NCBI RefSeq assembly: GCF_037975245.1
Contig: NC_092577.1
Coordinates: forward strand, 33,738,898 to 33,802,897
Reading direction: 5' to 3'
Length of the DNA stretch: 64,000 nt
From: Apostichopus japonicus
Lineage: Eukaryota > Echinodermata > Holothuroidea > Aspidochirotida > Stichopodidae
In this document: piece by piece, positions 1 through 64,000 of the stretch
Layout: each line of letters starts with the position of its first letter
Numbering within the stretch: position 1 is the stretch's first letter
The notes under the pieces: model-generated
Told to the model about the DNA's origin: nothing
What the model saw: the letters and a program-made list of their open reading frames with translations, nothing else
Databases searched by the model: none
Program-made: the position numbers and the translations under genes

Positions 1-655
1 AGGGAATTAAATGTGCTCCCTATATCTCATCTCTTTAAATTTCAACCAGGCGTGTCAGTTTATAAACATTGCAATGAGCTTCTTCCGAATATTTGAATTC
101 ATTCTTTAGTAGAAATTCTAGTCTGCATAATCATAATAGGCCTAGGCCTACTCGTAGTAGCAGGCCTAGTAAATTACTTCATATCACGTCATCTTGTACT
201 AAATTAAGGCAATCCCAAGTACATTATTCAGGTGCAGTCTTCTGGAACAGTCTCCCACATTCTATTCGGTCAAAAATTCTTTGTACTCCTTTTCGGTGGA
301 CTCAAATATTATCTTTTAAGCTCTCAACCTGGCAACTAATTATTTCATTATTATATCATAAACGTTTGTTATATCGAACTGTTTGTTTAATTTTTGTTTT
401 CTGTTAAGTTAATTGTCTTCTTTGTTTAGTATTTGCATATACATGATTAAACATGTCATTAATATTTATTGTATACGGGAGCCAAACCAGAATAGCTATG
501 CTGATGTTTGGTTCCCTCTACCATACAGATACTGTATTGCTTTATTTCGATTTCTTTATGTTGTTAACTTTCACATTATTTGTAATTGTATCGTCTTGTA
601 TGTATATTTTTGTTTTTGAATTGGTAGAAATAAATCAAATCAAATCAAATCTATA
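1..655 (+). mobile_element. 3' end of a non-LTR retrotransposon (LINE, CR1/Jockey-like)
   Basis: Codons around 60-330 read like the C-terminal tail of a LINE reverse-transcriptase protein: a stretch resembling YKHCNELLPNIF, then SSLHNHNRPRP (compare the common HNHNTR motif), then GAVFWNSLPHSIRSK, the usual 'WNSLP..IR' ending. The first part is in a different frame from the rest, so the copy is decayed. The AT-rich 3' untranslated part ends at about 635-652 in a short tandem tail of the five-base unit ATCAA, as many CR1-like LINEs do. The 5' part lies off the left edge. The clade call is inference. Confidence 0.7.
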
Positions 656-1779
656 GCGTGCTATAATTTGGTGCCTATACTGACTTCCTTTAAAGTCAGT
701 TTGATGTGTGTTGTTCTTTTGGATCACTCACAAGAAATCCATGATACATTATGAGATAAATTACTCTCATCCAAGGATCACAATCATTATATCTGTATAT
801 AGTGGCTACCGGGCTGACTGAATCTGCAAAAGCTCAAGCGACATCAGTTGGTGAATCTAGTGATGAATCTGGGGATGAGTGTAACGATATGATGAAGTGA
901 TAGTTTCAGGTTGGTCAAAAAAACAGCTGATTGCTCAACCCACTTTCATAGACTTGGCTACTGTATGATATCCGGCAATGCCCCTTGGTCAAACTTAGCT
1001 GGACGTCACCCATATTATATAACGATAACTAACAGCACTTACAGAAATAAGAAACCAACTGCGATCACTGACTTTGTAAGTATTTGGAGGATGTTTCATT
1101 TCCTTATCGCCCTATTGAATATTACAGGCAGTCTCTGTTTCCTAGGCCTAGACGCAAACATATCGCTGTTGAACTTCACAAGGCAAAGTCCCTTTGCTAG
1201 AGATAAGGTGTGAATGTTAGCCTACTATAGTAGTAGTACTAATAGTGTTCGTACTATTAATCAAACGAAGACATACGCATGGTCCAAGGTAATTATACTA
1301 TTTAGGTCTAGGCTTGGCATACTTATTTCAGGGATCTAGGTTTGAAGACTGAGGCACTGAAGGTAAAAAAGGAAGAAATATGGGACATGCTTTTCTGTTG
1401 GCCAAAAAAACACCAAAATAGTCAGGGTCATTGCCAAACACATAGCTATGTCAATTTGAAATTCACCTGCAGCATGCTTCCTTAGTTAGCCTACTGTACT
1501 TAAGTGGCCATTACAGGTGTGGTCTCTAAAGTTAAGCATGTGTGCCTCAGTTCCTGGTTGTGTGTGTACACCAAAGATTTAATCCTCACACAGAATGATT
1601 TAAGTATAGACTTCTCTGTTTAACATGCCTGTACAGAATCTAACATTTTTATTTAACACAAGGAATCAAACTGCAGTATCAACCACTTTGTTGTCTTTAA
1701 AACACTTTAACCAATGTTTTTAAGTTTGATGATTTACTATACCTGACAAATTGTTTGACTGAATTCATACAGCATTGCC
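656..1779. other. Upstream region of the ABHD3-like gene
   Basis: No convincing coding exon is seen. A splice acceptor (pyrimidine-rich, ending CATACAG) lies just upstream of the first ABHD3 codons at about 1771, so one or more non-coding 5' exons and the promoter probably lie in this stretch or further left. Nothing else recognisable. Confidence 0.4.
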
Positions 1780-4700
1780 ATGGTGACTATTGATGTCTTA
1801 CAACGATGGGGATCCACTCTAGCCCTGTTTCCTGCAGGCTCAGCCTATGTAGCGTACTACCTGAAGAGAGTTGTGAAGGTGAGCGGACTTTGCATTTGAT
1901 CAACAATTGTTACCCAAATCTATACCTGTAATGCTTGAAATGAGATTGACACTTCAATGATTTTTTGCACCATAAAAGTTATAAATGATCTCATTTATTG
2001 TTTATAAAAAAGGTATTAAAGGGTGTGAAGACTCGCGCACAAAGAAACGTCTCATGCCGGTAATCTGACCTAGTTTCGAATAAGGTGTAACAGAAGTGTT
2101 AGACACCACCATCGATCCCAGAAAATACACACACAGCTTGCCATCGTCGAAAATTATACACTAAGTGTACAGTCAATACATACAGCTACGGTCAATACCC
2201 ACAAAACAGCGTGGACATCTCAGGTCTAGATAAAAGATAACAAGGTATCACGTTTCATTACTGTCTGCATTTTGTAGCGACAAGAAGAAAACGTCCTTTG
2301 CAAGCAACGGAAAGTTAACTTTCTCAGAGCGCGCGGCACGCGGTTTGGGTCTTCAATGCCTTTAACTAACAGACACATTTGCATGCCAGTGTTAATCACG
2401 GGATGTACATGCAAAATAGAATGCTTCTTTCTTTTGGGGTGTTCTTTGTGATATGAAACTGAAAAAAATCAGCAAATAAAATACTGTAGGATTTTAGTAT
2501 GATAAATTTATAATATAAAAAATTACCAAAATCTAAGTAATACTTGAAGTGGAAGTGAAATGGCACAGTGGTAAAGACAGAGCTCTCTGAGGTAAAATAT
2601 ACTTGAAGAATTTCCCATTCATTCCAATGACTATAGGGTGACCTGTGCCGCTGTAAACCAATAGGAAGTTGCCAATTGTTACATTACTTGTCATGACTAT
2701 ATAACACTGGCATGTTTACATCTCCTGGAATGCTCATGAATGTTCTGTCTTTCAGAGACCAATGTTTGCCTGCGGAAATAAAAAACTAGAGGGCTTTCTT
2801 CGCAATCACGTACCATCTGCCTTTCAAGCCTATTGGCCTCCATTTTGGTGCTTTCAGAGCCATGCACACACAATTCTGGCTGTGTTGTTTCGGCTGTTTA
2901 TCAGGAAATCATACAGAAGGTGAGCTTGGTTCTCCTCTAATTTCAAGAGGCATAAATTAAGACCTCTGTGACTAAGGTGACGGTCAGAGGTTCCCAACTT
3001 CCAGAGACAGTATAGTCCCCGGATCTCATGTACCATCGCAGGATTAAATGTACGTGTTGACTTCTGGAATTGTCTGCTAATTTCACCTTATCATCATTAC
3101 ACAAGGTATCACTTCAAATGCACATCAGCCCTGAATCATTTAAATTTGACCTTCTTGGCCTTCCTTAATTTGAAACAGTTTGAAATCTTAGCTATGATTG
3201 ATAACAAACACAAGCACAAAGGTCACTCTCTAGCTCTCACAGATAAATGCAACTTTTGGACAAAAATGAAGTTAATTCTGGCGGAAGTATTACAGATGCG
3301 CCAAAATTTCACAATCATCCTTAAAATGATACATCCCACCATCAACCATTGAGATGCCCACAAAAATACCACCTTTCCCTTTACACACACTGTATGCATG
3401 TAAACCTCTAATTCGACTCCCGAGTTCTCCTCAAATTTCTTTTAGTGTCTTGGGGGCGGGGAGGGGGTAGGGGAGGGGGAGGGGGTGGTTTAGTCATTGT
3501 TTGCCTTCTCAGCCATCTGTGTACTTTCTTTTCTGTTGATTCTGACTCATCTGTTATTTCATACCTTTCTTGTAAAATGAAATGATTGAAATAAAATACA
3601 ATTTAACGGATTCGTCTCTTATATTAAAACATTTATGTGGTGATCCTGGATGAACCTTGTGTGCAATATGTAGATGATTTATTCCTGCAAGGGTAGGCCT
3701 ATAAAGTATAGACATTTCATTTTAACCAGTGTTTATAAGAATGAAATAAACAGTCTAAATAGGTAAAAGGACACATTTTCATTCAAAAGTGCATTTGATA
3801 TTTTGGTTTGTAGCTTTCACTTCTCATCAGCTGGCTAAAGCAATCAAGATATCTGTTTTACAATGTGATGGACTATCTGAAACAAGTTGGTCATTCCACA
3901 GTAAAATGGAAATTTCTTAGTCAGCTACTTAGGGCTTTAGCTCACAATGTTACAGTGCTAGTCCTGAGGGCCCCTTCCATCACTTCTACTGTGATATCAT
4001 GGTATCTTGTACCAGTTCACGACTAATATATTACTGGTTGTTACACCCAGGGAATTCACCACAACCCCAGATGGAGGTGAAATCATCTTGGACTGGCTGG
4101 ATGCCAATGAAAGCAGCAACATATCATCAGATAGGAGACCCATTGTTCTCATAATGCCAGGACTAACAGGTATGTACTATCTATGAAAATTTGAAAGGTT
4201 ATTAAGACTATAGATATTCAGTTTGTAGAGGAGAAGAGGGAGGAGGCAGTGGGGTGGGGGGGGCAGTGGGGTCGGGGTGGGGGATGGGAGGATTTGGTTC
4301 GTCAAAGTCATGAATTCAGATTTAAAAGAGTAAGGACATTTGTGGTTAGAACGAGATTCAAACCAGTGAATGATGGAGTACAAGTTTTGTACCATTCCAG
4401 CTCTTGGTTGGTGGCGATCCTTATATTAGTTGTTAATCGTAATTTGGTGGGCACTGGTTCCAGTCCTGTTCTAGCCCCAAAAATTAATTGGCTCTTTCAA
4501 ATGGCGAAAATTGACAACCAATTTTCCATTGTACATTTACTTTCATAAGGCAATTTTTAATAGTCAACAGGTGTCAGAGATAATTGATAATTTGTTTAAG
4601 TGGCACATTTTAAGCTAAACAAACATTTAACTCTTCAACCATAACATGAAACATGTTTGTCACACTACTAATGTCAAGAACATGATACACACACATAGTC

Positions 4701-7700
4701 CTAAAAATGTCATTTTCGTGCAGTTGTTTATGAAATCCTATCGTCGAAGCCTTTGAGCAATGCATCTCAGCATCTTTCATGGATTTATTTTGCCCTCAGG
4801 GTCTAGTCAAGAGTCCTACATCAAGCACTACGCTGACGACATGCAACGGCTCGGCTTCAGATCGGTCGTCATGAACCAACGTGGTTACGGAGGATCTAAA
4901 TTAAGGGTAAGGTTTAATATCTCCCTGCCCTCCTGTTTTCCAAAAACTGATGTAAACTCTTCAAAAGCAATATGAATCTAGCTAATAATATCTTGAGTTA
5001 ATTCTAGGGTGAATTGGATTATCAGACTTTCCAACATTGAGGAAAATTTATGAGTGCGATCAGCGGCAGTGGGGGAGGGGTCTAAGGGGAGGGGATGCCC
5101 CCCTCCCCTTTTGAAAAATTTTCGTATTTTTGACTGCCTAGATGCAAAATGGTGCATTCTTTTTCAGTTTCTCTGCATAATTTTATATTGAGAATTTCTT
5201 CATCATAATATATAATTGAACTCAACAAGCATGAAAATTCTCATCAAAGACTTTTCTTGAATCGATGAAAGTAATCACTTGCATTTTTATCGGAAATTGA
5301 AGGGCACTTCTCAATCTCTAGTACCAACACCTCTCCCACCCGGCGTTTTCCACCACCACCATGGCGAACGCACTACTCTTGTAAGTGTAAGTACTCAAAG
5401 TTGCTTTGTGTTGTAGAGGTATGTAGCATTCTTAGCATCTTTCAGGACGGTTTTTCGGAGATTGTTTGTGGATTGCGTGTGATAAAGTGCACATAGCGTG
5501 TGAGCGTGTGAAGGGCTGGAAGTGCGTGTTTCACACGCCAAATGCGTGTGAGTTGGAATGTCTGGATTATGGTTAAATCTATTCTTAGTAAATGAAACAC
5601 ATCGGACTGCTGCCAACCCTTTTCATGGTATCTTTTTATTTTTGGCTTCTTTTAGACGCCAAGAGGATACTGTGCCGGTAATACTGAGGATTTGAATTTT
5701 GTCATCAGCCACGTTAAGTCTTTATATCCAGATGCTCCTCTGGCTGCTATCGGTCTCTCCATTGGTGGGTGAGTAAATATTCATGTACATTTTTTACATA
5801 TTAATTATATCGGCCTATACTTTTACTGTTAATATGCGTCGTATATCTATATACAGAAACCTAGGATGGCCAATATAACATGACATCTAGAGAGTGGAAG
5901 ACATGTAAAATTGACCATGTGAAGATGCAAGATGCCTTGGGCTGCTAACCACCAACCAAAACCTTGTGGCAAACCTGTCACAATGTCAAACAGGTCATAC
6001 TCGTTTGTCATATACAAGTTTTGTCAAATATACATATTTGCCAGCTGGTTTCATAGTGGTATTAAAGTGCATATGCGTGCATGTAATGTGTATGCCTGCT
6101 TTTATGTACAGAAGCCAGAAAAGAACACATACAAGCAATGTTTTGAAAATGTGTAGGTTCTGTTAAGATTCTGTCAGAATGAAGTGTTTATTCTTTAGGT
6201 TTGCCTCCCAAAACACAAAACTACAAATGCCTGATATAAGCCTACAAATGCCTGGCGAGAGGTCAGTGGGAGGTCATCTGGGATGGCATTGATTGAGCCA
6301 CCTTGTGGCCGCACCATCTTCAAGATTTTATTTCAAAGAAGGTTGTGACAGCTGGCAATACCAGTACTTATGTGGGGGTACATGTAATCTGAGCTTTAAA
6401 TCCTTTCATAAAATTTTGACCCCTTTGTTACCTCTCCATTACCTTTAGCATTATTCTACTCAACTATCTCGCCGAGTACGGATCCAAAGCCCCTCTCGTC
6501 GGTGTTCTCTCCGTTTCTGCCGCCTGGGATTTACTCAAGTCGAACAAATCTCTAGAGGAGAATCTCAATTGGTTACTCTTCAACCGGTTCTTGACCTCTA
6601 ACCTTAGAAGTTATCTGAAAAGGTAAGCAGCAAGAATGAATATTCATAGTAGATGTAATGTTATGTTAACAGACATGTCTAAGCTTATTTAAACTAGTGA
6701 AGTTTAATACTGTCACATGTAGAGAATTAATTACTGAACCCTTGCTCTTTCTCTCAAGAATTCTTTTGTGCTTTTATGCAATATTTAGTCACCATTGAAT
6801 GTGTCTTGAATATTCTAAACCATTATTGTTTCATTTCCTGTTCTTTTGTTTTCACTTACGCCATTTTATGTTATTGTGTGTTTGTTATTTGAACGTGAAT
6901 CGTTAGTTTTCGAGTGAAATATACAACCTGAAATTAAAAATGTTCTCTTTTACTCGTCAGAAATAAGCACATGATAGAAGATAAATATAACGTTGATCAT
7001 ATTCTTCAGGTGAGAATAATTGAAGCTCTTTAAAATACGGTCAAGAAACGTTTGTAGATAACATGTAAATATGTTGGAATGTCAAACATATGGTGCACCG
7101 ATCAGCTAGTGCATGATGCTTCAGATTTTGGTACAATAGTACACTCTTGATTGGAAGGGTGGGGGGCTGGGGGAGGAGGGAGGAAGGGGGGGCAGGAAGT
7201 AGAAGAGAGGAAGTTCAACTGCTTATGTTCAATTAGCTTATGCATTTATCACCACTTTGTCTTGGCTATGGGAATGCCTTGCTCTAGGGATGTACAGCAA
7301 AACTCATCAATACAATCAGACTTGTGCAAATTACGGCTGCTTGCTTCGTCATGGAAACCAACAACATGGATCACAAGGTACCAGTCTTTGAGTAACCGCA
7401 CTCAGTCTGGTTAACAATAAATTAAGACAATGTGTATTATTCAAGATCCAACCTGGCATGCAGCTGTTTGTATGGTCTTGCCACCGCCTTCCCTCCCCCC
7501 TCAGGCGCGTAGCCAAGTGGGGAGGCGAAGGGGGAAGCCGCCCCCCCTTGAGCATATTTAACATTTTTTTTTAATGTTTTCATGATATTGCTAGTAATTT
7601 CAAAAGAGAAAACGCTAAAATGCAACTTACAAGGCCTGGGAAGTGCCTTTTCCAGCGATCTGGGAGGCATTTTCAGTCCAAATTTTCTTGTATGCTTCGC

Positions 7701-9682
7701 GCCAAACATGGTGGCGCTATGCTTAGATAGTTTGCAATGCCGTATCTACGGCTCTGACAGTTTGCCTACATTTTTGCCCCACCCTTGGCAAATTCATGGC
7801 TAAGCCCCTGCCCCCCCTACCCTCGATTATCTTGTTAAAGTCTTGTCTCTGTCCATAAACCGGGCAAAAATTTACATTCCTCATAGACTTGTGACTTTGT
7901 TCAGCCTGCTACAATTTCTTGCTGTGCTAGGTCATTTTACTGCAGCTCCTGAATTTGGAAACTTGTTGCCCTCACCAGTTCAAATCCCTAATCTTAATAG
8001 ACTCTTCAAGACAGATTAAAGACTCATTTTATCAACAAAAAAAATGTATTGTTTTATTTTTATCAGTAGGTTCCTTTTACAGTATCTTATTGGTTCTGTT
8101 GCTAGTTAAGTCAGGGCCTTGAGCAGATAACTTCCATAGGATGATGGCGCTGTACAAATTTCATGATTATAATAATATTTAATTATCGTCCTAATTCTGT
8201 CGTAAATAAAACAAAAAAATTGCCAAACATTTGTTAAAAATATTTTTCAACAATAAGACAAGTGAGGATGGTGTGAGTTGGTGGAACGTGCTTTGTTTCA
8301 CAAGTCCTTATTTATAGCTCTTGTCAATAAATGACTCTTTTTATTATATATATATCTTTAAAGAGGATTTCCATATTGAATATCCTCTCCTTAATCTCTA
8401 TTATTCATCCATATGAATTAATATTTTTTATTTTTTTGGACAAATGCAGTCAAGAACTTTATACCAGTTTGACAACCGGGTGACAGCGAAGATGTTTGGC
8501 TACAAAGACGCCACTGATTACTACACCCACGCCAGTCCGTACAACAAGTTAAATAAAATCAAAGTACCCACCTTGTGTCTAAACGCAGCCGACGACCCAT
8601 TTGCTCCACTTCCTAGTAAGTGTTCTCCTTTAATTTCCACTTCCGGGAATCATGAAATAGTCCCTCAAAATCATCCTTTTTTTTTCTTGTTCAGCTTCAC
8701 TATTGATTTTTCACAAAAGCATCTACCATCATTGTCCCGATAGTCGTTACAGTATGCTGAACTGATGGGTTGCATTCAATTCCTTTTTGTACCATTTCTG
8801 AGATAACAACATTTGAAGTTGGACTTGTAAAGTATTCTTATAAAATTTGGCAGCATGTGTACGAGTACCCATGCAATTTTGTTCATATGGCCTTTTTAAT
8901 ATGATTGGCAAGTGTGTATGTAAATGTTCATGTCACAGAAACTTTAATATTAATTAGTATGCATGGTGGGCGGGACTTTTTTTTATTTAAGATAAAATTT
9001 GTGAACACTTTATATCTTAATATAAATGGTACATTGCATGTGTGTGATATGGTGTAAGTTGATGGCCATGGGTATGACAATGTGAATAAGAATGTTACAT
9101 TGCATGTGTGTGATATGGTGGATGGCCATGCAGTAGTATGTTTGTATATGATTATGTATGATTATGTTTATTTGTATTAATATGTAATATGATTATTAGT
9201 ATGATTATGAATTGTCAACAACTTGTATCGCATTAGAAAAAAGAAATGTGGCATCCATGAGCTCAATTATAGGTTTATCATTAAATGGAAGATCATAAAC
9301 AAAAACAAGGATAGTCTGCTGACAATTTCCCTGCAAAACCCATTATTCTCCTGTAAAAGACCACCATGATATTCATGGATGTTATGTTGAGTAAATTGTT
9401 TACATCCTTGTACTTTTACAAAATAAAAATATTCGTGATTTTGATATCTGAGGTCAAATATGTTTTCGTGATAAATATTCCTATGCACACTCAACAGCTC
9501 TGCCACTAACATCTGCCAACGAGAGTTCTCACGTCGCCATGGTAGTGCCGATGTACGGCGGCCATCTTGGATTCATGTTGGGCGCCATACCGATTGGCAA
9601 GACCCTCATAAACAGAGTCTTCTCGGAGTTCATGATGGCGATGTTCAATCACGAGGACGAAATGTCAAAGATAACCAGGTGA
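1780..9682 (+). CDS. ABHD3: ABHD1/ABHD3-like alpha/beta hydrolase (phospholipase), 9 coding exons
   Basis: Exons 1780-1878, 2756-2919, 4051-4169, 4800-4906, 5656-5768, 6449-6622, 6961-7009, 8450-8615 and 9498-9682 join in phase to 391 residues, against about 405-409 in human ABHD1/ABHD3. The N terminus has a hydrophobic anchor ([15 protein letters not shown]), followed by the family's [13 protein letters not shown] segment. The oxyanion region is VLIMPGLTG. The nucleophile is Ser198 in GLSIGG, the acid is Asp323/324 in AADDPFAP and the base is His353 in YGGHLGF; the Ser-Asp-His spacing agrees with ABHD3. Known members are single-pass membrane phospholipases acting on phosphatidylcholines, ABHD3 preferring medium-chain or oxidised acyl groups. 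The full triad suggests an active enzyme. ABHD1 and ABHD3 cannot be separated here without a tree. Introns carry two transposon relicts and a LINE piece. Confidence 0.92.
2016..2365. mobile_element. Short non-autonomous DNA transposon (MITE), copy 1
   Basis: Lies in ABHD3 intron 1 and matches a second copy at 25155-25437 over most of its length. The ends are inverted relative to each other: TTAAAGGGTGTGAAG at the left, and the reverse complement of the right end is TTAAAGGCATTGAAG. TTAA stands at both borders, which would suit a piggyBac-type target site but could also be part of the terminal repeat. It has no coding capacity. This copy keeps about 65 bp near the right end that copy 2 lacks. 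Confidence 0.7.
7502..7810. mobile_element. hAT-like MITE in the seventh ABHD3 intron
   Basis: The left end CAGGCGCGTAGCCAAG is matched by the reverse complement of the right end, CAGGGGCTTAGCCATG. Flanking 8-mers TCCCCCCT and CCCCCCCT look like a target-site duplication with one mismatch, as expected of hAT elements. There is no transposase; the interior contains a poly-C tract and a segment mentioning no known domain. Because the flank is low-complexity, the duplication is weaker evidence than the inverted ends. Confidence 0.6.
7830..8190 (+). mobile_element. LINE 3' remnant (CR1/L2-like)
   Basis: Reads as the decayed end of a LINE reverse-transcriptase ORF: an IPHRLV segment, then [14 protein letters not shown], then NLNRLFKTD. 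These correspond to the frequent '..VAAP.LWNSLP....SLS.FK..LK' ending. The 3' end has the typical GGCGCTGTACAAATTTCATGA followed by AT-rich tail. Stops interrupt it, and it sits in the seventh ABHD3 intron. Confidence 0.6.
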
Positions 9683-12600
9683 TGGAATTATGAAAGATTT
9701 GGAGAATGAAATATACAAATTAGAATCTATTCTGAAGGTCGAAGTATGCTACCAAAATAGTTCTACAAAAGCAGCTCTTTTTTCTCTGTTGATTTGGTTA
9801 AACGCACATCAGGCAGAGATTCAAAAATATGTAAAATGCATCGCTAATAGTTATACTAAACACATATATCCATCTCCAGCTGTCTCGCTTCTTTGGTCGT
9901 TGTCCCGATAGGAACATGTTTTTGCAGTATTCCATTCATTTGGACGAGTGTACTGTGAACAATGCTGCAATGACATACATGGACCACACCTATGTATTGT
10001 TGGGTTTTCGTTAACGTTGTAACGATTAATGTGTACCCTTTAGAAAATAATTTCAACTGCGTGAAGAGATGCAATTTTATGTTGTGAACCTTGTGGTCAA
10101 GTGACTTTCATCAAAATTATGAGAAATGATGACTTTATAGTCAAAATTGTATGCATCGCGTGTGTACGATAATCACAAATTATTTCACAATGTACTTTTA
10201 ATATTCAAGTAAGACAACGAAATTTCAAAATATGGTAATGTCGGCATCGGACCATACTATCAATATAGGAGTTGGACCAATGCGTTTCTTTTTTACTTCC
10301 TCTGTGAGGTTAAATGTCAAAATTTTAGGCTTAACGTATGCCTTTAATTTTTCCCCAGTAATATCCTATCAGAATGCATTATACATTTTCTGTAGTCATT
10401 CAACGCAGGAAACATAAAAAAATGTTTAAACATACTCCTTTGCTTTTTGTCTGGACTATGAACCTACTCAGCACCGAGTTGGATTAAAAATCACGGAGGA
10501 TATTCTCATATTTACTTTCAAAATTCTCAAAGTGTCCATTAGCTATAGGTTGCATCCAAAAATCCGCCGTTTGTACTGAACAGCGGGTTTTTTCCAGTTG
10601 GTTAGCTGAGTGATCAATCCCATCTTTTCGAACCTTAGTTGAGCTGCCTATTCGTCTATTATGCAACTCATCACACAGCTAGTAGCCAAATCACTATCAG
10701 TTCCAGGCAGACATGGCAAGGTGTGAACAAATCAACTCTTCCAAACTCACCAGTCTGTTTGCAGGAGAGATAAAGTTTCAGTAACTTGAGGTCAAGAGAG
10801 CTGAAAAATGCAACCTGTGGTTAATGGACTAATTCTCGTCATGTGTCTTAGTTTTGACTATAAAATATTTTTGCGACTTGTGACCAATTGGCAGATGGGA
10901 AAGCCAAGAAAAGCTTCTTAATTTTTTATTATTATCAAAAAGGATTTTCGGTGATATGCTAAATTTGCTATTAATGTCTTCCTGAAAGTTCTCACCATTG
11001 AAATTATACCAAATAATTTATTTTTTATTTATTTTATGCAACTAATTTACAGTGTGGCAATAGTATACTTTCCTAGTTTTTTTAAAGTTTTTAAATTCAT
11101 ATTTTTTATTTTCTGTGTATGTTATGCATTATGAAAAAGACACTGATATAAATCGCTCTCATTTTAGTGAAAGAATTATCGCTATCGTGACAATTGATGA
11201 ATGGTAGCGACTCTGCAAATGTGTAGTTTTATCTATACTGCAATTGTAGCAGTTATATAATAGACTGCCATTAAGTGTTTTGAGTTTTCATTTTTCAAAA
11301 CTTGTCTGGTTTAAACAATGATTTGTAAGCACAAAATTAATTTGATATGTTACACAGGTTCTCACTTAGCTTTCTATGAAAGGCCAAGAAAAAATAACAT
11401 TGGTTGGAGCAAAGGGCCAGAGAGAGCTATAACCTCACTATACGTAAATTTCACAAACCATGGTTTGCTGTTGACCGCATTTTCTATACCATCTTCAGAG
11501 TCACTGAAAATTGCCCTTTTAAATTAAAGTCACCATATTTTCGCAGGATGTCTGGCGACATTACACTTCTGTTGACCCCCTTTTCTTGACATAAAGGAAT
11601 ATTACCTACACTGTAAAAGTTAAAAGGGGAGGAGGGTGGGTGAGAGGAGGGTGGGAGAGGAGGGTGGTAGAGGAGGGTGGGGGAGAGTGGGATTTTTTGA
11701 GGGCTAAGCATGTTTTAAAGCTATTTTCAAGGATGATTGTGGTAGCATGCCCAAGTTTAGAACAGTTCATCTGGAGGTGTTTTTTTTGGGGGGGGGAGGG
11801 GATGGGGGGCAAATGAATATACAGTCCAAAGTTTATGCTGCTCAAGCGAAGTCAGCTGCACACTGCCATTGACTCAGAAGGACTGTTCAAGAAAGACCTT
11901 TAATATCCAATTCCACTGCAGTGTACAGGTACTCCAATGTACAAGGTACTCCAATGTACAAAGTACTCTTATGCACTCCAGTGTACAAGGTGCTCCAATG
12001 TACTACTCCAATGCGAGTACTCCAGTGTACAAGGTACTCCAATGTACTCCAATGTACAAGGTACTCCAATGTACAAAGTACTCCAATGTACTCCAATGTA
12101 CAAAGTACTCCAATGTACTCGGTACTCCAATGTACGAGGTACTTCAATGTACGAGGTACTCCAATTTTTTATTTGTTTAATGTACGTGAGAATGTTGACT
12201 GTATTTGTTATTAACGGGAGGACTTGTCATATCAAGGTTTTACATCCAGTGAAAAAAACTATCATTAAATGATATTTTAATAAATCTTTAATATTGTATC
12301 ATATTGATAAATTAATTGAAATTTGGAATATCTAATGTGGTTGTTGAATGAATGACATGAATTTATGATTACTGCGTCTCCAAATAAATATTTCTTGCCA
12401 TACGTGGACATTGAAAGAATGACATGTGAAGAAAACAATACAATATCAAGATTTAATCAACGTATGATACTTTAAAGTATATTTAATATTGTGATATATT
12501 GAATAGATCAATTGAATATGTAAATTATTCAAACAAATATTTAGTGTGGCCATAAGAATGACAACTGAAGAAGACAAAAAAATGAATAAATTAAAAGCTG

Positions 12601-13216
12601 AAAACATGTATTATATTCCATTTTTTTTAGCATCGTAGATCAAAGTCTAGAGAAACAAACACGTTGGTTAGATATTATTATATTTCAAGAAACTTTTGTT
12701 ACCAAATTATTAAAAGGATTTAAACTTTTGTTTGGTTTTACCATACTAAGTAATAATTATTCATAAACCAACAAAAGATTGATAGATTAACAATGAATCT
12801 CCCAGAAAATTCAACTAGATTGTTACACAATACATTCACTATTCTTTTGTTTCAACCATTAGAGGAAAAGTCACATTAAAAACAATAAAGAAAACCATTT
12901 AAAAGTTAAGCACATGTGGCTAGACTTGATCCAAGTCTTCAGTCTCCCAAGCGGAGAAAGATTTTTCCTAAATAAACTGTCTGGGGGGGGGGTGGGGTGT
13001 GAATCTCTAAACACCAAACAGCTAAAAGAAACAGCACACACTAAGGCTGAAGACTTGGTCAAGTCTAAACAGGGCATGTTCAAAATTTTGAGCCATAAAC
13101 ATGCCTCAATATTTGGATGGATTTGCTTCAATCTCCTTTTAGTGATCGTATGTTAAATGATAATTCAACTCATTTTAGCATGGAATCTTCTAATTTCAGT
13201 ATCAAGTGTTGTATCT
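9683..13216. other. Intergenic region between ABHD3 and the caspase gene (tail-to-tail)
   Basis: AT-rich and without a recognisable coding exon. It must contain the ABHD3 3' UTR and probably that of the caspase on the other strand. It includes purine-rich runs at about 11620-11700 and 11780-11810, and the GTACTCC minisatellite at 11921-12170. Nothing else can be supported. Confidence 0.5.
11921..12170. repeat. Minisatellite with a roughly 16-17-bp unit
   Basis: Repeated units of the type AGGTACTCCAATGTACA, with some shortened or fused units (for example CTCCAATGTACTCCAATG). The repeat opens reading frames on both strands. They are repeat artefacts and not genes. Confidence 0.9.
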
Positions 13217-13490
13217 AGGAGTGTTAGCTTAGTGGTTAATGTCGGTGCCTTCCAATCATAAGGTTTCCGGTTCGAGTCAATCCAAGATTAATGTACAGTA
13301 TGTCATCCAGTTCAGAGTTGTTGACAATTCATAATCATGGACGGTAAATATGAATGTAAGAGACTGTCTTCGGTCAGCTTGCGGCATTGATAAGCCAATG
13401 AGGCTTCTTCGTGAGTTCCTGCTTGCAGGAGAATCTAAAATACATACATACAAACACCCGTACATACATACATACATACATACATGAACT
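13217..13490 (+). mobile_element. tRNA-derived SINE
   Basis: Starts with a tRNA-like head. An A-box-like TTAGCTTAGTGGTTAA lies at about 13223, and a B-box-like GGTTCGAGTCA lies at about 13269; together they form an RNA polymerase III type 2 promoter. A tRNA-unrelated body of about 160 bp follows, ending in an ATAC tetranucleotide tail at about 13440-13487. The anticodon arm does not fold cleanly, so a functional tRNA gene is unlikely. Confidence 0.7.
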
Positions 13491-13607
13491 GTAAGATCAG
13501 CCAATGAGCTTGACTGCTACGGAAGTTTAAAAGAATCAAAAGACCTTTGAGAAGAACAGAAAATAAGAGGCCTCCTTTTGTAGCTATTTCAAAAAATTGA
13601 TTCCATA

Positions 13608-16600
13608 TCAAACAGTTCTAACTTCAACAGCTGTGCACACCACATCAGTTCTCACTGCTAAACTTTGCTGAATATGCTCGGGTCTTTCCAGAAACAGCAA
13701 CTTTCTCAACGTGTGACTGGGAAGAGCTGTCTGCGCAATCCACCTGTTTTCCTGCTTGGCCTTTGTCGCTTTCGCCAATTCTTTGTTTATTAACGTCATG
13801 ATCGACTGCATCTCGCAGTCGGGATACTTGGACAGGATGTGCGTCAGTGCCATGATGAACCACGACCCCTTCTCCTTTGACCGTGCGCTCTTGTAGCCCG
13901 GTATCGTCGACAGCAACAGGCAGAGGTCCACCTCGTTGGGCAACATCTCCAGACTCGAACCCATGCCGGCTGTCTGTCTGGTTGGCGATTGAGGGGCCGT
14001 CTCCGTGGTAACCGCCTGCCAACTGTTGCCTTGGCAAGCTTGTACGATAAATACCTTGGGTTTGTCAATGAGAGTGGGACAGCTTTGACCTTTGAAATAT
14101 CCTGTTGGTGATTTGAGAAAAAAAAAACCCCGGTCAGCCACAATTTACTAAATGCAGGTAAAGTTGAAAGCCGTCCTTAGTGATGGACAGAGAGTAACCT
14201 ATTGTAGGTGTCCCCAGGAGAAACAAAAATACCATTGCATCCTGTTAACCAGTGGCATAGCCAAAATGAATGGGCTCCTCCACCTCACCTCACCTTCCCC
14301 GACCCCCCCCCATCTTTCACTTAAGGCAAACTATCTAAATTTAATTCAATTGTAAATAGAGCCGTACACAGACACCGGACAAAAGTTCAATATGATTGCT
14401 AGCCTATGAAATTATTTTACGAAAGGTTTTGCGGGACCAACCCCCCCCCCCCACCCCCACTCCCATCAAAGAAAGGTCTAGTATTTACATGGGCTTCTCT
14501 CTTAGATTAATAGTAGCAATGAATGAAACTTTATCATTTCTTCAGTATGTATACACAATTACAAAAAATGTATGACAGAAATTTCACTCATGGAAAAAAG
14601 GTTCTAACTTGTGTCACGTATTTGGAACTTTTTCCAGTTCTTTAACGGTCAGGAACCCCTTTCTCAAAGAGTGTATAGTGTGCAATGGGACAATTTTTGC
14701 AACGATTTTAATATACCAATTATGAACTTGAAGAAATGAAGGGAGATATGAAAAAAATGAAATAAAATACTGGTCGAGTCAGACCACCCAAACACAAGCC
14801 CGTAAAGCATGCACTAAGAATCAAGTGGATCTTTCTTCCTAGAACCGAATTTTTCCAGAATTCTCAAAATATTCTTACCAATAATCTTTGCCAACTCTAC
14901 AGGTATCCCATCCTTTCCGAGGACAATGCCCTTATTACCATGAGACAGGATGCAGCAAATGAAGGCATTATATCTGCTGTGGTCACGCCCTTGTAATTCC
15001 TTCATCTTTAGGCGAATCTCGTCTGCGGTGAGATCCCGTTCGATCTCAACTTCAAATCGCAATTTACGAAATATCCTTTTCAAATTCTCTGTACAACGAG
15101 AGAGAAGAAACAAAAAGCAGTTAGAACATCTGTGATGATTGAGCCTTTGACAATCTACTCCTAATTTAGAGTCCTGTATTCTTGTACTTGTCAGTCCAGG
15201 AAGAGAAATTGCGACAGTATGTTTAAGGTATCGCCAATTACGTCGGAAGAAAAGACCAAAATTGGCCCAGGTTTGTGGAAACAATATGCGGGGAAAATAT
15301 ACACTGTTTCTGTACTCTGGTATCATTGGCTGCCAGATTATCTTTGAATGATGCCAAATTATGTTACATATTGAAGCAAAAACTGAGCAATTTCATTAAG
15401 GAAATGAAGATTTAGTTGACGCTTTGATATGAAAATGGAAAAGCACCGTCAAGCATAGTCAAGTCGGTGGAGGGAATTTTTAGAACTTTTCTTTGCTGTT
15501 CTCAAATCCAATTCCTAGAGCTCTGACTGTCAAAGTCTGAGTCCTTGACAGTCGACTCCCAAATTAGAGTCCTGTCACTGTTCAGCCGCCCCCCTCTCCC
15601 CAAGGGCGGCGAAAGCACTTTTAATCTGGGGGGCACCGACATCAAAGGGCACTTTGCAGAAATTTGATTGGACTGATGCAGCCTTATATTTAGTACCCTT
15701 TATAACTCTTATTGTATTATCTTATTTGCGTATACAAATCACTCCATCAAAGCCCCCCCCTCCCCCCCTCATGGAAAATATGCATACTAGCACTGCAATA
15801 TCCAATGTGCAAATTGGGAAACAAGGAACAAGTTTTCTTTGAGACAAAATGAGGTGAAAACATGCTAGTTGCTAATGTAGGAATCTTCAGAATTAGAGTT
15901 TATTTCTTGTTAATATCTTAACAAGTTTTCTCCATTCGAAATAGCTTTGAGTTTGACCCACAGAAATTCATTAAAAGTTAGGGGCGTGACCAGGATTTGC
16001 AAAGTTGTATGCACGACTATCAGAGCGGAGCGCCACCATCGGTTGGCGCTGAGCGAACAATAAAAATTTGGTTTTACAAACCCCTCAGATGGCCGAAAAC
16101 AGCACTTCCCGAGTGTTCATTCTGGTTCCCTGGCCTCCTGCTAACTTGAGACACCTCAATTTTTGTGTAGAAAAAGGGCACATTTTTAACCTGAGGAAAA
16201 GTGGGGGGCACATGCCCCCTGTGCCCCCCGGTTCCGCCGCCCTTGCCCCTCCCCTACCGTTTACCTCTGGGTATATATATATATACTCACTGACATCTTC
16301 TTCCGTGCCCTCTCTGTTCGATGGCTCAGTTTGCCCTGGCTTGCGATCGAAATGCTCATTGGACAGGATCAAACAGATGCCCTTGGGGTTGGCGTCCATC
16401 CGGTAGCATGATATTTTTAACTTTGACTGCTGGTGAGTCTGGTATTCGTGTTGATGTGTGAACCATTCTGTGGGATCCTCTTCCGCATTGCTAAAGGTGT
16501 TGACTTTGGAAAACACAAAGCAAAAGAACAATGGAAAGACCTCAAAGGAAAACAATACACAGAAGAATAACAATAGAGACATTCTTCTACAATGTAAATG

Positions 16601-19600
16601 ATGGGTTTGGCTTCTGGAGCAGATTCAAGAGCACCGTTAAACAAACTTTGAGTGTTGAAAACACAAAGAAAAACAATAGAAAGACCTCAAAGGAAAACAA
16701 CATATAGAAGAATAACAATAGAGACATTCTTCTATAATGGAAATGATGGGTTTGGCTTCTGGAGTAGGTTCAAGAGCACCGTTACCCAAAATTTGAGTGT
16801 TGGAAACACAAAGGAAAACAATAGAAATACCTCAAAGGAAAACGATACAAAGAAGAATAACAATAGAGACATTCTTCTATAATGTAAATGATGGGTTTGG
16901 CTTCTGGAGTAGGTTCAACAGCACCGTTACCCAAAATTTGAGTATTGGAAACACAAAGGAAAACAATAGAAATACCTCAAAGGAAAACAATACAAAGAAG
17001 AATAACAATAGCGACATTCTTCTATAATGTAAATGATGGGTTTGGCTTCTGAAGTAGGTTCAAGAGCATGGTTACCCAAACTTTCAGTGTTGGAAACACA
17101 AAGGAAAACAATAGAAAGACCTCAAAGGAAAATAATACAAAGAAGAATAACAATAGAAACATTCTTCTATAATGTAAATGATGGGTTTGGCTTCTGAAGT
17201 AGGTTCAAGAGCATGGTTACCCAAACTTTCAGTGTTGGAAACACAAAGGAAAACAATAGAAAGACCTCAAAGGAAAACAATACAAAGAAGAATAACAATA
17301 GAGACATTCTTCTATAATGGAAATGATGGGTTTGGCTTCTGGAGTAGGTTCAACAGCACCGTTACCCAAAATTTGAGTATTGGAAACACAAAGGAAAACA
17401 ATAGAAATACCTCAAAGGAAAACACTACAAAGAAGAATAACAATAGCGACATTCTTCTATAATGTAAATGATGGGTTTGGCTTCTGAAGTAGGTTCAAGA
17501 GCATGGTTACCCAAAATTTGAGTGTTGGAAACACAAAGGAAAACAATAGAAATACCTCAAAGGAAAACAATACAAAGAAGAATAACAATAGAGACATTCT
17601 TCTATAATGTAAAGTAGATTCAAGAGCACGCTTAGCACGGTTATCCAAACTTTGAGTGTTTGACCTCCTTCCTGGGATTTCTGACCCTTCACTGAAGTTT
17701 ATTAAATTTTAGAAATGAAATATAACTCATGAATTAAAAGGAAAAAAAATAAAAAATTAGACTAATATATGTATTGCTGAATGCTATAAAAAAAATTGAA
17801 ATTAACATCGCCTCTTACCGATGGCCCTGTATTGAGTTGATTGACACCCTTGGAGTTTATCATGCCTTTCCTCATGGATTAATATACCTCAAAGCTACTT
17901 CTTAAATTTGTATATTCTTACATATTTTTTATATATATTCACATATTTTCATAACTTTCTTACTCATATTTATTAAAGAGCAAGAGGAACGATTTAATTT
18001 TCCATGCGTAATAATATTTAAAACATTGGTTAAATAAATGATTTGAATCATTTTTTATCAAACCATTGGGATAAATGTTGATTACCTTGGAGGACACCTA
18101 AATCTAGATTAAATTAGAGGATTTCAACATTCTGTAAAGCTTATATCAAAGTTTGTACCAGATTGTCACCTTTTTTGTAATATAGATCTTTAAACAAGCA
18201 ACAACAACCATAAAAATAAGACAGCGTTTTTAATGTACCATATATCTAGAACATCTATTCGAAGGCACAAATTTCGGAAACTTATATTTAAAATCAACAT
18301 TAAACGCGTGGGACTTAGATAAACATTGAGCAATTTTTTTTTAAAAGGTACACCTACTATGGGGGTGGGGGGTGGAGGTTTGTTTGGAACCATAGGAGTA
18401 AAAGAAGAATTTGTACCAAACTTGCAATAAGAAAATAATGTTTGTTCTCGAATCGGCAACCTGTGCACAACTCTGAGATATATGGGTGACGTGGACAGGT
18501 ATCTTAATTTTTATAGGATTTTTATATTTTCAGATAGAAAGAGAGAAAAAAAGAACCAAATGAATCTGACACACTCTCTTTTCAAATAAATATCTAATAA
18601 AAGTGCCTCTTTTATACCAAAGGTGGACCAAATGCACCCCTTCTTTAAAGGCCCAGCCCTGAGCTGGTAGCAATTCTAAGCCCCAATCCACTCCTGTAAC
18701 CGGTACTGTAACATAAACTATGACAGCTCATAGAACAAAGAGGGTTAGCTGTCTGGTATCAGGTAACTTGGTTTAATTGTAAAGAACCCTCGCACTCTAA
18801 AAAACTCCCCCCCGCCCCAAACAATTGATAGGAAGGCAACCTTGATGGTTGAAGTCAGGCTTCGTATAAAGTGGTGTTATTTTTTATTTTACCTGGTGGA
18901 AAGTCGCTGCTCTTTAACTGCCTCATGTTTTGATCAGCTTCCATTGGTTCTGGAGAATCTTTACCATCTTTTACACGGTCTGCATCATCGGTCTTACCGA
19001 CCTCTAACTTTTGCATTGTGGATTCTGGTTGAGAAATAGCTGTGTAAAAATTAAAGAAATTTGAGGTAATTAACTAACCTAAAAAGTAACAATGGTGCAA
19101 ACAGAGGTAATGAAGGTACATTTACCTCTGAGGGGTGGGTGAGGTGTGGAAGGGCAGGGGCATAGGGGAGAAGGTATCACAGGGGGATGTATCACAACTG
19201 ATTGAGTTGAATAACATTTCTTCAAAAAAAAAAACATAAATTGCAAAATTTTTGTATTATTGTCATCGGCATGTGTTTTACACCTTGTGAAGTCCCATTC
19301 CTAATGCCATATACTACTGTACACAATGTATAAAATGTGAAATATATAATATAAACGATTGAGAATGTTCACAATTACTCACGGCTAGAGAGCATAGATG
19401 GGGTCACCAGAGGTCTACGTTTGGGTCTCTTTGAATCTGTTGAGAAAGGTTTTTCTTTTAAGGGTAAGAAAAGAAACAGACAACATATATTTATTTTGAA
19501 TTATAAAACAATTCAGCATTTAAAAAGCAGCAGAACTTAATTAATCATTAATCTTCATGGGCTATGCTAAATGGTCAAGTAGAACATTTGACACCTGGAA

Positions 19601-22600
19601 TTTAAAACAATGTATGTAGCTATTCAAACAGAGACATAACAATAAACCAGTTCATGAGGTTCATTGAACCAGTGCATCTCTCCCCCAACCTCCTCCCCCC
19701 CCCCCCCTCAATGTCAAGATGCCAAAAAGTGTCGGTTTTGACATTTCGGTCCAACAGACTAGTTTATTCTTCAGTATTTGTCAACATACCTATACAATAG
19801 AATATCTTATTAAAATGACTAGTACTGTTCTGTTTTCTTGTTTTATTTAGTTGACAAATAACTGTCCAATTTCAATACGAAATCTATAATGGTACCTTTT
19901 CTTTATTACATTTGCACTACCCAGATTTATCATGGTTCCCTTTTCTTTGTTTACGATTTTTCGGCAATCCATCAAGTGTAGTTTCGATGTAGTAACATGG
20001 TGAGAAGAGAACCCACAGCCCTCACTTCCCGAAAGTCGCAGACCGTCGGTATCTTCCACTATTATGCGAGGGGTGTTTTGCATTCGTGTAGAATCTAAAG
20101 CAGCAGTTTGTTTTGTCGTTCTCAAATTATTTTTGAGGACGACACTGCACATCCCTGACATATATTAATTTAGCGAATTAATATTATTTATATTATTATT
20201 GATCCCTAACCTATGCCTACCACCAGGGTTGTCACCACGCCGGGCGGCGCCGGGCGGTGCTACCCAGCTCTCAAAATTTCCGCCCGGTACTCAAGGTCAA
20301 TTTCAGCCTTACCGCCCGGCACAAATTAGCCTACAGTACCGCCAATAAGTAACTTGGTAAAGATAAGCGCGATTCAGTGCAAAACGCAGCTTAACTGTAA
20401 TTAACCCCGCGGAACACTGTCACAAATTACCCGGCTCTAAAAATGGTCTGATGACAACCCTGCCTACCACATATGCCCAGGGATGTGCCCAGGACTTCCA
20501 GAGTGCCGGGTATACTGATTGCCGTCCTGGGGGAGGGGTCTAAATTTTTGAAGGTGCTCAGATGCCAAATGCTGGCACTTGTGTAACTATTTAAGCACAT
20601 ACACAAGTACTAGTTTTGCTAACAATTTCCATTTTGTCATTTTTTTTTTAAGTGAAATATATTTCGTACCTGATAAAATTTATTAGTTTGTTTCAAAGAG
20701 ATTTTACAAAGGACCTATTGAGAGCCGCAAGTAATGTTTCTCACATGCGTAACTGATGCATTATTAGTCTGTATGATTTTGGTATAGGCTAGGCCCAATT
20801 TATGTTGAATATATTGTTAGGAATGTCGGGATTTTAGATGAAAATAGTGCTGGGCGGGATTCTCGATTTTATGACAGTGCTGGGCGGTAATATGTAGTGC
20901 TGGGCGGGGCCACCCAGCATGGGCACATCACTGTATGCCTATGCAAAGACCACACGTACCTGATTTATCGGATTCGACCGGTGAGTCCGCCTTACTGGTA
21001 GGAATACTATCATATGATCCATAGAATTTCTTAAGATCAATGCTGCCCTCTTTGGAGATGGCTCTGATTGTCAGCAGTTTATTACTCTCCTCGAATGTCA
21101 TGGCCAAGACAGGCTGTCCCTGCTTTATCCTCTCCTCTGCAAAATAAAATCATTAACGTCAATGTAGTCTTAAGGTGGTAATGAGGTAAGGGGGGGGGCA
21201 GGGAGGGGTATGCATGGGGTAAGGGATGGTGGTGGATGAGGAAAGGTGGGAGAAAGGGAGGGTGGATGATATTAGGTGAGGGAAGGGAGGGGAGTGGATG
21301 AGGTAAGGGATGGTGGTGGATGATGAAAGGTGGAGGAAAGGAAGGGTGGATGATATTAGGGGAGGGGAGGGAGGGGAGGGAAAGGAGTGGGTGGATGAGG
21401 TCAGGGGGAGGAGAAGGGGGGAGGTGGATAGATAAGGTTAGGGGAAGATGAGGTTGGCAGGACTGTTTGATTTGGGCTAAGCCCCACAAAATGTGTCAAT
21501 ACAGAATACAACAAAAACATTTTGCTGTCAAAACTGGCAACAGGACCAGGGTTAAAGAGAATGACATTTAGAGAAACTGATGGGAAGCTGGCCAGAGCCT
21601 GGCTGGCCAAAGCCTGGCTGTCCAGAGCCTGGCTGGCCAGAGCCTGGCTGGCCAGAGCCTGGATGGCCAGAGCCTGGATGGCCAGAGCCTGGCTGGTCAG
21701 GCTGGCCAGAGCCTAGCTGGCCAGAGCCTTGCTGGCCAGAGCCTTGCTGGCCAGAGCCTAGCTGGCCACAGCGTAGCTGGCCACAGGCTAGCTGGCCTGG
21801 TGGCTTGAAAAAGAGATAGATTGAGATATATTACAGCACTTTATAAAGCTCTTTGGAGATCTGTTAACAGGATACATGGATACAGGATGTCACAGTTACA
21901 TTTAAAGGCTTAAAGCCCCTTAGCCTAGATACATTAAAAAGCTGAAAGGCTTCATTAGCCTATAGATACATTAAAAGGCTTTAAAGCCTCATTAGCCTAT
22001 AAATTTGACCTTGACTGTCTGAGGGATTTTTTTTTTTTTTTTTGTGTTAAATAAGCACAAAATCAGAACGAGGCATATTTTTGTGGCCATAATGTGGGCT
22101 TTTTCGCATAAATCGAGCAAATGAAAAAATTCCAAAGCAAGACCGTCAGTTTCTTGCTAGAACTGTTTTCATCCAGTGCCCTATAAAGATCATTTTAGGA
22201 CTGCTACAAGCGAAAAGGATAACATTTGACATGAAAGCCAATCAAGAGTTATATATATCTACTCACTTTCATATTCTTCAATATAGTTCTTGACTTTTTT
22301 ATTCTTCAAAACCTGTTCTGAAAAATCTTTCAGTAGACCGATGTTATCGAGTGCGATTTCGTCTTCGTCTTCTAGCAGCTTGAAGAAATCCAAAAGGTTG
22401 TCAATTTCGTCCAGCTCCTGTCCAGATGCCACACTTCGAATTGAACAGTAATCCTTTAGGTCGGTTAGTTTCTTCTTTGGTAACTGTTGAATTACGGAGT
22501 GCAAAAGACACCTGCCAAAATAAGGAACCATGGAACGAATTCAAAAATGGTAATTTCCCTTTTTCTTTTAGGAACGTAATTTATTTTATCTTTACAATTA

Positions 22601-22841
22601 TATTTCAAAATGGGAAGGATTGCTAGTCATTGTAAACTTCTTTCTATTTTCTCTGCCTTTTATCTTTAAACCAAAAACTTCCATTTAGGGAGAACATTTA
22701 TGTATATCTTGCACTACCTGAATTTGATTGTATAAAAATATTCAAAAAGTCAGAAGACTACATTCTGTTTCTTTGTAGTCAACTGAAAAATATCCACTCA
22801 AACAAAATGCTGTGTCGCCAAAAAAAAAGAAAAAAAAAAGG

Positions 22842-22877
<36 letters not shown>

Positions 22878-22926
22878 GAAAAGTCGTAATATATATACAT
22901 ATGTATATATATATATATATATATGT

Positions 22927-22973
<47 letters not shown>

Positions 22974-23687
22974 TATATATATATATGGAGGAGAAAAAAT
23001 TAATGAGAAAATGTATACAGGTAGGATTTATGTGAGTCTGCACCTCCTTGCAATTGGGGTCTCCTAGCCATCCACTACAAAGTGAATTACGGTAAAAAAA
23101 AAAATTTTAAATGGTCATTTCTCACAGGTTATTTATGGTACAGATATCCAGACTGAGCTGATAGCATTTGACCTTTTTATTTAGTTATGTACCCAAACTC
23201 CTCCTCATGTCGACCAACCTTACCGAAAAGGATCCAAATAAGAAAATCCATCATCTGTGGGCCAGTTGATCGCCGTTCCCTCGAAGACTTCTCTCTTTGG
23301 CTTCACCATGCCAATCCTATGCAACAGTTCTGCAACCAAGCCAACGTTTGTCTTATCGAGTGTTCCATACGTCGACATGTCACTGAGTATATCTGTTGCG
23401 CTTTTCGCATTCTCAAGCACAGCTTGATCCGTCACTTTATCGTGGCACAAAAACTTAACATCTTCCAGTCTTAGGTTTGGGATTCTGTTTCCGACATCCA
23501 TGATGATGCTCGCAAATTTTTCTTGCGACACCGAGGGCTGTGAATCACTTCCATCTTTGACATCATTTAGTTGTTTGCTATCTTCGGAAGGCCGGACTTT
23601 GGGGCTTGGTTTTGCCGTCCCCCGAGCGATGGCTAATGACAGGTCCAAAGGCTTGATGTCTATCGGCAAGTTAGACGAGGGGTTCAT
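13608..23687 (-). CDS. CASP8: Caspase-8-like initiator caspase with tandem death-effector domains, 8 coding exons
   Basis: Minus-strand exons 23224-23687, 22267-22511, 20960-21136, 19383-19436, 18893-19039, 16291-16503, 14879-15088 and 13608-14101 join in phase to 667 residues; human caspase-8 has about 479. An acceptor precedes the first Met, so a non-coding 5' exon is expected. Residues about 55-140 ([20 protein letters not shown]) and 155-235 ([21 protein letters not shown]) look like two DEDs. A long linker has a basic KRPKRRP stretch. The caspase domain starts near [14 protein letters not shown], with His483 in [10 protein letters not shown] and Cys526 in QACQG, the caspase-8/10 form. 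The small subunit has [18 protein letters not shown]. Such enzymes are activated on FADD-type platforms and cleave after Asp. Oddities: neither DED shows a clear RxDL, and the linker after the Cys has no Asp. A CASP10/CFLAR-like role is an alternative; the intact dyad argues for a protease. Confidence 0.88.
15601..16245. mobile_element. Probable MITE in a caspase intron
   Basis: The left end CAAGGGCGGCGAAAG is matched by the reverse complement of the right end, CAAGGGCGGCGGAAC. Just inside each end there is a GGGGGGCAC-type run in inverted orientation. The interior carries AGGGGCGTGACCAGGATTTG, of a type often seen in such relicts, which may be a second nested piece. No transposase. It ends 45 bp before the exon at 16291-16503. 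The target-site duplication is unclear. Confidence 0.5.
16504..17665. repeat. Tandem array, about 145-bp unit, about 8 copies
   Basis: Units contain GTGTTGGAAACACAAAGG, CCTCAAAGGAAAACAATAC and GATGGGTTTGGCTTCTG in fixed order. The GTGTTGG/GTATTGG landmark recurs at about 16647, 16798, 16942, 17087, 17231, 17376 and 17522. The array fills the caspase intron right up to the splice acceptor of exon 16291-16503, and the exon-proximal unit merges with the acceptor. Open frames here are repeat artefacts. Confidence 0.93.
20224..20462. mobile_element. Non-autonomous hAT-type element (239 bp)
   Basis: Terminal inverted repeats CAGGGTTGTCA and TGACAACCCTG, flanked by a perfect 8-bp target-site duplication CCTACCAC at 20216-20223 and 20463-20470. 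The GC-rich interior has CCGGGCGGTGCTACCCAGC and no ORF. Eight-bp duplications and CAGGG ends are hallmarks of hAT elements. Located in the second coding intron of the caspase gene. Confidence 0.88.
20478..20933. mobile_element. Second non-autonomous hAT-like element (456 bp)
   Basis: Left end CAGGGATGTGCCCA; the reverse complement of the right end is CAGTGATGTGCCCA (13 of 14). TATGCC occurs directly outside both ends and may be the remains of a target-site duplication. Internal GGGCGGGGCCACCCAGC resembles GGGCGGTGCTACCCAGC of the element 15 bp to the left, so the two are probably related families. No coding capacity. Confidence 0.75.
21590..21800. repeat. 15-bp minisatellite in a caspase intron
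   Basis: About fourteen units of GGCCAGAGCCTGGCT with point variants towards the right end. The unit length is a multiple of three, so a long frame (Pro-Glu-Pro-Gly-Trp) stays open, but nothing supports its translation. Confidence 0.92.
22842..22987. repeat. AT dinucleotide microsatellite
   Basis: Alternating AT/TA tract with occasional C/G interruptions, in the first coding intron of the caspase gene. It produces Ile-Tyr open frames on both strands that are artefacts. Confidence 0.95.
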
Positions 23688-25154
23688 CTTGAATCAGTCT
23701 GTCATCATCCTACAAAACTAAAAATTAAGAAAGAGTAAAAACAAGGTTTTATTTTTTTTTCATGTTTCCAGTTTCACAAATATTTTTAACATATTTCTTT
23801 ATTATACTGTGGCTTCAACAACTCAAATAATTTAAGAAAGTAAGACAGACTTTCATGAATTTATGTTATGTCATTATTTGGATCAGAAAGGTGATTTCAT
23901 GAGCATGGCAATTTAGCTCAATTTACAGTCATATTGCCAATATTGGGTCAGGAGCCAGGAATATAACTTACTACTCCACTTTTTCAAAAATTACACTATC
24001 ATAAAAAAAACTTGAGAATGGCTGTGATCTAGCAACCTTGCATAGTTCATTCCTACTGACCTTCAATATTTCACAAAAGTAGGAAGATTTACAATGTTCC
24101 ATCCCCAAGGAGATAAGGGATATTTAGCAACTTTAGACAAGACAGCCATATAGAAAAGTAAACAGTGATTTTTTTTCTTCTTCACAGAACTCAAGGTTAA
24201 AACAGAGGACATACAGGTAAATACAGAACTAGCACTTGGCAGTTGGTAACATGCATATTTTTGCAACAACAAACTGTTGCCACAACAATTATATAGGCTG
24301 TACATCATCATGTAAAGAAATGTTGTGCACTAACTTAAGCAGTTCAGAAAACATTTGCAGAAGTAATTATATTTCGTTTATTTCAGGGAAAACGTAATGG
24401 GATTTTCTCCATGTTCCTAAGTCAGTGACCCTTGAGAATGAAAACGGGAATTCATACATTTAGTAGTTATGGTACTAGTACTAGCCGAGGCCTAGTTATC
24501 TTCATTGCCACTTAATAATTACAAACACTTAGAAATTACAAAGAGCAAACACTCAGTCCTTAATGTAGGTTATAACCTTCATGTAAATGTCAGTGAGTAA
24601 GAACCAAAGTTGAAGAGTATTGCTTAATAACATTTACAACACAGTAAAAGTGAGGCTTAACTTAGGCTAACTTGTACTAGTTGTACTGTACTGTAGCATT
24701 AATCTAGTCTAGGTAGCCTAAGCCTACAGCCTAACGTGAGGTAATATTTATTTAGGTTACCTCAGTTTGGTAGACAATTGTGTAGCATGTAACTCGTTCC
24801 GTGATTCGGTAGATGTAAAGATTAAATGTTGAGGTTCAGCAACCTCAGTCCCAGATATCATTATCATTCGTGCATTTATCTTTGATTGACGAATCATTCA
24901 CAAAGACCTTGTATAAGAAATTCTAAAGTTCGGAAAGTACAAACGCGTTAACGTGTTTGAGTCACTATTACTATATACCATCAACACAACTGGAAAACAA
25001 AAGGGAATTCCCTCTTCTCCATCTTAGTCATAGTTGCTTACGCAATCCCCCCAAAAATTGTGTGGGGACTTTTATCAGCTATATTTGTATGAATACCGTA
25101 ACACTTGCCACGACACTTGCCCCACACCTCTTATCGTTTGGATTTGTGACCTCC
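23688..25154. other. 5' region of the caspase gene
   Basis: The first coding exon starts at an acceptor at about 23719 on the minus strand, so non-coding 5' exon(s) and the promoter should lie here or further right. No exon or promoter element can be pinned down. The rest is unremarkable AT-rich sequence. Confidence 0.4.
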
Positions 25155-25437
25155 TAAAGGGTGTGAAGATTCGCGCAAAAGAAACGTCTAATGCCGGTAA
25201 TCTGACCTAGTTTCGAATGAGGTGTAACAGAAGTTAAACACTACCATCGATCCCAGAAAATACACACACAGCTTGCTACCGTCGGTAATTAGACACTATA
25301 GTGTTAAGTCAGTACATACAGCTGCGGTCAATACTCACAGCACAGTGTACAAACGATACAGCGATGAATATCTCAGGTCCAGCTAAAGATAACAAGGTAT
25401 CGCGTTTCCTTATGGGGCACGTCTTCAATGCCTTTAA
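25155..25437. mobile_element. MITE, copy 2 of the family at 2016-2365
   Basis: Same ends (TAAAGGGTGTGAAG and CTTCAATGCCTTTAA) and same body landmarks as copy 1, such as GCCGGTAATCTGACCTAG and CCATCGATCCCAGAAAATAC. A run present near the right end of copy 1 is missing here. No coding capacity. The two copies in 64 kb imply a family with many members in this genome. Confidence 0.75.
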
Positions 25438-26972
25438 AATCTCATTTATATCAATATGTGGCCCGTGAAGGGTTTGTAAAAACTGGAGGAATGTATATGA
25501 AAGAGTCTATACTACGACATATATACATACCGTATTTCAGTAGGTTAACCCCCCCCCCCCCCCAAACCCAACCGTGATGATGGAAGCCTACCTTTGTACC
25601 CTATTCCCCTACCCAATCAACCCTGCAATGCAATACCAAAGGCAAGTCATCTTGCGTCGATTGATACAGTCATTTCATAAATGAAAGCAACGTTTATTGA
25701 TATGTTAATTGAGACTGAAATTATATGGCATGGACAGTGCTGATGGGCTAGGTAGGCTATCACAAATAAGTCGAGCTCCGTACGCCATTCACATGTTCGA
25801 GCTTAGCTGAGAAAACACGATGAATTCAAGATAAGATGACTCATTTTCGTTATCTTTAAATCGATAAACTGCGATTTTTTTAAACCTTGGAATTGTAGGA
25901 GCGCCCTCAAATTGAATTTCGCTGTCTCCCTTATTTGTTTATCAATATGGTTTGCTTAATAAACTGTGCAAGCAATATTACTTTGAAGCTTCAACTACGA
26001 TTATTTTGTTATTATATTTCTCCGCTAGGGCGATACAAGCTTTTTTCGTCACTTTGTGTTAATCGACATAGGAACCAAAAAATATTGATTTGTTGTCAAA
26101 AGGGTTGATTTATTTCGCAATCTTCTTTAATATTATATCAGTTTAGTGACAGATCAAATAGGTAAGTATAATTTTTCTACCTCCTTTCTGACATTTAACT
26201 CGCCTTTCGAGAAGTCGTAGGGCCCTCGGCTAGCAGGTTGTGTACTAAACATACCGGTGGTGCTGTTCTGTAAGCTATCGGGGCCGATAGTTTACAACTG
26301 TATGAAAGATTTAAATATAATCTTTTTATTTTTATTACCTTTATGTAATATTACAAATATTCCAGATAATATCGCCATAATTTCTCGCCATTAAATTTAT
26401 TTTCTGTCTGTTTTTTAGGTCTATATAATGAGTCTGATTTATTCTTTAGTGACACGAAGGATGTTTCGACTATCACTAGCTGAATAAAACCAATTAATAC
26501 ACAGCTCCTGCAGGAGTTAGCTGATTTTTCGACAACTTATAAACTGATTACAGATCTTCTGAACGTGCCAGAGGAAGGACAGGGGTGCGAATGAGGGTGA
26601 TAGGGTGTCACAGTGGGGTTCCTAACTCCACTCCCGCCATCCTTCCCGTCAATAGTCCCTGCAAAATCACCACAATGCTATATGCAACACTTGAAGGCTC
26701 ATTATTATAGTATATGTAGCCTATGTGTACGCCCGCAATGAGAACTTGAGAACCAAATATAAAGAGGCTGTGAGCTGTTATAATTTCATTATTTTCTCTA
26801 TACGGGAATGAATGTTGAATTAAATGTTTTGAACTCATAAAAAGAAAAGAAATCATTCGTCTCGAAAGAATGCATGATGTTATAGGCTGATTTGCTGCTT
26901 GTCATTTAACAGGTGGAGCACGCATACATACTTTAGCTATATGAGAAACCTATTTATGTATCTTTAGTATAT

Positions 26973-27035
<63 letters not shown>

Positions 27036-28187
27036 TATTGAAATGAGTGTCCCTCACCTTGATCTCACCCCCCCCCCCCACCACTCACCCTCCTCCACCA
27101 AAAGTAATACTTAAAACATAAATAATAAACTTAAAAAATAGTCTGCTACGAATAATAACACAATCACTGAACAATCTAAAACTGGCATTGTATATAAGTA
27201 CCAGTGTATCACACTAATTGAATATACTTTGACCACATATTGATCTACTATAGTCTATAATAAAATATAACCGTGTTATGGTTATTGAAAATGTATATAT
27301 ATAGGCTAGTATATATAGCGTGGTGTGTTGAACTTGAATGAACAAGATATATGAGCAATAAAAGCCATGTCAGTTTGTAGTGTTTACTCAATATACTTTC
27401 ACTTTCTTTCTTGCTGGTTTGAGTTTACATTCATCATTAAGAGAACAAAACACTGCTGCAGTGCGTTAGTGAGCTGTTAATATAGTATATAGACATATAA
27501 TATAGAGTTTTAACTTCCTTGTATTGAGAACGCATTCATATTCCTTTTACATTAGGATAATACACATTGTGAATTTTGTATTAATCTTCGAAGTACAGTA
27601 TATATGCGCACAATTTATGTATCGTGTGATTGTTACTAGAAGAATAAAATATATTGAAACATTTGATTTGGTTTGGTTTTGATCAATTATATTCAGGCTT
27701 ATTAGTGTTTATTATTTGTTCATATTTATTTTTATTAGCTTTAATATTTAATGAATAAAGTAATAACTAATGCCATAACATTAAGAAGAAGTTATTTTAC
27801 GTGAGTTCGTCAGTTTTTGACAACTTAGGAGGAAGTATAGATTAAAAAAAATATTTTGATTGAATCAAATAATAACAACTTGAATACTTTGCTTCAAGTT
27901 GTGACAATTTCAGCTATCAATATCACGAGAACATCACACAGAAATTGAATGGAAAATTTACAAGCTGGGGGAGGGGGGGGGGGGGGCAAGGGGGGCAAGA
28001 GGGTAGGAGGGGCGGCCCCCTGTAAAAATGACTTGCGGGCGCCCATGCTTAAGATAAAGCTTAATATGTTTTTCATGTTGTTATTAATGTTTTTATAGAA
28101 TGTGGTACTATACATAATCCTTATGTTTTTCTTTTACTTTTGTATTTCTGCATAATTTAAAGCCAGCCTCTCGTTCCGAATTGAGCC
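25438..28187. other. Gene-poor intergenic region
   Basis: Contains an AT microsatellite at about 26980-27031, a poly-C run at about 27070 and a G-rich run at about 27966-27990. Poly-A-signal-like TTTATT motifs (AATAAA on the minus strand) near 27725-27740 could end the receptor 3' UTR. No coding exon recognised. Confidence 0.45.
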
Positions 28188-31100
28188 TCATTCGCTGTTA
28201 GTATCCGACTGTTTCCTCTGAGATGAAACGACGCTTCCCCCCATCGGTGTGTACAAACTGGATAGTGGTATCTCGTAGAAACTATTTTCAATTAACGTTT
28301 CGAATATCTATATGAATAGAAATGATGAAGAAAAAAAATGGAAAATACACAAATATCATAAAAGGCGGTAATGGAAAATACGAAAGAACAAAAGGTGCAG
28401 AAGATGAGACAAGAAAGTTACAAAATCCAAAAATGATTTGCCGAAAAAGATTATTTTTCATTTTTGGCATAGCAGTATATATAGTCTTCTATCAAATGAA
28501 GAAAACTCTTTTATTGTTTAAATCATCAAACGTTGTTGTTTATACCACCAATCGATACTTTTAATTTCGCATTTTCATGCATGTTTTTACCCTAAGTTGC
28601 ATAAGTGAAATCGTAGCTAACATGCTTACTTCGTTAACTGTTATGGATATCTTTATTATCACTATATGTTGGACCTGTTTGAGACAATATCGGTTGCTTT
28701 GATTTCTATGGTTACCTTCATCGACATGTATGCATATTCATTAGCAAAATATATACATTGATATTTCATCGCACAATATGGTTTATGAAAGATATTGATA
28801 CAGCAAAAATAGGGTAATATTTTTTCCAAATAATAGAAACAAATCAGTATAAATAAACAACAAAATCCTGACAAAAAAAAACACAAAAATTGTCCGTCTG
28901 GAACTGGATTCGAAACCAATTATATATCTAAGGAATAAAATTTACATATATTTTAATTATTTCTTACCGATTTGAATGAAGCTCTCAGTTGATGGATGGA
29001 CGGTCGCAAAGAGCAGTTTTGATTCCAGCAGTCAAATAACGAAAGATTACTGATGAATATGACAAGGATAAGAGTAAAAATTTAACCTGTAATTTATTTC
29101 ACTTTTCAATCGGACCTGGTGCCTCACCTCATAGATATACCCTTTTATCTTTTTTTTCATATATAATTCAGTATTTCAATTGCATTATGAGATTTTTCAA
29201 ATAGGTTATCTTTGTCTTTGAGGTAACACGTAACCATATATATATATATATATGTAAACATAATATGTAAACACATTATTTTCGTTGAAATAAACAAAAC
29301 GATTATTTTCGTTGAAATAAATATATATGTATATACCTTAGTTGTAGGTATCTAGGTGGCCAAATTAAGTTGGGTGTTTCGACATCTTGTCCGGGTATAA
29401 GTTCCTCGTCCACTGGGAACGGAGAGGTTCCTTAATATAATACAAACAATGAAAAGAAACAAAGGCAATGTCTTTCTTCATCATTATTGTCAAAATGTAC
29501 TATCATATTTAAAGTAAATTTACGATTCACTAAAATATTAATGGATTGGCAAATATTAAGTACCTTCTTTAAATAAAAGAGAGTACCCTTTTCGTACATG
29601 TGGGCACTGCATCCCCTAGAGCCCCCTTACTAGTTTTGCTCTTCCCCTTCCCCTTCCGCTGCCCTACCCTCCCCCTCTCCCGTCTCTCCCCGTCGCCGGG
29701 TCTCTGGCTAAAAATACAGATGACTATCCGTGACATGATTCGATATACGTATTTGCTTTCAAACTTTTTCACAGTGTTCCCTTTCATATCTTATAACCAC
29801 AGAGTAGAATTATCGTAAAGAGACAAGGCTGAATTCAGGGGCTGCACCTGGAGGAGAATGGGGGGGGGGTCGGGAGATGGGATTATGTCGCACCCAACCT
29901 TGCATTTAGGGACCCTGCGACAAAATAACTTCTAAACACAACACGCAATTTATAAGTCGCAGTCAAGTAACCTAATGTATAAACGACGCTAAAACATTAT
30001 GAACTCATATTTACCACATCAGTTAAAAAAAAAAAAAAAAAAAGGTTATTTGTGTGAAGATGAAAAATTAATTGTACATGTCCAAAAGTAATTTTAATTT
30101 GTGTATAATCACCATCTGACAAAATCTCCCATAGAACTACAGCCGTAGACCATACGTCACTTTCATGTGTGTATTCATTTCGGAAGACAGATTCTGGAGG
30201 TAACTGGTTTAAAGTGCATGAAACCATCTGAACAAAAAGGAAACAATGGTTGGTCACAGTACACCTCTCTGCTAATCATTTGTCGACAAAATATGCAGTT
30301 TCGTTTTCAGTACGTTCTCAATAACTCGTTCTCAAACGCGGTACACCAAGAGAGTATATAAGATATAAAATACAGCGTAGAGTAGAACGTGCATATAGTA
30401 TCGCAGACGATCGCAATGCAAACTATAAGGTGCTAGGTATACACATACGCCCGAGACTGTATAAGTGACGTGTGGTAAAACCCTTTCCAATTTATGACTG
30501 AATTTGTGAGGGAAAAAATTACTGAGTTCAGTTGCAAGTTAATTTTGATTCAATAAAGATTTTTGGTAATAATTAAGTATCGACATAAGCCAACAAACGT
30601 ATGAACTGCTAAAAAAAAACAAAAAAACATATGAGACAGTAGCGGTAAGTATACTGAATTCTATACTACTAAGTGAAAACTCTATATTACGTCATCAAAA
30701 CAGCGAAGCAAAGTGGTCTCATGGGGGACATATTTGCTCCTCGAAACTCATTCCCACCCCCCACCATATACACATTTACCCTCCCCCCTCCCCAATAAGT
30801 GACGCCGTTGATGGACATCATTTGATAATCGTTAGTTTAGATCTATATACGAAAAAACGATAATAAGTAGAAATAAAGAACTTAAATAAAATATATATAA
30901 AGATGGAAAATCTACCAGCGACTTCTTTAGAGACACGATCTTTGGTGCGTCTTCAGCCAGACAAAAATCATATAATTTACATATTCCGTCTTTGGTGTAT
31001 AAAACCTTCTTTGTTGAAAAACCCGGATGTAAAAACTGTAAGTCATAAAGATAAAAACCGTTTCCATTTTTATAACGATTATTAACTTCTTTTGTTGCCA

Positions 31101-34100
31101 TTTATGACTGTTTGAAACAACAATTTGCAGCAAAGATAGCGTTTGAAAATTCATTTCGATTTTTTTGAGGGGGTTGGGGGAGGGGGGGATAAAAGTCTAG
31201 CAAAGTCATTAACATGTATGAGTAGGTCTAATATACTTATTACGTATAACGACAGTTACATTGTGCATGCATGAAAAATTTCATCTATATCGGAAGGGGG
31301 GAGAGGAAGGGGTAAGAGTTGAGGATGGAAAGTGGATGGGGTAAGTGATGGATATGGGTGGGAGTGGAAGCGAGGGAGGGGAGAGGGAGGTAGGGGAGGG
31401 AGGTGAAGGGGGAGGGGATGCGAATAAATATAAAACCAACTATTATTATGTAAATGACGTACCCCATATGATTGAATAAATGCCATTCCTTCTAAAATTC
31501 CAGATATATGTTTCATGGCATCAGGTACTAACATTGGACTTTGCGTGCATTCTGAATCAGGGTCAAAGTTCAGTCGGCTATCCAATGTCTCACAAACAAC
31601 ATGTTCCGTTATGAGGTAGAGCGTACCAGCTATATGAAACATAAATTCAATCATTAAAAGTGACCGTATAGACACCATCAAGAGAGAGTTGCTAATGGTT
31701 CAAGCTTATAATATATCAGCAGTAGCCTATATGGACAATAGGGGCTAACTAAATTGCATGATGATTATATTGGGACACCGAATTGACTTCTAAAAGTGCA
31801 TCCGTCCATGCTTGGGCTAAGAAAGTACATGCACAGAAAAGACAAATTTTCCGGGGGAAATTATCGGTATACTGTGTAAATATAGTGTTTCATGTTTCCA
31901 ACTGCATGCAAGTGCGAAAACCTCATAAGTCATGGGTTAACCAAAAATCTCTCACATGCTTGATGAGGTTTACTTCGAGTTATATGCTAATCCATATAAC
32001 CAAATAACATAATCCACATATAACCAATCCACATATAACCACATATAACCACATATAACCACATATAACCAATATAATACCAATATAATGCACATATAAC
32101 CAATCCACATAACCATCCACATAATCCACATAACATAATCCACATATAACATATAACCACATATAACCAAACAAACATATAACCAAATAACAAAATCCAT
32201 ATAAACATATATAATCCATTAAAACCAACTACAAAAAAACATCACAAACACACACAAAATACAACAGAATATTGGGCAATTGACTCTCTTTTATATTAAT
32301 CAAGTTATACACCGATCAGAGAGCTGTAGCAGCTAACACAGAACGACATGCGAGGTTGGAATTATATGAAAATGTTTTAAAGAAAACAAAGGGAATCAAA
32401 CTCAAACACAATGATGGATCGTAACATCTGAGGTTATAGCACAATCAGTGATCTCTTACCCCCCCCCCCCCCTCTTTCATCCTTCCCCCTCCATCGCTTG
32501 CGGATAATATAATACTTAGTAATAGTCTTTTTCTCTCTCACGGTAGTTAGAACCTTGAAAAACGGATGAATTCGTTATCATTTCTTTAAGCAATATATAA
32601 AGTAAACAAAGAGTAAATAATTTTGGTTAAAAAATGTACTTACTTTTATCTACTCCTATTCCTTCAATTTTAGTCAGGTGATTCGTTTTCGGCAGATCCA
32701 GTGTTCGCTTAACAAATATATCCCAATGGATAATTTTCTTCTTGATAACTCCATCTGACGTCGCGTAAAATAATGAAAGAAATCTCAGGTTACATTGTTT
32801 CCTTACATATCTTGGCCTATGGGCCTTTTTCATAAAAATTAAAACAAATTGTATTGTAAACTTTACAAAATTCCTCTTTTTACCACTTAGACTACTATGC
32901 CCCTCCAAATTGTTACTATAGGTATCGAGAAGGGTTCAAGTAGATTTAAATGCCTCTCAGGGAATGTCCACCCCCCCTCCAACCCCTCTCAAAAAACACT
33001 TCAACTAACCACTATCTACTTCAAACAGACTTCTCCTCTTCATTATTCCCCTTACCCTTCTCTACCCCCTCCTCCTCACCCTCCCCTTCTCTTACACACA
33101 TCCTCTTCTCATGAATACATGTAAAACCAACATCACAACACTAATCTACTATAATGTATTATCACCGAAAGGTATATACACATCATTCTATATATCCTTT
33201 GCATACAACACCTCACAAAACTATACTCTTTAATAAAGTCATATTCACCCGAAGTAGTCGTTAGAACCGCGCATTTTTTGCCGTGAATTGTTCCCATCCA
33301 TCTATTGTATATAGTTCCCATCTTTATACTTAATAAGAGACAGAAATCGTTCTCACTGAAAATTCTGTCCTTTCCAGTACCTTCCTTCGCCGCTGAGTAA
33401 TAATCTAAGAATTGGGAAGGAGGGGGGGGGGGGAGTTTGAGGGGAGGTGAGTTGCAGGAGGCGGGAAGAGGGAGGGATAGACGAGACAAAAAAATGTATA
33501 TGATGATGAAAAATGAAACATTTAAGAGAAAATACATTTGTAGCGTGAATGATTTAGAACAGTACTTATAAATGTTCTGATCACCTTCCAATGACGTAAT
33601 GCTTGTTTTTACGACACTATTCAGGGGATTATCTATACTAATCCTAAAGAATTTGATTCGAAGCACCGAGATCAAAATCCTGTCATTCATATAAAGACGC
33701 ACTATTATTGATTTATTATGCATTAATTAATTCTCCTCTAAGTAATTTGTAATTCTCCTCTAATTAGTTTGTAAATTAATTCTCCTCTAATTAATTTGTA
33801 ATTCTCCTCTAATTACTAATTAATTTTGAGCTACATGAGACTCTGATATAGCAGAGATAAATCTTTAATGGTTTGAAACCTATTGGTGCAACACCAAACT
33901 AAAAGAGCCTACATTAAGATTGGTTATCGCAAAGAGAATAAAATATTATAAATGTAACTTACTAGTTTCACTGCTTCCAGTCGAGTTTAAAGAATTACTC
34001 TCATCACTCGGAATGCTTGGCAGATCGGATCTAAATTGAGAGACAGAGAGATTATTGAAAACGCTCTTAATTTCATTACAAATCAATAATAACCAGCTAC

Positions 34101-37100
34101 TTTAACTATAGAGTATATTGTCTATATGCACAGATTAATACACTAGCTACATTAGTATTCTTTGTGTCAATGTCATTATTGATTGAATACCATCAAAAGT
34201 CTTATATTTGATCTGTGTGATATGATTCCAAGGCGTTCACAAAAAAAAAAAAAAATGAGATTGTAGCTTATCAAAAGAAATTCTCACAGCATACAATATG
34301 TACCCATATAGACCCATCACCTAATTTGCATATACAACACTCTGAGCAAACCTTGCAATTGTTTTGCTAATCATTAAGAAAAAGAAATTGATGTAAGTTT
34401 ACGTAATTACCTTCGGAATGAAACAATTTTGAACTATGTCTTGTGATTCGAAATGGTTTAATCATTACGATTTGGAAATAATTTTTCTATTTCGGAATAC
34501 GTTATAAATACTACATATTTACAAGAAACTTCACTATTTCATGTTACAGAAGGAAAAAATAAACAGCAGAACAAACACAAAAAAAACATAAAATTCTTAC
34601 TTTGGTTTTCCTTTCAAACTTCCTTGCAAATTATTCGGCAGAACTAAGGGGGGAAAATGTTTTAAATAATATCATGTCCATATATTATTAATGTAATGGA
34701 TTTCAAGCCACATATAGTGTATGGAATAATATGATTGATTAACGTACGTGATTGGTCGGTTACTGGCATGCTGGTCAGTTGAATCTGAGATGGTCCATGG
34801 AGATTGGAATCTCTATTCCTAGTAAGAAAACAAAACAAGAAAACAATCAAATATGACTTTCAAAGTCATTTTCTGAACTTGCAGGTTATGCCAAACATTG
34901 TAAATTGCTATATAATCTCATAAATGTTAATTTTCTTTGGGGGGGGGTGTGGAGGAGGGGGGGGCTAAAACAATAATTGAAAATATTATTAAAAATATAT
35001 AACTTACGGTGCCAAGTTAGCAGACATCGAAGCTACAAAGGGATTGTTAACAAGAAGAAACATTATGAACTTAAGAGAAAAGGAGTGTAAGAATTGCTTC
35101 ATAATTTATTAAACAAACAATGAATCATATAGTATTCCATTAAGATGAACTCGTACAATGTCAAATTCCTTATTCATTTTGCTTTTATATTTTTTTAACT
35201 ATACACTTTCCTTTAAGCTATAACATTTCCAATTGAGAATTGCATAATAAATTGTTACGACACAAAAAGAAGAAAAAAGTGATGAATACACTCACATCTG
35301 AGTTTGTTGATTAGTTTGTAGCAACATAATGAGAGGATACACAATAAAGCTAGAGTAGGACTCAACCACTGAAGAAACAAGAATCCTCCTACTAGGAAAT
35401 GAATGACAAATATAACAAAATAAATTAATCAATTTATGAAACATCATAATTACATTAAGTAAATTAATTAACGGATGTCCTTAGGTACAAAATTAATGTT
35501 TTAGATGGTATTGGTCTATATCGGTCCAAGTTGTAGTTCTATAACACTTTATATTTTAGTTTTTTTCAAACATATGAGACCTACCAATTAAAATTGGTAA
35601 TTAGAAACACATGCACAGATCATTAACTCAGTTTATTAGTTCACCATATTTAAGTGAAAGAAAACAGTTGTTGTGATTTCTTCTAAGTATAAATGTCCAT
35701 TGTGGAAAAAATTGTGATGTGACAATGACATGTCTGTAAACCAATAAATGAAATGGAATAAAGTAAAAGTAGAAATTATGCTACTTTTGATAATTTAAAA
35801 TAGTTTCCCGTTTCTTTTCTGTATATGTGACATCGTTCAGCGAAATTAAAAAGATACCAGGGAAACTTTATGTCTTAATTGATATGAAGTTGTTAATTAA
35901 GTCAGACCTGAAGATAAAGAAGGCACTAGACTTATAGGTGTTCTTGTTCTTGTTGTCATTGTTGTTGTTGTTGTTGTTGACTCTTCTGAAAGATAAACAT
36001 AGTAACAAAGGACATGAAAAATACATTGATATGTCATCCTAAAGCAATAGTGTGCAAATAAAACATATCAACAGATTTCATGTTGATATTTTGAAGCTAT
36101 TTCAGTTGTCTTTAGTAAAATTTTTAATTGTATTAACAAAAATGAAGTTCATGTAGTTATACCAGGAAAATTTCGACTTTTATATAGGGAACTCAAAAGT
36201 CTCAAACTTTTTACATTGTCCATTTGTGTTTAATATTGATATAAAGAATGTTTGGACGACGGAATATACGTTTTCTTATACACACATAGGCGTAGGAGCC
36301 TAATGTGATTGGGGGGGGGGGGGGGCTGTAACGACTTGCCCGAAAAATATAACCAAATTTTTTCGCGTGCGTTCAACATCGTAATGTGCATATCATATTG
36401 GCATTCATCGGTTATTACATCACATGCCAAAAACATACAAACATTTTCCGTGTTATTGCCCTTCCATATTGGTTACAATTATTGGGGCAGCCGTTACAAT
36501 AACAACGATAATAATAATATCAGCTTAACCATTGAAAAACACATTGCAAATTATTCTTCTTTCAGTAGGTGCCCGAAAAATTCTCAGCATATTGCCCGAA
36601 TTTTCACACAAATTTTTGGTTGGGGGGGGGGGCTGCAGCCCCAGCCCCCCCCCCCGCCTCGTACGCCTATGCTTAGACACCTGTCACGATTGCATCGTAC
36701 GGTACTAAAATCTTTGGACGGTTATATCGCGGTGGTTACATTACATCTATGGATGTTATAACGGTTATATCGTCAATTCTACAAGTTTCAGATAACAACA
36801 CGATTACCGCCTCCTCTACATAAACCGGTGCATTAACGGTATATAAACTAACGATTTGTATATCTTTGCAGTTAATAAAACTTGAGATCTTTGTTGATGT
36901 TTCTTACCGGATAATTCCAATATTATCGTTACGCTGTTGTTGAGATAAGTATCATTATGGATGTGTTGTATGCTTCTGCAGATGATAGTCTCGGGTTCCA
37001 GCCGTTTTACCAGAGGATACGAAATTATTGTGGAACTTTCATTGGACGATGAATCTCTCACAGCTTCAAGTTTCTCGTTAAAGAGATAAAGGGATAGCAC

Positions 37101-39290
37101 CGCCTCTGGTATTGCTCTATCAGCATGGCATGACACATTCAACTTCGTTCCTGTTTTCACAAAATGTTCTCCCTCGACCCTTTTGCCATTAAAAGTCATG
37201 TAAAGATCTGGAAAGACTTGACGTATGAAAGAAAAATTTTGAACAGCCAAGTATTTCTTCTTTCGTAATTATTCCGGACCCCTCCCCATACCACCCCCAC
37301 CCCAATCAACTTACAAGTATATTGGTGAATTCAGGATTTCTCTAAAGAGGGTATCAGCTCAACGCATTAATCCAACGCAAAATTACTAGCTAAGTGGCGA
37401 GGCATTAGAAATCGTCGTATTAGAAGATGCTGCAAAGATTGCGCGCATCCTGTCGCCATCACGATATCACAACTTCAGAACCTATGGATAGCCCCCTGGG
37501 ACACGAAACCCAAAAGTCATGTAACGTTATAATTCAAACTTATATATATATATTCCCGATATTAAGAGACACGAAATTTTTAAGTGTAAGTTACTTTAAT
37601 ATATGGTTTGAAAATGAAACCGTGAATAGATATTAAGTTGATCCTTACCATAGGTATAAAGTGAAACATTAACATTGTAAACTTTCGAGGCGACGCCATA
37701 AGCATTGCAGGATATCGTAACCACGTCTCTATCCGGTCGATAACTCAAGAAAACAGATTTTGAAATCGTTGGAACGTTTTCAGTGACATGTTCTACAGAC
37801 GTTTGTGTAGGTGCAAATGTCTCTTCACCGTCATAAATGACCAAAGTAACGTTTACTGCTGGCCTGGACTCCGAGGCAAGACAGGTTATATTTAATGACA
37901 CATTTTTAGGAACCCAAAGATATGCTTGATCAAGTTTAATTTCATTGATACTTATAGACATCTTTGGAGGTACTGTAAAAAAGAAAGAAAAGATGGTTGA
38001 ATGAAGTAAAGAAGTACCACGATATAATCCCGAGGGGTAGAGAGGGGGGTAGAGAGGGGTACATGAAAACCTTTAGTACACTTTGAGCGCGAGCATGCAG
38101 GGGAATACAGTATTTTAAATAGATGGATGTAGCGCTGGGTCGTTGAAGCGGGGCCTACATGTAGCATATGCTACTATAGTTAAACCCGGCACTGTATATA
38201 CACTCTTGTTCAGAATTAAGTAGCCTTTAGTCGTGATTGCGCTTATACCCTCGTATACTTGTAACAGTACTTATGTTGTTTTTACCGTACGACAAGTAGG
38301 ATATGTTATCTGGCGACAATAGACTCAATATTTAATGTACAAAAGCTGGATCCCGAAAATCTCACAGAAAGTAAGCTAGGCTTGATAAATCCTCTATATA
38401 CGGTAGTGTGGTATAGGTGGGAATTATCAAGTGCGTCACGTCAGTATTGTAAATAATTTCTGTGACATCATCAATTTAATATTATATACCATACCTTCAA
38501 GCAAACAGCTATTCCATTAAAATATCCAAAATGTCGAATTTAGCAAAGAGTTGTTAATATGTAGAACGAATGTATTGTCGAATACTACATACCAAAAAAA
38601 ATCATGTCGAATTCAGTCTATGAGATGTCGAATTTAGAAAAAAAAACTCACAACCTGTCGAAATGCGCAAACCATATGTCGAATTTAGCAAGTAGCATGT
38701 CGGATACAACACACCGTATGTCGAATAATGTCATACATATGTCGAATAATGCTACAACCATGTCGATTTCCAGAAATCGACATGTCGAATTTTACAGATA
38801 CCTGTGGTCGAAGTAACCATAAGCTGTCGAAAATCACTCACCGATAGTAACGCCCCTTTCTCTCCCGACAAACTATAGGGGTGGTCTACCGTTGTAACAG
38901 GTACGAGAAATGGGACAAATGTAAGATTCATTCTTACTGGAATACATTTGCGATTTGTTTTTTATTGATAGATTGAATATACATGGGGTCAACTGTAAGC
39001 GCTCGTAAACCGCACTCGTCACCCTGAAAACAGGCAGGTATGTGTGAATTGCTGATTTCTAAAGGGTATATAAATTACACTTATGTTAAATAGACAGCGG
39101 CATCGTTTCAAGTACTGTACACCTGTGATCGGTATCGACACCAACTGTGTCACTTGAATTTTTTTTTCTGCAGAGGTGAGCTGGGTCGGTGTGTAGTTTC
39201 CATGATCATGTAAATCATGCACTAACATTCTGGTGTACTGAGCGGGGTGGACATCGTGAACAGAAAACTGACGGGAGTAGCCTATTGGGG
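28188..39290 (-). CDS. Single-pass Ig-domain receptor with a tyrosine-kinase-like pseudokinase domain
   Basis: Minus-strand exons 39123-39290 (less sure), 37649-37972, 36908-37207, 35908-35985, 35296-35388, 35008-35032, 34748-34818, 34601-34643, 33963-34030, 33249-33404, 32644-32754, 31463-31629, 30916-31035, 30113-30227, 29337-29430, 28968-29049 and 28188-28217 join in phase with no internal stop. Exons 37649 and 36908 each encode an Ig-like domain with Cys pairs (LNITC/VTISCNAYG; LNVSCHADR/ETIICRS). Exon 35908 is a Thr-rich stalk and 35296 the membrane span (PTLALLCILSLCCYKL). The kinase-like part keeps VIITEH-type beta-5 (LYLITEHVV), LPPESVF for APE, SDVWS and CW...LRPS. It has HPG for HRD, DFC for DFG, Leu at the VAVK Lys (CAVL) and no glycine loop. 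Catalysis is therefore unlikely; a docking or decoy role is inference. Signal peptide and first exons are not identified. Confidence 0.82.
31990..32215. repeat. Degenerate ACATATAACC minisatellite
   Basis: Irregular repeats of ACATATAACC and AATCCACATA within a receptor intron, between exons 31463-31629 and 32644-32754. The Tyr/Val/Trp-rich frames on the minus strand come from the repeat. Confidence 0.85.
33721..33830. repeat. Short repeats of AATTCTCCTCTAATTA
   Basis: Four or five near-copies of TTAATTTGTAATTCTCCTCTAA in a receptor intron. Simple tandem duplication; no other content seen. Confidence 0.8.
36285..36671. mobile_element. MITE with poly-G/poly-C flanks in a receptor intron
   Basis: Left end CATAGGCGTAGGAG; the reverse complement of the right end is CATAGGCGTACGAG. 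Homopolymer G runs lie just inside the left end and a G run plus a C run just inside the right end. The interior repeats TGCCCGAAAAAT. No ORF of interest. Target-site duplication unclear. It lies in the intron between the stalk exon and the membrane-proximal Ig exon. Confidence 0.6.
38524..38815. repeat. Spaced ATGTCGAAT motif cluster
   Basis: About a dozen copies of ATGTCGAAT or TGTCGAAT separated by unequal, unrelated spacers of roughly 8-25 bp, in the intron upstream of receptor exon 37649-37972. The spacing is too irregular for a clean minisatellite. The origin is unknown. Confidence 0.75.
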
Positions 39291-39520
39291 CTTGAAGAGT
39301 CAATGCATATGAAAAGAGGCCTAAGGTTTTCCGCTAACCCCCACCTCACCCCCCCCCCTCAGGCTGTCTCGTTCTCGACCTCTTTCCTATCTTCAAACTG
39401 GAGTGAGTTATGAAATCGACCAAATCTTCTTGTGTAGTTGAAGCTAGAATTGTCAATAATTATCTGCTGAGTCGAACGATTACAGCTATAGATACGTTTA
39501 ACAACTAAAACAAGACGTAC

Positions 39521-39641
39521 CTTCAACTATGTTCGTATAGGGAACATTAATCACCAAAACTTGAGCGGCCAAGTGGGGTACGTTAACTAGAAACGAAACT
39601 CTCAGCTCATTCAGCCCTTTCCGCCCTTTTCTGTTAATGAA
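39521..39641 (-). CDS. Possible upstream exon of the receptor gene
   Basis: A minus-strand frame containing LRVSFLVNVPHLAAQVLV and NVPYTNIVE ends in a good donor (GTTGAAG/gtacgt) in phase 1, the phase used by all the Ig-type exons. It would join either exon 39123-39290 or exon 37649-37972 in frame. The acceptor side is not settled: candidates end in TTCCTCAG or TTAACAG, both in phase 2. No Cys typical of an Ig fold is present. It may be a diverged half-domain or a chance frame. Confidence 0.35.
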
Positions 39642-41050
39642 ACTGAGGAACTTACACTTTTTATTTTTTGTAATCAAAACTTTAACTTTTGTTATTTTCA
39701 AAAATCAGGCTCTTAATTCTGTTGAGAACCATCTGGCAAATACTAGATTTTGTGGTACAGAATTCAGCCGGGATCAATTTCTCCATCTTTCCACACCAGA
39801 CTATGGATTATTTAACCAATCCGAACTAATAGTTATCACCTCCTTTAATTTTTTCAAAGCCTATAGCGCCATTTATGTAAATTTAGTTCCAAATACCCCT
39901 CCCCCACCCCCTCGGAGGTGCCCTTTGTCACAAGGCCTATAAGGTAAAATGTGAAGAAAGTTTTAGCAGTCTCTTTCTTGAAGGAGGCATGACGTCACTT
40001 AATCACACTCCTAATTTTCGAGCGAGCCTCATGCATGACCCATTCCTCATTAGAGTGGTCTCACAGTGTGCAGGCCTACGGAAAAGCACTACACATCTAA
40101 AAAAAAAAACCAAAGGGGGGGGGGTGCGGTTATTAATTCGAATATACATAGGCATTAATTCAGATATATGCTGGACTCGCTGGAGATTAAATCGAATCAT
40201 TTATGGCCAACTAGAGAACAGAGGTACGGGTACATGAAAAACCAACATAGGAACGGTGAGATTAACCCTGACTAGTTGTTGACATCCAATCGCCAGTCGG
40301 ATATCCGCGATTCTCACGCTCATTAGCTTGCCATTGTGAGAAGGCTAGTCGTGGATCCGGGTAGGTTACGTGGCTAGTCGCTATTGACTTTGAAGTTGGC
40401 TCTAGCTGGGATGTGGCAGAAAACAGTTACTTCATAATTTCAGAAACCCAGCACATTGGTAGGTTTGCAGGCATGTTTTAAAATGTTAAGTTCCTTGTAT
40501 ACATATCCTATGTAGCATATAAGAACGTGTGTAATGCACCCAAGTTAGCAACCGACCTATACTAAAGTACTATAGCTTAGTACTAGTAGTGTTACCCTAG
40601 GCTTAAGTTAGGCATACAGTAGCAGACAGACTCTAGTACTAGTAGCCTAAATTAGGCTTACGCATACAGTACTTGGGCATTGATGCATCCAGCGAGAGGA
40701 AATGCCAGAAAAAGGGTAGGAAACTGAATTGTAGTCTTTTTCCCTTTCCCTGACACAGGTGCAATATTGGGGGGGGGGGGGAAGGCAGTAAGAGTAGACC
40801 TACAGGTATGTTAATTGGTGTTAGCAGTGCTTCACATGGTAGAAGTACTTAAGGCAGTGAGAATCAATGAGAACTCTGAAAAAATAGGTATAATAGACTT
40901 AAACCCTTTGTCACTCTTGAGCATAGTTCTCACAAATTCATAATATTGTAGTCTTCCATTTGTCTCTCTTCTATTGAAATGATTTTCCCTTTCTCTCTCT
41001 TGTTTACGATCGACAGGCTTTGGGTTTGGCATGTTCAACGATCCCTCACA
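39642..41050. other. Head-to-head interval between the receptor and the sulfotransferase gene
   Basis: Must hold the 5' part of the receptor gene on the minus strand and a non-coding 5' exon of the sulfotransferase. A strong acceptor (pyrimidine-rich, ending GATCGACAG) lies at about 41019, just before the sulfotransferase start. A near-duplicate of TACTAGTAG/TAGGCTTA occurs around 40570-40670. No exon can be fixed. Confidence 0.4.
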
Positions 41051-42355
41051 ATGCTGGGTTTCCGTGTCCGGGGAAAGCCGGTGCTTTGGTTGACCGTTTC
41101 CATGGCAATCATCATCCTCGTGACTAACATATCTCATCACCAGAGTAAACAAAGTGAAATTTTGCAGCATCCACCGCCATTAATGCGAGGTGACGTTTCG
41201 GGTGCTTATGGTTACAGATCACCTTCCCGTCCGAAGCAAATGTCTTTCAAGTTAGACGGTGATGACTACGACATGTCCTATCTTGAGAATCAGTTCTTGG
41301 AGTTTACTGGCAGCAGCTCTGAAGATTTTGATTCCGAATTTTTCTCCGACGAAAATGTCACTTTTCCCGAACAAAATACGAATCAAAAGTTGACAGATTT
41401 TGTGGTGAACAAAACTACAAACGTGTTTCAGCATGGTTGCTATATGAGAGGTGCAATAAAAGGAATTAAAAAGCTATTACCAGTTGATGTTTTAAGTGGG
41501 CTAGGCTGCAAGCAAAGACCCCCAGAGGCTATCGTTTTCGGTGTGAAGAAAGGTGGCACAACAACGCTGAAGGAGTTTTTAGCTTTCCATCCGGGGGTCT
41601 CGGTGGCACCAAAGGAATTGAAATTTTTGAGCAGTTCATTCTTACGTAAACAGGGTCTGGAAGGGTACGCCTCTCTCATGCCCTACAGCCTGCCGACTCA
41701 GATCCCCATTGAAAAAACACCTGGTTACATGGTACGATATAGATGTATCGAACCGTTGAAAGAGATGGTACCAAACTGTAAGTTAATCGCCATTTTGAGC
41801 GATCCTGTAAAGAGGGCAGTATCCGACTTTGTCCATCTCTCTTGGGTCAGAGATCATAGAGAAGGCGGGGCCTCTGAACTGCTACCCAAACATGCCCACC
41901 AGATGCCACACTATGAAGTCAAATCGACGTTTGAAGAATCTGTTTTTTATCCAAACGGATCACTTAAGACTTGGAATACACTTTTAGATACAAGTTTATA
42001 CTATAAACATGCCAAAATGTGGATGGGATATTTTCCGCCAGAAAATTTTCTATTCTTAGATTCTTCGGACCTCGTCTACAATCCCGTTCGAACCTTCCAA
42101 GAGATTGAAGAGTTCTTAGGTTTACCTCCGTTTTTTTCGGAACATGTCTTCCACTTTAATGAGACGAAGGGCTTTTACTGTGTGCGCTATCCTATTTATT
42201 CGTGCATGCCTCCATCCAAAGGCAGACCGCATCCAATTGTCGATGATAGAGTAGTGAAAAAGCTACAGGAATATTTTGAGCCTTATAACAAAGAATTTAG
42301 CCATCTTATCAACAAAACATTCTCCTGGACAACATATGCCACAGATGATGAGTGA
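41051..42355 (+). CDS. Heparan sulfate glucosamine 3-O-sulfotransferase-like enzyme, single coding exon
   Basis: 434 residues. I start at ATG 41051 because an acceptor (CTTGTTTACGATCGACAG) lies between this ATG and the earlier in-frame one at 40979. The start gives a type II Golgi protein: short basic tail, anchor (VLWLTVSMAIIILV), then an acidic stem. The 5'-phosphosulfate loop is FGVKKGGTTTL (about residues 163-173), with KELKFL after it, keeping the Glu of the HS3ST active site. The 3'-phosphate region is AILSDPVKRAVSDF (about 247-260). The C-terminal FYCVRYPIYSCMPPSKGR keeps the HS3ST disulfide pair and the KGR motif. The family transfers sulfate from PAPS to the 3-OH of glucosamine in heparan sulfate. 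Ser replaces Arg in the usual RDP, and Lys replaces His after the Glu. The subtype (1/5 or 3-like) is not decided. Confidence 0.9.
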   Translation: MLGFRVRGKPVLWLTVSMAIIILVTNISHHQSKQSEILQHPPPLMRGDVSGAYGYRSPSRPKQMSFKLDGDDYDMSYLENQFLEFTGSSSEDFDSEFFSDENVTFPEQNTNQKLTDFVVNKTTNVFQHGCYMRGAIKGIKKLLPVDVLSGLGCKQRPPEAIVFGVKKGGTTTLKEFLAFHPGVSVAPKELKFLSSSFLRKQGLEGYASLMPYSLPTQIPIEKTPGYMVRYRCIEPLKEMVPNCKLIAILSDPVKRAVSDFVHLSWVRDHREGGASELLPKHAHQMPHYEVKSTFEESVFYPNGSLKTWNTLLDTSLYYKHAKMWMGYFPPENFLFLDSSDLVYNPVRTFQEIEEFLGLPPFFSEHVFHFNETKGFYCVRYPIYSCMPPSKGRPHPIVDDRVVKKLQEYFEPYNKEFSHLINKTFSWTTYATDDE

Positions 42356-42796
42356 TTAGCTAAAGTAAGAAAGAAAAACAGAATGGTAGCAGCAGTGGGA
42401 TCTTAGCTTTACAGAGGAGAGCAATTAGGAAGCTGTGTTTTTGCATTAAGTTTACCGCAACCACCCTTTATCATTCAAAATAGGATGAAACTACTTAATG
42501 CTAAGAGAGCCCTTCTTATTTATTGTAACCTTTGGTTTGCACCAAGGAGGGAGGGGAGGGTTCCATGCCCCCATCCCCTCCCCACCCTGCAGCAAAAAGA
42601 CCCAGATGGGGGATTGTTTTACATTCAGACCTGTCAAATTCAATAGTATTTATTAGCACAACCTTACAATTAACCTTTTAAATTTACTCTTTGGGAACTA
42701 GTTACCCAAAACTAATAAACTATCTTGCCACTGAACAGTTCCTATAATGAATACCTTGCCGAAACTTATATCTTACCCTGTAATTAATTCCAGTTT

Positions 42797-43409
42797 TAGG
42801 GATGCACCGGATCCAAATTTTTGGATCCGGCCGGAACCAGATTTTGCCGGATAGTACGTGAAAAACCGGATTTTTTCATTACACAAAAGAAAATCATTAA
42901 TAAGAAGTAGAAGTATGAAACAAGGAGCAAATCTTAGGTGAGGTATATGCATACAGTATTATAAAGAAGGTGAAATTAAGACCCCATTTATGAGATTAAA
43001 TATGATTTGAAGTGGTGTAATCTACATTCTTTAATAAAATAACTACAATATTAAACTGATGAAGGCTGCAAGAAATGATTTCACTGCAAACTGTATTTGT
43101 TGTATATAGCTTCATATAATTACAGTAGTTGTATTGTTTTGGTTGATCTTTAGAAACAGTGGGTCAGACCATTGAGAAAATTAAATTAAACATGTTAAAC
43201 CTAATTTTTCCTTACTTTGAATGTTTTTATTAATTTTTGGAAATAGTTTACATTGATTTAAGTTAATACCAACACCTTTTTAAGGGATGATTCAGGCCAG
43301 ATTTTGAAACAGATCCGGCCGGATTTTGAAAAATATCCGGCCGGAACCGGAACATTTCTCACTATCCGGCCAGATAGTCCGGCCGGACCGGATATCCGGT
43401 GCATTCCTA
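42797..43409. mobile_element. Non-autonomous hAT-type element (about 613 bp)
   Basis: Left end TAGGGATGCACCGGAT; the reverse complement of the right end is TAGGAATGCACCGGAT. GGATGCACCG-type ends are common in hAT elements. TCCAGTTT before the left end and TACCAGTTT after the right end look like an 8-bp target-site duplication with one inserted base. The ends also carry multiple CCGGCCGG palindromes that would fold back. The AT-rich interior has no transposase. It lies in the probable 3' UTR or downstream flank of the sulfotransferase. Confidence 0.8.
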
Positions 43410-45593
43410 TACCAGTTTCCCAGAATGTTACTCAACATTTGAAAGTACCCCAAGTACATATGCAGGGATATTCTGGTGAAAAAAAAAGAGTTATTGTATT
43501 ATATTTATGTGTATATGTATTTATGGGTGTATGTAAGCAATATCTTTGTGATTATTAATATATAGTATTCTTATTCAGCTTAGCCAAAGATACAGTATGC
43601 CTTCATCATGTAATTGGTACATTTCATGCATTGCGGGCAGATGACAGATGTTAATGGAATAAAAAATCTTGCTTGATTGATAAGTACTGTGGCCTGTAGG
43701 TGGACGTAAAATAAGAATGTAATTGAAAACTTGTACATTATAATTGTACTGGGATTGCAGAACCCACCCCCTCCCGCCCCCCCATCTCTCTCTCTTCCCA
43801 CTATGATGCCTACACCCTATCCCTCTTAATCTTTACCTCTCTATGCAAGCATTTTTATATTATGATGAATATTTCCAGTTTATGTTATTCAGAATATTTT
43901 TATATTTTTCTCTTATATTATATATTTTGTTGAAAAAAAAACAAAAAAAAACGAAGTTGTAATAAAATATCTTTTTGATAAACACCTACAATATCACTTG
44001 ATTGCATTTATTTTAATTTGCTTTTTGTCATTTTAATTTAGAACTCTTTTAATCATTCTAGAGCATTTGTTTTCATTCTTGTAGGAATTTATTTTATTAG
44101 AATGTTACAAAAGCTTGAATTGAAAAGAAAACCTCAGAGAGTGAGACTTTTTTAAAGTAGCAACATAAATATTTGGCACATAATGGTCACATTTTACACA
44201 TTGTCTAGGATTTACTAACAATACTGTAAGGTTCCTTATCAAGGGGGAAGGATTCGTCATATAGCAGCAGGGAGGTATGGGTTTTTTCTTCTTTAACTCA
44301 GCAATGGGTGGAGAGGGGTGGGCATTCTCATCAGTTGATCCAGGTTGCACCATAGTTCTTTCAACTAAGAGTCAGAGGTACTGTACAGTACATTGAAATG
44401 TCACTGGTTAAACACATTACAACATGGATGTTCAGATAGGGCGTTCATATTATTTAGGGTTTCCACATAAGTGTCATGTTGGTCATAGAGGGGGCAGATC
44501 CATGGAGTGGGCCCTAGGGCCTCTCTTTTCTTGGGCTTGAACATTTTTTCTTCTTCAAATAAGGTACATTGTGGAAGAATTTAGCATGTTCCATGTACAG
44601 CCATGCCTTTCTATCACTGCTTACATTATATGCATCACCCTTCTGGTAATAACTTCAGCATCTACTTATAATTCCCTACTTCCCCCTCCCCCCTTCCCCC
44701 TCTTCTGAGAAATCCTGGATCAGCCACTGTCTTACACTAGTCTAGATTCTCTTTTATCTAAAGTAGAGAAAGAAAGGTTGTTAGCAATCTTCTGGCTGAG
44801 ATGGTCGACAAGAATTAATCCACCCCCATTTTTTCTTTTCAAACATGACAATATGTGCTCGACTTTTGTTTTTGTTCTGTAATCTTCTGTACAAACCTAA
44901 ACTCAACATTATATACCACAGGTCTTAGATACCACTGGATGTGGAAACATGCAGCTATTGTAAACAAAGAATAATGACAGATGCATGTTAATATATGTTA
45001 ATTATATATTTATTATGACACAAAATAAACGCTTGCCATGTGAGTTCATTACATTTAAGACAAAACTTGTTTGGCACTCTGTGAATACCAGCCCAACACA
45101 AAACATATTTGCAACGCAACGAAAGTATTTATATAACCGTAAATTTTCACAAAAATAAAATACATGGCTAAATAAGAATATTTGTTAGAAGTCTATTCAG
45201 GTAAATCCCCGGTTGCAACTTGTAATCATGATATATGGTAAAACATGTTGAATTCCAAGGTAAAAACAATGACATTGTTTTTATGTTTCATGATAACTAT
45301 GCTTTTTATACCCGAAGGCCAGTAACCAGTGGCATCATAAAAATAATACAAATTGCATTATGGGGCTTGATGTATCTTCAACTTTTAATTACTATGGTTT
45401 TACTTAGTGTTAGCTGTTTCTCTTTTCCAAGATTGTCTAAAATTATAAATGTAAAGTGATATTCATTTCTATCGATTCAACGAGCTAACTCCACCACCAG
45501 TCAATAACAGCTGTTCGCCCACCTTCCATTTCTCACTGATATATACTGGAATGTTCAAGATTTACACACTGCACGAGCCTGGCTGTCATTTTG
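43410..45593. other. Downstream flank of the sulfotransferase and of BLOC1S5 (tail-to-tail)
   Basis: AATAAA at 43961-43966 (+) could end a long sulfotransferase 3' UTR, and TTTATT at about 45007 (AATAAA on the minus strand) could end BLOC1S5. Neither is proven. Otherwise AT-rich sequence without recognised features. Confidence 0.4.
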
Positions 45594-48500
45594 CTACTCC
45601 AAAGCCAGTTTTTGCGTATGCAGCTCAAAGTGCTCTTCGATAGCAGTGATCCTCTTTCTGTGTTCGATATCTACTTGATCTCTTTCCTGAGTTAATTTCT
45701 CTCTAAATTCTGCCCATCTCTTTGCTCTCAACTTTCTATGCTCTTCAAGAGGGTTTGCCTGAATGAAAGACGAAAAGCACAAACAAATCAATAAATATAT
45801 AAACATACACAGAAGTTTGTTTATCACTCAATATGCTTGCATGAGAAAGATGGTCACATCCAGTCAAAACATTGACACCTAACACCATACCATATTCAAC
45901 AGCATAGCTGGGCTGGGGTGGTCCACTGGGTCAAAGGTCATCTGGGGACAAGTTACCATACACTGGAGCTGGTCGTTGACTGTAAACACTTCAAGCCACC
46001 AGTAGTGATATTACAGGTGCTGGCTGTACACCAAATCCACCCCATGTGCTAGTTAGGGCCCATCACTCATTCCTCTAAATATCTAGATGGGCCCTTATTT
46101 AATTTGCCATCGGGGTCTGCCAAAATTAGCATTATGGCCACCAGTCCAGTAAGCCAGAGAGTGCCAATTCCTGGGGTCGTACAGAAGACGATGCCAAATA
46201 AAGTCGATCACCAAAGTCTAGAATCTTTCTTGGGCTTCGGTGAATGTGGGCTCTCTTTTGGGGACACATTGCTATTGCTTCACAGGGCCCTGTAGCAGCT
46301 TGATACATCAATGACACACAGTTTCATTTACCTGTTTACTGATCGCATATTTTGAAGCAAGACGAACAGTATATATCACCTAACTGATACGGTGTACTTT
46401 AAACAAATGATGTTTGTACTCATATTACTAACTCTTGTTTTTGTCAAAACTCACTTGTAAATGTTGTTCTTCAGAGTCTATGAGTCTTTGGCAAGTCGTC
46501 GTTGCTGCTGAAACTGGGAGGAGAGAATGAAAACATGGTGGAGCCGTAAATTATGTCAACGTTGTTCCTGGTCTTAATTTTCGAGGGAATAATTTCGAAT
46601 TCAAAAGTGGGAGCAGGGACCATCAATGACTAAGGTTTAAATGCTAATTTCAATTTCAAATTGATGATCTCATATGTTATGTACAAGTTGAGTACAATAT
46701 AGCAAACTGGTTGGAACTAAACATAGTAAAGACCACTAGAAAAATACTGAGAAGGCTGTTATCTAAGCTAGTGACCATGTAGAAATAACAACAAATACAA
46801 AAAAATAGATACAATGAGGACAAGGCAGAGGGACACCAGAAGAAAATAGATAGGAAAGAGGGAATGAAGAGAGATGAGAGAAGGAAACATTTCAGAAGGA
46901 TAGAAAAGACTTAAAAATAGAATTTAAAAAAGAATAAAGAGACCTGTAGTCAAAGGTTCACAAAATCTAAAGTCTACTGTAGGTTACTCCAAAGTTCATA
47001 CTATGTACTACTCCTAGCTGTAGGTTACTTGATAGTTCATAGCATGTATTACTCCTACGTAGCTTTCCATATTGAGTTACTTACTTTGAACAAGTATTTC
47101 TGGGAGTTGCCTTTCCATCAGCTGCATCACCTCTGGCAGTTGTTCTGATTTGATGTCTGTAATTCCAGCCAAGCTTTGCTCCAGTTTATCAAAGTCTCTG
47201 TTACTCCTCTTTGTCTGTAATCATGAAGATGAAATCTTAGGATCGATACTGATCCTGTGGTTTCCAGTGATTGTCAAATTTTACAAAACATACCAAGCAC
47301 TGTTAGCTCAAAATATTGCCCATAATAAGTTACTGTAATCTTCTAATTAATGTTCTGGATTTTCTTATTTTAAAATTACAAATTACATTTTGTCAATTGG
47401 ATTCTGCAAAGTTTGTCTCCATTTGTGTTTTCATGATTAGATGATGCAAAGCAAAATTGAAATTCTTCAAAATGTCTTCTTTACAAGACTTTTATCAATA
47501 TTTAAAAGTTCAACTAATATTAACATTTATTAAATAGAAAGTTAACAGTATATATGCAACAGGTGATTGTCAGTTGTTTTCTTACTGTCATTATATACCT
47601 CAAATTCTTTCAAAAAATATTTGATCTCCGACTGGATCACTGGTTTGTGGTCTAGCAGACGTCCATGTATATCAGTGACACCTACAAATAAAGAAAACAA
47701 AGCTTTGTATAAACAATAAAAAAACTACAATAAAACAGAGAAAAACAAAATCCACTAAATTCATATTATATAATCAAAATTTTTACAGACAATGTAATTT
47801 GAACTTGTTTAGTTGTTTCTGCAGGAAAAACTTTATCTAGTATCGCCTTCAAAACTGCTATGTACACAAAATTTGAACACTACATAATTCCCTGTAATGG
47901 CAAGGTTTTAAGTCCAAACACTGCTTTCATCACCTTTGGTATTATAGTCTAGAAGGTTAAGGTTAGGATTATGTTTAGGGATCAGGGGGTCAACTCTAAC
48001 CTAACTCTAACCTCTAGCTCTTGTCCTAACTCTATCCTTAATTTAAGACAAACACACCCAGAATGCCAACCAGTGATGTATGGGACTTGGTAAAAGTCAT
48101 TTACATATACCATCATGACTAATAGAAGAAAACATTCATCCATGATCCATCACATGTAGTTTGCCTCAAATTACCGTAGTAGTGACCACTGAAGTACCAT
48201 CAAAATGGAGGACACATCCAGATGCATCAAGATCCAAATAGGGGCACTGGGAATGAACTGTCTTTAGGTTCCCTCTTGTTCTCATCCGATATCTTAAAAT
48301 TGAGAATAAGCTTCTACTTATCCCATTTTCTCCCTGTTCCCTCTTAAACTTTTTTGAGGGGGAGGGGGACCCTGATTGACCAAGGGCTGTAGCCTCTCTG
48401 TAGCCCACCTCCATGAGTCTGGACAAATCCTGCAATAGCTGAGAAGGCACTGTTACAGTGAAACAATATTTCCTAAATTTTATTTTGCAAATGACGCAAC

Positions 48501-49054
48501 AGATCCAAATTTTCCGCAGTACGCAGGGCTTCCATTCTAATTTGAAGGCACAGTTGCAAATTTGACCTGGTAGTACAGTAGGCCTGGTAGTACATGGTAT
48601 TACTATAGGACTACGGCGCATAACGTTGCATATTCGACAGATGACCTGTTTCGGCTACTCCATGATACGACTGGATAACTGCAACAAAGACTGGATATGC
48701 CAGTAGTACGTAGTAACACCATAACACGGTTCCAGCAGACGGTAAAGTTCTAAAGCCTTTTAAATTTAATTTCGCATAACATGTCTAACCATGTGTCTAC
48801 GACGAATCCTAGTTTGTAGCGCTCATCGGCGTATTCGATGGTACAGGCCTAGCGCTGTATTGTAGGATACTGCATCACTGTACAATAAAGCCTAGGGCCT
48901 ACCTACTGTAGTACCACTGCCAGTCATTCCGTAAGACTACGAGTGTTCTGTTGCTGAGTGATGTACGATAAGGTTGGAAGATGGTTAGACCTAATAATTC
49001 CTTTCAAAACTCACCTTTAAATACCTTATCTGCAACTGGTTCTTTCATTGTCAT
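45594..49054 (-). CDS. BLOC1S5: BLOC-1 subunit 5 (Muted homologue), 5 coding exons
   Basis: Minus-strand exons 49015-49054, 47599-47681, 47085-47214, 46455-46507 and 45594-45758 join in phase to 156 residues (human 187, which has a longer N terminus). The best marker is the second exon, IHGRLLDHKPVIQSEIKYF followed by LKEFE, nearly the human IHSRLLDHRPVIQGETRYF. The rest is helical and charged, ending ERDQVDIEHRKRITAIEEHF, close to the human coiled-coil tail. Two Met codons (MTM) begin the frame; the first is used. BLOC-1 is a cytosolic eight-subunit complex for cargo sorting from endosomes to lysosome-related organelles. Intron 1 contains a 151-codon minus-strand frame (48166-48621) that I cannot assign. 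Confidence 0.94.
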
Positions 49055-51454
49055 TTTGCTGACGGCTTCAGCAGTTGCCCATATTAGATCGTATATTTTG
49101 CAAATATGAAACCGAAAGTAGCACGTATATTTCTTCTATGCCACCGTACAGTGGCGTGACCATTATTTCGAACATCAAATCGGCATCTGCAACATACTGA
49201 AATGAAAAGGGTCTTCTTGGCTCGTCTCTAACACTGTCGTATATCACTGACTTTTGCTTCTATCCATTTCCTAGTTTATCTTCTGTCCTTTCTCCGTCTT
49301 TCCTTTAATATTACTTCTGTGTATTTGCATAATTTTATGTAACAACACTTCACTCACGCGATTGATAAGTCGGAATACGGTGTACTTTTGAAGTTCTTTG
49401 ACTAAGTCCTCGTCATAAATATTTATCATTTTTTTAAACGAAAGTCATACATTGAAAACTGTATAATGTGTGCCGTGCACTCGACCAAGCCAGGCAGCAG
49501 TCAAATGACTATTCTTTTTTTTTCGCGAAGTAGCTTAGTGGCAGACACGTATTATGGCACTTGCAAAAGCAATTTCAGTTTAGGCAGCTGCCCAGGACGG
49601 CAAAATACTAGGATAGAAGCTCACGAATTGAATGAACTGTGTACTCCCAGTAGGCCATGGCCCCCATCAACATCGTCAGTCGGGTGAGGGGTGGTTAGGG
49701 AATGAGAAGCAACAATTACCTGGGTATTCTACATTCAGTAGGTCCGTGGGTGCATACCCTTCCCCCTTTTGTCATCCTCACAACCTTAATTCATATTTCA
49801 GTGGTTTTGCTCTAGAGGTGTACAAAATCTACATCAATTTTACTAAACAAACCACTTGAATGTGGTACATTAATTCAAGTGAAAGAAGAGTGTGTGGTGT
49901 GAGGGGGGGGGGGGGGGTTTACAAACAACTGGTGAAAGAGCATACAGTTGAGTTATGTGTTGCTTTATTTGCCAACAACAAACAACTTTGAAACTTTCAC
50001 TAACTTGTGCAGAAAATGTTTTAAAATGGAAAATTGCAAAAAAAAATCTGTATCCCTGCTAGATATGAGCCATGAGAACAATAGAAAAGAAAACTTGGTG
50101 ATTACTATTCATTACAAAATGTTTATTTACTGAAATACGTCTTAAAACACTCAGAGAAAGATGAAAACAATGGTTGGACCAATTCTTAATTCAAACTTAA
50201 TTCATTAACATTATTAACTATACATTAATATGACTGTAATAAAGAACACTACAGTAACTGTGTTTACTTCAGCTTGTCTCAATCGGTCACAAAGTCAATG
50301 TCAGAGTTTTCGGCGAGGTACTGTCAAGGAGAGGTGTGGGGAGGGGGAAGGGAGAGGGGCAGGGAGGGGTGCAGTTAATAGCACAACCTTGCTCGTAAAG
50401 ACCTAACATGAGACCTATTCTCAAATCTTGATATGCCTCAGAATGCAACTTTTTACATTTGTTTTTTCTGGACGAGGATCAATCCCCCTCTTTCCCCCAG
50501 ATGGGCATGGACTTAAGCAATTCCAGGGCCCCCCCATCCCTGCACTCCTTAACAAACCCTGGATTGACCCCTGTTTTTCTTTCCTTCCCTTCCTGGATAA
50601 GCTAACAAATAGTGAAGTAAGCATACATGTAGTCTATTAATTAAAATCTGTATTTGTCAATTTCCTTCCGATATCACGCTCTCTTATCTGTTCAGACAAT
50701 ACTACTACTTTTAATGACCATTTCAATTCCAGCATGAGATTAAAGCAAACAGGTAACATAACAGAATTCTTCTTAAAAAACACTGAAATTTATGACAGGA
50801 AATAACGTTATGGGTCTATACTGGTAAAATTATTGCCCTTGTGTTTTCAGCACACCGTGACGATATCGAACAATAAATTCTTATATGGGGCGAAATATAC
50901 GGAACATCTTTGTCTAAAGTAAAGGGAGACTTTGTCGAAAAAGACAAAATGGTTATTTAAATTGCAAAAGAAAGGTATAATCAAGATATGCTTAAAAATG
51001 CGACATTAACATGATAACGTGAAGGATTTCAACAGCTATGATTCATTGCCACAGTAATTAATTGAAAGGAAATGGAAAACATTATCTGGAAGGATCGAAA
51101 TCTTGCGATAACAGAATTACTACTGGCTTACAAAAGTATCCGGTTAAGACGGGGCTTGGAAAAATACTTACAGTCAATGATATTTCTTAGGAAGGAACAA
51201 TGATCTTGATTATTGTCCTTTTACACAAAATCTACACAACTCCTCTTTCTGAGACTCATCGATGCAAGACATGTAAATTTTGACATATAATATACAAGCT
51301 ATGGCACATACTTAAAAAAAAAAAGATTATTATAAAAAAAAAAGAAAAAAAGGGAACCTGTAATACCACAAAAAAATAATTAAGCAAAATTGTTGGACAT
51401 CACAGGCTACGAATGAGGAAAAGCCATCGTTTTGAGATAGCTCAGAGCAAACCT
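49055..51454. other. Interval between BLOC1S5 and SRRT
   Basis: Holds the BLOC1S5 promoter on the left and, on the right, the probable SRRT 3' UTR. TTTATT at about 50120 (AATAAA on the minus strand) could be its poly-A signal. Poly-G at about 49902 and purine-rich sequence at about 50330-50370. No other coding exon is supported. Confidence 0.45.
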
Positions 51455-54400
51455 TTAGAAGAAATCGCTGCTATCGGGGGCATCCAAATCACGATACTGA
51501 ATGATAGGCCTGCAACGAGACAGAATAAGAAACTTGGATCAAGCAGCATTCGAGCAAAACAAAGAGAGCCTTTGGAAACTTTTCTTTCTTTTTTCTTGTC
51601 GGTTACAGTTAATATATATTTCTTTTCTTGCAGTGTACGGTATGATGTTTTGGACTCAACTTCAGAAGATCTAGTTTTAATAAGAACGGAGGCCGATTTT
51701 CAATCAGTCAGAATAAGAACTTGGATCGATCACAAAGAAAAGAGCCTGTGGAAACGTTTTTTTTTTGTCGGTTACAGTTAATATATATTTCTTTTCTTTC
51801 TTTTCTTGCAGTTAACTTGTATGATGTTTTGGACTTAACTTCAGAAGATCTAGTTTTAATAAGAATGGAGGCCGATTTTCAATCGGTCATTTACAAAAGG
51901 TCAAAGGTCAGAATGTTTCTATTACTTGATTGAATTAGGAGCTCTTGTTCTGTATCATCCCTTACCGTCTTGATCCGCCTTGCCTGGAATACGAAGGAGG
52001 GGTGTACCCGTAGGGGTCGTAGTTGGACCGGAGGGGAGGCTGAGGTTGATGCTGCTGCTGCTGTTGTTGCTGGTAGTTGTTCCCGCCAAAATTTCCTCCT
52101 GTAAAATACAAAGGATCGAATGGACGTTGTAGTCTTTGAAATCGATAACGTGGGAGAAAATATGCTTGGTCTCTTTCTGGGTCAGGGAACAGAGGAGGAA
52201 CTTTTAAGGCTCTAAACAAAGGGAGAGGGGAGAGAGATAGTGGAGAGGAGGGGTGAAGCTGGTATAACAAGCTCATATGTTTATTTAGGCTATTTTTCCT
52301 GTACATACCTCATATTTCAGGGAATATTACACCTCATATTGTGAAATTAAACATTTTGATGTTATTGGTTTAACTGCCCCATATGTATATATGGGCTTTC
52401 TGCATTTACATATGACCTCACTCTTCAGGGATTTTACGACTTTTTATCAGGAAATGATAATTTCCGTGTCACTCAGCTAATTTTGGTGGAATACATATAA
52501 AGCGATCACTGAGGGAAGTGAACAGGATCCCACGTTCCCCCCACCCCCCTCTCTCTCTCCACCTCATACTTTCACCTTCCCAAACTCTCATGAAAACGTC
52601 ACATGTAAGAGAGGATTACCTTGCTGGTTGAAGTTACCCCCTCCACCCGCTCCTCCTCCTCCTCTGTTGAAGTTGTTTCCCCCCTGTGGTGACTGCTGTG
52701 GTGGTTGTTGATTCCCAGGGCCATGGTTGTTCCCAAAGTTACCCTGCTGTTGGTTATATCCTCCACCTCCTGGTCCCCCACCACCTTGGTTCTGCTGGGC
52801 TGGTGGCTGGGCAGTGACTGGGGTAGGATCAGGGGGTTGGGGTCTATCCACATCTCCCAAGTAGTTGTTAAAGTACTCCACCTATGGAAAGTAGAGAGAA
52901 ATGATACCGGGGAATAATTTATCCGGGAATGCATGGCAAAGTGCTACACAAAATGGTGAAATTGCTAGACAAGTGCAAAGATATATAGCAGTTTGTGTTT
53001 ACAGAGGAACACATAGTACTTTACACGGCACACAATTCAGAGCCTAGAAAACTGCTTCACAAAACTTGAACACTAAACTATTCCTCTGGAGACAACAACT
53101 GTATTTACCAAAATGCTTACAAGACAAAAAACAAATTTTTTTTTTTTGTGCTTCATAGTCAGAAAAGATGCTTTGGTTCAAAAAGAATTCCCACACTAGG
53201 GAAACGACGATGTCACACCAGATGTACATATCACTTGGAGAAATTAAGGTTTTTATTCCAGGACCAGGAACCACTCCCTGTGAAAAGTGGCCAGTGGTTC
53301 ACAGGCTTTTGGTGAAACCAGAGGCCACTTGAGGGTGACAGGGGGCTATTCGAGATTTTCTCATCCATCACTTATACTCAGTTTGATATATACAGAACCA
53401 TCATGTAATAACACAAGGTCAGCCTTTCAACGTTTCATTTTTGTTTTCATTTTAATAATTGATTAATTAATTAATCATTTCATTTTGCATATATTTCTTT
53501 CTTTTTCAGACAGTAATTGATTGGTCAGGCTCTACTGAACTTTAGAAAATGGACTCTTGTATATTCCCAAGATCTAAAGGATGGGAGGGGGGGCTGTTTG
53601 GCATGTTATGGGGGATGGGGCAATTGACCCTTGGCTTCCATAAATGTTTACCCTTGAATGTACACGGATCTTGCCACCTGTGCTTTTTCAAAATTTAATA
53701 AAATTTACTCTTGTGAATGTTACAAAAAGTTAAATGTCACCTCTTTCCTGACAGCGTCTATTTTCTCAGAGTGTTTGTTGAAGATGTGCTTCCTGACGAA
53801 CTCTGGGCCTTTGAACTTCTTACCGCTGAGAGGACACAGCCACTTATCTTTGGCTAATTCTTGGGTGTTAGCCGTGATGAACTTTTCCACTTCAGTGGGG
53901 AAAGGGAGTCAAGGAGAATACGGAGTGACCATTAATAACATAATTCCAGAACTAACTACAACAAACCACCTTAGACAGATTGGAAGACTGGAGGAAGCCA
54001 AGTGGGGAGTGGTCACCCAGGGGTGGGGGGGTGGTGTGATGAGGTCAGAATGTACAGGGTTAGAAATGAATAATAAGAATACAAGAAATCACAAGGAATA
54101 AGTCTAAAATTCAGACTTGATTCATAGTCATTTTTCCTAGAAATTGGTAACCACAGCTTAAAGGTAGTCAGTATAGGCCCCAAGTTATAGCACGCTATAA
54201 TTGCTAGACGTTTTCAAAAAGTACTTTACTGGAGGTCTTTTCTCTTTAAATTGTTCTCAGACAGTTTTAAGAAACAGATGACTGAATGTCCAAGTGAGGA
54301 AAATTCCTCAAAGGTTGTAATTTAAACAGTTTAAGAACTTTCACCCAAAAGTGGCCAATACAACATACATTTGACCCACTCAGTATCAAATCTGTACAAC

Positions 54401-57400
54401 GGTAAAACGCCTTTAATATGCAACTACCTTCCCCCACCCCAACCCCACCTGCTCCACCAAAGAACAACTTTAAACATAAATCGGTGAAAGGTAACATCAA
54501 AGGATATGCCTCTTGGTCTTTTCTTCCAAGCTTTGATAGTTCATCTTGGGAAACAGCTGCCTTTTTGCTCATTAGTGGACTGATTTTCCTCTCAAAGTTA
54601 GTCTTCCAAGTATCCACTGGTAAGAAAAAATGAGAGATCCTTGTGTTAAAGAAATGAACAATACCAGTAGTAGAACTGATAGATTAATAGTAAAAACAGG
54701 TAAAAGTAAGGACACTGAATCAGTTAATACCAATATAGGAATGGCAAACAAAACTTATTGATTAATACCAATATATACATATAAATATATATATATGTAT
54801 ATATATATATATAGTTTTGGCAGTTCTATATTTTATTAATTGGAAATTAAGCTTGACTACTTAAGCTATTCCATTAATCTGTCACTGGGTTTTAGTATCA
54901 AAGTTATTCTTGATATAAATTTATCAAACCAAATTTGATAATCTGATTTCAACCTAATCAAACAAAATGAGAGACTTGTAGTAAGTCCAGACTCATATTC
55001 CACCACAATTACCTGTACTCTAATACTCTTATTTGCCCTCATGGAAATGTTGCTTAGTATAATCAGGCAGGCAGTTATTTTTACGATGCTTAAGCGACCA
55101 CAGATGTGGGAGAATGCCCGCAAGGGCTTATGGGTTACAACCTTCACATCGGGTGGCTTCTAATTCAATATATTTAACTCAAATTTGGAACCTTTTCAAT
55201 TCAGATGGGAAAAGGGTAAATTGCTCCTGCATGAAAAACCCACCTTAGTACAACCCAGCCAAGGATCAAACCCCAAACCTCCAGATTGCTAAGCATCATT
55301 GCTTCATATACCACCCCGCCTTTATCCACTTGGCCACAGAAGCCATCTTGGAAATCTACTAGGGTTTGGCACTCAGGCTAAGAGCCTTGTACTCATACCA
55401 CATAGAATTCTGGACTAGTTATTCATGCTTCTGTATTAATCATACTGCAATATGTCTGTAAATACTATGGACTTACTGTCTTTCTGAGTCAACCTGTTTG
55501 GTGGGTTTGCTCCTCGGACGTGCATCAGTCCACATCTGCTGGGCATGTCGTCCTCGATGTGGAATTTACTACAGCTGTAATAGTCCACTGAATGAACGAA
55601 CCTCAGGTAACACAGTAACCTGTCTAGAACCTGAAAAGATGGACAAACAAAATGGTTACTCTGTCCTCACTGGTTCAACGAGAAAAAAAAATATATATAT
55701 ATTTTTGGAGTTTTAACATTTTAATTGGTCCATGCATGGAGAATACCTCTCCTACTTCGTAAAGCATGTTTTTTTTCTTTGGAAATTTTCCAAATTTTCA
55801 TTGATAAATTTGTTTTCCCTTAGAGTTACAAAAAAATAGTCCTCTACATCTGAGGCGAGAGCCCAACTTCAGTGGCAGAGCTAATATTATTGAACTTTTC
55901 AACAGGACACAATCTTAAGATAGACCAAGTACTGCATAGCATCTGGACAAGGGATGATAAAAGACTTGTAATGGGTTATATGGGAGTAGAAGCAGGGAAT
56001 GTCTTTCTATTCCCCCTCCCGACAATCTCCCCCTCTCCCTCCCCCCTCCAGACAATCTCCCCCTCTCCCTCCCCCTCCCGACAATCTCCCCTCTCCCTCC
56101 CGACAATCTCCCCCTCTCCCTCCCAACAATCTCCCCCTCTCCCTCCCAACAATCTCCCCCTCTCCCTCCCGACAATCTCCCCCTCTCCCTCCCCTCCAGA
56201 AAATCTCCCCCTCTCCCTCCCGACAATCTCTCCCTCTCGCTCCCGACAATCTCCCCCTCTCCCTCCCCCTCCAGACAATCTCCCCCTCTCCCTCCCGACA
56301 ATCTTCCCCTCTCGCTCCCGACAATCTCCCCCTCTCCCTCACGACAATCTCCCCCTCTCCCTCCCGACAATCTCCCCCTCTCCCTCCCGACAATCTCCCA
56401 CTCTCCCTCTTCCTCCGGACAATCTCCCCCTCTCCCTACCCCTCTCCCTCCCCCTCCAGACAATCTCCCCCTCCCCATCCCCTCCCCACAATCTCCCCAG
56501 TAAAGTGTGCCGCTGAATGACCTACACATTGGACCTCTTACCTTGCTGCCCGCTGGATCCCTCTCAAACTGGATCTCATTCGAGTCTTCCTGCCCTTCCT
56601 CTCGTTCCTCCAAGTCCGACCCGAGCAGGAGCTGCTCCTCTGCGCTGGTCTCGTCCACCAAGAACTCGGTGATGTTTTCCAGGACGGGATTCCTCTCGTA
56701 GGTAGGGGGCGGGAGCAATTCCACCTCATTCTGGGGTTCTGCAGGTTTGGCAGGTAGGGGTGGAGCAGGTGGTGGCTCTTCTGGAGGATTAGGAGCATCC
56801 TGTCAGATGTAGAGAGAGAGAGAGATGGAGAGAGAAAAGAAAGGGTAAGTTTTCCATTACAGATGGAAATATAAAGCTTATGCATAGGAAAGGATGCAAG
56901 GTCACAGAGAATGTACATTGTTAACTTTAGTGGGCATTTTACCTTACCTAGTCGGTCATATGGTGATACAGATACCTATCTTTGTGGCACCACTAGGGAT
57001 TGGTGTGTGAAGGGTGTGCCCCTCCCCACCCTCTAACCCATCCCCTTACCCATCCCATTGTTTCTCTCTTTGCTTATCCATGGAGAGAAATGTTAAGCAG
57101 AGATGAAAAGCTGATAATTTTTTAAAAGTTTCATTCACTTTACATGTCCCTACCAGAAAGTGCATTCTTTAACTCAGAAGGTAGAATTATTATTAATGGC
57201 GAGAAAAGTGGATGGGCGGGGATTGGGGGAGGGAGTGGAGGCGGGGAGGGTGTGAGATATACGTACCTCAGATTCTTCGGGTTTCTTCTCCTCCTTCTTC
57301 TCCTCTTCCTTGGGTGGGGCGGGTGGTTCGGGTTCCACGTCAGGGTTGGTGGGCATCACCGATTTATCCCAGACTTTACTCTCCTCGTCGAGCAGTTGGA

Positions 57401-60400
57401 TCAGCCTGGCAGCCAACTTCAGGTCCGACTTGACTATGGTCTTGTGGGCGGTGATCCCGCTGACCGCTCGGATCCTGTGTGTCAAATCTCGGTTGACCAC
57501 GGGACTCAGCTCGCAGTCCTTCAACTGATGGGTGAACGAACAACACATGATCAAGAGAAGTGGCAAAACGGAAGGTGAGGAACATGTCAATCGGTATATA
57601 CTGAAGGAAAAAATACATATTCTACAAAGTTTTATCTGAAATATTGTGATGGACTTTGTGTCCATTACGAAACAAGTCGACAATGCTGGTTTTGGAGTGT
57701 CCATATGACCCAGGTTTCTCTATTGCTCAAGTTCTTTCTGGTGCTTAGGTGACTCACCCGAATGTTGCTGAGATTCCAGCAGATTTCTTTGATGTTTACG
57801 CTCCTGTCGAACGTGACCCAGCCGTGTCGATTCCAGGCCCTCTCTGGACTCGGGTCTGCGAGTGCAACACGCAAGTAGCCCTTATACCGCTTGCATACCT
57901 GTGGACAAATTACACCAAATAAACGACGTGAAAAGTTACTTGCCTGTTGGAGTGATACAAAATTGCAATCTTGGATATTAATGTAGACTGTCGGTTCAAC
58001 ACCCATCCTGTCAGCCTGTATCAGGGGCTATCAATTATGATACTTACCAAGGTCAGAGATAAAGGTTGAAGCAAAGGGACGAAGAGAACCAAAAACCGTT
58101 TCCATCTGTCTGTCTCACTCCATCTAGTATGGGCAATGTTTAGCTCAGAACTAAGGTACTAACGGCACACCTAGCTTGGGCAATGTCTAGCTCAGACCTA
58201 AGCCCTTAACGCCACAGCCTGTTACTTATTTCCCTCAAAAGTCAGTTTGATACAGAGCGACACAACTTACATAGCTTGGGCAATGTGTAGCTCAGACCTA
58301 AGGCCTTAACGGCACATCTAGCTGAGCAATGTCTAGCTCAGACCTAAGCCCTTAACGCCACAGCCTGTTACTTATTTCCCTCAAAAGTCAGTTTGATACA
58401 TATCGACACAACTTACATCGACTATCTCCTTCTTGGTGAGGACAGGGGCGATGTTGCGGAAGAACAGGGAGAAGGTCTTGTGCAGGGCCCTCGGCTTGGG
58501 TTCTTCATCTAACTCTTCCGGCTTTGGTGGTTTGTCTTCCTCAACTGAAAAATAAAAGAGGGTCAAACCTTGAATTGGTTCCGGGAAGTTCATAAAATTT
58601 ATAGGGATGAATGAGGCATATTAGGTCACATCCACCACAGATGAAACTTTTTTTTGCAAAACTTACTTTTCAGTTAATGCAGCTGTTTCACACAAACGGA
58701 AGAATTGGAGTTAGTACTTGCTCGGTTTTTTTAATTCTAGCGTATAATCTGTTTGCCTGTACTCATATGCAGCTTTCTGGTTTTGTACTTTGTGTGCTAG
58801 TGTCATTGTGCTCGTTGGTCTAGCATAGAATACTATTGGCAAGATTACAATACTGGTACTAGGGCTTAGAGCCATGTACTCATACTTGTACTGGTACCAA
58901 GGGAAATTCTGTTGGTACTCATACCAAGGGGCGTTCTACTTGTACTGGTACTCACAACAAGGGTAATTATACTGGTACTCATACCAAGGGGAATTCTACT
59001 TGTACTTATACCAGGGGAATTCTACTTGTACTGGTACTCAAAACAAGGGGATCCAACTTTAACTGGTACTCATACCAGGGATTTTACTTGTATTCTTACT
59101 CATAAAGGAAATTCTACTGGACTCACACTCATACCAAGGGGAATTCTACTTGTACTTGTACTCATACCAAGGGGAATTCTACTTGTACTTTCCATGATAA
59201 ATTGATCTATTTTTACCTTTCTTTCCGTCTGCACTTCCTTCGGCTGGTTTTGGAGGCTCCAGGGCTGGCTTGGAAGATTTGTTGCCTTCACTGTCAAGAC
59301 CTGCTGGAAGAGAAAAGAAACACCACACACACATACACTGGTAAGTTACAACATATGAATGATGGATAATTAACGATCTATTAAGATCTAAATATTGCTA
59401 CAAAGTACTGGGACCGAGGTTTGAATGTAAGGTTTGCTCATCTGGAAAAACAGCTTCCAAGAAGCTGAAAGTTGGACATCTCTGGAGAAACTTGAAACAG
59501 GTCTGGAACTTCTACGTATGGCTAGAAGATTTATGAATGACAAAACTCGACCAATTTTGTAAATGACAAGTTTGCCAAATTTGAGGAGCTTTGAAGGACC
59601 TTTTCTTATGATTGTCTGTAAAGATTTTCAGATTATCACAACTTAACTACAATGGGAAAAGGTTCATGGAGTTGCTAGCAGACCTGTCAAGTGTTATATT
59701 TAGCTCCAGATTGCTCATGTTTTTTGACGTTTCTCAGCTCTGCTTAGATATTTGTCTCGCGCAAAAATGTTGGAGCTATTATTTTCTATTGAATCTTTAC
59801 CATCGAACTCTGAAAGAATCACTTGTCTGCAGAGGCCAAGAGTGAAATTTGCACAGGTTAAACAGAGAGTCCATTCCAAAGATTTTCCTCTTTTACAAGT
59901 GAACAGAGGTAGAGTTATTAGCAAACCTGACACCCTTCCAAGGGACCAGCCGCCCTCCTCCCAGACTTTTGTAGGACCTCCCAAAGCTACAACCGAACTC
60001 TCAAATGAAAGGGATATTATTTACCTGGCGGTGCGGGTTCTGGGTCGGACTCACTATCTGACTCGCTGCCGCTACTAGAGCTATCGTCTGAGCTGTAGCT
60101 GTATTCTCTCTCTTTCCTCTTCTTCTTTCTCTGTTTTTTCTTGTCTTCCTCCTACGATAAAGAACAGTGTTCACAGCAAAGTGTATAAACCGACTGTGTC
60201 TACTTTGTATAAGAACATCAGGGCTGAGAGGATTTACCCAGAGATACATCAGCTTTTGGAATGCTGGGGGAAAGTCGTCTACAGCATTCCGGTGGAAATA
60301 GCCAAATGACCACCGAAGGCAACCTGTCAATAATCTTTACTCGCTAAATAATGAAATTATGTGCATGAGAAACTGGACATAGTAGTCTTTACTGACGGAG

Positions 60401-62575
60401 TAGTGACTTAAGGGTAGAAACTGCCCTGAAAGGATAGAACGCAGTAGTTGAGACTTCAAACACTGAATCCTACACACAACTGACTAGTCATGACCAGTTT
60501 CAACAGGTATATAAGTACTGTTGAATATACAAAACCATTTTCTAATTCAGGCTGATATTCAACGACTGCTCGAAATCGTGAACTATCACATAAACGCCAG
60601 ATAACAAAACATTTCTTAAACAGAGTCTCAAAGGAGAAACAGAGTGTTTGGAAACAAGAGATGAAAGCAATCAAACAAACAAACATACATACACAGACGG
60701 ACACAAGAACTTACGGCAGGTAGTTCCGCAGGTTCAGGGGGTTTAGCAGGCTCGCTTCTCTTTTCTTGTTCTTTCTCTTGCACCGGCTTGGAGTTGACAA
60801 GGTCCTAGTAAACAAACAAAGAGACAGATGCGCATAAATAATCATAATTAAATTAATTTATATAACTGAGAAAGAAAAATGCATGCCCGCTCGTTGGAGC
60901 ATTCCCCGTCAATTTCCTGTGGCATAGATTTGAAATATGTAGATCTCTAGGACAAACTAATTTGTTAAATCTTTCTGATATCTGATCTCACCTCTTTCTT
61001 GTCTTCCCCTTCCTCTGTCTCTGGTCTCTTCTCATCTTCGTCATCTGCCTCTCCTTCCTCTTTACTATCCCTGATGGAGAAGAGAATAAGTTCATAAACA
61101 AGAAGAAGAAAAAAAAACACTGGAAAGCTGCCTATTCATTCGTGTTTATTCATTTTCTACGAGGGGGGGTGGGGGGTCATAATTCTCCACTAATAATCAC
61201 GTCCGATGAATTGCCAAAAGCAAAATCATACTTTAAATTGAATTGTCAATACACTGCTGCTAACGTTTCCAGCATACCATGTATTATAAACTTTAGCTTC
61301 CAGTTTCCATCTTTTCTCTTCATCAAAGATGCCCCCACGCAATGAATCTATAACATTGGGGCACGGAAGAACCCTGTGAATAAATCATGTGACTCTCATC
61401 TGACTAATTCCTGCCTCTTCATTTTTTTACCCACTCCCATTTTTGCATAAAAGCAATCTTTAGCTCCACATACCGATGGCTGAATAAGGGAGTCCCTGAT
61501 TGGCTAACTATTTTGATAAGTGCCTCGCCCAAACGCCTAATGGACCTAATTATGCACTCCCACACGCCCCCCATATGACTTGCCATTGGTGGATTGAATT
61601 CCCATTGAATATCTTTATGGCCCAAATGACGAGCAATTTTCTCAGGTTCTAGATCCGCCAAGACTTCCTTTAGGTCCCTTTCACTTCCCTTGAAATTAGT
61701 ACCATTGTCTCTGATTATTTTCTTCCGACTACCTCTTCGACTAACGAACCACCGTAGCGCATTAACAAAGGAATCAGTGTTCATGGAACTGACTTACGAC
61801 TTTGAACCGTCTTCTTCTGGTTTGGGCTCCGGCGGTTTGATCTTCTTCTCCGCCGGTTTCTCCTTCTTCTCCTCCTCATCCTCTTCTTTGTCTGACTTGT
61901 CCTCAGAGTCAGGTATCTCTTCCAAAACTTCAAGATCAAAGTCCGTCCCTCCTTCCAGCTTGATCACAACTGTCAACGAAAGTCCACCGGATCAAAGAGA
62001 AAGAAAAGAAAAGAGAAAAAGAAAAGAATGAAGTCCTGATGTCCGATATGGTGTAGAAAATACATCCATACTGAGAAGCATATCACTAAAGCAAAAAAAA
62101 AAAATAATTTATCCTAAATGTTTAACAGAGCAGAAATACATCCTTTCAGAGGAGCATATCACTAAAATTTCCTTTAAAAATCCTAAATGCTTCAAACAAG
62201 GATATTCTGGGGGGGGGGGGGAGGGGAGGATTAATCTTTAAATCTCCAAATTTATTCCTGCAGGAAATGAGGTGTCTTCAAAGCTCTCTCGACATTAAGA
62301 ATTAATTTACTGTTTATTTGAACGTGGCCTGGATGTGAGCAATCACCGTTTTCCCTATCGGCCAATACCATTTTTGGGAACAAACACCGTTGAATTCAAA
62401 CTCACTCGTGTCCATGATTTTCATAAGGTCTGGCGCCGAGGAGGCGTCGAGCCCGCCTCTGGCTAGAATCTCCTTGTTGAAGATCTCCATGAAGATGTGA
62501 AGCCTCTGCCTCTGTCGTACCAGCTTCTTGTAGTTCTCTCGCTCCCTCTCGCTGGGGTGGTACTTCATCTTGAAC
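51455..62575 (-). CDS. SRRT: SRRT/ARS2, nuclear cap-linked RNA effector (5' exons outside the window)
   Basis: Minus-strand exons 62406-62575, 61798-61969, 60992-61070, 60715-60804, 60025-60151, 59217-59303, 58417-58544, 57758-57898, 57267-57524, 56542-56799, 55477-55630, 54508-54616, 53741-53894, 52620-52881, 51966-52098 and 51455-51509 join in phase to about 791 residues. The first begins at (W)FKMKYHP, matching human WFRSKYHP. After an acidic/Lys-rich segment and a Ser-rich [17 protein letters not shown] stretch come the RRM-like core ([33 protein letters not shown]), LDYY-type helices, the zinc finger [19 protein letters not shown] and a Gly/Gln/Asn-rich tail. It ends [13 protein letters not shown], matching the cap-binding-complex tail of human ARS2. 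ARS2 links the nuclear cap-binding complex to microRNA processing, 3'-end formation and RNA decay. One intron is U12-type. Confidence 0.96.
51519..51893. repeat. Two-unit tandem duplication, about 190 bp each
   Basis: The segment AGAATAAGAA(A)CTTGGATC ... GTCGGTTACAGTTAATATAT ... GATGTTTTGGACT ... GGAGGCCGATTTTCAATC occurs twice in a row with small differences. It lies in the last SRRT intron, directly upstream (in SRRT sense) of the terminal exon. Confidence 0.85.
53895..54507 (-). other. U12-type AT-AC intron of SRRT
   Basis: No GT donor fits the junction. The exon 54508-54616 is followed by ATATCCTTT, the exact U12 AT-AC donor consensus. The next exon is preceded by TCCTTGAC (branch A at 53909, about 14 nt upstream) and then ...CCCCAC, an AC acceptor. 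Splicing here restores GRKDQEAEVEKF, aligning without gaps to human GRKDPEQEVEKF. Confidence 0.88.
55195..55352 (-). mobile_element. tRNA-derived SINE-like segment
   Basis: On the minus strand, TGGCCAAGTGGATAAAGGC resembles a tRNA A box of the Leu/Ser type, and about 60 nt later GGTTTGATCC resembles a B box, followed by a unique body ending near CATGCAGGAGCAATTTACCC. Lies in an SRRT intron in the sense orientation. No clear tail. Confidence 0.5.
55990..56510. repeat. 22-bp minisatellite (CCCCTCTCCCTCCCGACAATCT)n variants
   Basis: About two dozen units, most of them near 22 bp, built on CTCCCTCCCGACAATCTCCC, with some expanded units. The plus strand is pyrimidine-rich, so the SRRT transcript carries G-rich runs. 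The array nearly touches exon 56542-56799 (about 30 bp away) in the intron after it. Confidence 0.93.
58129..58416. repeat. Tandem duplication of an SRRT intron end including the splice donor
   Basis: A segment from CAATGTCTAGCTCAGACC through CCCTTAACGCCACAGCCTG to CGACACAACTTACAT is present twice with a 145-bp offset, plus a partial third copy at the left. The ACTTAC/AT in the right copy is the real donor of exon 58417-58544 (AT/gtaagt on the minus strand). The left copy at about 58271 is an identical donor sequence without its exon. Confidence 0.88.
58870..59195. repeat. Minisatellite built on TACTCATACCAAGGGGAATTC
   Basis: Roughly ten units of variable length (about 22-35 bp) with GGTACTCATACCAAGGGG and AATTCTACTTGTACT. 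Found in the SRRT intron just left of exon 59217-59303. Frames opened by it are artefacts. Confidence 0.88.
61409..61797 (-). mobile_element. Fossil fragment of a BEL/Pao-type LTR retrotransposon (integrase region)
   Basis: The minus-strand translation has integrase-core landmarks typical of BEL/Pao elements: [18 protein letters not shown], then IIRDNGTNF, then [13 protein letters not shown]. Only this internal piece is present; no LTRs, reverse transcriptase or gag are recognised around it, so it is a broken relict of unknown age. It lies in an SRRT intron, and the recognisable homology begins within a few bases of the splice donor of exon 61798-61969. Confidence 0.85.
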
Positions 62576-64000
62576 CTTGGCGATAGAATTTTAATAGACG
62601 GCAAGAAAAATGTTATCGGTCTGGCAAGGATTTCATCATCATGAGTAACATTGCAGACTCTTCCCCAACTCATTTCTTGTTTCCTTCAAACTTTCCCGCA
62701 CTTTTGAAAAACTCATATTTTTCTATTCTGTTTTTTAATATTTTATTCTTTCCCATAGGTTTCATATCATGCTCGTATGGGCATGCTCCATACAGAATCG
62801 AAGACAACTTTCATTGGTAATGGTTTTTTGCCCTTTTTTTTCCGTCAGAGAGCTAGCTCCTTTTGTTTACTCGACTTTGTGAGAAACGTTCTATCGCTGG
62901 TTCGGTAATCAGAATAACACTGAGCCTAGAAACAGTTGGTTTTCAACATTTCAAGAAGTCACTGCATGTGAAAACATTGCTAATTCTCCACTTCAACTAC
63001 TGACCCTTCCTCCACTGCCTCTAACCCCCCCCAAGCTCCCCTCCCCTAACCTTGACATTAAAGACATACCCTGCCAATCCTCACTACTGCAATCTGCACA
63101 ACTTTGGTTATTTGAAATCTAAATTTTATATACATTTAACATGAACTTTTAACAAATGCTAAAGAAGTTTCAATGCGACCATCACCAATGACATGCGAAG
63201 GTCTTACGAAGAAGCGATAAGATATTTTGTAGGAAATAGTTCAAAGTTTTGCCTGCAAAGTTCTAAAGCATTTGAATGTGGAGATGTTTGCATCCAGTTA
63301 CCATGGAGATGTTTCATCTTTTCAAAACATCAAGTATTTACAACAACAAAATCACTTTGTTTCTACTTTTTATTGCACCGTTGGCTCCCATTATGTAAAT
63401 ATAAATAGAAGAGATAAATAGAGGCTTGGAAAACTAGTTTTTTTCTTGTAAGACAAAACTTTTCGAACCCATGCAAAATCTATCGTTCACCTTCTAGATA
63501 GATAAATGTCAATATTTCTATTTAAAACTCCAATCAACAGGCCCAATCACCAACAAGAATAATTTTTAGAGTGATAAAAAACCACGATGAATGAGAAAAA
63601 TGTGACAATATCGCGTGTCTCAGGCCTTACCTACCAGCACACCATTGAGTGTGACACCCAGCCTTTACTCAGGCTTTCGTACAAAAAGACTGAGAAAAAC
63701 CAACCGTCATAATAGGTTCATTTCCCGACGTGAGGATTCCGTACATCTTCCGTCTACTTAACAAGGAAGTGAACTTCCGTGAGTCCCCGCTTTTATATTT
63801 GCTCAAAGGTAACAAAAGTGGAATTTAACTCGCGATTTGTGATTAGAGAAGCTCTTGCCTACACAAAGGGGTGAGTAAAAGCTAGCCCTACGACGCTCAG
63901 CGACCACTGCATTGTTTCACAGGGTCGCGATTTTGTATTTCTTAAAACGCAGATGAATTTAACTTTGCACGTTGGCAACAAGTCTTCCCCATCTCTTCAC
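62576..64000. other. SRRT intron continuing off the right edge
   Basis: The exon at 62406-62575 begins in mid-codon and needs an upstream exon ending in TG of a Trp codon. No such exon is recognised in this stretch, so the 5' exons are taken to lie beyond 64000. Poly-pyrimidine stretch at about 63000-63050; otherwise nothing recognised. Confidence 0.5.

Follow-up and report, generated by a model that had tools for sequence, protein, structure and literature searches.

A predicted family of immunoglobulin receptors with a dead tyrosine-kinase domain in the sea cucumber Apostichopus japonicus

The genome of Apostichopus japonicus almost certainly holds a family of receptors with a dead kinase domain, and the gene described here, located in a 64,000-nucleotide stretch of DNA (the window), appears to be one member among a hundred or more. 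In this family, the dead enzyme domain has the look of a signalling part that was maintained and copied, not of a decayed leftover. Expanded receptor-kinase families are already known in Apostichopus japonicus; what is new here is the whole-genome family of dead-loop receptors. The combined explanation that we favour, and consider on balance probable, is that these are immunoglobulin (Ig) receptors signalling without catalysis, as scaffolds or co-receptors; our confidence in it is lower than in the dead family itself, because the scaffold or co-receptor mechanism is less secure.

An open receptor gene in the window

The window gene consists of 16 minus-strand exons (37972..28188), in which every intron is GT-AG and all junction phases agree. 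The joined exons give 655 codons without a stop, followed by a terminal TGA at 28190-28188, which bears out a preliminary description of this DNA as holding a stop-free gene with agreeing phases. Stops make up a fraction of 0.0607 of the intron triplets, the rate we used for the chance expectation; on it, 655 open codons would arise by chance with P ~1.6e-18, a figure that precedes correction for exon choice. The exons are as follows.

Exon 1, 37649..37972, minus strand: Ig-like domain 1 with two Cys; matches C2-set_2 below cut-off (E 0.0027)
Exon 2, 36908..37207, minus strand: Ig-like domain 2
Exon 3, 35908..35985, minus strand: stalk rich in Thr
Exon 4, 35296..35391, minus strand: predicted transmembrane segment FLFLQWLSPTLALLCILSLCCYKLINKL, from a hydrophobic stretch
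Exon 5, 35008..35032, minus strand: juxtamembrane
Exon 6, 34748..34818, minus strand: juxtamembrane
Exon 7, 34601..34643, minus strand: juxtamembrane
Exon 8, 33963..34030, minus strand: juxtamembrane DLPSIPSDESNSLNS; 95.7% identity in the C19 paralogue
Exon 9, 33249..33404, minus strand: N-lobe; by eye, IKMGTIYNRWMGTI takes the place of the Gly loop and CAVL that of VAIK
Exon 10, 32644..32754, minus strand: alphaC region, in which the Glu position holds a basic residue
Exon 11, 31463..31629, minus strand: from hinge to alphaE
Exon 12, 30916..31035, minus strand: dead catalytic loop HPGFSTKK and DFC
Exon 13, 30113..30227, minus strand: PPE and SDVWS (APE and alphaF)
Exon 14, 29337..29430, minus strand: C-lobe
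Exon 15, 28968..29049, minus strand: C-lobe, CWNQNCSLRPS
Exon 16, 28188..28307, minus strand: C-tail with YEIP and YTPM, stop TGA; conserved in the C19 paralogue (L111)

The receptor layout thus comprises Ig exons, which score above cut-off in relatives, and one predicted transmembrane exon. In those relatives, the paralogous exon 1 at C19 16.85 Mb matches C2-set_2 at E 6e-8, and the exon-2 region of the C19 13.77 Mb paralogue scores 22.0 bits against a cut-off of 21. Compared with solved structures, the Ig region had no relative, its single match standing at E 0.77. Two Ig exons were found in the window gene, whose exon 1 begins in mid-codon; the 5' end, expected further upstream, was not found, and the search for a signal-peptide exon returned one weak candidate (38931-38802).

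Loss of catalytic residues within a retained kinase fold

The window protein matches Pfam PK_Tyr_Ser-Thr (PF07714) at E 7.7e-26 over profile positions 59-256, and its best PDB match is FGFR4 (E 5.9e-20); all the motifs quoted earlier as surviving markers of the kinase fold are present in the translation. The C-lobe losses are firm. As first described, HRD has become HPG, the loop Asn is Lys and DFG is DFC, both in the translation and in a MAFFT alignment, so that the HRD Asp, the loop Asn and the DFG Gly are gone while the DFG Asp is retained. In addition, the activation loop LAEDAPKIVSLKKSLMVSCTLNQL contains no Tyr, and the usual self-activation is therefore unlikely in this protein.

In the N-lobe, the losses of the VAIK Lys, the alphaC Glu and the Gly loop are by-eye readings and correspondingly weaker, since the Pfam match starts at profile position 59 and pairwise alignments mostly fail: when the N-lobes of three family members were each paired with three active kinases, the lobes came into register at all in two of the nine alignments. 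The Leu previously assigned to the VAIK Lys position and the loss of the glycine loop depend on a gap-free by-eye reading, because MAFFT opens a gap at this strand; after the pairwise failures we no longer treat the loss of the VAIK Lys as certain. The glycine loop had been called gone; by eye it is altered, but it appears rewritten as IKxGTIYNRWMGTI, conserved in paralogues, instead of missing. For the alphaC helix, said to have no Glu, MAFFT does place a basic residue at that position, and we grade the assignment as by-eye.

The dead loop is shared across the genome

Searching the whole genome, we found the exon-12 loop exon encoded at 176 distinct places and 116 matches to exon 9 (N-lobe), the window gene's own copies included in both counts. 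Of the 116 exon-9 matches, 110 are followed on their own strand by an exon-12 place no more than 9 kb away. HRD and DFG were absent from every one of the 90 paralogous loops read, whose consensus is F.HPGLSTKKIL..G.CKLYDFCL; the residues that replace the catalytic ones are themselves conserved among family members. Set against three active kinases from this genome, the family members group as a single clade (100/100), and a distant member, L110, also has Ig exons in a similar layout.

These counts bear on whether the exons might have been mis-joined, such that another exon 12 would restore HRD and DFG. The exon reading does come from genomic DNA alone, but the regular succession of exons 9 and 12 and the dead motif in all loops read argue against such an error, as does a tblastn search of the window with the protein, which gave a single match for exon 12; we find this scenario scarcely credible.

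Could the domain instead perform unusual catalysis, through relocated residues or another chemistry? WNK kinases, for example, relocate their Lys. In the sea-cucumber family, a Lys close before CAVL is invariant (9/9 sequences), the replacement residues are conserved, the DFG Asp persists in 84/90 loops, and the N-lobe Lys was assigned by eye, all of which would suit such an enzyme. However, the catalytic Asp is missing in 89/90 loops, the single exception being an HPD (L081), and the loop Asn in 87/90, being kept in three. We regard unusual catalysis as highly improbable.

Purifying selection on the dead domain

The closest full paralogue, on C19, has exons 1-15 all present with splice sites and free of stops. 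Between it and the window gene, dN/dS on the dead kinase domain is 0.20 (bootstrap 0.10-0.41); for ten other pairs, from five genes, the kinase part gives 0.24-0.55, with an upper bound below 1 in nine of the ten. All these comparisons are between paralogues within one genome. Because all 90 loops are dead and dN/dS between paralogues is 0.20, we conclude that the pseudokinase state is shared and under purifying selection. The proposal of a maintained Ig-receptor pseudokinase has thus held up, with a same-exon paralogue and a family of dead loops behind it.

In the window/C19 pair, the Ig exons have a dN/dS of 0.68 against 0.20 for the kinase part. Among the ten other pairs the Ig values (0.28-0.96) exceed those of the kinase part in six, often barely, and we therefore dropped the idea of uniformly faster Ig evolution.

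Stops in some copies (L037, L066 and one further place in each of two genome searches) point to some decay within the family, as would be expected if the gene were a decaying pseudogene or a set of exons assembled by chance. Yet 149 of 150 loop exons, among the matches listed, have no stop, and under neutral simulation just 1/200 runs stayed stop-free down to 60% identity and 0/200 at 50%, at 40% and at 30%. For the window gene itself, the open frame, its chance P, the splice sites kept in the paralogue and the dN/dS of 0.20 contradict pseudogene status, which we judge very improbable indeed.

A possible signalling role without phosphotransfer

Matches to exon 16 (tail) number 61 in the genome, own copy included; 59 lie downstream of an exon-12 place, and 40 have E >0.1. 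The tail tyrosine motifs were read in two genes, that of the window and its C19 paralogue. If these are receptors signalling without catalysis, the variable Ig pair would serve ligand recognition, with the signal passed on without phosphotransfer; the kinase-like domain could be a docking or allosteric module next to an active tyrosine kinase; and the tail tyrosines (YEIP, and YTPM, a YxxM motif) might become docking sites after trans-phosphorylation.

Alternatively, the proteins might be decoy or dominant-negative receptors: the two Ig domains would capture ligand or associate with an active RTK, and the dead domain would do no more than block signalling. Such a role would be consistent with the universal loss of HRD and DFG in the loops read and with the nearest solved kinases being FGFR, VEGFR and PDGFR, whose pathways could be titrated. 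But a pure decoy requires no intracellular part, whereas here the dead domain is under purifying selection, and both copies read carry the two tail tyrosine motifs; we consider a decoy unlikely.

Implications of a proposed scaffold or co-receptor family

Receptor pseudokinases usually occur singly, alongside active relatives. Here, a dead domain appears to have founded a family of at least 100 genes within a single genome, and a conserved signature has replaced the former active site. This offers a natural experiment in why a kinase fold is retained after catalysis is lost. A bolder proposal, which we advance tentatively and with some doubt, is that the sea cucumber may carry a larger repertoire of receptor pseudokinases than any other animal: over 100 Ig receptors, descended from one already-dead ancestor, diversified in arrays for recognition and signalling solely via borrowed kinases, with the published FGFR/tyrosine-kinase-receptor expansion being largely dead. 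If so, much of an expansion linked to gut regeneration would be catalytically dead.

That expansion, like the dead-loop family, concerns receptor kinases of this species: main-text accounts describe an enlarged set of 38 'Fgfr' genes and an expansion of 'tyrosine-protein kinase receptor' genes, with the sea-cucumber Fgfr genes mostly forming a separate clade, and the word "pseudokinase" is absent from those main texts (PMC6018497, PMC5638244). Should these published genes be the dead-loop family, kinase action would be unlikely for them and the regeneration claims would be affected.

Comparison with known receptors and kinases

Within the same genome, other tyrosine-kinase exons are likewise expanded, several of them in arrays: receptor-kinase exons with HGDLAARN on C17 (13.1-13.6 Mb), C18, C19, C21, C22 and C13. 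The six copies read (L009-L013, L022) have the loop Asp, the Asn and DFG, which rules them out as the same family; they are probably a different, active one.

By kinase fold, the best matches are FGFR, VEGFR and PDGFR, which also share an Ig ectodomain with the window receptor. The family profile scores FGFR3 at 70 bits, VEGFR1 at 67.3 and PDGFRA at 66.7, so that FGFR ranks first among ordinary entries, but the other two follow within ~3 bits and the scores do not set it clearly apart from them; PDB 9p9u was set aside as top match, its summed score not being comparable because one chain carries two equal-scoring kinase stretches. The window receptor differs from these three in its lost catalytic residues and, as far as the exons read extend, in two Ig exons against three, and membership of FGFR was rejected on HPGFSTKK and DFC in place of HRDLAARN and DFG.

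HER3/ErbB3, a dead kinase working with an active partner, carries YxxM motifs in its tail, and one such motif is also found in the window receptor. HER3 nevertheless retains VCIK and DFG, and its ATP site stays accessible (PMC13259870, Table 2), whereas the sea-cucumber family lacks DFG and, by eye, a VAIK-type Lys. The preliminary description had invoked ROR-, RYK- or PTK7-like logic; pseudokinase is apt, but the likeness is loose, because those three keep HKD and the loop Asn (PMC13259870, Table 2), in place of which the family has HP and mostly Lys.

More generally, the human receptor pseudokinases described in PMC13259870 resemble the window protein in being single-pass, with a kinase fold without key catalytic residues, and their signalling is attributed there to dimerisation, scaffolding or allostery. 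All eight retain HR or HK (PMC13259870, Table 2), while in the sea-cucumber family HRD has become HP plus a mostly small residue. None of the eight, as set out in that source, alters all six of Gly loop, VAIK Lys, alphaC Glu, HRD Asp, loop Asn and DFG; in the sea-cucumber family all six sites seem to have changed, with a by-eye assignment for three, and against eight human genes the family numbers ~110.

A receptor gene with an intact frame but without kinase catalytic motifs

The receptor gene occupies the following interval of the window:
37972-28188, minus strand: predicted immunoglobulin (Ig) receptor with a catalytically dead tyrosine-kinase-like domain

Sixteen exons, joined across GT-AG introns with agreeing phases, yield 655 codons without a stop and a terminal TGA, which bears out the intact frame claimed in the preliminary description. 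Stops make up 6.1% of the intron triplets of this gene, giving a chance probability of about 1.6e-18 for the open frame before the choice of exons is considered; the frame is therefore not a product of chance. The first recovered exon opens mid-codon and the true first exon is missing, with a signal-peptide search giving one weak candidate only. In the predicted protein, two Ig-like exons are followed by a stalk rich in Thr, a hydrophobic membrane segment, the juxtamembrane part encoded by short exons, the kinase-like domain and a short tail. The Ig exons fall below the Pfam cut-offs, whereas those of paralogues exceed them. The kinase fold that had been proposed was recovered by profile search of the joined protein (Pfam E 7.7e-26, starting at profile position 59), and among solved structures FGFR kinases come closest (FGFR4, E 5.9e-20).

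We used MAFFT to align the protein with L001, L002 and L003, three active tyrosine kinases from this genome. In the C-lobe, HRD is replaced by HPG, the loop AARN by STKK and DFG by DFC, while PPE, SDVWS and CW..RPS are retained, so that both the lost chemistry markers and the surviving fold markers stood as first described; the activation loop contains no Tyr. The N-lobe losses fared less evenly. Because this lobe is strongly diverged, with the lobes lining up in just two of nine pairwise N-lobe alignments, its residue assignments are weak. In the MAFFT alignment, the alphaC Glu is matched by a basic residue but the VAIK strand falls in a gap, and the proposed Leu at the VAIK Lys and the altered glycine loop are obtained from a gap-free alignment by eye, where they read CAVL and IKMGTIYNRWMGTI. 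In this reading, nine family members all carry Leu, Phe or Ile at the Lys position and Arg or Lys at the alphaC position, in keeping with the reported absence of the Glu. These nine also share an invariant Lys shortly before CAVL, and we therefore consider loss of the ATP-binding Lys in the family likely only.

A large family sharing the replaced active site

We searched the genome (671,581,487 bases in 35 contigs; the window is C17:33738898-33802897). With the spliced protein as query, 69 exons matched, nine of which belong to the window gene, and an almost complete copy was found on contig C19. The loop exon (exon 12), which carries HPGFSTKK and DFC, returned 246 candidates, the best 150 of which were scored, all at E 0.003 or better; a divergent loop exon used as query (best 150 of 197 candidates scored, E up to 0.13) contributed 26 further places. 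Counted from these best-scored candidates, the two sets together mark at least 176 different places, the window gene among them; C12 has 82 and C16 has 53, and 124 of the 176 have another within 100 kb. An independent search with the N-lobe exon (exon 9) gave 116 matches from 117 candidates (E <0.03 in 114). In 110 of these, but in none of the remaining six, a loop place follows on the same strand no more than 9 kb downstream (median distance 1727 bases); therefore, about 110 genes carry both exons.

The loop exon was read at 90 paralogous places, a non-random sample of 20 nearer relatives and a spread down the list, drawn entirely from the 150 of the first loop-exon search, to the exclusion of the 26 that the second contributed. 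The HRD position reads HPG in 71, HPC in 6, SPG in 4, HPA in 3, HPS in 2, and HPD, HPV, HPI and HPF in one each, with Pro invariant at the Arg position (90/90). The loop Asn is Lys in 83, Arg in 3, Asn in 3 and Trp in 1; no place has DFG, 70 have DFC instead, and the Asp of this motif is retained in 84. The replacement residues themselves are therefore conserved. The exceptions are L081, which keeps the HRD Asp, and the three loci with the loop Asn. Stops occur in L066 and L037 and at one place each from the divergent-loop and N-lobe searches; no loop exon was found in the sequence of L033. In a tree, nine spliced family domains, not all of them complete, group as a single clade apart from three active kinases (100/100 support), as expected because the family shares the dead motif; with only three active-kinase rows, this tree does not place the sister family. 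Across the loops read, the dead state is that of the family.

The layout extends to a distant member, L110 on C12, which shows 39–62% identity across the kinase exons and has two Ig exons (one exceeding a Pfam cut-off), a similar juxtamembrane motif, IKMGNIYQRWKG and HPGLTTKK. The tail exon (exon 16) has 61 matches including the window's own, weak for the most part (E >0.1 in 40); 59 follow a same-strand loop exon at a distance of 0.5–9 kb, in a pairing that used 64 of the 176 loop places. Beyond the window gene, only the tail in L111 was read.

Purifying selection on the kinase-like domain

The C19 copy, the closest full paralogue, retains exons 1–15 with splice sites and no stop, and its tail exon, with both tyrosine motifs, lies downstream in L111. 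Introns aligned with those of the window gene, 6,186 bases in all, are 84.9% identical. Nei-Gojobori dN/dS for this pair is 0.20 in the kinase-like part (bootstrap 0.10–0.41), 0.68 in the extracellular part (0.42–1.35) and 0.42 overall (0.29–0.61), in agreement with the earlier impression that the gene is maintained. Among five further family genes, with Ig and kinase exons matched up by position, ten non-independent pairs gave kinase-exon values of 0.24–0.55, the upper bound falling below 1 in nine. When an active kinase exon from this genome was evolved neutrally in simulation, none of 200 runs at each of 50, 40 and 30% identity remained stop-free. Together, these estimates argue that the dead kinase-like domain is under purifying selection.

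In the same ten pairs, the first Ig exon (dN/dS 0.28–0.96) exceeds the kinase value in six, mostly barely, so that faster Ig-exon evolution is not general.

Neighboring genes and other kinases

Other features of the window are:
13611-23693, minus strand: caspase gene directly downstream of the receptor, with two death-effector-domain exons and caspase exons
38540-38830: clustered repeats of the ATTCGACAT type, in the stretch separating receptor and sulfotransferase genes
40952-42355, plus strand: sulfotransferase ORF in a single exon, divergently oriented to the receptor gene (Sulfotransfer_1, E 1.3e-18)
45597-45827, minus strand: BLOC1S5/Muted-like gene, final exon (PF14942, E 1.9e-5; 25.3 bits, just under the cut-off of 26)
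61422-61793, minus strand: retrotransposon-integrase-like ORF by eye, with no Pfam match at 0.001

The caspase gene, presumably caspase-8-like, has death-effector-domain exons at E 1.4e-9 (exceeding the cut-off) and 1.5e-6 (below it), Peptidase_C14 matches at E 4e-23 and 3e-12, and the active-site motif QACQG.

Elsewhere in the genome, another expanded tyrosine-kinase family (L009–L013 and L022, on C17, C18, C19, C21, C22 and C13) has the loop HGDLAARN, with His-Gly-Asp replacing HRD, and an intact DFG. A receptor kinase exon at L005 (C8:28487499-28488038), which we take to be PTK7-like, with HADLAARN and DFG lost, is apparently a dead kinase separate from the receptor family. Many HRDLAARN-type tyrosine-kinase copies with similar spacing, several with an in-frame stop, are scattered over C4, C14, C19 and C20 (for example, L014 and L023) and could be amplified or mobile copies.

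Proposed function and relation to known systems

The preliminary reading as an Ig-receptor pseudokinase is supported and enlarged: the sequence evidence shows a maintained, repeatedly duplicated kinase-fold receptor lacking the catalytic motifs. Its Ig pair would recognize a ligand, and signaling would probably proceed through an associated active tyrosine kinase, with the tail tyrosines in YEIP and YTPM acting as docking sites; YxxM is a p85 SH2 site. The main rival explanation is that the receptor acts as a decoy. A putative immune-recognition role would fit the expansion in arrays, and the Ig-exon selection data are mixed.

Receptor-kinase expansion in A. japonicus is already in print. Two genome papers describe an expanded "tyrosine-protein kinase receptor" family (PMC5638244) and 38 Fgfr genes, mostly in a separate clade and activated in gut regeneration (PMC6018497). 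AjFGFR2 is reported to combine three Ig domains with an STYKc domain (PMC9890533). Among the open-licence papers listed for pseudokinases together with echinoderms, sea urchin, Apostichopus or lineage-specific receptors (12 of 153 for the last), no title or abstract opening describes a family of this kind. What is new is a large family dead at the active site wherever read, with that site conserved and the kinase-like domain under purifying selection. Eight human receptor tyrosine pseudokinases are tabulated with their motif changes in a 2026 review (PMC13259870); in that table, none alters all six motif groups (HRD, loop Asn, DFG, VAIK Lys, alphaC Glu and glycine loop), and all eight keep HR or HK, in contrast to the HP of the sea cucumber receptor.
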